NCBI RefSeq assembly: GCF_902829255.1
Contig: NZ_CADEPK010000006.1
Span: 1 to 37,126, forward strand
Length of the DNA: 37,126 bases
Direction: 5' to 3'
Source of the DNA: Metabacillus niabensis
GTDB taxonomy: Bacteria > Bacillota > Bacilli > Bacillales > Bacillaceae
The notes below the pieces were generated by a model, which saw only the letters and a program-made list of their open reading frames with translations, made no database searches and was not told the origin of the DNA. The position numbers and the translations under genes are program-made. Below, in pieces: positions 1 through 37,126 of this stretch (position 1 is the stretch's first letter; each line of letters starts with the position of its first letter).

Positions 1-112
1 ATATGGTTTAGCGTTAAATTCTTTTTTCCTATCATAGAATGAATAATTAAGAGGTTGAGAGCATGCACTTTTAATTTTAGTTCATTAGAGAAAAGTAATT
101 TCTTATCTAAGA

Positions 113-140
113 AAGAGCAAAGCTTTGTAGCAATGCTCTT
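113..140 (-). terminator. possible terminator of the transporter/ureohydrolase operon
   Basis: A 7-bp perfect inverted repeat (AAGAGCA / TGCTCTT) with a 14-nt loop lies directly downstream of the last gene of the long minus-strand operon. The T-tract after the stem is poor (TCTTAG), so efficiency is doubtful. Nothing else is seen in bases 1-145. Confidence 0.4.
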
Positions 141-145
141 CCTTT

Positions 146-754
146 CTATAGCACTTCAGGTAAGTAGTATTTATACATGTCAAGTGCATGACGATGATTC
201 TCTAATGTTTTAATTGTTTTCGGATTAGGCTTATCAAAAATAGTCGGATAATCCTTTTCAGCAAATTCTTCTCTTATCGGAAACGCTAAATATTCTTCAT
301 TTATTGAAAATTGGGCATTTACCCCTGGTTTATTTCCACGTGCATCTAAGCGAATCCAACGATTTAATGAGGTAAGGAAAACTCCGTTAAGAGCATGGAG
401 CGAGTAACCATCCTCTGGAGTATCAAAGATCATTAGTCTCTGATAACAAAAGCCTGTTGGAATACCAACTGATCGCAAAATCGCAGCCAACAAATTTGCC
501 TTTGCATAACAAATCCCTTCTTGATAGAAAAGGACGTCTGATGCTTTACAGGTTACACGATCGCTTTGGATATCCCAGCTATGTGATATTTGATCACGAA
601 CAAATTCATAGGCGATTTTAATTTTTTCAATCTCTGATAATTCCAGCTTAAACAGTTCTGCAACCTTCTTTTGAATCATCGGATGTGAATAATCGACAAC
701 ATTCAGTTCCTCTAAATAGTCTGCTAGTTTGTTAGACTCAGGGGTGAGCTTCAT
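146..754 (-). CDS. transglutaminase-like (papain-fold) domain protein
   Basis: A 202-residue cytosolic protein without signal peptide or membrane segment. The transglutaminase-like core is seen as Cys82 (in EGICYAKAN), His120 (in YSLHALNG) and Asp137 (in RLDARG), the family's Cys-His-Asp triad. Bacterial members are mostly proteases, amidases or transferases acting on amide bonds, so a peptidase or amidase role is an inference. It is the last gene of the operon with the ureohydrolases and the peptide-type ABC importer, 27 bp after the MFS gene. The site GGAG lies 10 nt before the ATG. It could release the guanidino substrate from a conjugate, but the sequence gives no direct evidence. Confidence 0.85.
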   Translation of the reverse strand: MKLTPESNKLADYLEELNVVDYSHPMIQKKVAELFKLELSEIEKIKIAYEFVRDQISHSWDIQSDRVTCKASDVLFYQEGICYAKANLLAAILRSVGIPTGFCYQRLMIFDTPEDGYSLHALNGVFLTSLNRWIRLDARGNKPGVNAQFSINEEYLAFPIREEFAEKDYPTIFDKPNPKTIKTLENHRHALDMYKYYLPEVL

Positions 755-781
755 TCTACAATCTCTCCTTCCAGTTCATTT

Positions 782-2026
782 TTAATACATTTCAAGATAT
801 TTTCGTTCATTTCTACTAAGTGTTCTTGATTTATAGTTAATCGCATGCAGTGAAAAGAAGATAATCGTTAAGATCGAAACTCCTGATATGCATACTAAAA
901 CCGAAACGATCCCGAAAAAATCATATAAATTCCCGATAATCAGCGGGCCAAACATTCTTCCTATATTTGCGAATCCACCTGACACACCTAAATAGAAGGG
1001 GGCATCACTGCCGGTTGTTTCTGAAAAATATAAAGGGATCGCAGGTAAAATTAACATTTCTCCAAGAGTGCAAACAATCATTCCTAAGAGAAAGAAATTG
1101 TAATGGTCATGGAAAAGCAATAAAAAGGTATATCCAATTGTACAAAAGATTGCAGCAGTAATTAATTGGGCATTAATAGATTTAGCAATCGTTCGTTTCA
1201 AAAATATGAGAATCGGCTGTCCAGCAAGTATAACAATCCCGTTGATTGTCCATAAAAAACTATATAAGGAAATTTCATAGCCTTGCTCTACTAAATAAGG
1301 TCCGACACCTGTCCCCCAAAAATTAAAGGTAATCCAATAAAAGCTTGCCCCAATTGATAGAAATAAATAAACCTTATAATCTTTTAATAGAGTGATAGGT
1401 GCATCATGACGCAAAATTTTTCCCGTATTTACTTGCTTCGTTTCTTCTGCCTCTGATTTCATAAATGTAAATAAAAAGCATGCAAAGATAATCGTAATCA
1501 CGCCTGTAACTACATACGTAAGCTGAAAGGATATCGCCGCCAGCAAGCCACCAGCCGCAGCACCAAATGCTAGACCAAGATTATTGCAAACATAGACAAT
1601 ATTAAACAAGCGTTTGCGAAATTCCTTCCAGCGGAAACCTATATAGGAATGAACCCCTGGCATTGTAATCCCATTCATCATCCCAAGTGCACACATCATC
1701 ACAATATAGAGATACCAATTTTCAATAAAGACTATTGATAGGATCGCTATCCCCGATGCAAGTGTCGACCCAACAATTAATTTTCTCGGACCTAGCCGGT
1801 AATAAAGTATTCCTCCGATAATCTCTCCAAAAATTCCAAACAATGATTGGAGTAAGATGACCATTCCTGCTTCGCCATATGATTTTCCTAATTCTGAGCT
1901 AACATATAAGGTGATCAATGGCCACATAAGGGCTTTTCCGCTTGAGTTAATAAAGCTAGCTAAAATAAAGACAAGCGCATCTTTCGGATACGCTTTAAAC
2001 ATATTCATTTTATTTAGTATATTCAT
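782..2026 (-). CDS. MFS transporter, 12-TM
   Basis: A 414-residue hydrophobic protein with about twelve predicted membrane segments in two halves, typical of major facilitator superfamily secondary transporters. The loop between helices 2 and 3 carries a degenerate MFS motif A (GGILYYRLGPRK, with the usual acidic residue replaced by Tyr). Helix 5 carries a glycine/alanine-rich stretch (NNLGLAFGAAAGG). It starts 17 bp after the DppC-like permease stop, inside the operon. A plausible role is export of a product or toxic analogue, or a second uptake route, but substrate and direction cannot be read. The Shine-Dalgarno is weak (GGGG, 7 nt before the ATG). Confidence 0.85.
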   Translation of the reverse strand: MNILNKMNMFKAYPKDALVFILASFINSSGKALMWPLITLYVSSELGKSYGEAGMVILLQSLFGIFGEIIGGILYYRLGPRKLIVGSTLASGIAILSIVFIENWYLYIVMMCALGMMNGITMPGVHSYIGFRWKEFRKRLFNIVYVCNNLGLAFGAAAGGLLAAISFQLTYVVTGVITIIFACFLFTFMKSEAEETKQVNTGKILRHDAPITLLKDYKVYLFLSIGASFYWITFNFWGTGVGPYLVEQGYEISLYSFLWTINGIVILAGQPILIFLKRTIAKSINAQLITAAIFCTIGYTFLLLFHDHYNFFLLGMIVCTLGEMLILPAIPLYFSETTGSDAPFYLGVSGGFANIGRMFGPLIIGNLYDFFGIVSVLVCISGVSILTIIFFSLHAINYKSRTLSRNERKYLEMY

Positions 2027-2043
2027 TTTAGAGCCCCATTTCT

Positions 2044-2967
2044 TTACTTAAAGCTTTTTGGATCTAACGCATCTCTCACTCCATCACCGATAAAATTGAT
2101 TGAAAGCACAGCTAATACAATCATGATTCCTGGTGGGATCCAAAGCCAAGGTTGATTTGTTAACGCCGTAATCGATTGGGCCGTTGTTAGCATATTCCCC
2201 CAGCTCGCTGAAGGTGGTTGAACGCCCATCCCTAAAAAGCTTAATGATGACTCTGCAATAATAGCTGACGCTGCTCCGAATGTAGCATTAACAAGGATAG
2301 GTGCGATTGTATTCGGCAAAATATGATGAAAGATGATTCTTGGTGAACGATAGCCTAATGCAACACCCGCCTTCACATAATCCTGTTCCTTTATAGAAAG
2401 GATGCTTGCTCTTACTAATCGAGCAACATATGGCCAGCCTAATATACCAAGCACTAGCATAATATTAAACAAGCCAGGACCGATAATTGTCACTAATACT
2501 AAGATGACCATTAAATATGGGAATGACATAAATACATCAATAAATCGGTTAATCACCATATCGACCCAACCACCAAAATAACCGGCAACCGCCCCAACAA
2601 TTGTCCCAATAATAATGTAAATCGCCACTGAACCAAGTCCGACAGCCAACGAAATTCTTGAGGCGAAAATTAATCTACTTAACACATCACGCCCCATTTG
2701 ATCAGTGCCTAATAAATGCTCTGGGGACGGTCCAGCATTGAACGTTCCGACAATTGCATTCGGGTCATATGGAGCTATTAGCGGTGCAAAAATTACCATT
2801 AAACATAATAATCCAAATATGAACGTCCCGACCATTGCCAGCTTATGCCTATAAAACTTCCGCAAAGTAGTCCTAAATAAACTTGAGCCTTTTTGAACTT
2901 CCTCGTTAGAAGTCATCAAGGTCTTATCTTCTAATGCTGTCCTTGCATCGACATTTATTGAAGACAT
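2044..2967 (-). CDS. ABC transporter permease, DppC/OppC family
   Basis: A 307-residue inner-membrane permease, the second channel subunit of a peptide/nickel/opine-type ABC importer. The N-terminal DppC-type cytoplasmic stretch is followed by one membrane helix, a periplasm-side segment containing GTDQMGRDVLSR, and a five-helix BPD_transp_1 domain. The EAA-like cytoplasmic loop (KAGVALGYRSPRIIFHHILPN) that contacts the ATPases is visible. The open frame extends 24 codons further upstream, but AGGTGG at good spacing selects the ATG at 2967 (MSSINVDAR). It follows the DppB-like gene by 20 bp. Confidence 0.93.
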   Translation of the reverse strand: MSSINVDARTALEDKTLMTSNEEVQKGSSLFRTTLRKFYRHKLAMVGTFIFGLLCLMVIFAPLIAPYDPNAIVGTFNAGPSPEHLLGTDQMGRDVLSRLIFASRISLAVGLGSVAIYIIIGTIVGAVAGYFGGWVDMVINRFIDVFMSFPYLMVILVLVTIIGPGLFNIMLVLGILGWPYVARLVRASILSIKEQDYVKAGVALGYRSPRIIFHHILPNTIAPILVNATFGAASAIIAESSLSFLGMGVQPPSASWGNMLTTAQSITALTNQPWLWIPPGIMIVLAVLSINFIGDGVRDALDPKSFK

Positions 2968-2987
2968 TTTATTACCACCTTTTCTAA

Positions 2988-3935
2988 TTAATGATATTTC
3001 ACACGCGGATCGACAACTGCATACATGACATCTGCCCAAATATTCGCAATTAAAACACTTACTGCAGCAATTAAATTGATTGCCATTAATGTTGGGTAAT
3101 CACGAGATAAAATCGATTGAATCGTTAATTGCCCCATTCCAGGCCATTGAAAGATCGTTTCCGTAATGACAGAACCGCCGATTAATAACGGGATATCCAT
3201 GCCGACAATTGTAATAATCGGAATTAACGCATTCTTTAATGCATGTTTATTAATGACAACAAATTCCTTTAACCCTTTAGAGCGAGCTGTTCGTAAAAAG
3301 TCCTGCCCGAGAACCTCTAATACGCTTGAGCGAACATATCTAACCATCCCTCCAGCAATCGCTGTTCCTAATGTTAAGGTTGGCAGAATTAAATGGAGCA
3401 ATAAATCACCAAAGCCTGACTGTCCTAGCGTATTCATGCCACCAGTCGGTAATACGCCCCAAACAACACCGAAAATATAGATTGCTCCTAAGCCGAAGAA
3501 GAAATTTGGAATTGAAACTCCTAGAAAGGCGCCGGTTGTTGAGAGATAATCAAGCCATGTGTATTGGCGAATCGCACTAAGAATCCCAATTGGAATCGCG
3601 ATTAAATAGGCAACGATGATTGAGCTAATCATGAGAAGCAATGTTGGACCTAGCTTATCTACTATCATTGTTGCTACCGGTTGAAATGATGTGAAAGAAG
3701 TTCCTAAATCACCTTGAAGCAAGCCCCACAACCATTTGACATATTGGATAAAAAACGGGTCATCCAAGCCTAGCATCTCTCGGCGGAGTTCACGGTCTGC
3801 TTCAGTCGCATTAGGATTTTGGGAAAGCTCGGCTGGATCACCAGGCGAAAAATAAATAAGGACGAAATTCAGTAAAGTAACCCCAAATAAAACAGGAATC
3901 GATATTAAAATTCTTCTTGTTAAATACTGGAACAT
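2988..3935 (-). CDS. ABC transporter permease, DppB/OppB family
   Basis: A 315-residue membrane permease, the first channel subunit of the importer. It has the characteristic N-terminal helix (LTRRILISIPVLFGVTLLNF), the conserved FSPGDPAE segment after it, and a cytoplasmic EAA loop (RTARSKGLKEFVVINKHALK) before the last helices. Length matches DppB/OppB. AAGGAGG lies 8 nt before the ATG. It lies 23 bp after the DppF-type ATPase gene and 20 bp before the DppC-type permease, so the cassette order is A-D-F-B-C. Confidence 0.94.
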   Translation of the reverse strand: MFQYLTRRILISIPVLFGVTLLNFVLIYFSPGDPAELSQNPNATEADRELRREMLGLDDPFFIQYVKWLWGLLQGDLGTSFTSFQPVATMIVDKLGPTLLLMISSIIVAYLIAIPIGILSAIRQYTWLDYLSTTGAFLGVSIPNFFFGLGAIYIFGVVWGVLPTGGMNTLGQSGFGDLLLHLILPTLTLGTAIAGGMVRYVRSSVLEVLGQDFLRTARSKGLKEFVVINKHALKNALIPIITIVGMDIPLLIGGSVITETIFQWPGMGQLTIQSILSRDYPTLMAINLIAAVSVLIANIWADVMYAVVDPRVKYH

Positions 3936-3958
3936 GTTATGACCTCCTTTTCTCCAAT

Positions 3959-4927
3959 TTAGTTATAGGGAAAATGACAGGCTACCGTATGCTCATTTCC
4001 TGCTAGCTTTGGTTCAACCTCCCGACAAAGCTTTTGCGCTAACGGACATCTAGTATGAAAGCGACATCCAGCTGGTGGATTAGCAGGATTCGGTACATCC
4101 CCCTCTAAAACGATTCTTTCTTTATTTCTTAAATGTGGATTTGGTGGTGGATATGCATCTAATAACGCTTTTGTATATGGATGCTTAGTTTTTTGGAAAA
4201 TGTCATTTGTTTTTCCGAATTCTACAATTTTCCCTAAATACATGACCGCAATTTTATCACTCATATACTTTACTGCCCCTAATCCGTGAGCAATGAACAA
4301 ATAGGTTAAGCCAAATTCCTTTTGCAAATCCTTCAACAAATTTAATATTTGCGCTTGAATCGATACATCTAATGCGGAAACTGGTTCATCACAAACAATA
4401 AATTTTGGATTTAAAATAAGAGCCCTTGCAATCCCAATTCTTTGTCTTTGCCCTCCTGAAAATTCATGTGGGTATTTATTAAGTTGATGTTTAGAAAGCC
4501 CAACAATTTGAATTAAGTCATGAATCTTTTTCTCCATTTCAGGACGACTAAGGTTTTCATGTACAATGAGAGGTTCAATGAGAATATCTCTAACCCTTTT
4601 GCGCGGATTTAACGATGAATAAGGATCCTGAAAAATAATTTGGATTTGATTTCGAATCTTTCTTAGCTCTGATTTAGAGATCTTTGCTAAATTCACATCA
4701 TTAAACAATATATTTCCCTGTGAAATGCTTTCTAATTGGATAATACTCCGACCAAGCGTTGATTTACCGCAGCCAGATTCGCCTACAAGACCAAGTGTCT
4801 CACCAGGATAAATTTGAAAGGAAACCTCGTCTACTGCCTTTACATGTGCAACCGTTTTTGACAATATCCCTCTTTTAATCGGATAGTATTTTTTTACATT
4901 TTCTACTTTTAATAAAGGACTATTCAA
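3959..4927 (-). CDS. ABC transporter ATP-binding protein, DppF/OppF family
   Basis: A cytoplasmic ATPase of the importer, about 322 residues. Walker A (GESGCGKST, about residues 49-57), the signature FSGGQRQR, Walker B (FIVCDEPVSALD) and the C-terminal oligopeptide-transporter motif with CRFHTRCPLA are all present. The longest frame begins at a TTG at 4936 that abuts AAGGGG. The TTG at 4927 (MNSPLLKVEN) has proper 9-nt spacing and is preferred. It pairs with the neighbouring DppD-type ATPase to form a heterodimer. Confidence 0.93.
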   Translation of the reverse strand: MNSPLLKVENVKKYYPIKRGILSKTVAHVKAVDEVSFQIYPGETLGLVGESGCGKSTLGRSIIQLESISQGNILFNDVNLAKISKSELRKIRNQIQIIFQDPYSSLNPRKRVRDILIEPLIVHENLSRPEMEKKIHDLIQIVGLSKHQLNKYPHEFSGGQRQRIGIARALILNPKFIVCDEPVSALDVSIQAQILNLLKDLQKEFGLTYLFIAHGLGAVKYMSDKIAVMYLGKIVEFGKTNDIFQKTKHPYTKALLDAYPPPNPHLRNKERIVLEGDVPNPANPPAGCRFHTRCPLAQKLCREVEPKLAGNEHTVACHFPYN

Positions 4928-4949
4928 ATGCAGCAACCCCTTTCCATCG

Positions 4950-5915
4950 TTAACTTACTGATAAGCAGCGCACCTTATGGTTTTCAGCGACAGACTTAAG
5001 AATTGGAGCTTCTGATTTGCAACGCTCTGTGGCTATTGGACATCTGTTATGATAGCGACATCCTGAAGGCATCTGGTAAAGAGATGGAACTGTCCCTTCA
5101 ATCGTTCGCAGCTTCTCATTTGGATCAATCTCTAAATGTGGAATTGAATCCATTAGCCCTTTTGTGTACGGGTGTTTCGGGTCATCAAATAGGGTGAACA
5201 CATCCGCTTCTTCAACGACCTGTCCTGCATACATGACGATGACCTTATCAGCCATCTCTGCCACAACCCCTAAATCATGTGTGATAAATAGAATTGAAGT
5301 GTTATAATCTTCCTTTAGCTTTTTCATTAATCTAAGAATTTGCGATTGAATGGTGACATCCAATGCTGTAGTTGGCTCATCAGCTATTAGCAGCTGTGGG
5401 TTGCACGATAATGCCATCGCAATCATTACCCTCTGTCTCATCCCACCTGATAGTGAATGAGGATATTGATTCATAATCTCATCTGGCCGTGAAATCCCTA
5501 CTTTCCGTAGCATATCTATCGCATATTTCCATGCTTCTTTTTTATTCATTTTCAAATGCATGAACAATGGCTCTAACATTTGGTTACCAATTGTATAGAC
5601 GGGATTTAACGATGTCATTGGCTCCTGAAAGATAATCGAAATATCCCTTCCACGTATATCACGCATTTCACTTTCAGTTAATTGTGCGATATCTCGATCT
5701 TTAAATTGGATGCTGCCATTTTTAATAAACCCATGCTTCCCTAATAATCGAATGATCGATAACGATGTAACACTTTTACCACAGCCAGATTCTCCAACGA
5801 TTGCAATTGTTTCACCAGAGGTTAGTGTAAAACTAACCTCATCAACTGAAACAACCTCTCCATTCTCTGTTAGAAATGCTGTTTTCAACCTATCTACCTC
5901 TAGTAATTTTTCCAT
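4950..5915 (-). CDS. ABC transporter ATP-binding protein, DppD/OppD family
   Basis: A 321-residue ATPase, partner of the DppF-type subunit. Walker A is GESGCGKSV (residues 41-49), the signature LSGGMRQR, Walker B LLIADEPTTALD and the switch histidine ITHDLG. The C-terminal cysteine-bearing oligo/dipeptide transporter motif (CRYHNRCPIATERC) is complete. GAGGTG lies 8 nt before the ATG. The gene starts 24 bp after the binding-protein stop. Confidence 0.94.
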   Translation of the reverse strand: MEKLLEVDRLKTAFLTENGEVVSVDEVSFTLTSGETIAIVGESGCGKSVTSLSIIRLLGKHGFIKNGSIQFKDRDIAQLTESEMRDIRGRDISIIFQEPMTSLNPVYTIGNQMLEPLFMHLKMNKKEAWKYAIDMLRKVGISRPDEIMNQYPHSLSGGMRQRVMIAMALSCNPQLLIADEPTTALDVTIQSQILRLMKKLKEDYNTSILFITHDLGVVAEMADKVIVMYAGQVVEEADVFTLFDDPKHPYTKGLMDSIPHLEIDPNEKLRTIEGTVPSLYQMPSGCRYHNRCPIATERCKSEAPILKSVAENHKVRCLSVS

Positions 5916-5939
5916 CTCCTTGTCACCTCACTTACATTC

Positions 5940-7589
5940 TCAATTTTTAAACTCCCATAAATGGGCGTTAAAATGTGGTGCATAAATCGTTCCGCCTCTT
6001 GCCTCTAAGTCTTTATGAATAGCAATTAAGTTATTATCTGAGAACAATGAAATAAGCGGTACTTCCTCCTGAATAATCCCTTGCAATTCACTGTAGATTG
6101 CCTTTCGTTTATTTTCATCGCTTTCAGCAATCCCCATTGCAAACAATTCATCAACTCTCTCATTCTTATATTGCATATCATTAAGAGCGCCATTTGATGT
6201 AAAGGTTACAGCTGGACCGTCCGGATCAACGATGCTGCCAAAGCTCATAATCATCATTTCAAAATCATGTGATACCGCTTTTTGAACGGTTGTGGCAAAA
6301 TCGTAGTTCGTAATTTTTACCTTAAGACCAACTTGCTGAAAGTATTGCTGCAAAATCGTACCAGCCATTTCTCTCGCTTGATCTCCTGTTGGAACAATTA
6401 ATTCTATTTCTTTATTAAAATCCCAGCCTATTTCTTCTAATAGTTCCTTCGCCTTTTCGGGGTTATACTCGTATTTTTTTACATTAGGGTCATAATAAGG
6501 ATGTGATGGAGTATACGGGCCATCAACGATATCACCATAACCTTTAATCAGGTCATTGATTAAAACCTCTTTATCAATCGCATAAGCTAGCGCTTGTCTA
6601 AAACGCTTATCAGGAAACACCTCTGTATTAAATTCCATATTGATATACCTGCGTACTGACTCCTCAGACGTTTTCATATGCTCCATTTTTTTCACCGTAT
6701 CCCATTCAAGAGCAGGAATGTTTCCCGTTCCCGCCTGTGCTGCATTCATATGAAGCTCACCTGTTTGTAATTGAGCAACTAAGTTTGCTGGCGGCATAAT
6801 TTTAATGTAAATTTCGTCAAGCTTCGGTTTCCCTTGGTAGTAATTTTCGTTGGCAACTAGATGTACATATTGATCTTTTGCATATTTTTCAAACTTAAAT
6901 GGTCCTGTAGTAACAGTAGGATTTTGCCAAAATGGATTTTGATTTAATTCCTCTGGCTTCACATCCTTTAATACGTGTTTTGGAACAATAAATAAATCTG
7001 ATAAACGTTCCAAAATTAAATTAGGGTCAACAGGATTTTTTGTTACGAATTGAACAGTCGTATCATCTATTGCTTTTACAGATGGTAACTCTGTGACACC
7101 TTCTGGGAGCTTCCCGTTTTCCCCTAAGCCATCAAATGCTGTAATATAGTTACCAACCGTTGTCAGGGTTTTTGGATTTGCGATTAAATTTATCGTGAAT
7201 ACAACGTCATCCGCAGTAAATGGAGTTCCATCAGTCCATTTCACATTATCCTTTAAGGTAATCGTAAATGTTTTACCATCCTCGCCAATTGTATATGATT
7301 CAGCTAATACATTTTCAAACTCTAATGGAGCTGTCATTTCAAATAACGTTTCAAACATAAAACCTGCAACATAATTGACACCATTTGAGCCTGATGCATC
7401 TGTATCAATTGGATTAAACATTAACGGCCCATTGCTCATTCCAATATTGAGCACTTTATCATTTGGAGCTTGAGCAGCATTCGTTGAACCATTTGCAGAT
7501 TCTGTTCCCCCTCCACTACAAGCAGCTAAAAGGACGAGCATTGCACATAATAAAATGGTTAAAAGTAGATTTTTTCGAAGCATCATCAT
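5940..7589 (-). CDS. extracellular substrate-binding lipoprotein, SBP_bac_5 (DppA/OppA) family
   Basis: A 549-residue lipoprotein that captures the ligand outside the membrane and delivers it to the DppBCDF-like importer. The signal peptide ends in a lipobox LAAC with Cys24 as lipidation site, followed by a Gly/Ser-rich linker. The mature part is a typical family 5 solute-binding fold. Family members bind peptides, nickel complexes, opines or other cationic compounds, so family alone does not fix the ligand. The start is the first of three ATG codons, with GGGGG 6 nt upstream. It follows the third ureohydrolase gene by 72 bp, a gap that holds a perfect palindrome. Confidence 0.93.
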   Translation of the reverse strand: MMMLRKNLLLTILLCAMLVLLAACSGGGTESANGSTNAAQAPNDKVLNIGMSNGPLMFNPIDTDASGSNGVNYVAGFMFETLFEMTAPLEFENVLAESYTIGEDGKTFTITLKDNVKWTDGTPFTADDVVFTINLIANPKTLTTVGNYITAFDGLGENGKLPEGVTELPSVKAIDDTTVQFVTKNPVDPNLILERLSDLFIVPKHVLKDVKPEELNQNPFWQNPTVTTGPFKFEKYAKDQYVHLVANENYYQGKPKLDEIYIKIMPPANLVAQLQTGELHMNAAQAGTGNIPALEWDTVKKMEHMKTSEESVRRYINMEFNTEVFPDKRFRQALAYAIDKEVLINDLIKGYGDIVDGPYTPSHPYYDPNVKKYEYNPEKAKELLEEIGWDFNKEIELIVPTGDQAREMAGTILQQYFQQVGLKVKITNYDFATTVQKAVSHDFEMMIMSFGSIVDPDGPAVTFTSNGALNDMQYKNERVDELFAMGIAESDENKRKAIYSELQGIIQEEVPLISLFSDNNLIAIHKDLEARGGTIYAPHFNAHLWEFKN

Positions 7590-7610
7590 CCATTACCCCC
7601 TTCTTAACAA

Positions 7611-7625
7611 GATTTGAATCAAATC
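7611..7625. promoter_or_regulatory. 15-bp perfect palindrome upstream of the binding-protein gene
   Basis: GATTTGA-A-TCAAATC, about 22 bp before the binding-protein start, in the only sizeable gap between the ureohydrolase and transporter halves of the operon. It could be an operator for an internal promoter or a small mRNA hairpin. Confidence 0.4.
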
Positions 7626-7661
7626 AGAAAAAATTATTCATTATGTGTGAAGCTCCATCTT

Positions 7662-8642
7662 TTACATCGAACTTATTTCCAATGGATTTTGAAGCTTAGC
7701 CTTCTTATTTTGCGCGATAATGGACAGTACTTGAAAGGTGATATTTGCAGCATTTAACGCTGTAATATGAGCAGGATCTCGATCTGGCAAAGTTTCGACG
7801 ATATCAAAACCAATCATATTGATTCCTGAAATTCCACGAATCATTTGATATGCTTCATAAGTTGTAAAGCCGCCTACCTCAGGTGTTCCTGTTCCCGGAG
7901 CAAAAACAGGGTCAAGGAAATCAACATCAAATGTTAAAAACACTGGTCTATCGCCGACTCTAGCTTTAATTAATTGTGTCAATTTAGAGATTTCCATTGC
8001 TTTTACATCATCTGTTGTTAATAATTCAAACCCCATATCTCGAGCAGGCTGATACGGATTTTTCGTTATCGATGTCCCGCGCATGCCAATTTGAATAGAA
8101 GAATACGGATCAACAATTCCTTCATCAACAGCTATACTAAACATTGTTCCATGGGAATATTTCTTTCGTGGATCAAGGCTTCTTCCAGTATCTGAATGGG
8201 AATCAAAATGGACGAGACTTATTGGACCGTATTTTTTTGCAGCTGCTCGTAAATGTGGAAGTGATATCGAATGATCGCCTCCGAGAAGAATCGGAATGAC
8301 GTTATGACGAAAAATTGGGGCTAACTGTTCTTCAATAGCTTCATAGGAATATTCAATATAGCCGGGATGAACAGTTAAATCACCGTAATCAACTCCGGAT
8401 AAATAGTCAAAAATATTCAGGCGATCCAAAGCAGGATTAATTCCTCTGATCCTTTGTGACATTTCCCGAATAGCAGACGGACCAAATCTTGTGCCGATTG
8501 CATAGCTAACACCTGTATCAAAAGGTACGCCAATTACTGCAAAATCAACATTTTCTAAATCGTCCTTCACATGTGGCAGGTGCATAAAGGTGCGAATTCC
8601 GGAAAAGCCTGGAACCCCGCGGCTAATTTCTGGTTTATACAT
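7662..8642 (-). CDS. ureohydrolase family protein A (agmatinase/guanidino-acid hydrolase type)
   Basis: A roughly 326-residue arginase/agmatinase-fold enzyme predicted to hydrolyse a guanidino group to urea and an amine with a dinuclear metal centre. Numbered from the ATG at 8642, the ligands are His124 (GGDHS), Asp147/His149/Asp151 (FDSHSD) and Asp239/Asp241 (FDVDFLDP). The substrate-loop His164 lies in the usual HGT context. The first frame ATG (8651) abuts AAAGG, and the homologous paralogue start supports 8642. It differs from copies B and C by Ser148 in DSHSD, Gly153 in place of Trp, and a divergent loop at about 190-203. It resembles agmatinase and 4-guanidinobutyrase, and the exact substrate is unknown. 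Confidence 0.9.
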   Translation of the reverse strand: MYKPEISRGVPGFSGIRTFMHLPHVKDDLENVDFAVIGVPFDTGVSYAIGTRFGPSAIREMSQRIRGINPALDRLNIFDYLSGVDYGDLTVHPGYIEYSYEAIEEQLAPIFRHNVIPILLGGDHSISLPHLRAAAKKYGPISLVHFDSHSDTGRSLDPRKKYSHGTMFSIAVDEGIVDPYSSIQIGMRGTSITKNPYQPARDMGFELLTTDDVKAMEISKLTQLIKARVGDRPVFLTFDVDFLDPVFAPGTGTPEVGGFTTYEAYQMIRGISGINMIGFDIVETLPDRDPAHITALNAANITFQVLSIIAQNKKAKLQNPLEISSM

Positions 8643-8770
8643 CATCATCATCCTTTACAAAGTTAGTTTCACAAAAATGGATATGTTGCACTTTTTATAT
8701 GGAAGCTCTTGAAAAATTTAAAATTTTCAGTAATATATAAATAGGTGTAAGTATTTTTAAGCAGCTAGCT

Positions 8771-9730
8771 TTATAGTTGTAAGGAAACTTCTAAACTTTT
8801 TTTCTTTGCAATAATTGAGAGTACTTGAAAGATAATGTTTGCTGCGTGCAGAGCAGTTAAGTTTGTTTGATCGCGATCTGGTAAGGTTTCGACGATATCA
8901 AAGCCGATAATATTGATTCCTGCGATTCCTCTTATCATTTGAATCGCTTCATAGGTTGTAAAACCACCCGCCTCAGGTGTCCCAGTTCCTGGAGCATAGA
9001 TTGGATCTAGAAAGTCTACATCAAATGTTAGGAACACAGGCTTCGTTCCAACACGATTTTTTACCTTTTCGCATAGCTCAATAATTGGTAGCTTCTTTAC
9101 ATCATCTGTTGATAATACTTCATATCCTAGCTCAATAGAGGATTCAAGATTAGGATTTGGTCCACTGCCTCTCATGCCCATTTGAATCGATGAATAAGGA
9201 TCAACAATCCCTTCATCTACCGCTAAGCTAAACATATTACCATGTGAATATTTTTTCCGAGGATCACTGCTTCTCCAAGTGTCTGAATGTGCATCAAAAT
9301 GAACTAAACTTACCGGTCCATATTTTTTTGCTGCCGCTCTTAAATGTGGCAATGAAATCGAATGATCTCCACCTAGTAAAATAGGAATAATATTTTTTTC
9401 AAAAATTGGTGTAAGCTGCTCTTCTATCGCTTCATAGGAATATTCGATATAACCTGGATGCACAAGTAAATCCCCGTAATCAATCCCTGACATGAATTCA
9501 AATATATCAATATCTAAAGCTGGATTTACTCCTCTTATTCTTTGCGACATTTCCCTTATTGCTGAAGGTCCAAAACGAGTTCCAACTGCATGACTGGCAC
9601 CTGTGTCAAACGGAACACCGATCACAGCAAAATCAACATTTTCTAAATCGTTTGTGATATATGGTAAATGCATAAATGTTCTTATTCCTGAGAAGCCAGG
9701 AACCTTGTATGTCGCTTGTGGTTTATACAT
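8771..9730 (-). CDS. ureohydrolase family protein B (agmatinase/guanidino-acid hydrolase type)
   Basis: A 319-residue paralogue of its two neighbours, with long identical stretches. Metal ligands are His123, Asp146, His148, Asp150, Asp237 and Asp239, all intact. It has Trp152 after DAHSDT and HGN (163-165) where classical agmatinases and copy A have HGT. AAAGGA sits 7 nt before the ATG, and the same AAAGGATGAT context precedes copy A. A 128-bp AT-rich gap separates it from copy A without a clear terminator, and 33 bp separate it from copy C. The three may form homo- or hetero-oligomers with different substrate preference, which is an inference. Confidence 0.9.
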   Translation of the reverse strand: MYKPQATYKVPGFSGIRTFMHLPYITNDLENVDFAVIGVPFDTGASHAVGTRFGPSAIREMSQRIRGVNPALDIDIFEFMSGIDYGDLLVHPGYIEYSYEAIEEQLTPIFEKNIIPILLGGDHSISLPHLRAAAKKYGPVSLVHFDAHSDTWRSSDPRKKYSHGNMFSLAVDEGIVDPYSSIQMGMRGSGPNPNLESSIELGYEVLSTDDVKKLPIIELCEKVKNRVGTKPVFLTFDVDFLDPIYAPGTGTPEAGGFTTYEAIQMIRGIAGINIIGFDIVETLPDRDQTNLTALHAANIIFQVLSIIAKKKSLEVSLQL

Positions 9731-9763
9731 AAAATCATCCTTTACTATTATTTTGTAAATCTA

Positions 9764-10723
9764 TTAAACGACCGCTTCTATCTCGGCCCTTTTTTTCATT
9801 GCAATAATTGATAAAACCTGGTGTGTAATGGTTGCAGCGTTTAATGCTGTTACTTTCGCCGGATCACGGTCTGGTAAAGTTTCGACAATATCAAAGCCAA
9901 TGATATTAATTCCACATATTCCTCTTATCATTTGCATTGCTTCATACGTTGTAAATCCGCCAACCTCTGGTGTCCCAGTACCTGGTGCATATACCGGATC
10001 TAGAAAATCAACATCAAATGTTAAAAATACTGGACGACTTTTTACCCTTTGCTTTACCTTTTCACATAATTCAGACACCGTTAATTTTTTCACATCATCT
10101 GTTGATAGCACCTCATACCCTAACGCAATAGATGATTCAAAATCTGGGTTCGGCCCTCCACCTCTCATTCCCATTTGAATCGATGTATGTGGGTCAATCA
10201 CTCCCTCATCAGCGCCAAGACTAAACATATTTGCATGAGAATATTTCTTTTTAGGGTCATCACTTCTCCACGTATCTGAATGTGCATCAAAATGTACCAA
10301 GCTTACCGGTCCATATTTCTTTGCCGCTGCTCTAATATGAGGCAATGAAACTGAATGATCTCCTCCTAATAGAATTGGGATAATCCCTTTTTCAAAAATT
10401 GGCTCTAGCTGTGCTTCAATTTCCTCATATGAATATTCAATATATCCCGGATGCACCGTTAAATCTCCATAATCGATGCCATTCATATATTTTGATAGAT
10501 CAATCATATTTAACGCTGGATTGATTGGCCGTAGCCTTTGTGACATCTCTCTTATAGCAGCTGGACCAAATCTAGTTCCTACTGCATAACCAGCACCTGT
10601 ATCAAACGGCACGCCAATTACTGCAAAATCAACATTTTCCAAATCATTCGTATGTGGCAATTTCATAAACGTTCTTATCCCAGCAAACGGTGGTTGTTGC
10701 TTCAAGATTGTCAACTCTCTCAT
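9764..10723 (-). CDS. ureohydrolase family protein C (agmatinase/guanidino-acid hydrolase type)
   Basis: A 319-residue enzyme, first gene of the minus-strand operon and closest to copy B. The metal ligands are complete (His123; Asp146/His148/Asp150; Asp237/Asp239). The substrate-loop motif is SHAN (His163, Ala164, Asn165) instead of SHGT, a change next to the active site that suggests altered specificity. The ATG at 10723 directly abuts AAGGAG; the TTG at 10714 has better 9-nt spacing and may be the real start, removing three residues. It is transcribed divergently from the MarR gene, across a 223-bp region with a sigma-A-like promoter and inverted repeats. Confidence 0.9.
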   Translation of the reverse strand: MRELTILKQQPPFAGIRTFMKLPHTNDLENVDFAVIGVPFDTGAGYAVGTRFGPAAIREMSQRLRPINPALNMIDLSKYMNGIDYGDLTVHPGYIEYSYEEIEAQLEPIFEKGIIPILLGGDHSVSLPHIRAAAKKYGPVSLVHFDAHSDTWRSDDPKKKYSHANMFSLGADEGVIDPHTSIQMGMRGGGPNPDFESSIALGYEVLSTDDVKKLTVSELCEKVKQRVKSRPVFLTFDVDFLDPVYAPGTGTPEVGGFTTYEAMQMIRGICGINIIGFDIVETLPDRDPAKVTALNAATITHQVLSIIAMKKRAEIEAVV

Positions 10724-10762
10724 CTCCTTAATCTGATTATTTGTAACATTCTGAAAATTATC

Positions 10763-10791
10763 TTTATAAGTATGTTGCTAACTTATATCAA
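10763..10791 (-). promoter_or_regulatory. predicted sigma-A promoter of the ureohydrolase/transporter operon
   Basis: On the minus strand, TTGATA is followed by a 17-bp spacer and TATAAA, about 40 bp before the first ureohydrolase start. This is the best promoter match in the divergent intergenic region. Confidence 0.65.
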
Positions 10792-10828
10792 TAATTTACA
10801 ATCTTGTTTCCCCTTTGTCTCTCATATT

Positions 10829-10843
10829 GTCATATAATATCAC
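10829..10843. promoter_or_regulatory. imperfect 15-bp palindrome, candidate MarR operator
   Basis: GTCATATAATATCAC matches its own reverse complement at 12 of 14 non-central positions. It lies upstream of the operon promoter and shares the ATCAC half-site with the repeat near the marR start. Confidence 0.4.
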
Positions 10844-10853
10844 GATGTTTTTG

Positions 10854-10865
10854 TTGCATTTGCAA
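10854..10865. promoter_or_regulatory. inverted repeat TTGCA-TT-TGCAA
   Basis: A perfect 5-bp inverted repeat with a 2-bp centre, in the middle of the divergent region. It is a candidate regulator site. Confidence 0.35.
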
Positions 10866-10897
10866 TATTTTTTCGTTAAACTACTGATCGAATGTTA

Positions 10898-10915
10898 ATC
10901 ACTTCCAATTGTGAT
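10898..10915. promoter_or_regulatory. inverted repeat ATCAC-N8-GTGAT upstream of marR
   Basis: Perfect 5-bp arms, extendable to 7 of 8 matching bases per arm (TTAATCAC / GTGATAAA). It ends 31 bp before the marR ATG and overlaps its -10-like GATAAAAT, the position expected for autorepression. Confidence 0.5.
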
Positions 10916-10946
10916 AAAATAGATAAAAAATAGGGAGTCAAATTCT

Positions 10947-11399
10947 ATGAAGCATATTCTTAGAGAAATTGGCATGATTGCAAGATGCCTTGAATCAATT
11001 GCAAATATTGAATTTAAAGACTTAAATTTAAATAAAGGACAATTTTTATATTTAGTAAGAATTTGCGAGAATCCTGGAATTATCCAAGAAAAAGTAGCTG
11101 AAATGATTAAAGTCGATCGAACAACAGCTGCTAGAGCAATCAAAAAATTAGAGCAACAAGGATTTATCGTCAAGGTAAGTGATGAGGAAAATAAGAAAAT
11201 TAAAAAGCTATATGCTACTGAAAAAGGGATGCAGCTTAATCCTTTCTTTGAAAGAGAATTAGAACACTCTTCAAATGTCATTCTCAAAGATTTTACAGAC
11301 GATGACAAAGAAAAGATCTACCAATATTTAGTGAAAATGAGAAAGAATATTGAGGCAGATTGGGAATATGTAAAACGGGGGAATAAAAGGGATTATTAA
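10947..11399 (+). CDS. MarR-family transcriptional regulator
   Basis: A 150-residue winged-helix regulator. The central winged helix runs through KGQFLYLVRICENPGI, IQEKVAEMIKVDRTTAARAIKKLEQQGFI (recognition helix at about residues 60-73) and a charged wing (SDEENKKIKKLYAT). Flanking helices would form the dimer interface. GGGAG lies 9 nt before the ATG. It is divergent from the ureohydrolase/transporter operon, the usual arrangement for a local repressor released by a substrate or product, so it is the probable regulator of that operon. The long inverted-repeat terminator downstream makes it monocistronic. Confidence 0.9.
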   Translation: MKHILREIGMIARCLESIANIEFKDLNLNKGQFLYLVRICENPGIIQEKVAEMIKVDRTTAARAIKKLEQQGFIVKVSDEENKKIKKLYATEKGMQLNPFFERELEHSSNVILKDFTDDDKEKIYQYLVKMRKNIEADWEYVKRGNKRDY

Positions 11400-11475
11400 A
11401 TTCATTTAGAAAATGTATGAACAAAATACAGAAGCTCAGGTAGCTTGTTACGAAATTTAGCAAAATTTCAATCAG

Positions 11476-11526
11476 ACAGAAAACCTAAAAATGTTGAAAT
11501 AATTAACACTTAGGTTTTCTGTTTTT
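11476..11526 (+). terminator. rho-independent terminator of the marR gene
   Basis: A perfect 13-bp inverted repeat (ACAGAAAACCTAA / TTAGGTTTTCTGT) with a 21-nt loop, followed by TTTTT on the plus strand. The minus-strand gene coming from the right ends at 11545, so the hairpin may serve both directions. Confidence 0.85.
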
Positions 11527-11544
11527 AAACTTTAACGTAGATTA

Positions 11545-12357
11545 CTATCCAGCTATTTCAGCTGATGTAAAGTTCCCATTTATATCTCCATTAACGATAA
11601 TCGAATGTCCCCAGAACATATCGCCATCAGAAAAGAAGATTTCAAATTCGCCATCATCGTAAACTGAAATGCTGTCAATGCTCATCAGCCCTACAAATAG
11701 TTCCTTTGTAATTTCGGTTATTTCCGCTTCTTCATTATCCTGTAACCAATCATTTGCTAAATCTACAAGCTCTTTTGCAGCATAGCTTCGAATTGCTTTA
11801 TCCCATTGTGCCTGATTATTAAAAAGTTCATGGGCAGTTTTCAATGATGCTTCCATCACAGCCTTATTTTCATTCCAATTAAAATATAAAGAGCAATCCT
11901 CATTTAGCCAAGAAATTTCCTTTTGAAAAAGGTTTACGCTTTTTTCTAATTCAAACTGACCAAGAATTTCATCATTATAATAAACTGGCTTCAATTCTTC
12001 ATGTAATATCTTTTCTAATTCATCATCTTGATAATGATTATCTAGAACGCGAACAAGCATCATCATATTTTCTGCTTTGCGAACCTGTAATTTGACAATC
12101 TTATGTGCTTTTAATAAACCTCTTGATTCCTCTAGTTCTTCATCTGTAACTAACCAGTCTAAAGAAATTTCCTTCTTTACCGCATGCTGACCATTACGTA
12201 AATCCTTCCAGGCTAGCAAATCAATTGATGCAGTCCACAAACTACGCTCACCAAATTTACTACCACTAACGCCTGAATGTCCAGTTAATGCAATGATTTC
12301 AATGAGTTCTTCCGGGAACCTTTGTTCAAATTGGCTTTTCTCTAAAGTCGGATTCAA
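11545..12357 (-). CDS. DUF2262-like protein of unknown function
   Basis: About 270 residues, acidic and soluble, without signal or membrane segment. The C-terminal part, ending in a FFSDGDMFWGHSIIVNG-type stretch, resembles the DUF2262 family by recollection of the motif; the function of that family is unknown. The longest frame starts at an ATG at 12387 with no Shine-Dalgarno. The TTG at 12357 sits 8 nt after AAAGGA, the same context used by the neighbouring ureohydrolase genes, and is preferred. It appears monocistronic, with about 290 bp of AT-rich DNA upstream. Confidence 0.75.
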   Translation of the reverse strand: MNPTLEKSQFEQRFPEELIEIIALTGHSGVSGSKFGERSLWTASIDLLAWKDLRNGQHAVKKEISLDWLVTDEELEESRGLLKAHKIVKLQVRKAENMMMLVRVLDNHYQDDELEKILHEELKPVYYNDEILGQFELEKSVNLFQKEISWLNEDCSLYFNWNENKAVMEASLKTAHELFNNQAQWDKAIRSYAAKELVDLANDWLQDNEEAEITEITKELFVGLMSIDSISVYDDGEFEIFFSDGDMFWGHSIIVNGDINGNFTSAEIAG

Positions 12358-12647
12358 TTTTATCATCCTTTCATTTATTGAAGACATTCATGTATGAAGA
12401 ACAGTTTCTATCTAACTATCATTCTCCCTTACATATATTAACATAAACATCTAGAAATCTTTCCCTTTTTTGTAAAAGTTATAATAATCAGGACGCTAGT
12501 GTAGACGATGCTGACAGGATAGCGTGGTTTCGATTAATTGATAGTTGAATAAACTAGATATAAAGTTATCCTCCACCTAAGAAATTTCGTTTAGATTGAA
12601 CATATAACTTAAAGGTCAAAATATCTATTAAAGCAAATGAAAACAGC

Positions 12648-13364
12648 TTATAATCGACAAACTTGTATTGGACAATCCTCACATTTACAAATACTACGCA
12701 GTCCTTCCAGATTTAGAATTGTAATATATCCTTTATCATATGCTACAAGTCCATCTTTTCTATATTGATTTATGATCCGTGTCACTGTTTCTCTAGGGGT
12801 TCCGATTAAACAGGCGATTTCATCGTGCGTAAACTTTTTGGTAATATCCCATTTTTCATCGTTTTTGATACCATACGTGTTTGTCATACGAATGAGGACA
12901 GATGCCAATGCACCGTTTTTCCCAAAAAACATTAAATCTCTTAGCTTTGTTTGTGTTAAAAGCTGGGAATAACTTACCCATTTTGTAAATTCAATTGAAA
13001 ACTCACGATTACGCCACAAAAGCATTTCTATCTCTTGTTTTTCAATCACACCAATAACAGAATCTTCAATTGCTTTCGCATTTTCCATAGCTCTCCCATC
13101 ATCATGAGACATGTAATCTCCGAACATATCATCTTTCGTATAATAATTTAAGGTTAACACTTTACCTTCATCATTACTTTTATAAAGAGTGATCGTTCCT
13201 TTTACTAAATAAAAAAGCTTATTTACCTTTTCTCCTTCAGAATATAAATATTCACCAGCTCTTAGGTGAATTGTATTCATTCTTTGTTTTAATTCATCCA
13301 TGCTGTTTTTTGATAAGAAATGGGTATTCACTACTTTTTCGTTCGCTTTCACTTCTGCTATCAT
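12648..13364 (-). CDS. fnr: Fnr, oxygen-sensing Crp/Fnr-family regulator
   Basis: A 238-residue protein with an N-terminal cyclic-nucleotide-fold domain, dimerisation helix and C-terminal HTH_Crp (HDEIACLIGTPRETVTRIINQY, about 180-201). The C-terminus carries Cys226, Cys228, Cys231 and Cys236. The spacing C-x2-C-x4-C of the last three matches the Bacillus-type Fnr [4Fe-4S] ligands, and Asp143 in TKLRDLMFFGKNGAL corresponds to the aspartate ligand known in Bacillus subtilis Fnr. It is therefore an oxygen-labile activator of anaerobic genes binding TGTGA-N6-TCACA. One perfect such site lies upstream of the nearby two-component operon, and a weaker one upstream of fnr itself. Confidence 0.93.
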   Translation of the reverse strand: MIAEVKANEKVVNTHFLSKNSMDELKQRMNTIHLRAGEYLYSEGEKVNKLFYLVKGTITLYKSNDEGKVLTLNYYTKDDMFGDYMSHDDGRAMENAKAIEDSVIGVIEKQEIEMLLWRNREFSIEFTKWVSYSQLLTQTKLRDLMFFGKNGALASVLIRMTNTYGIKNDEKWDITKKFTHDEIACLIGTPRETVTRIINQYRKDGLVAYDKGYITILNLEGLRSICKCEDCPIQVCRL

Positions 13365-13402
13365 CTCTTTGCCACCCCGCCGATCTTTTGTCTTATATGT
13401 TC

Positions 13403-13448
13403 ATTGTAAAGAGTTTACAGGAAAATTGTTATGAGGGAATTCCCTCAT
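13403..13448 (-). promoter_or_regulatory. fnr upstream region: 18-bp perfect palindrome and -10 element
   Basis: ATGAGGGAATTCCCTCAT (13431-13448) is a perfect palindrome. Downstream towards fnr is a -10-like TACAAT (13403-13408 read on minus) without a good -35. If that -10 is used, the palindrome is centred near -43, a typical activator position. The binding protein is unknown. Confidence 0.5.
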
Positions 13449-13473
13449 TTCGATTCTGTTTTTCCCCTATGTA

Positions 13474-13489
13474 AGTGATAAATGTTACA
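13474..13489. promoter_or_regulatory. weak Fnr-like site upstream of fnr
   Basis: AGTGA-TAAATG-TTACA matches TGTGA-N6-TCACA at 8 of 10 positions, about 110 bp before the fnr start. It could mediate autoregulation. Confidence 0.35.
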
Positions 13490-13554
13490 TTTTTGCAACA
13501 ATGAGCGGAAAATTTGGGAAAGATGTTCTTTATTAGGATGATAAACTTTTTTGA

Positions 13555-13602
13555 CTAAAAGGCGCTGCTCATCTCAAACGTATGTAGGGCACGCCTCTTT
13601 AG
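13555..13602. repeat. imperfect hairpin between fnr and the kinase gene
   Basis: CTAAAAGGCG (13555-13564) and CGCCTCTTTAG (13592-13602) are complementary with one bulged base, around a 27-nt loop. No gene is seen in 13365-13680 apart from this hairpin, the fnr control region and the kinase terminator. Confidence 0.45.
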
Positions 13603-13664
13603 CAAAAATCTTACGTACTCTCTCAAAAAAGTGTTAACAATTCAACAAATAAACAACAAAGCCA

Positions 13665-13704
13665 ACGAAAAAAGAGAGCATCACTGATTACCTATGCTCT
13701 CTTT
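13665..13704 (-). terminator. rho-independent terminator overlapping the kinase stop codon
   Basis: A perfect 10-bp repeat (AAAGAGAGCA 13671-13680 / TGCTCTCTTT 13695-13704) followed on the minus strand by TTTTTT. One arm lies inside the last codons of the kinase gene, so coding sequence and terminator overlap. Confidence 0.85.
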
Positions 13705-15444
13705 ACTAAACGGTACTTTTAATGTAATGGTTGTACCTTTATTTTTGATTGATGATACGTTTAAATTAGCGTTTATCGTTCTTGCTCTTTCCTCCATACT
13801 AAATAGCCCGACTCCACTTTGTGTTTTCGTTTGATCAAAACCAATCCCTTTATCAGTGATGGAAACTTCAAGATGATCTGTCTTCTCTACTATAGATAAG
13901 GCAAGCTCATCTGTTTTCGCATATTTGCATGCATTTGTTATCGCCTCTTGCACAATTCGATAAATATTCGTTTCCACATCAGACGAAAGCCTTCGTTGGA
14001 GCTCATATGTAAAATGTGTTTTCAACCCATAATGTGTTGTGACCTTATTAATAAAGGAGCGAATAGCCGGGATTAATCCTAAATCATCCAATATCGATGG
14101 TCTTAGCTGCCATGAAATTTGTCTTATTTCATCAATTACATTTGAAATCTCCATTTCAATTTGATCAATAATTTCTAAGTCAGGTTTTGAACGTAAACGA
14201 TTTGTCATGATAAGAAGGCTATACAGATTTTGGCCAATTCCATCGTGAAGCTCTCTTGATAGTTTTTTCCGTTCGTCCTCCTGTAAGCCGATAAGCTTTC
14301 TCATCATTTGCTGAAGTTCTTCCTCTGCCCGTTTTCTCGCAGTGATTTCATTACGTATCGCTAAATATTGATATGGTTTCCCTTCATTGTTAATAAATGG
14401 AATGATCGTCGTATTGACCCAATAATACGTGCCATCCTTCGCTTTATTTTTGATCTCACCCTTCCATACCTTTCCTTTCCCGATTGTTCTCCAAAGCTCC
14501 TTGAAAAATTCTGGAGAGTGAAATCCCGCGTTTATAATCCGATGACTATTGCCAATCAGCTCATCCCTACTAAACTTCGAGATTTTGCAAAACGTATCAT
14601 TAACATATGTGATGATTCCCTTTTGATCCGTAATTGCCACAATGGAAGACTCATCAATGGCGAATTTTAAATCATACAATTCCGCAATTGTTTCCTCCAG
14701 CTCAGCTTCGGCCCGTTTTCTTGCTGTAATCTCATTGCGAATTGCTAAATATTGATATGGCTTCCCCTCTTTATTTAGAAATGGAACGATCGTTGTATCC
14801 ACCCAATAATACGTGCCATCCTTCGCTTTATTTTTGATCTCACCCTTCCATACCGTACCGGAGGCAATCGTCTGCCACAAATGGCGAAAAAAATCAGCTG
14901 AATGATAACCAGAGTTCACCAATCGATGGCTTTTTCCGATTAATTCTTCCCGCGAATATTTGGAAACCTCACAAAATTTATCATTTACATACGTGATGAT
15001 CCCTTGTCTGTCTGTTATTGCAATGATTGACGATTCGTCTAAGGCAAATTTCAAATCGACTAGCTCTGATAACGATGCTTGTAACTCCTCATTTATCCCT
15101 TGATTTGAATTCATCTCATCTTTATCATTAGCTATCGATAACATACAATAATGGTGATTTCCCAACTCAATCAATTCGCACGATAGAAGCCAGTTTGCCG
15201 TTGTCCCATTAATCGAGGCTTTTGTCGTAAGTGTACAATGCTGAGCAGAAAATAATTTTTTTACATTAAGCAGAGGAAATAGAGCCTGAACGTCCTTGCC
15301 CTTCCATTCTGTTATTTGTAAATTAAATCGTTCTTTCGCTGCTTGATTAATTGAATTGATCCTGCCCATCTCATCGATAATAATCAATGCAACAATTTTA
15401 TTCCGAATCATTTGTAAATTCTTTTCCTTTCTTGGAGATTTCAT
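13681..15444 (-). CDS. cytosolic PAS-domain sensor histidine kinase, HisKA_3 (NarX/NreB/DegS-like)
   Basis: A 587-residue kinase without membrane helices. A degenerate N-terminal PAS-like region (about 10-105) is followed by two near-identical PAS-PAC units (about 130-245 and 258-373) repeating with a period of 128 residues (384 bp), clearly an internal duplication. HisKA_3 carries phospho-acceptor His400 (RELHDGIGQ). The HATPase has N-box QEAITN (Asn504), G1 DKGIGFD (531-537) and G2 GVGLFSM (544-550), so it is catalytically complete. The PAS units lack the NreB-type four-cysteine cluster, so oxygen sensing through Fe-S is not supported. It is last in a three-gene operon under a perfect Fnr box. 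Confidence 0.92.
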   Translation of the reverse strand: MKSPRKEKNLQMIRNKIVALIIIDEMGRINSINQAAKERFNLQITEWKGKDVQALFPLLNVKKLFSAQHCTLTTKASINGTTANWLLSCELIELGNHHYCMLSIANDKDEMNSNQGINEELQASLSELVDLKFALDESSIIAITDRQGIITYVNDKFCEVSKYSREELIGKSHRLVNSGYHSADFFRHLWQTIASGTVWKGEIKNKAKDGTYYWVDTTIVPFLNKEGKPYQYLAIRNEITARKRAEAELEETIAELYDLKFAIDESSIVAITDQKGIITYVNDTFCKISKFSRDELIGNSHRIINAGFHSPEFFKELWRTIGKGKVWKGEIKNKAKDGTYYWVNTTIIPFINNEGKPYQYLAIRNEITARKRAEEELQQMMRKLIGLQEDERKKLSRELHDGIGQNLYSLLIMTNRLRSKPDLEIIDQIEMEISNVIDEIRQISWQLRPSILDDLGLIPAIRSFINKVTTHYGLKTHFTYELQRRLSSDVETNIYRIVQEAITNACKYAKTDELALSIVEKTDHLEVSITDKGIGFDQTKTQSGVGLFSMEERARTINANLNVSSIKNKGTTITLKVPFSKESIGNQ

Positions 15445-15455
15445 ACTCCCTTACA

Positions 15456-16115
15456 TTATACACCATACCCTAGTAAGCCCTTTTTCAAGGCGTATTCAAC
15501 TAGCTCTGGTCTTGTTTTTAATTTTAATTTTTCCATTATATGCGATTTGTGATTTTCAATTGTTTTAACACTTAGCACTAGCTTTTCAGCTATTTCTTTA
15601 TTGGAAAAGCCTTTTGCAATTAGTGTTAGGACCTCTTTTTCGCGTTCCGTTAAGAGTGAATATGTATCCCGATCTGCCCCGTTTTTTATTCGGTCAAGAT
15701 AGTCTTCCATCAATCTTTTTGTTGCTGTTGGGTATAAATAAGCAGAGCCTTCTGCAACGATTTTGATCGCCTGTACCAATTCATGATGCAAGGCACTTTT
15801 CAAAATACAGCCAGAGGCTCCAGCTTGGATAACACGAAACAAATATTCTTCATCATCATGCATCGTTAATATTAAGATTTGTGTTCCAGGCCATCTTTTC
15901 TTTATTTCAATCGTTGCCGAAAGTCCATCTCTGCCATGGGGCATACTTAAATCCATTAACACAAGATGTGGCTGTAATTCCTCCACCTTTTTTATTGCTT
16001 CATCTCCCTCTGAAGCCTCTCCAACAACTTCTACGCCATCAACTTCATTTAATAGCATTTTCAACCCTGAGCGTACGACTGCATGGTCATCCACTAATAA
16101 AATAGTTGTTGACAC
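15456..16115 (-). CDS. NarL/LuxR-family response regulator (NreC-like)
   Basis: About 219 residues: a receiver domain with acidic pocket VDDH and phospho-acceptor Asp in LVLMDLSMP (Asp55 from the GTG at 16115), then a GerE/LuxR HTH (LTEREKEVLTLIAKGFSNKEIAEKL and IENHKSHIMEKL). The longest frame begins at a GTG (16124) that overlaps the preceding stop and abuts GGAGG; the GTG at 16115 has 9-nt spacing and is preferred. It is the partner of the downstream PAS kinase, 11 bp away. By its family and the Fnr box it probably controls anaerobic or nitrate-respiration genes, which is an inference. Confidence 0.92.
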   Translation of the reverse strand: MSTTILLVDDHAVVRSGLKMLLNEVDGVEVVGEASEGDEAIKKVEELQPHLVLMDLSMPHGRDGLSATIEIKKRWPGTQILILTMHDDEEYLFRVIQAGASGCILKSALHHELVQAIKIVAEGSAYLYPTATKRLMEDYLDRIKNGADRDTYSLLTEREKEVLTLIAKGFSNKEIAEKLVLSVKTIENHKSHIMEKLKLKTRPELVEYALKKGLLGYGV

Positions 16116-16120
16116 TTTTT

Positions 16121-16762
16121 TCACCCTCCGTTCGGTATCCGTATATTTACTTCTATCTCTTTATCATTTTTCTTAAAAAAACTAATGACCCCGCCTACTG
16201 CCTTAAGTCTTTTTTCAAGTGCCAACATAGTTAGATTTAGCCTTTCAAAGCGATCGATTTCTCCTTCCGAACCAAAAGAAAAATTCACTTTTACATATAA
16301 AGCCTCACCCCAAAGTCCGTATATCTCAACATGCTTTGGCAAGGAATTTGAAAAAGTCTGGTTCATAATCTCTTTAACGGTACGATACGCAATTAACTCA
16401 GTTAAAATTGGGTAATCCTTTTTATCTCCGAGTTCTTTAAACTCTACTACGAGCCCATATCGCTTCTCGATACTTATTAACAATGATTTCAACGCCCCAT
16501 CGATTCCTTTATGAAAGAATGGATGCACATCATTTGATAATATTCGTAGATCCTCTATCGTTCTTTTTGTTAAGTTTACCATGTCATCTATACCTAATCT
16601 ATCTTTGCTATCACCAGATTGTCTCTGTAAATATTGCAAATGATTAAATACTGCGTATAAGTTTTGGGCAATATCTTCATGGAGAAAGCTTGCTATCCCC
16701 TTTAATTCATTTTCATAGGCTTCAATGATGAGGGAATCCATTCGTTCTTGTTTGATATCCAT
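16121..16762 (-). CDS. degenerate HisKA_3-type kinase-like protein
   Basis: About 213 residues (ATG at 16762, with AGGTGG 5 nt upstream). The N-terminal half aligns with the HisKA_3 dimerisation domain of the kinase in the same operon: FLHEDIAQNLYAV here against ELHDGIGQNLYSL, with His28 retained but the following Asp changed to Glu. A recognisable X-box-like SNDVHPFFHKGIDGALKSL follows. The C-terminal half keeps the HATPase length and order, but the N-box (RTVKEIMNQ) has its Asn displaced, and the G1 and G2 glycines are lost (FGSEGEID and LNLTMLALE). It is therefore probably unable to bind ATP and may be a regulatory partner of the active kinase or a phosphatase. It is the first gene of the Fnr-box operon. 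Confidence 0.75.
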   Translation of the reverse strand: MDIKQERMDSLIIEAYENELKGIASFLHEDIAQNLYAVFNHLQYLQRQSGDSKDRLGIDDMVNLTKRTIEDLRILSNDVHPFFHKGIDGALKSLLISIEKRYGLVVEFKELGDKKDYPILTELIAYRTVKEIMNQTFSNSLPKHVEIYGLWGEALYVKVNFSFGSEGEIDRFERLNLTMLALEKRLKAVGGVISFFKKNDKEIEVNIRIPNGG

Positions 16763-16830
16763 AGTTTCCACCTTTATTCATGTATCATCTGATTAGGAAA
16801 GGAGTATGACTTGAAGTTTTACACATCCCC

Positions 16831-16836
16831 ATTATA
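16831..16836 (-). promoter_or_regulatory. -10 element of the two-component operon
   Basis: TATAAT on the minus strand with no recognisable -35 seventeen bases upstream, as expected for an activator-dependent promoter. The Fnr box is centred about 46 bp upstream of the implied start. Confidence 0.55.
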
Positions 16837-16862
16837 GTTTAATCGTCTAAGAGAATTTTGCA

Positions 16863-16878
16863 TGTGATCAATGTCACA
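16863..16878. promoter_or_regulatory. perfect Fnr box TGTGA-TCAATG-TCACA
   Basis: An exact match to the Bacillus Fnr consensus TGTGA-N6-TCACA, about 100 bp upstream of the first gene of the signalling operon and just upstream of a -35-less TATAAT. With fnr itself less than 4 kb away, Fnr activation of this operon is a strong prediction. Confidence 0.8.
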
Positions 16879-16918
16879 TCATTACTAGATTACAATATTG
16901 GAAGGGATGAAAAACAAA

Positions 16919-17049
16919 GGCTCTTTTCGTGGAGATTGTTATTTATAGCACTGCTCGGCGACTGCAAATGGTGTTGCCTAAAAGTGACTCATCGAGTGAA
17001 CGGGGGAACTAGAACACTCCATGAGTCCGCTTAAGAGCGAAAAACAGCC
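16919..17049. repeat. dispersed palindromic intergenic repeat, copy 1
   Basis: About 131 bp with imperfect terminal inverted repeats: GGCTCTTTTCG at the left and the complement of GGCTGTTTTTCGC at the right. Its left end (GGCTCTTTTC, seven variable bases, then TTGTT-x-TTT) recurs at 35067. It lies between the two-component operon and trpB and has no coding potential. Confidence 0.6.
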
Positions 17050-17053
17050 AATA

Positions 17054-17076
17054 GAAAAAAGGATGCCTTAGCACCC
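17054..17076 (-). terminator. rho-independent terminator of trpB
   Basis: On the minus strand GGGTGC-TAAG-GCATCC (one G-U pair) followed by TTTTTT, directly after the trpB stop. Confidence 0.85.
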
Positions 17077-17084
17077 CTATTAGC

Positions 17085-18254
17085 TTATTTATCTTTAATC
17101 ATTTTGTAAACTTGCTCAACATCTTTATCTCCACGGCCTGAAAGATTAACAATAATTACATCTTCCTTATCAAGGGTTTTCGCTAATTTGAGCGCATAAG
17201 CAACCGCATGTGCACTTTCTAACGCTGGGATAATCCCCTCGACTTTTGATAATAACTGAAATGCTTCTAATGCTTCCTGACCTTTAATTGTGACATACTG
17301 TGCCCTGTTGGATGTTTTTAAATAACTATGCTCAGGACCAATTCCTGGATAATCTAAACCAGCAGCAATTGAGTAGGTTGGTTGTGGTTCACCTTTTTCA
17401 TCTAACAGTGTTAAGCATTTAAAACCATGGATAACAGCAGGAACGCCCTTTGTTAACGTAGGGGCTTCCTCAGGCTCTACCCCAATAAGCTGAACATCCT
17501 CTTCATCTATATAATGGGCAAACGAACCTATCGCATTGCTGCCACCACCAGCAACAGCAACTACTGCAGTTGGTAGCTTACCTTCCTTTTCAAGAATTTG
17601 CTTTTTTGATTCTTTGCTTATAATCGATTGGAAATACTTCACCATTGTTGGGAATGGATGAGGTCCTACTGCCGATCCTAGTAAATAAAACGTATTTTCG
17701 TAGTTTTGCACTAGGTCATTTAACGCTTCATCAACAGCATCTTTTAAGCGTCCCTGACCTTTTTCAACTGGGATAACCTTTGCCCCTAATAGTTCCATTC
17801 GAAACACATTTAATGCTTGTCTCTCTGTATCAAGCTTACCCATGTAAATCGTGCAATCCATTCCACCAACAATTGCACATGCTGTTGCCGTCGCAACCCC
17901 GTGCTGACCTGCACCAGTTTCAGCAATGATCCGAGTCGCTCCCATTCGTTTCGCTAATAGGATTTGCCCGATTGCATTATTGATTTTATGAGCACCTGTA
18001 TGATTTAAATCTTCTCGTTTTAAATAAATTTTCGCTCCGCCAACATGTCTCGTTAAATTCTCTGCAAATGTTAGTGGATTTTCTCGGCCAATATATTCTT
18101 TCATATAGTAATCAAATTCTTCGATAAATTCTGGGTCATTTTTATATTTTTCAAAGTTGTCATCCAAAATCTTTAATACATTATTTAATTCATCTGGTAC
18201 AAAGCTTCCACCAAATTCTCCAAAATAACCTTTTTCTGCAACTTGTTTAGACAT
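17085..18254 (-). CDS. trpB: tryptophan synthase beta chain (orphan)
   Basis: A 389-residue PLP enzyme that condenses indole with serine to tryptophan. PLP Lys90 lies in NHTGAHKINNA, catalytic Glu112 in ETGAGQHG, and the phosphate-binding loop is GGGSNAIG. Length and N-terminus fit the TrpB1 class. It stands alone: no trpA or other trp gene is near, and terminators flank it. AAAGGAG lies 8 nt before the ATG, and an extended -10 (TGATATAAT) lies upstream. It may be a second trpB copy for indole salvage, or the trp genes may be dispersed; the window cannot tell. Confidence 0.96.
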   Translation of the reverse strand: MSKQVAEKGYFGEFGGSFVPDELNNVLKILDDNFEKYKNDPEFIEEFDYYMKEYIGRENPLTFAENLTRHVGGAKIYLKREDLNHTGAHKINNAIGQILLAKRMGATRIIAETGAGQHGVATATACAIVGGMDCTIYMGKLDTERQALNVFRMELLGAKVIPVEKGQGRLKDAVDEALNDLVQNYENTFYLLGSAVGPHPFPTMVKYFQSIISKESKKQILEKEGKLPTAVVAVAGGGSNAIGSFAHYIDEEDVQLIGVEPEEAPTLTKGVPAVIHGFKCLTLLDEKGEPQPTYSIAAGLDYPGIGPEHSYLKTSNRAQYVTIKGQEALEAFQLLSKVEGIIPALESAHAVAYALKLAKTLDKEDVIIVNLSGRGDKDVEQVYKMIKDK

Positions 18255-18299
18255 ATTGGATTCTCCTTTTAAAATATCGAATTTTCAGAATATAAATTC

Positions 18300-18305
18300 A
18301 TTATA
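18300..18305 (-). promoter_or_regulatory. extended -10 of trpB
   Basis: TG-A-TATAAT on the minus strand, 46 bp before the trpB start, with only a weak -35. No T-box or tandem Trp codons were seen between it and the gene. Confidence 0.5.
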
Positions 18306-18333
18306 TCATTAAAGAAGAAAGGTTTGTCCCACA

Positions 18334-18429
18334 TTATGCACTAATTTCAAATAAGCACCAAAGGATTAGACCAAATAAAATTGCATTCGTCCATAAAAGA
18401 AAATGTAGATATGAATTCGCCTTTCTCAT
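18334..18429 (-). CDS. 31-residue single-span membrane peptide
   Basis: A short open frame, MRKANSYLHFLLWTN followed by a hydrophobic helix (AILFGLILWCLFE) and a short tail. AAGGAG lies 11 nt before the ATG. The positive N-terminus and single hydrophobic segment are typical of small membrane proteins. It lies upstream of trpB in the same direction, with trpB's own -10 between them. I do not recognise a family. It could also be chance, although the Shine-Dalgarno, start and composition agree. The rest of 18430-18555 shows nothing. Confidence 0.5.
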   Translation of the reverse strand: MRKANSYLHFLLWTNAILFGLILWCLFEISA

Positions 18430-18555
18430 AGAAAAAAACACTCCTTAGCCATTGCATTCTACCTGTAAGACGAATGAATTTCAGGATTGTTACAACTTTT
18501 TTTATTTTTTATTTCAAAATTTTTTTGGTGAGGCGAACTATAAAATCTTTTAAAC

Positions 18556-18588
18556 GAAAAAAAAACGGAACCGTTAGGATCCGTTTTT
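18556..18588 (-). terminator. rho-independent terminator of the prsA-like gene
   Basis: On the minus strand AAAAACGGATCC-TAAC-GGTTCCGTTTTT (one mismatch) continuing into a run of T, just after the foldase stop codon. Confidence 0.88.
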
Positions 18589-18597
18589 CAAAAGAGC

Positions 18598-19581
18598 TTA
18601 TTTATCTGTTTTCTCAGTTGATTCAGATGATGATGAATCTTCTTTATCAGCTGAATCTGTTGATTTTTCAGTTGAAGACTCTTCTTTCTCTTTCTTATCA
18701 TCAGTTAAATAATTTTTAATATCATAATCTTCTTTTTTATCTTCTAACCAAGTTGGGTATTCTGTTTGAAGCTTTTGTTGGAATAAAGTATCTTTAATTT
18801 CCTCTTTACTCTTTTCAAAGTTTGCTTCTTCAGCTTCCTGTTTATCTGTTACTTTAATAATGTGATACCCATAATCAGATTTAACTGGTGCTGAGATTTC
18901 GCCAACTTTCATTGAAAAAGCCTTATCTTCAAATGCTTTAACCATTGCGCCTTTACCAAAGAAGCCTAGGTCACCGCCATTTTGTGCTGTTCCTGTATCA
19001 GTTGAATATTCCTTAGCTAGCTCAGCAAAATCTCCACCTTCATCAAGCTTCTTTTTCACTTCGTTAGCTGTTTTCTCATCCGCAACTAAAATATGACTTG
19101 CTTTTACTTGCTCTTCTTTAGCAAATTCTGCTTTGTTTTCATCAAAAAATGTTTTCATTTCTTCATCTGTAATTTTGATTTTTGATTCTAATAATTTTTC
19201 AATTTGAAGATTTGTTTTAATGTTATCCTTTAAATCATCTTCAGAAATACCGTTTGTTGCAAGAGCAGATTGGTATGCTTCCTCGCCACCAACGCTATCG
19301 ACTGTCTTTTTAAGCTCTTCATCAATTTCTTTATCAGTAATCTTAACCTTTTGTTTTTCAGCTTCTTGTTCAATAATGTTTTTCGTAATTAAAGAATCTA
19401 GCGCAGCCTCACCGTTTTGCTCGACGAAATACGTATATAAATCATCCTTTGTTATGGATTCCTTCCCAACCTTTGCTACAACATCACTTTTTGTTGATAG
19501 AAAGATAAAAACTGCAATTGCTACTACTACAAGTACCGCTAAAATACCTAGAGTTTTTTTGCTAGAAATCAATTTCTCCAT
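18598..19581 (-). CDS. prsA: PrsA-like peptidyl-prolyl isomerase, membrane-anchored (parvulin type)
   Basis: A 327-residue extracytoplasmic foldase that helps secreted proteins fold after translocation. An N-terminal helix (about 11-29, LGILAVLVVVAIAVFIFL) lacks a lipobox Cys, so it should stay as a transmembrane anchor, unlike the lipoprotein PrsA of Bacillus subtilis. A SurA-like N region (about 30-135) is followed by the PpiC/rotamase domain (about 136-250, starting ASHILVADE with GGDLGFFGKG and YGYHIIKV) and an unusual Ser/Glu/Lys/Asp-rich tail from about 292. AAGGAG is 10 nt before the ATG. It lies downstream of a two-component pair whose binding site may be in its promoter. Confidence 0.88.
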   Translation of the reverse strand: MEKLISSKKTLGILAVLVVVAIAVFIFLSTKSDVVAKVGKESITKDDLYTYFVEQNGEAALDSLITKNIIEQEAEKQKVKITDKEIDEELKKTVDSVGGEEAYQSALATNGISEDDLKDNIKTNLQIEKLLESKIKITDEEMKTFFDENKAEFAKEEQVKASHILVADEKTANEVKKKLDEGGDFAELAKEYSTDTGTAQNGGDLGFFGKGAMVKAFEDKAFSMKVGEISAPVKSDYGYHIIKVTDKQEAEEANFEKSKEEIKDTLFQQKLQTEYPTWLEDKKEDYDIKNYLTDDKKEKEESSTEKSTDSADKEDSSSSESTEKTDK

Positions 19582-19620
19582 TCTGTATTATCTCCTTAAT
19601 ATGAATTCTACTATTTTTCT

Positions 19621-19653
19621 ATTGTACAGAATAAATATGAATAAACTATGAAC
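19621..19653 (-). promoter_or_regulatory. prsA-like promoter with three phased TTCATA-type repeats
   Basis: On the minus strand, TTCATAGTTTA-TTCATATTTA-TTC gives TTC starts spaced 11 and 10 bp, the one-helical-turn phasing of OmpR-family sites. It is followed by a -10-like TACAAT (19621-19626). No canonical -35 is present. The adjacent OmpR-type regulator is the obvious candidate to bind it. Confidence 0.45.
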
Positions 19654-19705
19654 AAACCTTAAAAAATCTAAAAAGTTTGTACCAGCATTTCATATTTTAC
19701 ATGAA

Positions 19706-21109
19706 TTACCCATGAATTGGAATGATAATTGAAAACTTTGTTCCCTTATTTTGTGTACTTTCAATGAAAATTTCACCATTATGAAGCTCTACTAATCGCT
19801 TTACGATCGATAACCCTAAACCAAATTCACCAAATTGATTACTTGTCCTTGAAATATCAGCTTTATAAAATCTTCGCCAAATAAACTCAATTTCCTGCTT
19901 ATCCATTCCAATTCCCGTATCCTCAATTTCAATCATCGTAACATCATCCAATTGTTTTCCCCGGAGCCACACCGTTCCTTCATTTGTAAATTGGATGCTG
20001 TTTTTTGTTATATTAATTAAAATTTGGATAAGACGATCATAGTCTGCATAAACGATACTTTTTTCATCAACATCTAATTTTAATTCAATTCCTTTATTCT
20101 CTGCTTGTTGGTATAAATGATCTTTAATGATCTCTAAAACCTCACTAAGAAGAATGTTCTCTCTATTAAGCTTGACTTGGTTTGAGCGAATTCGTTCATA
20201 ATCTAAGTTTTCATTCACAAGCCGTATAAGTCTTCTTGTTTCCTGACTTATTAATTGAACCCCTTTTTCCTTTTCAGCCTCTGGAATCATATCGTTTTTT
20301 AAGCCTTCAATTAAACCGCTTATCGTCGTTAACGGCGTCCGCATTTCATGAGATACATCTGCAATAAACTGACGACGTCGTTTTTCAAGACTATCAATTT
20401 CTTCATTTTGCGCCCTTAATTTAGTGATCATTTCATTAAAGTCATTGGCCATTTCACCAATTTCATCAAAATTCGTTGAAGGAATATCGACATCATAGTT
20501 TCCTTGAGCAATTTTCGATGTCGCCTTACGAATTTTTTCGATCCGATTCACATGAACCTTAGAAAGCAACCAACTAAGTAAAAAGGAAACTGATAAGGCA
20601 ATAAGGACGGTATATAACAAATAGCGATTTAATTCACTAATCATTTCCCTTGTGCCGCTAATCGGTGAAATGAGTAAAATTCCTCCCGCCATTTCACCGC
20701 GATTAATGTATGGAATCGCAACTAATGATACCTCTTGGTCCGCCCATTTAATATTATGCTTTGTGACGACCTTTTCCCCGCTTGTAAGCTTTCTCCAATC
20801 CTCCTCAGTTACACTTGCTATTGGTGAATTAGGAGCGATTGAATAAACAATTCGTCCACTTCGATCAAATATACTAAAAAACACGTCTTGTGAGCTTAAG
20901 ACATGCTGATATTGTGCAAGAACATATTCCTCACCAATCTGCTCAAAGTCATATAATATGTTTTCACCATACTTAGTTAAATCAGAGACTTTATTTTCAT
21001 AAACAAGATTTTCGACATAATGAGTAAATAATAGGCTCAATATTAAAAACGCAATGATGATGATGCTAATATGACTTAAAATAAGCTGATAAATATATTT
21101 AATTCTCAT
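19706..21109 (-). CDS. HAMP-domain sensor histidine kinase
   Basis: About 467 residues (from MRIKYIYQLIL). Two membrane helices (about 10-29 and 163-183) flank an extracytoplasmic sensing domain of about 130 residues, then HAMP (about 184-236), HisKA with His254 (FIADVSHEMRTPL) and HATPase with N-box ITKNSIQ, G1 DTGIGMD and G2 FGLGLSI. The frame is open to a GTG at 21145; ATG codons at 21127 and 21109 are alternatives, and 21109, overlapping the regulator's end by 11 bp, is chosen though its Shine-Dalgarno is weak. It pairs with the upstream OmpR-type regulator. Its neighbour suggests envelope or secretion stress sensing, an inference. Confidence 0.92.
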   Translation of the reverse strand: MRIKYIYQLILSHISIIIIAFLILSLLFTHYVENLVYENKVSDLTKYGENILYDFEQIGEEYVLAQYQHVLSSQDVFFSIFDRSGRIVYSIAPNSPIASVTEEDWRKLTSGEKVVTKHNIKWADQEVSLVAIPYINRGEMAGGILLISPISGTREMISELNRYLLYTVLIALSVSFLLSWLLSKVHVNRIEKIRKATSKIAQGNYDVDIPSTNFDEIGEMANDFNEMITKLRAQNEEIDSLEKRRRQFIADVSHEMRTPLTTISGLIEGLKNDMIPEAEKEKGVQLISQETRRLIRLVNENLDYERIRSNQVKLNRENILLSEVLEIIKDHLYQQAENKGIELKLDVDEKSIVYADYDRLIQILINITKNSIQFTNEGTVWLRGKQLDDVTMIEIEDTGIGMDKQEIEFIWRRFYKADISRTSNQFGEFGLGLSIVKRLVELHNGEIFIESTQNKGTKFSIIIPIHG

Positions 21110-21803
21110 CTTCTTTAACCGACTCATCAAACTTATAACCAACACCCCAAACAGTATGGAAAAATGGTTGCGAAGGTGTTTCGATTTTTTTCCGTAATCG
21201 TTTTATATGAACATCAACGGTTCGTTCATCTCCATAAAATTGATAGCCCCAAACTCTCTCTAAAAGCTGATCCCTTGTGAAGACTTGCCGTGGATTTTTT
21301 AAAAAATAATATAGCAAATCGAACTCTTTTGGCGTGAGGTTTTCGATTTTCTTTCCTTGTAAAAATACCTCTCTCGTTGTCTTGCTTATTTTAAAAAACT
21401 CTGTTTCTAAAAAAGAGGACTGTTGCTTCTGCTCCTGATCAGCTGCTTGGTAACGGCGGGTGACTGCTTTAATTCTAGCCATCAGTGCCAATGGACTAAA
21501 TGGCTTTGTGACATAATCATCTGCTCCCATTTCAAGACCTAGCACTTGCTCAGACTCGCTATCCTTTGCCGTAAGGATAATAATTGGCACTGTGCTTTCC
21601 TCTCTAATTTTGCGACAGAGTGTTACCCCATCCATTCCAGGAAGCATCCAATCTAAAATGATTAAATCCCATTCCGCTTCCTTAAATCTTTTATATCCTT
21701 CAAGACCATCCTGAACAAATTCCCCGCTAATCTCTTCCTTCGAAAAAAACATTTCAATCATTGAGCACACACTTAAATTATCTTCAACAACTAATACTTT
21801 CAT
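21099..21803 (-). CDS. OmpR/PhoB-family response regulator
   Basis: A 234-residue protein with a receiver domain (acidic pocket EDN at 7-9, phospho-acceptor Asp51 in LIILDWMLPG, Lys in TKPFSP) and a C-terminal winged helix (LTPKEFDLLYYFLKNP ... RTVDVHIKRLRKKI ... GVGYKF). AGGTGG lies 3 nt before the ATG. It overlaps the start of its kinase, so the pair is translationally coupled. An 11-bp palindrome is found 19 bp upstream of its start. Confidence 0.95.
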   Translation of the reverse strand: MKVLVVEDNLSVCSMIEMFFSKEEISGEFVQDGLEGYKRFKEAEWDLIILDWMLPGMDGVTLCRKIREESTVPIIILTAKDSESEQVLGLEMGADDYVTKPFSPLALMARIKAVTRRYQAADQEQKQQSSFLETEFFKISKTTREVFLQGKKIENLTPKEFDLLYYFLKNPRQVFTRDQLLERVWGYQFYGDERTVDVHIKRLRKKIETPSQPFFHTVWGVGYKFDESVKEDEN

Positions 21804-21821
21804 TTTCCACCTACCGTTTAT

Positions 21822-21832
21822 GTAACTGTTAC
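21822..21832. promoter_or_regulatory. 11-bp palindrome GTAAC-T-GTTAC upstream of the response regulator
   Basis: A perfect palindrome close to the start codon. It is a possible operator, or a chance match given its length. Confidence 0.3.
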
Positions 21833-21876
21833 TACTCTACATACCCATTTTAGCCTTTTCTTAGACAAGCTACAAC

Positions 21877-22150
21877 GAAAAGCGGAAGCGCCTCGTTTAG
21901 CCCCGACAAGCATAAGACACATAGGAATTGAAGGTGCCCTTTTCCTTCTATTCCTATGTGTCTTATGACCTCGAGGGGCTAGGTGCTGGAGCTAGACATC
22001 TCGAAAAGCGGAAGCGCCTTGCTCAGCCCCGACAAGCATAAGACAAGAAAGATTGGAAGGTGCTCTTTTCCTTCTATTCCTATGTGGCTTATGACCTCGA
22101 GGGGCTAGGCGTTGCAGCTAGACATCTCGAAAAGCGGAAGCGCCAGCTTA
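21877..22150. repeat. tandem hairpin repeat, two copies plus a partial third, period 126 bp
   Basis: Unit starts at GAAAAGCGGAAGCGCC (21877, 22003 and, truncated, 22129). Each full unit contains AGCCCCGACAAGCATAAGAC on the left and GACCTCGAGGGGCT on the right. In unit 1 the arms CATAAGACACATAGGAAT / ATTCCTATGTGTCTTATG form a perfect 18-bp stem. In unit 2 the left arm has diverged, so the stem is largely lost. From memory, this unit resembles an abundant intergenic repeat of Bacillus-group genomes. No gene is seen in 21804-22276. Confidence 0.85.
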
Positions 22151-22221
22151 GTCTCAGTCTAATACAACATAGATTATTACTAGACATAACGGTAATCAAG
22201 TAATCTATATTTTTCCACACA

Positions 22222-22249
22222 AAAAAGACCCCATAAATGGAGTCTTTTT
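22222..22249 (-). terminator. rho-independent terminator of the first cold-shock gene
   Basis: AAAAAGACCCC-ATAAAT-GGAGTCTTTTT, an 11-bp stem with one mismatch. A/T runs on both sides allow function in either direction. Confidence 0.85.
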
Positions 22250-22276
22250 ATAAGAGCTGCTTATGCAGCGTTAAGC

Positions 22277-22474
22277 TTATTTTTGTACGTTAGCAGCTTG
22301 TGGTCCACGAGCTCCTTGCTCAACTTCAAAAGTTACTGTTTGGCCTTCTTCTAAAGTTTTGAAGCCTTCGCCTTGGATAGCAGAGAAGTGTACGAATACA
22401 TCGTCTTGACCTTCAACTTCGATAAATCCAAAACCTTTTTCTGAGTTAAACCATTTTACTTTACCTTCTAACAT
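22277..22474 (-). CDS. CspA-family cold-shock protein (copy 1)
   Basis: A 65-residue single-strand nucleic-acid-binding OB-fold protein and RNA chaperone. RNP1 (KGFGFIEV) and RNP2 (DVFVHFSAI) are intact. The frame extends 12 codons upstream, but AGGAGG at normal spacing and the conserved [10 protein letters not shown] start select the ATG at 22474. The mRNA has a leader of about 128 nt, as is typical for cold-shock genes. A second copy with very similar sequence lies at 36520. Confidence 0.97.
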
Positions 22475-22488
22475 TGCTTTTCCTCCTG

Positions 22489-22509
22489 TGTGGAATGAAT
22501 ATGTCCACA
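22489..22509 (-). promoter_or_regulatory. leader hairpin next to the csp ribosome binding site
   Basis: TGTGGA / TCCACA, a 6-bp stem with a 9-nt loop, immediately upstream of AGGAGG. It could modulate translation with temperature. The second csp gene has an analogous stem. Confidence 0.45.
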
Positions 22510-22609
22510 TGTATTACTATTCTTGCTAGACAACGATCGTTTTAAGAGGAGGAAACTTTTGAAGCAACTTCCATCTAACATCCTTATCCGAACAAAAATA
22601 ATTACTTTC

Positions 22610-22638
22610 ATTCTATCACCAATTGGAAACGAATGCAA
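22610..22638 (-). promoter_or_regulatory. sigma-A promoter of the first cold-shock gene
   Basis: TTGCAT, a 17-bp spacer and TAGAAT on the minus strand, implying a leader of about 128 nt. Confidence 0.65.
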
Positions 22639-22711
22639 GGATAGAAAAGTCCCTTTACCATATATTCTAATAGGTATTATCTCTCAATTTTTCCCATTAA
22701 CCATTGCTACT

Positions 22712-25700
22712 TTACGCCCGTTTAAAAGGCCACCAGTTTCCGGATCCAAAATTTTTCACCATTACTGGAATTAATAACGGTAATACGATGAACGCATACA
22801 GCAATAGCCCTGTTAAGATAATCGCTGCAATTTGGATAAGTGATAGCATCCCAGATGGAATCATCGCTGCAAATGTCCCGCCTAAAATGACAACCGCAGA
22901 TATAATAACAGTTCCCATCCTTTTCATCGCGAGCAGCATCGCTTCACCAACCGATAAATCTTTATATTCATTAAAGCGATCCATGAGGAAGATACTATAA
23001 TCAACACCTAGCGCAACTAAAATAACAAAAGCAAAGAACGGAACAGCCCAGCTAATTCCTGAATAGCCTAATATATTGACAAAGATTACTTCATTAATTC
23101 CCATCGCTGTGTAATACGTTAAAATTAATGAAGCGATCAAGTAAAGCGGCATAATAATGGATCTGAACAAGAAAACAAGGATAAACGCGATACCGACAAG
23201 CATCAACACAACCGTACGTGTGTAATCATTGTTTGACATTGTACTTAAATCAGCATTTGTGCTCGTTATTCCACCGATTGCAACCTTTGCATTTTCAAGC
23301 TTCGTATCCTTCGTTACTCGTTCAATAGCTGCGTTTAACTCATCTACTTGATTTATAGCCTCATTTGAGTATGGATTTGCTTTAAAAATAACATCAATTG
23401 TCATCACTTTACGGTCTGCTGATAGATACGTATCCAACGATTCTTTAAATTCATCACTTGCTAACACTTCCTCTGGTAAATAGAACCCTGAAGAGTCGTC
23501 AGTTTTTGATAGGTCTGTTAAATACTGCTGTGCAGAGCCTAATCCATCAGACACTTGGTTTAACCCATCAACGCTTTGGCCAAGTCCATCGGTTAATTGA
23601 TTCATTTGCCCATCAAGATCACCGAAACCGTCTAATAATTGCTTCTGACCATCTGCAACACCAGATAATCCATCAGAAAGCTTAGGCATATTGCTAACAA
23701 TTTGTCCTTGACCATCTGCTAATTGATTCAACCCTGCTTGCTGCTGTTCAATTCCAGCAATTAATTGTGTGAGACCATCGGAAATTTGTGATTGACCTTC
23801 AATTAATGCTGCAAAACCTTCATTTGCAGTAGTAACACCATTTGTTGCTTCCGTTAATTTTTGATTTAATGTATTTAAACCCGTTACCATTGCTGGAAGT
23901 TTATCCTTCTTCGTGACAGTTTCCACAGTGAACTTAATTTTCCCAAAAGTTTGTTGGAAATTAGGGTCAGCTAATAATTTAGCGTATTCTTGGTTTCCTT
24001 TAAGGTTTTCTTCAAGAGTAGCAATATCGTTATTAAGGCCTATTAGTGCTGTAGAAATTTCTCCAAGCCCTTTCGCAACCTTTCCGTACTCTGTACTCAA
24101 TGTATTCAATCCAACCGCTACATCTTTGTATCCATTTAATAGCTGATTACTTTTTTCCTGAACTTGGAGAGCTCCTGTCTTTGCGTCAGCTAAGCCCTTT
24201 TTAATTTCGTCTGCACCTGCTGAGCCTTGGCGGATTCCCTCTTCAATTTTCGCTAAGTTTGTTTGGATTTCTGTTAATCCTGAATTAATTTCTGTCGTTC
24301 CATCAATTAATTGAGTAATTCCATCTGTTGCCTCTTTAAGCTGTGGAGATGATTTTGATAATTCACTTTCTGCATCTGCTAAGCCATCGCTTATTTCAAC
24401 AAGACCTTCCTTCCCTTCACCAAGACCTTCCTCTAATGTTTTAGCTTGGTTGGAAACATAGAAATCTTCAATTTTCTCGCCAGTCGGTCTCGTTACAGAG
24501 CGAACTGTATCAACTAGGTCAACCTTTTCCAGCTCTTTAGAAATATTTTCTGCAAGACTGATATATTCAGTTGAATCCATCGCTTCATCGTTTTCTAATA
24601 CAATTTGCGTTGGCATTGATTCACCTGGACCAAATCCTTCAGCAATTGCATTAAATGCTTTTATTGAATTTACATCACCGCTTATTTCTTCTAGCGAGTT
24701 ATATGATAGCTCACCATCATATTGCACAAGAAATGGCACGGAAACCGCGGCAACGATAAGCAGCGCAATAAGTGGTCTTGAAAGGGAAAATTTCCCGACA
24801 ACACCCCATAATTTACTTTCACCATGCTCTAGCTTTCCTTTTGCAGGCCAAAATATTTTGCTTCCTAAGACAGCCATAAAAAACGGAACAACTGTGAATA
24901 AGGCAATAATTAAAACCGCGACACCTACCGCTACAGCAGCTGCTGATTGATAAAGCTTAAACTGGGAAAATCCAATTGCAGCAAACCCGATCATAACTGC
25001 TAAGCCACTGAAAAACACTGTACGACCAGCGTTACGATAAGTCTCAACAATCGCTTCTGTAATGCTCTCTCTATGAGCTAACTCCTCTTTAAAACGACTT
25101 AAAAGTAAAATACAATAATCCGTTCCGATTCCAAATAAGACGGCTACTAAAAAGATTTGCGTAAAGTTAGAAATCGGGAAGTTTAATTTATCGACCAATA
25201 TTGCGACAATTGATTGTGATGCCAAATACGTTATCCCAACTGTGATAAGAGGAATAAGTGGTGCAATCACAGAGCGGAAAACTAGAAGTAATACAGCTAG
25301 AATGAATACAACCGTAATTCCCTCTGTCTTTTTCAGGCCTTCCTCAGAGCTGTTCATGACATCTTCATCAATCATCCAGTCACTAGTGTAATAATGGTCT
25401 ACATCAACATCCTCTATCGTTTCGTATAATAAATCAGATAGCTCCTTTGCTTCACGGTCATTCCATGTAACCGTAACAGAAGCTAGGATCGTTTTTCCAT
25501 CTTTTGAAACTAGCTGATCCTTTAAGCTTTCTTCATGAAAATGAGTAAGAATGCTTGAAACACCTAGCTCTTTATTATCCTCTAATAAATTAATCGCCTT
25601 TTCAGCCTCACTTATTTCATGTTCAGTAAGACCCTTCTCATTATGAAAGACTAAAGCTACATCTGTTTCATCCTTTGCATTTTCTTGATTTTGTACATCC

Positions 25701-25864
25701 TCTAATATTTCAGATGCAAGTGAGGATGAGTACCCTTCAGGAACACTAATTTGTCCTTTTTCCCTTACAAGATCAGCCATACTCGGTGCAAGCAAAAACA
25801 GTCCTATAACAATGGCAATCCATGCAGCAATGACAACCCATTTTCCTTTAATAATCGAATTCAC
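22712..25864 (-). CDS. MMPL/RND-family exporter with long extracytoplasmic repeat domain
   Basis: A 1050-residue integral membrane protein with two RND halves of about six helices. The helix-4 signatures are GIGTDYCILLLSRFKEE and LGVDYSIFLMDRFNE. Between them is an extracytoplasmic insert (about 470-790) full of short degenerate repeats of the form x-x-GL-x-x-L-x-x-G (SDGL, TDGL, ADGQ), as in YhgE/Pip-like proteins. Such proteins export lipids, drugs or toxins; the closest Bacillus subtilis relative I can suggest is YdgH. The GTG start at 25864 follows GGAGG by 7 nt. A decayed MarR gene precedes it by 2 bp, showing that it was once the second gene of a marR-mmpL operon. Confidence 0.93.
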   Translation of the reverse strand: MNSIIKGKWVVIAAWIAIVIGLFLLAPSMADLVREKGQISVPEGYSSSLASEILEDVQNQENAKDETDVALVFHNEKGLTEHEISEAEKAINLLEDNKELGVSSILTHFHEESLKDQLVSKDGKTILASVTVTWNDREAKELSDLLYETIEDVDVDHYYTSDWMIDEDVMNSSEEGLKKTEGITVVFILAVLLLVFRSVIAPLIPLITVGITYLASQSIVAILVDKLNFPISNFTQIFLVAVLFGIGTDYCILLLSRFKEELAHRESITEAIVETYRNAGRTVFFSGLAVMIGFAAIGFSQFKLYQSAAAVAVGVAVLIIALFTVVPFFMAVLGSKIFWPAKGKLEHGESKLWGVVGKFSLSRPLIALLIVAAVSVPFLVQYDGELSYNSLEEISGDVNSIKAFNAIAEGFGPGESMPTQIVLENDEAMDSTEYISLAENISKELEKVDLVDTVRSVTRPTGEKIEDFYVSNQAKTLEEGLGEGKEGLVEISDGLADAESELSKSSPQLKEATDGITQLIDGTTEINSGLTEIQTNLAKIEEGIRQGSAGADEIKKGLADAKTGALQVQEKSNQLLNGYKDVAVGLNTLSTEYGKVAKGLGEISTALIGLNNDIATLEENLKGNQEYAKLLADPNFQQTFGKIKFTVETVTKKDKLPAMVTGLNTLNQKLTEATNGVTTANEGFAALIEGQSQISDGLTQLIAGIEQQQAGLNQLADGQGQIVSNMPKLSDGLSGVADGQKQLLDGFGDLDGQMNQLTDGLGQSVDGLNQVSDGLGSAQQYLTDLSKTDDSSGFYLPEEVLASDEFKESLDTYLSADRKVMTIDVIFKANPYSNEAINQVDELNAAIERVTKDTKLENAKVAIGGITSTNADLSTMSNNDYTRTVVLMLVGIAFILVFLFRSIIMPLYLIASLILTYYTAMGINEVIFVNILGYSGISWAVPFFAFVILVALGVDYSIFLMDRFNEYKDLSVGEAMLLAMKRMGTVIISAVVILGGTFAAMIPSGMLSLIQIAAIILTGLLLYAFIVLPLLIPVMVKNFGSGNWWPFKRA

Positions 25865-25866
25865 TA

Positions 25867-26016
25867 CTATTCCTCCAATTGACAGTCTTTTATATTCGTT
25901 AAAATGTTATTTAGCTTCTCATATGTTTCAATGAAAGAAACAATCTCTTGTTCATCGAAACTCGTAATAAATGTTTTTACTAAATTTTGAATATTTTTTT
26001 CTGCTTTAGAATGAGT
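25867..26016 (-). pseudogene. C-terminal remnant of a MarR-like regulator
   Basis: In one minus frame, an uninterrupted stretch of about 49 codons reads ...AEKNIQNLVKTFITSFDEQE and continues into IVSFIETYEKLNNIL, ending at a TAG 2 bp before the MMPL start, with the MMPL ribosome binding site inside it. This looks like the last two helices of a MarR-family regulator. An in-frame TAA (26017-26019) closes it upstream, and there is no start codon or DNA-binding helix. The family call rests on helix pattern and gene context. The + strand frame across this area is not credible. Confidence 0.5.
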
Positions 26017-26135
26017 TTAAATGAGTTATACGACTATTTTTGTTATTCTTTCTTTTCTTACAATAGCTTACTTTATTTATGTGGAAATTACGGATTAACA
26101 ATAAAGAAATCTGTTTGCTATAATTCCTTTTTTAT

Positions 26136-26174
26136 TAAAAATAAACAGGTGGACTTATACAATCCACCTGTTTA
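26136..26174 (-). terminator. terminator of the 43-residue gene
   Basis: A perfect 12-bp repeat (TAAACAGGTGGA 26142-26153 / TCCACCTGTTTA 26163-26174) with a 9-nt loop, followed on the minus strand by TTTTTAATAAAA. The remaining DNA to 26016 shows nothing. Confidence 0.8.
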
Positions 26175-26175
26175 C

Positions 26176-26307
26176 TTACGTTCTTTTTGTCTTTTTTCTT
26201 GCAGAATCTACTTGTTTTCCTCTAGTTTCATGTTCTGTCGTGCCTTGTCCCTCAACATTTGGAGAACTAAGTCCAGTTGTTGATGGATCAGATTTTCGTT
26301 TAGCCAT
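26176..26307 (-). CDS. small basic hydrophilic protein, possibly YuzL-like
   Basis: 43 residues, beginning MAKRKSDPSTTGLSSPNVEG and rich in Lys, Arg, Thr and Ser, with no hydrophobic segment. GGAGGTGT lies about 11 nt before the ATG and a strong terminator follows, so it is a real gene. The N-terminal K-x-DPS-x-x-G pattern recalls the small YuzL family of Bacillus, from memory and uncertain. Function is unknown. Confidence 0.7.
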   Translation of the reverse strand: MAKRKSDPSTTGLSSPNVEGQGTTEHETRGKQVDSARKKTKRT

Positions 26308-26345
26308 CGTCTTACACACCTCCATGATGTTATATTCTACTAATT

Positions 26346-27119
26346 TTAAATTTCTATAACACCATAGTGAAATTTTGCTGATTTCCGAACGGTGACTGTG
26401 AAATTATGCTCTATAAAACGATGACTTTTCCAATGGTCCTTTAATACAATTCTCCTTTTTGCTACCCTTTTAGCTTCTTCAATGGTTTCTGAACTTAACG
26501 GAGAATAAACTGCAATATTTCTTAATGGACTAATCCCCTTTGAATCGCTAATTGTTTCAACAAACATCGGATCAAAATATACAACATCAAAGGAATTATC
26601 TGGATATGACCGTAAATAATCAAGGTGGTTGCCTGTCTTTACCTCAATCCGCCTCATGGCACTGTCGAAACTGTTTATCCCAGTTTCCCATTGCTTTAAT
26701 CCTTCATGTACGACATATGCTAAAATTTCATTCGCTTCTATCCCTTGAACAATTCCTTCTTGACCAACGACAAAACTTGCAACAATACTATCAGAGGCTA
26801 ATCCGAGTGTACAATCCAGAAAAGTGTCCCCTTCATGAAGTTTACATGCAATGCAAAAAGGGTCTTCCTCATGATTTAAAAGCCTTTTAATCCTAAACAT
26901 AGCTGAATTTGGATGAAAGAACAATGGCTCATTTGAATGAAGAATATGCAATTCAAGTCGATTTTTCCCAACAACAAGGACATCTTGTGCATAATATTGT
27001 TTCATTTCTTCTACCGATCTTTTGCTTCTATTCATAAATGGTTTGTTCAATTTCAGTGCTATTTCCTTTGCTTTATAGATAGAAGATTTATTTGGTCTTC
27101 CAGAGGTTGTAACAATCAT
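26346..27119 (-). CDS. class I SAM-dependent methyltransferase, YpiP-like
   Basis: About 257 residues. The N-terminal third (MIVTTSGRPNKSSIYKAKEI ... FFHPNSAMFRIKRLL) is followed by the Rossmann methyltransferase domain, with motif I at FLDCTLGLASDSIVAS, acidic GIEAN after beta-2, and motif IV YFDPMF (Asp-Pro-Met-Phe), as in RsmJ-like methyltransferases. It matches Bacillus subtilis YpiP in N-terminus and general pattern. The substrate is probably a nucleic acid, unproven. The longest frame starts at a TTG (27131); the ATG at 27119 fits the family start, with a weak Shine-Dalgarno. A long hairpin separates it from brxA. Confidence 0.85.
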   Translation of the reverse strand: MIVTTSGRPNKSSIYKAKEIALKLNKPFMNRSKRSVEEMKQYYAQDVLVVGKNRLELHILHSNEPLFFHPNSAMFRIKRLLNHEEDPFCIACKLHEGDTFLDCTLGLASDSIVASFVVGQEGIVQGIEANEILAYVVHEGLKQWETGINSFDSAMRRIEVKTGNHLDYLRSYPDNSFDVVYFDPMFVETISDSKGISPLRNIAVYSPLSSETIEEAKRVAKRRIVLKDHWKSHRFIEHNFTVTVRKSAKFHYGVIEI

Positions 27120-27152
27120 GTTCCATCTCAACTTTCTTTATCAATATAAAAA

Positions 27153-27246
27153 GAGGGGTGACACGAGAGGAACGTAATTCTCATGAAATAGCATTTTCTA
27201 ATTACAGGTCGCTATTACTTGAGAGGTCTTTCCTTCTCTGTCACCC
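27153..27246 (-). other. long structured hairpin between brxA and the methyltransferase gene (terminator or ncRNA/leader)
   Basis: Closing stem GGGTGACA (27156-27163) / TGTCACCC (27239-27246), then GAGAGGAA against TTCCTTCTC (one bulge), then a 14-bp stem with 2 mismatches (27179-27192 / 27211-27224) capped by an 18-nt loop. The loop holds AATTAC (27200-27205), complementary to GTAATT (27174-27179) just outside the stem, which allows a pseudoknot. On the minus strand CCCCTCTTTTTAT follows, so it could also terminate brxA. Confidence 0.6.
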
Positions 27247-27255
27247 ATTTATAGT

Positions 27256-27690
27256 TTAGCAATATTTAGCAAAGGCATTTTCTAAGTTTTGCATAATTTC
27301 TTCAATTCCATACCCCTCAATTTCATGCCTTGGGATAAAATGAACAACCTCTTTACCTTTTAATAGAGCCATTGAAGGTGATGAAGGCTCATATCCCGTA
27401 AAATATTCTCTCATTTTACTTGTTGCCTCTTTATCTTGTCCTGCGAATACTGTTACGAATTGGTCAGGCTTTTTACTAGCATGTAATACAGCTTGTGTTG
27501 CTGCAGGACGTGCTAAACCTGCTGCACACCCACAAACTGAATTAACAACAACTAAAGTTGTTCCATTTACATTTTCCATAAAGTTTTCTACTTCTTCAGC
27601 GGAAGTTAATTCTTCAAAACCCGCATTAGTTAACTCAGCTCTCATCGGTTTAACGATTTGTCTCATATATTCTTCATATGCCATTGACAT
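27256..27690 (-). CDS. brxA: bacilliredoxin BrxA (YphP/YqiW family)
   Basis: A 144-residue thiol-disulfide protein that removes bacillithiol from S-bacillithiolated proteins. The CGC motif (VNSVCGCAAG) places the catalytic Cys53 and Cys55 when the ATG at 27690 is used, the same numbering as Bacillus subtilis BrxA. The conserved tail GKEVVHFIPRHEIEG is present. A TTG two codons upstream is only 3 nt from GGAG; the ATG has 9-nt spacing. It lies 78 bp after the cvfC-like gene, an arrangement I recall from related Bacillus genomes. Confidence 0.95.
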   Translation of the reverse strand: MSMAYEEYMRQIVKPMRAELTNAGFEELTSAEEVENFMENVNGTTLVVVNSVCGCAAGLARPAATQAVLHASKKPDQFVTVFAGQDKEATSKMREYFTGYEPSSPSMALLKGKEVVHFIPRHEIEGYGIEEIMQNLENAFAKYC

Positions 27691-27768
27691 ATTCAATCAC
27701 TCCAATCCTCTAATAAATTATTATTTTTGCTGAAAAGTCATTTTTTCTATAATCCAGTATTGACTAGT

Positions 27769-28893
27769 TTAATTCTTTCTACTCTCAGTCATTTGCTTCC
27801 AAACCGAACCTTTAGCTTCTTCTCCACCTTCGATTCTTTCTATAGCCATTTTTATTTGCATACTCACTTCAAACTCTGAATCATCTTCTGCTGCCTTTAA
27901 AGCTGGTAAAGCTTTTTCATCGCCAACTTCATATAAAAACATTGCCGCTCTCCAGCGAACAAGTTTATTTTTATCCTTTAATGCCTCCATCATCGGTTCC
28001 ATCGCTTGAGGATCCCCAAGATCAGATAAACAATCCCCTGCAGTTCTTCTAACAGTCACCGATTTATCCTTAAGTGCTTTATACAATAATGGAAGTACGC
28101 TAGGTTTTTCAATCATGCCTAAATACACTGTAGCAAGTCTTCTGATAGATGGCTTTTCATCGTCTAACGCTTTTTCTAAGACTGGTATATCTTCTTCTGT
28201 TGGGTCCATTTGATCTAAATGCGAAAAACGTACAGTCCAATCTTCATGATCCATCATATCTAATGTTACTTTGTATGATTTTCTATTATTGTAATTTTCA
28301 ACTTGATTTTCCATAGATGCCGCTTGGATTAATTTTTCAAGTCGGTCATTAGGATATGCTGCACTGATTTCATCAACAACCTCTTTACCAATGTCAGCAA
28401 GCTCACCATATCTTACCCCATGTTCCTTCCACTTTCGCTCCAACACAATATTATCATTTGCTTGTTGAGCAGCCAATACAGCTTCTTTAAAACGTTCCGG
28501 CAGTCCAAAGCGCTCTTCCTTTAAACCATCGGTAAGCTTAAGTTGCATAGGAATTTGATGGAACATTTGAATAAATACCTTGACTTCACCAAATGCTTCA
28601 TCAGTATTTTGCTCATTATTAAACCCTTCTTCAATGTTTTCACCAAATGCTTGGCGAACCTGTGCTAAAATATCCTTCCAATCAAATTTTGCGTTTCTCT
28701 CAACAGCTAAAAAATCTGCTACATGATAAACACCTTTTACACCCTCTATTTTTAATATCTCTCCAATTACACCTGGAGCTTCGTTTGCCTGATCCTTTTT
28801 ATAATTATTGCTTTTACCTGAAGGCAACTCCTCTGTCAAAAGCACCTTCATTGTATTAGGACTAGGAGTAGGTTCTATCGACTTAATTTTCAT
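27769..28893 (-). CDS. cvfC: conserved virulence factor C family protein (NifU-N plus HEAT repeats)
   Basis: About 374 residues. The N-terminal part (IKSIEPTPSPNTMKVLLTEEL ... VKGVYHVADFLAVERNAKFDW) is a NifU/Nfu N-terminal-like domain. The middle is a helical region, and the C-terminal third (about 215-360) carries PBS/HEAT-like repeats (VLPLLYKALKDKSVTVRRTAGDCLSDLGDP and similar). This architecture is that of CvfC of Staphylococcus and YpgR of Bacillus, whose molecular function is not firmly known. The ATG at 28893 has 9-nt spacing to AAAGGAG; the upstream TTG (28902) abuts it. A redox role with the adjacent brxA is possible, from context only. Confidence 0.88.
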   Translation of the reverse strand: MKIKSIEPTPSPNTMKVLLTEELPSGKSNNYKKDQANEAPGVIGEILKIEGVKGVYHVADFLAVERNAKFDWKDILAQVRQAFGENIEEGFNNEQNTDEAFGEVKVFIQMFHQIPMQLKLTDGLKEERFGLPERFKEAVLAAQQANDNIVLERKWKEHGVRYGELADIGKEVVDEISAAYPNDRLEKLIQAASMENQVENYNNRKSYKVTLDMMDHEDWTVRFSHLDQMDPTEEDIPVLEKALDDEKPSIRRLATVYLGMIEKPSVLPLLYKALKDKSVTVRRTAGDCLSDLGDPQAMEPMMEALKDKNKLVRWRAAMFLYEVGDEKALPALKAAEDDSEFEVSMQIKMAIERIEGGEEAKGSVWKQMTESRKN

Positions 28894-29076
28894 AATGCGC
28901 AACTCCTTTCATTCGTAATAATATTGTAACATAGTCATTTAAATGAGTGCTATCAATAGGTTTCAAACTTGTCTAACGGTAGACGTCCTTCACCTATTTT
29001 GTCATATATCCCCTATCTGAATCGTATGTTTTCATTGATATTGTATTATAATTTATCCATGTTAGGAGAGACATCG

Positions 29077-30051
29077 ATGAAGGTAGTAAAACCAACGAAA
29101 GATGCATTGATCATTTCTTCTGTAGCCGCCGGCATTTTATTTAGTGGTCCTGCACTCGTTATGGCCTCTGAGGAAGCTACTCAAAAAGATTTTACAAAAG
29201 CAATAGAGGATACACAAGTCGTTCGATATGGGCACACTGGTTATTTTGTCTCAAATATTCAAGCAAATCTTGCCGATCTTACATTGTATCAAGGTGCTGT
29301 TGATGGTGTATATGGAAAATTAACTGAGAAATCTGTCAAGCAGTTTCAACGGCTACACCATTTAAAGGTTGATGGAATTGTTGGAAAGGAAACATTAACA
29401 AAATTAACCTCTATAAAAAAACCTGTTGAAGAATTTCAATACGGAGATATTAGAGAGGAGGTTAAATCCTTTCAAACAAAATTACATGCTTTAAATTATT
29501 ATTATGGTCAAATTGATGGGGTATTTGGTCCACTTACATTACAAGCAGTTAAGGAGTATCAGCAAAAAAATAATCTCGAAGAAACTGGAAAGCTTAATTC
29601 ACCTACACAAATTCATTTACTTTCAAACCGAAATAAAAAGGGGATAACACTAACAACGAAGAAGGTAAAGACAGCTCATAACACAGAGTTACAATCATCA
29701 GTTACATCTATTGCGAAAAGCTTACTTGGTACAAAGTACGAATGGGGCGGAAATACTCCCTCTGGATTCGATTGTAGTGGCTTTATTAAATACGTATTTG
29801 CAGAAACGAATATTCTATTACCGAGAACGGTCAATGAAATTTGGAACTATACGGTCCATACACAAAAGGTTGGAATTGGAGATTTAGTCTTTTTCGAGAC
29901 TTATAAGCCAGGCCCTTCTCACGTAGGAATATACTTAGGAAACGGGCAATTTATACACACAAGCTCTTCAAAAGGGGTAACGATTACAAGTCTTTCAAAC
30001 CCATACTGGAAGGAAAGATATCTAGGAGCAAAAAAAGTTCCAAAAGCTTGA
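29077..30051 (+). CDS. secreted NlpC/P60 cell-wall endopeptidase with two peptidoglycan-binding domains
   Basis: A 324-residue exported hydrolase. The signal peptide (MKVVKPTKDALIISSVAAGI...) has likely cleavage near residue 30 (VMA/SEE). Two PG_binding_1 domains follow (about 53-112 and 121-184), then an NlpC/P60 catalytic domain (about 207-324) with Cys233 (FDCSGF), His282 (SHVGIYLGNG) and His294, the expected triad-type residues. It should cut D,L-peptide bonds in peptidoglycan stem peptides. The open frame extends 36 codons upstream, but GGAG 8 nt before 29077 and the signal peptide fix the start. A TATAAT at 29047-29052 is a possible -10. Confidence 0.92.
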   Translation: MKVVKPTKDALIISSVAAGILFSGPALVMASEEATQKDFTKAIEDTQVVRYGHTGYFVSNIQANLADLTLYQGAVDGVYGKLTEKSVKQFQRLHHLKVDGIVGKETLTKLTSIKKPVEEFQYGDIREEVKSFQTKLHALNYYYGQIDGVFGPLTLQAVKEYQQKNNLEETGKLNSPTQIHLLSNRNKKGITLTTKKVKTAHNTELQSSVTSIAKSLLGTKYEWGGNTPSGFDCSGFIKYVFAETNILLPRTVNEIWNYTVHTQKVGIGDLVFFETYKPGPSHVGIYLGNGQFIHTSSSKGVTITSLSNPYWKERYLGAKKVPKA

Positions 30052-30130
30052 TGATATAGGAAGGAATCTTGTATTACACGCTATTCTCCACATAGATGTT
30101 GCATAATTAAAATTAAAGGGTGTATATACA

Positions 30131-30370
30131 TTGGTATTACAAACAAACTACCATGACATTGGTCAACCATGGTTTGGAAAACATGTCATCATACTAAATT
30201 GTTCAATCCATAATAAGTTTATCCAAATATATAAAAGTTACCATGCCCCAATCGAACCACCTCGACCTAATTGCGCAGAAACGATATCACAGCTTATTAG
30301 TATTGGCTATAAGCTACAAGCTGTTACAGCATTACCTTTCAATCAAGTTCAGTATGTCTTCATTCTATAG
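30131..30370 (+). CDS. small conserved-looking protein of unknown function
   Basis: 79 residues from a TTG start 10 nt after AAAGGG. The C-terminal half (AETISQLISIGYKLQAVTAL ... NQVQYVFIL) has the look of a compact alpha/beta fold, and its ending resembles small uncharacterised Bacillus proteins. There is no signal or membrane segment. It lies 80 bp downstream of the NlpC/P60 gene and may be cotranscribed. I do not recognise a named family. Confidence 0.6.
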   Translation: MVLQTNYHDIGQPWFGKHVIILNCSIHNKFIQIYKSYHAPIEPPRPNCAETISQLISIGYKLQAVTALPFNQVQYVFIL

Positions 30371-30426
30371 GTTTTTTTCGTAAACTTGTTGTCTTTATAT
30401 GTTGGACATTTTGAGGTTGTGTGGTA

Positions 30427-30493
30427 AGACTCCTTTTAGGACATTGCGGGTTTGAATAATATCTCACCTTTCCTGCATCCCCTAAAGGAGTCT
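30427..30493. repeat. imperfect palindrome in an otherwise empty 310-bp intergenic region
   Basis: AGACTCCTTTTAGG (30427-30440) and CCTAAAGGAGTCT (30481-30493) form a 13-bp stem with one bulged T around a loop of about 40 nt, part of which can pair again (TGC/GCA). No gene, promoter or other structure is convincing in the rest of 30371-30680. Confidence 0.5.
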
Positions 30494-30680
30494 CTATATT
30501 TGTTCCAACCACCCTACTTTTCCAACTACAAAATGGTGCTAATTTATCAAAGACAATAAGATGGAGCGCATCTTGTAATGAAAAAAGAGACTACTTATCG
30601 ATTATCCTTTTATACATTTTCACTTTAAAACTCCCCACACAATAAAAGATTGTTTCATTTTGTAGTAAGTAGCAAAAAGC

Positions 30681-31190
30681 TTAATCCTCAAAATTTACCT
30701 GTAATAAGGTAATTGCGTGATCAACGATATGCAATAATTCCTCAATATCATTCTCCCTTTCACCAAATAATGTACAAAATTCAACCAAATAGAGAATAGA
30801 AAAATGGCTAATCGAACCCGTTAGTTCTTTTGTTATAAATAGTTTAATTATATGTTGCCCCCAAAGTTTGTTAAGTTTCTTTAATAATATTTCATCATAT
30901 TCTTGACCATTTCCCTTTTCGTGAAAAGAAAGCTTAACAACACATCCTGGTTCCTTGACTGTCTTTAACAGCTCACCTGCAAGTTGTTTTTGACTCATTT
31001 TGATATCGATTGTGACATATCGCTTATTATTATCTTCCTTAGCAATTGTGATCGAATAAAGTCTTGACATTGTAGCAAGATCGATCGTATCCTTTCGATC
31101 TGTAACAACTATTAATTTCTCAAGATCTAAGTCATAAATATACCCTTCAACTATCACTTTTAAATTATCAAATACTGTCGGATCGAACAT
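30681..31190 (-). CDS. uncharacterised protein, 169 residues
   Basis: A soluble protein starting MFDPTVFDNLKVIVEGYIYDL, with no signal or membrane helix. The ATG at 31190 has AGGAG 6 nt upstream; the open frame begins at a TTG six codons earlier. The pattern of an N-terminal beta-rich half (LIVVTDRKDTIDLATMSRLYSI) and helical C-terminus (NDIEELLHIVDHAITLLQ) suggests a small alpha/beta protein. It is divergent from metAA, whose promoter lies in the shared AT-rich gap. I recognise no family. Confidence 0.75.
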   Translation of the reverse strand: MFDPTVFDNLKVIVEGYIYDLDLEKLIVVTDRKDTIDLATMSRLYSITIAKEDNNKRYVTIDIKMSQKQLAGELLKTVKEPGCVVKLSFHEKGNGQEYDEILLKKLNKLWGQHIIKLFITKELTGSISHFSILYLVEFCTLFGERENDIEELLHIVDHAITLLQVNFED

Positions 31191-31260
31191 AATGGTCTCC
31201 TGCCTCAACTATTAATTAAATAATTCCTTAAATTTTTTAAGTTAAATACAAAAATTCAAT

Positions 31261-31289
31261 TTGAATTATTATTCTAAATTTTCTATAAT
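31261..31289 (+). promoter_or_regulatory. sigma-A promoter upstream of metAA
   Basis: TTGAAT, a 17-bp spacer and TATAAT, implying a leader of about 190 nt before the metAA start. No S-box (SAM-I) or T-box signature was seen in this leader, only AT-rich hairpins such as AGTAAAA / TTTTACT. Confidence 0.65.
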
Positions 31290-31484
31290 AAAACATTAGA
31301 ACTTAAGTATAATCAATCAATGCATGCTATAATAAAAAGCTGATTAAGTAAAATACTGTTTTTATCTGAAATAACGTTTTTACTAATTATTTAATCACTT
31401 TATATAAATAAACAAAACAATTTATAATAATTTGTTACTATTAAATCATCAGAAAGATGAAATCATTTTTCGGGGGTGCTTGCT

Positions 31485-32393
31485 TTGCCAATTAACATAC
31501 CTAGTCATTTACCAGCAAAAGAAATTTTAGAACAAGAGAATATTTTTATTATGGACGAAAAAAGAGCATATTCTCAAGATATTCGACCTTTAAACATTGT
31601 TATTTTGAACATTATGCCTGAAAAGGAAAAAACTGAAACACAATTATTGCGTTTGTTAGGAAATTCTCCCCTCCAGTTAAACATAACATTTTTGAGACCA
31701 GAAACGCATACATCTAAAACAACAGCGATTGAACATTTAAAAGAATTTTATACAACATTTAAACATATTAAACATAGAAAATTTGACGGAATGATTATTA
31801 CTGGAGCTCCGATCGAGCACTTAGAATTCCACGAGGTATTATATTGGCCAGAATTACAAACGATAATGGATTGGACAAAGACTAACGTTACCTCAACTTT
31901 ACATATTTGTTGGGGTGCGCAAGCAGGACTTTTCCATCACTACGGTGTAAATAAATATAAATTAGACAAAAAATGCTTTGGGATTTTTAAGCATGAAATA
32001 ATTGATCCGTCTATAAAATTATTAAGAGGATTCGATGACCACTATTACGTTCCACATTCTCGACATACAGATGTAAAGAGGGATGATATTGAACGAATTT
32101 CGGATCTTCAGATTCTTTCCTATTCAGAGGAAGCTGGCGTTTGCCTTGTTATGTCTAAGGATGGGAAGCACATATTCTTAACAGGACATCCTGAATACGA
32201 AAGAACTTCGCTAAAGGATGAATATGAAAGAGATTTAGCAAAAGGTTTAAACATTGATATACCTAAAAACTACTTTGAAGATAACAATCCTGCAAATACA
32301 CCTGTTCATTGCTGGCGTTCACATGCAAACCTGCTCTTTGTTAATTGGTTAAATTACTATGTATATCAAGAAACACCATATATTTGGGATTGA
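31485..32393 (+). CDS. metAA: homoserine O-acetyltransferase, MetA family
   Basis: A 302-residue enzyme for the first committed step of methionine synthesis. Starting at the TTG at 31485 (8 nt after [16 protein letters not shown]), the numbering matches the family exactly: Cys142 (HICWGAQ), His235 and Glu237 (GHPEYE) form the catalytic triad. Residue 111 is Glu (GAPIEHLEF). In this family Glu111 is known from Bacillus cereus MetA to select acetyl-CoA, while Gly in Escherichia coli selects succinyl-CoA. It is therefore called an acetyltransferase despite the usual succinyltransferase label. It is monocistronic. Confidence 0.95.
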
Positions 32394-32799
32394 GAAGGCA
32401 AGAAGATTTTTCACTTTGTAAATAGGTAATTTTACTTTCAACCTTTCTACTTGATTCAAATCATAATAATCAATTATTTCAATATTTTACATCTTAAGAA
32501 ATAATTAATAATTGCTTTATAAAAAAGTAATATTTGTATGGTATTCTTTAAGACAAATTCAGTTTTATTTTCAATAGCAAGATTCAAATATGCTTACTAT
32601 AGCTTAAGATATTATTTTGTACTTTCTTATGTTGAAAATGTCTTTTTTTCAAAAAAATAACTTAATATAATAACAGTAAAGAATGCACTACTATTTATTT
32701 TAATAGATTATAGTATACTGTTTTGCATTAGGTTCTAACTGATTTAAATAAACTGTATTTGTTGAATGATCCGTTTTTGATTAAATTGAGGTGAAAATG
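32394..32799. other. 406-bp AT-rich intergenic region
   Basis: No credible open frame, terminator or structured RNA was found. Several TATA-like hexamers (for example TATACT at 32714) lack matching -35 elements, so the ugtP promoter could not be fixed. Confidence 0.5.
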
Positions 32800-33963
32800 T
32801 TGAATAGCAATAGCAATTCAAAAGTATTAATATTAACAGCGAAGTACGGAAATGGTCATGTTCAGGTAGCAAAAACTCTAGAAAATAAATGTAAAGAACT
32901 TGGCTTTAAAAAAGTAACAATTTGTAATTTATATTCAGAATCATTCCCGATTTTTTCTGAAATTACTCAATATTTATATTTAAAAAGCTTTTCAATTGGC
33001 AAACAATTTTATCGACTCTTTTATTACGGTGTAGACAAAATTTACAATAAACGGATGATGAATCTTTATTTTAAAATGGGACATAAACGGTTGCATCAAA
33101 TTGTTCAAAATGAACAACCAGATATTATTATTAATACTTTTCCAATGATTGTCGTTCCGGAGTACCGTAGAAAAACAGGTACAGTCATCCCTACCTTTAA
33201 TGTATTAACAGATTTCTGTTTACACAAAATATGGGTTCACGAAAATATCGATAAATACTATGTTGCTACAAATCATGTGAAAAATAAATTAACTGAGATA
33301 GGTGTCCATCCAAACTCTATTAAAGTGACTGGAATACCTATCCGTGCGCAATTTGAAGAAAAGCGAAATCAAAAAGAAATTTATGAAAAGTATCAGCTAG
33401 ATCCTAATAAAAAAACGTTGTTAATCATGGCAGGAGCTCACGGTGTTTTAAAAAATGTTAAAGAGCTATGTCAAACATTTATTACGAATCGTAAGGATAT
33501 TCAAACTGTTGTTGTATGTGGAAAAAATACTTTGTTAAAGGAAAGTCTTGAACCACTTGCACAAATGTATCCTGAAAACTTTAAAGTATATAGTTATGTT
33601 GAACGTGTTGATGAACTATATCAAATAACTTCTTGTATGATCACAAAACCAGGTGGGATAACATTAACTGAAGCAACAGCACTTGGTGTACCGGTTATTC
33701 TATTTAAACCAGTACCTGGACAAGAAAAGGAAAATGCCCTTTTCTTTGAACAGAATCGTGCGGCAATTGTTGTCAATCAAATTGAAGATATGGCTGATGA
33801 AGTTGATAAGCTTCTTTCTGATCAAGAAAAGCTTGAAGAGATGAAGAAGAATATAAAAAAGCTTCATGTTCCTCATTCTGCTGACTTGATTTTAGAAGAT
33901 ATTATTAAAGAATCTTCATTTATTAAAGAAAAACATATGATGGCTGGCTCTGTTAACTATTAG
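32800..33963 (+). CDS. ugtP: processive diacylglycerol beta-glucosyltransferase UgtP
   Basis: A 387-residue GT28/MGDG-synthase-family enzyme transferring glucose from UDP-glucose to diacylglycerol to make glycolipids and the lipoteichoic-acid anchor. In Bacillus subtilis it also links nutrient status to cell division. The sequence matches Bacillus subtilis UgtP closely: TAKYGNGHVQVAKTL at the N-terminus, VIPTFNVLTDFCLHKIWVHE in the middle, and nucleotide-sugar site KPGGITLTEATALGVPVIL with PVPGQEKEN. The frame begins with a GTG (32791) inside the Shine-Dalgarno GAGGTG. The ATG at 32797 is only 3-5 nt from it, so the TTG at 32800 (MNSNSNSKVL) is preferred. Confidence 0.97.
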   Translation: MNSNSNSKVLILTAKYGNGHVQVAKTLENKCKELGFKKVTICNLYSESFPIFSEITQYLYLKSFSIGKQFYRLFYYGVDKIYNKRMMNLYFKMGHKRLHQIVQNEQPDIIINTFPMIVVPEYRRKTGTVIPTFNVLTDFCLHKIWVHENIDKYYVATNHVKNKLTEIGVHPNSIKVTGIPIRAQFEEKRNQKEIYEKYQLDPNKKTLLIMAGAHGVLKNVKELCQTFITNRKDIQTVVVCGKNTLLKESLEPLAQMYPENFKVYSYVERVDELYQITSCMITKPGGITLTEATALGVPVILFKPVPGQEKENALFFEQNRAAIVVNQIEDMADEVDKLLSDQEKLEEMKKNIKKLHVPHSADLILEDIIKESSFIKEKHMMAGSVNY

Positions 33964-34013
33964 TTTAACTCTAGGGTGAAGCGGGTAAAATTATCACTTA
34001 CCTGGAGGGAAAC

Positions 34014-35015
34014 ATGGATACAAGTACTCATATTACAATGGGTTTTGGATTAGCTGGTTTGGCTCTTTTAGACCCTTCCATCGATTCAAATCCGCAATTA
34101 GCAAATGCTATAATGCTTTGTACTGTGGTCGGCTCAAATGCTCCAGATTTTGACTATTTCATAAAGCTTTTCAAAGGTAATGGAATGTATGTTGAACATC
34201 ATCGTGGTGCTTCTCATTCCATTCCCGCCCTTTTTATTTGGTCATTATTAATAAGTGGAATTACTTTTTCCTTTTTCAATGATGCATCATTTTTTCAGCT
34301 TTTTATCTGGACGTTGATAGCTGTTGTAGTACATGTCGTGTTTGATATTTTTAATGCTTATGGTACACAAGCAGGTCGCCCATTTACAAAAAAGTGGTTA
34401 TCCATTAACATTATTCCCTTATTTGATCCCTTTATCATGTTTATCCATTTTATTGGGTTTACTTTTTGGATCATCGGTTTTCATCCAGGATTTGTTTTTA
34501 TTTACGCCTACTTCATTATTATTGGCTATATTATCCTCCGTTTTCTAATAGCTAATAGAAAAAAACAATTGATTGGCACGGAAGAATCCCAACCTTCAAA
34601 TCGGATTACATTAATTCCGTCAATTTGGTTAAATAAGTGGGATATTGTCATCGAAAAGGAAAAAAGTTATGATGTTGGGCGTATCGAAGGGAAAGCAATT
34701 ATTTGGTATCATCACTTTGATAAGTACAACAATGATAGCAATATTATAAATAAATCTTTAAAGGATAAAAACGTTAATCATTTTTTAGCAAACTCAAAAC
34801 ATACTCATGTTCTAACTCATCCTACCTCCTCAGGAATTGAGGTTCGATGGATAGACCTACGTTTTCGAAATAAAAACCATTATCCATATATGGCTGTCGT
34901 TAAATTTGATAAGGAAAACAACATTCAAGCATCATACACTGGATGGGTACACAATACAAGTCATCTAAGTGAAAAGCTCGCTAAACCTGAGCGTTCAATC
35001 GTTGCAAATGGTTGA
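34014..35015 (+). CDS. yfhP: YfhP-like membrane protein, YdjM/metal-dependent hydrolase family
   Basis: A 333-residue protein. The N-terminal half has about five membrane segments and the YdjM-type signature: His6, VGSNAPDFDYF, EHHRGASHS (His61, His62, His67) and FDIFNAYGTQ, likely metal ligands of a membrane hydrolase. The C-terminal half (about 200-333) is soluble. GGAGG lies 5 nt before the ATG. It follows ugtP by 50 bp and ends at a strong terminator, so the two are probably cotranscribed, which hints at membrane-lipid or envelope work. The molecular substrate is unknown. Confidence 0.88.
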   Translation: MDTSTHITMGFGLAGLALLDPSIDSNPQLANAIMLCTVVGSNAPDFDYFIKLFKGNGMYVEHHRGASHSIPALFIWSLLISGITFSFFNDASFFQLFIWTLIAVVVHVVFDIFNAYGTQAGRPFTKKWLSINIIPLFDPFIMFIHFIGFTFWIIGFHPGFVFIYAYFIIIGYIILRFLIANRKKQLIGTEESQPSNRITLIPSIWLNKWDIVIEKEKSYDVGRIEGKAIIWYHHFDKYNNDSNIINKSLKDKNVNHFLANSKHTHVLTHPTSSGIEVRWIDLRFRNKNHYPYMAVVKFDKENNIQASYTGWVHNTSHLSEKLAKPERSIVANG

Positions 35016-35028
35016 TTATTAGATCGTT

Positions 35029-35062
35029 AAAACTACCTTTACTAATTAAAGGTAGTTTTTTT
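35029..35062 (+). terminator. rho-independent terminator of the ugtP-yfhP unit
   Basis: AAAACTACCTTT and AAAGGTAGTTTT form a perfect 12-bp stem with a 7-nt loop, followed by a T run. Confidence 0.9.
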
Positions 35063-35066
35063 ATAA

Positions 35067-35224
35067 GGCTCTTTTCTAAAATGTTGTTGTTTTAATAAAC
35101 TAAATATAGATTATTTGGATCCCATGTGCGAGACTCCTGCAATGTGAGTAGGATTGTTCTAGAAAGGTGTTGTGTTAACACCTTGGAGTCTACACCACTC
35201 CGAGGTAACAACAACATTTTAGAA
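35067..35224. repeat. MITE-like palindromic repeat, copy 2
   Basis: Perfect 18-bp terminal inverted repeats (35074-35091 and 35207-35224, TTCTAAAATGTTGTTGTT and its complement) bound a 151-bp noncoding element. Inside is a second hairpin AAGGTGTT / AACACCTT. The left flank GGCTCTTTTC is shared with the repeat at 16919. No transposase is present. Confidence 0.75.
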
Positions 35225-35325
35225 TAATGATTAATGGTAAAATGCATGTTTTACTAATATTTTTGGAATAGTAATATTGTTTATCTTGTAGTGATCGATA
35301 GATATTCTTTTAAAGGAGGAATTCG

Positions 35326-35478
35326 ATGACGAAAAAAGTCAATAAGGGTAGTAATAATCAAAATTCACCTCAAAACGGACATAATCAAATGGAGATCGCA
35401 AACGATTTTATCGCAGGAGATAATAGTAAGGGAAATAAACGAAATAAAGATCAATGGGATAAATCTGGAGATAATTAA
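35326..35478 (+). CDS. 50-residue hydrophilic protein, unknown function
   Basis: Starts MTKKVNKGSNNQNSPQNGHN and ends KDQWDKSGDN; very rich in Asn, Lys, Asp and Gln and probably unstructured apart from a short QMEIANDFIAGD helix. AAGGAGG 6 nt before the ATG and a following terminator make it a credible gene. The composition recalls small spore or stress proteins, but I recognise no family. Confidence 0.72.
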   Translation: MTKKVNKGSNNQNSPQNGHNQMEIANDFIAGDNSKGNKRNKDQWDKSGDN

Positions 35479-35531
35479 TCATTCAAAATTCTTTCTTCAC
35501 TATACTATTGAATAGCTTTACAAATAATAAA

Positions 35532-35569
35532 AAAGTGCAAGAGCTCTCTATAAAGAGTACTTGCACTTT
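35532..35569. terminator. bidirectional terminator between the 50-residue gene and ptsH
   Basis: AAAGTGCAAG / CTTGCACTTT outer stem with further inner pairing (AGCTCT/AAGAGT, imperfect). A T tract follows on both strands, so it serves the convergent genes. Confidence 0.88.
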
Positions 35570-35576
35570 ATATTTT

Positions 35577-35843
35577 TTAATTACCTAATCCTTCTGTTTT
35601 AATAGCGCGCTCAACTGCTTCTAATGCAGCCTCTTCGTCACTACCTGTAGCAGTAATTTTTATTTCTGCTCCTTTTGAAATCCCCAAAGACATGACACCC
35701 ATGATAGATTTTAAATTTACTGTTCTACCATTCGCTTCAAGATTAACTTCTGATGTGAATGAGTTTACAGCATTAACAAGTGCTGTTGCTGGTCTCGCAT
35801 GTAACCCTGCATCATTTGTAATCGTAAACGTTTTTTCTACCAT
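35577..35843 (-). CDS. ptsH: phosphocarrier protein HPr
   Basis: An 88-residue PTS phosphocarrier. His15 (AGLHARPAT) receives phosphate from enzyme I, and Ser46 (NLKSIMGVMSLGI) is the HPr kinase site that, with CcpA, signals carbon catabolite repression. Both are present, so this is HPr and not Crh (which lacks His15). The frame runs 27 codons further upstream, but GGAGG at proper spacing and the family start (MVEKTF) select 35843. Unlike the common ptsGHI or ptsHI order it has no ptsI after it; a terminator follows at once. A 16-bp palindrome lies 59 bp upstream. Confidence 0.95.
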   Translation of the reverse strand: MVEKTFTITNDAGLHARPATALVNAVNSFTSEVNLEANGRTVNLKSIMGVMSLGISKGAEIKITATGSDEEAALEAVERAIKTEGLGN

Positions 35844-35901
35844 ATAGACATTCTCCTTCCATATTAGCCAATGTAGCTTTTCTCTTACAAGAATGTATGA
35901 T

Positions 35902-35917
35902 GAATTATGTATAATTC
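35902..35917. promoter_or_regulatory. 16-bp perfect palindrome upstream of ptsH
   Basis: GAATTAT-GT-ATAATTC. It overlaps possible -10 hexamers, so it may be an operator, but AT-rich palindromes also arise by chance. Confidence 0.35.
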
Positions 35918-35998
35918 TCTTCATCTCATGCAGCTATAAAAAGCTACTTTAGTTATTACCATTATTATAACCTTTTTTTATAAAAAGGGAACTACTCT

Positions 35999-36253
35999 TT
36001 ATTGAATTTGGTAGACTTTCTGACAATTTATTTCATATTGAACTAGTAAGGTAAATGTATCTGTATTTATGCGCTCGACAACAATTGAATTTCGCTCTTT
36101 GTCCTGAAGGAGAACCGATGATGACTTCTTCATTTTTAATAATTCACGATTTGATTTTGTTAAAAAATCAATTGCTTTAGAAAAACCTTCATCATCTACT
36201 CTTCTACTTCTTATAATGAAAATATCTTCACCATATAATCGAATTCTACGCAT
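35999..36253 (-). CDS. 84-residue uncharacterised protein
   Basis: A small basic soluble protein beginning MRRIRLYGEDIFIIRSRRVD. GGAG lies 9 nt before the ATG. Strand-helix-strand pattern (IFIIRSRR, FSKAIDFLTKSNRELLKM, SIVVERINTDTFTLLVQYEI). No family recognised; it is codirectional with ptsH, 155 bp upstream. Confidence 0.65.
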   Translation of the reverse strand: MRRIRLYGEDIFIIRSRRVDDEGFSKAIDFLTKSNRELLKMKKSSSVLLQDKERNSIVVERINTDTFTLLVQYEINCQKVYQIQ

Positions 36254-36357
36254 TTAATCCAACTCCATACTTTTTAACCATTATATGCTTGGACAAATAA
36301 ATGTATTATTTTAAATTTTAAATTTCAGAAAGTTTTGTTAAAAAATTCTTCTTCACC

Positions 36358-36387
36358 TTGACGTGTGTTATAAATATGTTGTATAGT
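36358..36387 (+). promoter_or_regulatory. sigma-A promoter of the second cold-shock gene
   Basis: TTGACG, an 18-bp spacer and TATAGT, implying a leader of about 126 nt before the csp start. Confidence 0.65.
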
Positions 36388-36479
36388 AAAAGCATCATTA
36401 AGCTGAGTATATATGATAGCGTTTTTATAAAATATTATTCTCATACATATTATATTCTGCTTTTGATAAAAACTTTTTT

Positions 36480-36496
36480 TAGCACCACCTGTGCTA
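36480..36496 (+). promoter_or_regulatory. leader hairpin next to the second csp ribosome binding site
   Basis: TAGCAC-CACCT-GTGCTA, a 6-bp stem with a 5-nt loop placed just before AGGAGG, like the stem in front of the first csp gene. Confidence 0.45.
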
Positions 36497-36519
36497 CAGT
36501 ATTAGGAGGATTAAGTACT

Positions 36520-36720
36520 ATGCAAAACGGTAAAGTAAAATGGTTTAACAACGAAAAAGGTTTTGGTTTTATCGAAGTTGAAGGTGGGGACGATGTATTC
36601 GTACACTTCACTGCTATCCAAGGTGAAGGATACAAATCATTAGAAGAAGGTCAAGAGGTTTCTTTTGAAATTGTAGAAGGAAATCGTGGACCACAAGCTG
36701 CAAATGTAACAAAGTTATAA
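36520..36720 (+). CDS. CspA-family cold-shock protein (copy 2)
   Basis: A 66-residue OB-fold RNA/DNA-binding protein with RNP1 KGFGFIEV and RNP2 DVFVHFTAI. The longer open frame runs through the leader; AGGAGG and the conserved start [10 protein letters not shown] fix the ATG at 36520. It differs from copy 1 mainly in the C-terminal half ([19 protein letters not shown]). Confidence 0.97.
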
Positions 36721-36766
36721 TCACAACAAAATGAATGTGATTTAACATACAATGCATGAAACTAAC

Positions 36767-36795
36767 AGAGGCCGAGGTAACTCCGCCTCTTTTTT
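36767..36795 (+). terminator. rho-independent terminator of the second cold-shock gene
   Basis: AGAGGC-C-GAG / CTC-C-GCCTCT with a single C-C mismatch and a GTAA loop, then TTTTT. Confidence 0.85.
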
Positions 36796-36849
36796 GTTTG
36801 CAATTAAATTGGAAGTTAAATGTACTACCTATTCTACTTACATCTTTGT

Positions 36850-37035
36850 TTATTTTTGACTTACTATAATATATTCGATTGCTTTTATATTTTGTTTAAT
36901 CCCTTTTTCAATCCGACTCACTTCATGTTGGTTAAAAATATTCGCATTGTTCGCTATAAAGACTAATTTATCAAGATCACGATATATTTCTGAAAATGCT
37001 TCCTTTATCGTTAAATGTAAAGCATCATTTCCCAT
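36850..37035 (-). CDS. 61-residue uncharacterised protein
   Basis: A small mainly helical protein (MGNDALHLTIKEAFSEIYRD, then SRIEKGIKQNIKAIEYIIV). GGGGG lies 10 nt before the ATG. No family recognised. Nothing else is seen between it and the window end. Confidence 0.58.
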   Translation of the reverse strand: MGNDALHLTIKEAFSEIYRDLDKLVFIANNANIFNQHEVSRIEKGIKQNIKAIEYIIVSQK

Positions 37036-37126
37036 TACTGTTTTTCCCCCTTTCTAGTACGTAATTTGACGATTTTTTTAGTTAAAAAGTTGCATATTCG
37101 TGTTATATTTTTACATAGTATACGTC

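Follow-up and report, generated by a model that had tools for sequence, protein, structure and literature searches.

A ten-gene operon of Metabacillus niabensis, lying within the window (the whole 37,126-bp stretch of DNA analyzed), encodes three ureohydrolases (UH1-UH3) together with an ABC importer, and sequence comparisons suggest that it is probably a dedicated system for importing and degrading an acidic, perhaps acylated, guanidino compound, by way of urea to urease. The genes are codirectional on the minus strand (10723-146) in the order UH1-UH3, SBP, OppD, OppF, OppB, OppC, MFS, and TG, and the importer set is complete for the Opp/Dpp type, with a family 5 solute-binding protein, two permeases, and two oligo_HPY ATPases (Pfam). 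Intergenic gaps from UH1 to TG are, in order, 33, 119, 72, 24, 13, 23, 20, 17, and 27 bp, a spacing from which a single transcript for all ten genes is likely; OppC was assigned an ATG start at 2967 rather than the longer TTG open reading frame. The close-packed gene set and divergent MarR gene described in an earlier sequence-only reading are confirmed by open reading frames, Pfam matches, and gaps, and the hydrolase-importer arrangement recurs in 14 further genomes. The hairpin after TG folds at -21.6 kcal/mol (z -4.75; 0/200 shuffles as good), but its T-run is poor and it is absent from the list of the terminator scan, so that we place the end of the operon only probably inside the window. 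Base 1 of the window is the first base of the contig. Scans of the window gave 43 promoter predictions (47.3 in shuffles) and 5 terminator predictions (7.4 in shuffles), with no excess in either.

Table 1. Features of the ureohydrolase-importer operon and its control region, in window coordinates
Feature	Position	Strand	Evidence
UH1, ureohydrolase of the agmatinase family, first operon gene	9764..10723	-	PF00491 E 9e-82; residues; tree
UH2, ureohydrolase	8771..9730	-	PF00491; residues
UH3, ureohydrolase	7662..8651	-	PF00491; residues
SBP, family 5 solute-binding protein, N-terminus lipobox-like	5940..7589	-	PF00496 E 3e-88
OppD-type ATPase	4950..5915	-	ABC_tran + oligo_HPY
OppF-type ATPase	3959..4936	-	ABC_tran + oligo_HPY
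OppB-type permease	2988..3935	-	BPD_transp_1
OppC-type permease	2044..2967	-	BPD_transp_1 + OppC_N; ATG start, Shine-Dalgarno-like sequence upstream
MFS carrier	782..2026	-	PF07690
TG, transglutaminase-like cysteine hydrolase	146..754	-	PF01841; alignment
MarR-family regulator, divergent from operon	10947..11399	+	PF01047
Hairpin after TG, possible terminator, poor T-run	88..150	-	folding energy vs shuffles
Divergent control region	10724..10946	.	imperfect palindrome 10752-10800 inside

All 14 further genomes found with a close UH (Paenibacillus and kin) also carry the SBP, OppDFBC, and MFS genes at the module, and this recurrence argues that the gene arrangement is more than chance. A close UH is present in 7/394 genomes of the Paenibacillus-type family, and a close SBP marks the same seven (at least 53% identity in these, the next being 44%, with three SBP candidates scored per genome); the window's SBP also clades with those of the related modules. 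Six of seven module genomes, in the set not named Paenibacillus, belong to genus g55. The co-occurrence expected of relatives thus holds, but MarR and TG are variable parts of the module: TG, listed earlier as a component, is present in the window and 6/14 relatives and missing from the rest, and the MarR switch does not stand as part of the system, the regulator gene beside the other 14 modules encoding an ANTAR protein. That hydrolases and transporter are unrelated units that happen to be neighbors is extremely improbable, and we reject it: the transporter is transcribed apart in two of the 14 relatives (L009 and L011, with a single UH each) and one genome (G833) has its UH-A 20 kb from the remainder of the module, but the 14/14 co-occurrence, the shared 7/394 distribution, and a leader common to hydrolase and transporter units all oppose it. 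Separate transcripts for the two halves, raised as an objection to a joint system, therefore do occur, although with the same leader on both units.

UH1-UH3 belong to the arginase/agmatinase superfamily, with a PF00491 domain and His/Asp metal ligands that alignment shows to be intact in all three; the catalytic His of UH1 is also intact. UH2 and UH3 are 77% and 69% identical to UH1, and the loop motif DTWRS of UH1 and UH2 is DTGRS in UH3. The best-scoring solved relatives are GbuA and GpuA of Pseudomonas aeruginosa (3nio, 3nip), which share the metal ligands and an Arg (GbuA R72) that is kept in UH1-3 and in 27/28 module enzymes, L098_6944 being the one without it. PAH, whose substrate is an acid, has H at this position. 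UH1-3 differ from GbuA and GpuA in lying outside their tree branch (GbuA, GpuA, and PAH group at 89/92, with long branches) and in having W or G for the loop Asn of all three enzymes. Tandem paralogues and an Opp importer further set the module apart; GpuA has its own permease. The Arg caps the pocket in guanidino-acid hydrolases, according to PMC9772407.

We consider it unlikely that UH1-3 are ordinary agmatinases in a scavenging pathway whose importer serves agmatine or its conjugates. All three pass the NCBIfam agmatinase equivalog TIGR01230 (200.6, 200.6, and 197.8; cut-off 174.3), and UH1 and UH2 have the loop W of 4dz4, where SpeB has Y; however, they fall below the cut-off of agmatinase subfamily NF002564 (291.6, 292.7, and 288.5; cut-off 302), SpeB and 4dz4 sit on a separate branch (100/97) with which UH1-3 do not group, and the capping Arg is replaced by A, A, and P in the solved agmatinases SpeB, 4dz4, and 1wog. 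The window's genome has other arginase-family genes, adjoining spermidine-synthase-like (a PF00491 gene, on contig C29) and aminotransferase-like genes (neighbors named by eye), and these contexts suggest that UH1-3 are free for another task. The most similar enzyme not belonging to a module, that of L088, adjoins a class III aminotransferase.

Use of free guanidine by a GdmH-like route is very unlikely. It gains some support from P. ginsengihumi, in which a guanidine-I riboswitch operon (UAAP1, UAAP2, carboxylase, and allophanate hydrolase) directly adjoins the module, but this is the only one of the allophanate-hydrolase genes in the 14 genomes to lie there. UH3 scores 238 bits with GbuA and 161 with chain 7esr, the sequence of which is identical to 7oi1, presumably the GdmH structure. 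No guanidine riboswitch was found in the window or in module loci L007, L011, L012, L130, and L132, and we accordingly reject riboswitch control of the operon; nor did a Pfam scan of 21 window proteins reveal a nickel chaperone. The sequence-only reading was right that the window lacks these elements and urease, but the genome encodes a urease and one guanidine riboswitch elsewhere. The Synechocystis GdmH operon (PMC12186494) resembles the proposed module in joining a ureohydrolase to an ABC importer and sending urea to urease, but includes a guanidine-I riboswitch and Ni-delivery genes, and the importer here is of the Opp type. Tandem ureohydrolase genes in one operon are likewise known from metformin/dimethylguanidine hydrolase (PMC11399263), although there the subunits are 33% identical, the beta subunit lacks a metal site, and hypA/hypB are present, whereas UH1-3 all retain the site. 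A guanidino importer-hydrolase system, as first proposed, has strong comparative support (co-occurrence, the same 7/394 genomes, and shared leaders), with agmatine and free guanidine the less likely substrates.

The nearest importers without a UH may point to the kind of compound taken up. At 10/10 loci read (L133-L142), M20 amidohydrolases lie beside such importers, the operons having M20 enzymes where the window has ureohydrolases; their OppD and OppF are 57-71% and their SBPs 40-49% identical to those of the window. The M20 enzymes beside these sister importers, together with the capping Arg of the module enzymes, lead us to infer an acidic, perhaps acylated, guanidino substrate. The M20 neighbors would also fit scavenging of peptides or N-acyl-amino acids, with UH action limited to arginine side chains once these have been imported, as would the TG-like hydrolase within the operon; we find this rather doubtful, since no M20 match was found in the 14 module loci or the window, and it is the UHs that are the constant enzymes, TG being confined to under half of the relatives. 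We draw no conclusion from the peptide-anchor Asp, a position described for DppA, for which the SBP was aligned with AppA alone; the predicted structure of the SBP (mean pLDDT 47.8) is not usable. In TG, C82, H120, and D137 are invariant in 6/6 aligned sequences, and its model (mean pLDDT 57.8) resembles transglutaminase-like cysteine proteases at a best Foldseek E of 4e-4, which is weak support; a sequence search for a solved relative gave a best match of E 0.79.

The paralogues divide by the residue next to a metal-binding Asp, W in one form and G in the other, and do so in parallel in two lineages. An AU test rejects one ancient W/G duplication common to both (p 1.3e-7 for W and 5e-6 for G, the groups having been named after the residues had been seen), and gene conversion inside each genome is a possible alternative origin of the pattern. 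A W/G heteromer as a requirement of all lineages is likewise rejected, since only one UH is present in each of L009 and L011, and L098 carries two of the G type. More tentatively, we speculate that the pair could be a mixed, all-active hexamer, or two enzymes for consecutive or differently sized substrates, as part of a joint reading in which an M20-type importer was refitted with ureohydrolases and TG opens an amide-linked guanidino acid, giving a new guanidino catabolic route.

Control appears to differ between the window and its relatives. Palindrome 10752-10800 is, as a guess from its sequence, a candidate MarR operator. In the related modules, hairpin/terminator leaders lie upstream of the hydrolase genes, and also of the transporter where it is separate. 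A leader model (150 candidates scored per genome) finds 27 sites in the 14 genomes, all at the module, and has no match in the window or its whole genome, and we therefore reject ANTAR control there. In 21/26 leaders, four or more T follow a hairpin; the first loop is clearly six bases in just 8/24 folds, the second has G at position 4 in 16/26 (A1 being fixed by the search pattern), and RNAalifold, used to look for covariation, gave just one hairpin, of four pairs and lacking any double change. ANTAR-regulated leaders have two six-base loops, each with A1 and G4, and a hairpin overlapping a terminator (PMC3369931, PMC8934654), and an ANTAR-target RNA is reported in an agmatinase mRNA of a Streptomyces (PMC8164766). 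The related modules resemble the ANTAR regulons eut, nas, and ami in having an ANTAR protein and a hairpin, its loop six bases long, that overlaps a terminator-like one, but differ in their hydrolase-importer cargo and in the A at loop position 4 in 10/26 leaders, and the leader is not found in the window's genome.

Urease is encoded outside the window in the same genome and is present in 15/15 genomes (the 14 module genomes and the window's). It is also present in 105/197 genomes of the Paenibacillus-type family, and this commonness makes it weak specific evidence; no g55 genome is among the 20 misses listed for that family (there are 72 further misses). In the system that we favor, the SBP and OppB/C/D/F would import a guanidino compound that has an acidic end and may be acylated or resemble a peptide, and UH1-UH3 would hydrolyze the guanidino group to urea and an amine (an amino acid), the urea passing to the urease encoded outside the window. 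TG may cleave some substrates at an amide bond, and the MFS protein may carry substrate or export product. MarR would gate the operon in the window, and an ANTAR antiterminator the module in Paenibacillus-type genomes.

Literature searches of openly readable papers found none on such a ureohydrolase-importer module, nor on a pool of acylated guanidino acids, which, if these are indeed the substrate, would be a nutrient pool tapped by bacteria. Many genes annotated as agmatinase may be something else, and the parallel W/G split offers a natural experiment on the determinants of ureohydrolase specificity. In Paenibacillus strains the module is a rare, conserved set with a parts list precise enough to test, and its ANTAR leader would provide an inducible reporter with which to search for the ligand.

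The ten-gene run and the divergent MarR gene described in the sequence-only reading are confirmed. The genes run on the minus strand in the order UH1, UH2 and UH3 (ureohydrolases), the binding protein SBP, the importer genes OppD, OppF, OppB and OppC, an MFS carrier and a transglutaminase-like protein (TG), with intergenic gaps of 13 to 119 bp; UH2 and UH3 are 77% and 69% identical to UH1, and a stable hairpin with a poor T-run lies 3′ of the TG stop codon. We guess that a nearby palindrome is the MarR operator.

Features of the window and of related loci
Feature	Position	Strand	Remark
UH1	9764-10723	-	first gene of the run
TG	146-754	-	last gene of the run
MarR gene	10947-11399		divergent from the run
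Palindrome	near 10752-10800		candidate MarR operator, a guess
Crp/Fnr-type regulator	12648-13364	-	cysteine-rich C-terminus (CKCEDCPIQVC)
Two-component system	19706-21803		near the MMPL-family gene
Rfam cspA thermoregulator match	22219-22597	-	score 78.9, cut-off 78
Cold-shock-protein-like ORF	22277-22510		overlaps the cspA match
MMPL-family transporter	22712-25864	-	1050 residues
Run in the window's own genus	L088:4388-10414		two different ureohydrolases, class III aminotransferase, NitT-like ABC transporter
Two unlike ureohydrolases at each locus	L018:7458-10921, L027:9968-16033		33-34% and 45-50% identical to UH1/UH3; NCS1-like or amino-acid ABC transporter nearby
P. ginsengihumi riboswitch, UAAP1, UAAP2, urea/guanidine carboxylase, allophanate hydrolase	L131:13324-18506, L009:1515-3263

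Elsewhere in the window, the score of the cspA match may be partly coding sequence because of the overlapping ORF, which lies between the two-component system and the MMPL-family gene. The C-terminus of the Crp/Fnr-type regulator resembles that of the iron-sulphur Fnr of Bacillus.

One scan of the genome collection gave 52 loci with relatives of the enzyme, including seven in Paenibacillus at 64-66% identity. In whole-genome searches with UH1 (cut 1e-110), two of 80 genomes in the window's family passed: the window's own assembly (G000) and G058, in which the enzyme shares 55% identity with UH1 and is encoded together with another transporter. Four of 398 genomes of the class passed, with the module (ureohydrolase, SBP, OppDFBC and MFS) carried only by G000 and G307, and a sodium symporter-like neighbour found in the others, G251 and G357. 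In the family of G307, seven of 394 genomes passed, with up to five ureohydrolase candidates scored per genome. Since its loci contain segments that are 71-73% identical in DNA to those of the named Paenibacillus strains, we take this family to be Paenibacillaceae.

All module components are present in the 14 module genomes read (seven Paenibacillus and seven of G307's family), and the order OppD, OppF, OppB, OppC, MFS is kept in each; since these genomes were picked for a close ureohydrolase, the count supports the partners and not the enzyme. No two of the 14 loci are duplicates at the DNA level, the closest pair being 92-95% identical. The transporter genes are divergent from the ureohydrolase and SBP genes at two loci (L009 and L011), and in G833 one paralogue, UH-A, lies 20 kb from the remaining module. 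Importer and hydrolases are linked most clearly by their co-distribution: with three SBP candidates scored per genome, SBPs of at least 53% identity occur in exactly the seven ureohydrolase-bearing genomes of the 394, the next match being 44%.

We also read ten importers lacking a ureohydrolase, namely all four further matches in the window's family and the six best beyond the ureohydrolase genomes, of 45 further matches listed, in the other. All ten loci carry M20-family genes, and in four of them genes for an amidohydrolase and hydantoinase A occur as well; searched with the same query, the 14 module loci and the window yielded no M20 gene. The module SBPs form one clade (100/99). The simplest reading is that a single family of importers serves amide-bonded amino-acid derivatives and that, in the module, ureohydrolases have taken the place of M20 hydrolases. 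TG, in which C82, H120 and D137 are invariant, could be an amide-opening enzyme, although it is present in only six of the 14 module genomes.

Nine of 52 non-module ureohydrolase loci (45 from the collection scan and seven more) were read, and all have a transporter-like gene within the stretch read, of varied kinds and named by eye except at L086: sodium symporter, NitT-like ABC, NCS1-like, amino-acid ABC or TRAP. The closest non-module enzyme in the tree is at L088, where the class III aminotransferase fits an amino acid as product; this run looks like another guanidino system. Further ureohydrolase pairs occur at L018 and L027.

By alignment, UH1-3 and the remaining enzymes of the module retain their metal ligands and catalytic His. 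In GbuA, a guanidino-acid hydrolase of Pseudomonas aeruginosa, R72 forms a cap over the neighbouring active site, where it could contact the acid group (PMC9772407). All but one of the 28 module enzymes have the equivalent Arg, as do GbuA and GpuA; A, A and P take its place in the three solved agmatinases used for comparison, and PAH has H. Among 43 other aligned rows, 29 have R (including an arginase whose alignment is doubtful), four have K, eight another residue and two a gap. We give most weight to an acidic guanidino compound, perhaps acylated, as the substrate; agmatine, which the annotation model (an agmatinase model) favours, is possible but less likely.

The module enzymes lack the Tyr-Phe/Trp-Gly motif that follows the last metal Asp in most relatives. 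The second residue of this loop, which we take to correspond to Asn130 of arginase, a carboxylate contact, divides the module enzymes: UH1, UH2 and UH-A have W, and G stands in UH3, the paralogue UH-B and single-copy enzymes. Elsewhere it is N (GbuA, GpuA, PAH), Y (SpeB), W (4dz4) or T (1wog). Module enzymes form one clade (100/99), within which UH1-3 make up a subclade (100/98). The lineages separate again without the loop positions, and trees uniting all W forms (p 1.3e-7) or all G forms (p 5e-6) are rejected; therefore the two lineages gained the two forms in parallel, whether by separate origin or by exchange. Of the 13 genomes that have at least two ureohydrolase genes, all but G792 (locus L098) carry both forms.

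The absence of urease and a guanidine riboswitch from the window was rightly reported, and both are present elsewhere in G000. The urease gene has accessory genes as neighbours (by eye, except UreC) and in front of it a branched-chain-type ABC transporter, taken by eye as a urea importer; the single guanidine-I riboswitch precedes a 113-residue protein, taken by eye as an SMR exporter. Of two further arginase-family genes, one adjoins a spermidine-synthase-like gene (C29) and the other precedes an aminotransferase-like gene (C146), both neighbours being named by eye. All 15 module genomes, G000 among them, have a urease, against a background of 105/197 in G307's family; allophanate hydrolase is found in ten of the 15 and is absent from G000. 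In P. ginsengihumi the module directly adjoins a guanidine-I riboswitch operon (table); the other allophanate hydrolase genes lie away from the module. Guanidine as the substrate is possible but less likely than the acidic guanidino compound.

An ANTAR-type gene lies beside the ureohydrolase genes in all 14 modules (checked with Pfam for L007 and L009); the versions at L009 and L011 share just 32-33% identity with that of L007. Leaders were inspected upstream of ureohydrolase genes and, at L009 and L011, also upstream of OppD. The pattern GGCAANRRRGCC, taken from the first examples seen, matched 26 of 27 regions upstream of ureohydrolase or separate OppD genes, the exception being the second of two adjacent ureohydrolase genes in L098. 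The A at loop position 1 is thus fixed by the pattern; position 4 is G in 16/26 leaders. The published hairpin rule (PMC3369931, PMC8934654) has A1 and G4, from which ten of 11 UH-A leaders deviate with A4 (L007, L008, L010, L013, L085 and L093-L097), whereas UH-B leaders have G4; perhaps these are two control strengths. In 24 predicted folds a strong hairpin takes the 3′ arm of the small hairpin that the pattern describes, and in 21 of 26 leaders a hairpin was flagged with four or more T after it. Most of the 24 folds also show a hairpin further upstream, whose loop is clearly six-base in eight. The leaders likely contain an ANTAR-type attenuator; a strict pair of six-base loops is possible. 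One report places an ANTAR-target RNA in an agmatinase mRNA of a Streptomyces (PMC8164766).

A model built from the 26 leaders, with 150 of about 1,750 to 3,830 candidates scored per genome, found 27 sites in the 14 genomes (two in 13, one in G792), all at the module by coordinates, and none in G000 or the window. As 26 match by construction, the informative results are the 27th, which exposed the displaced half of the module in G833 (L013), and the absence of further sites. With ANTAR genes and leaders in the related modules and MarR in the window, two lineages would control the same module by different switches. Conservation and co-control support the core of the sequence-only reading, guanidino uptake and breakdown. 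Our literature searches found no paper on this particular combination. A ureohydrolase with a dedicated importer is a known kind of system; what is unusual in this module is the exchange of switches and the parallel split of its paralogues.
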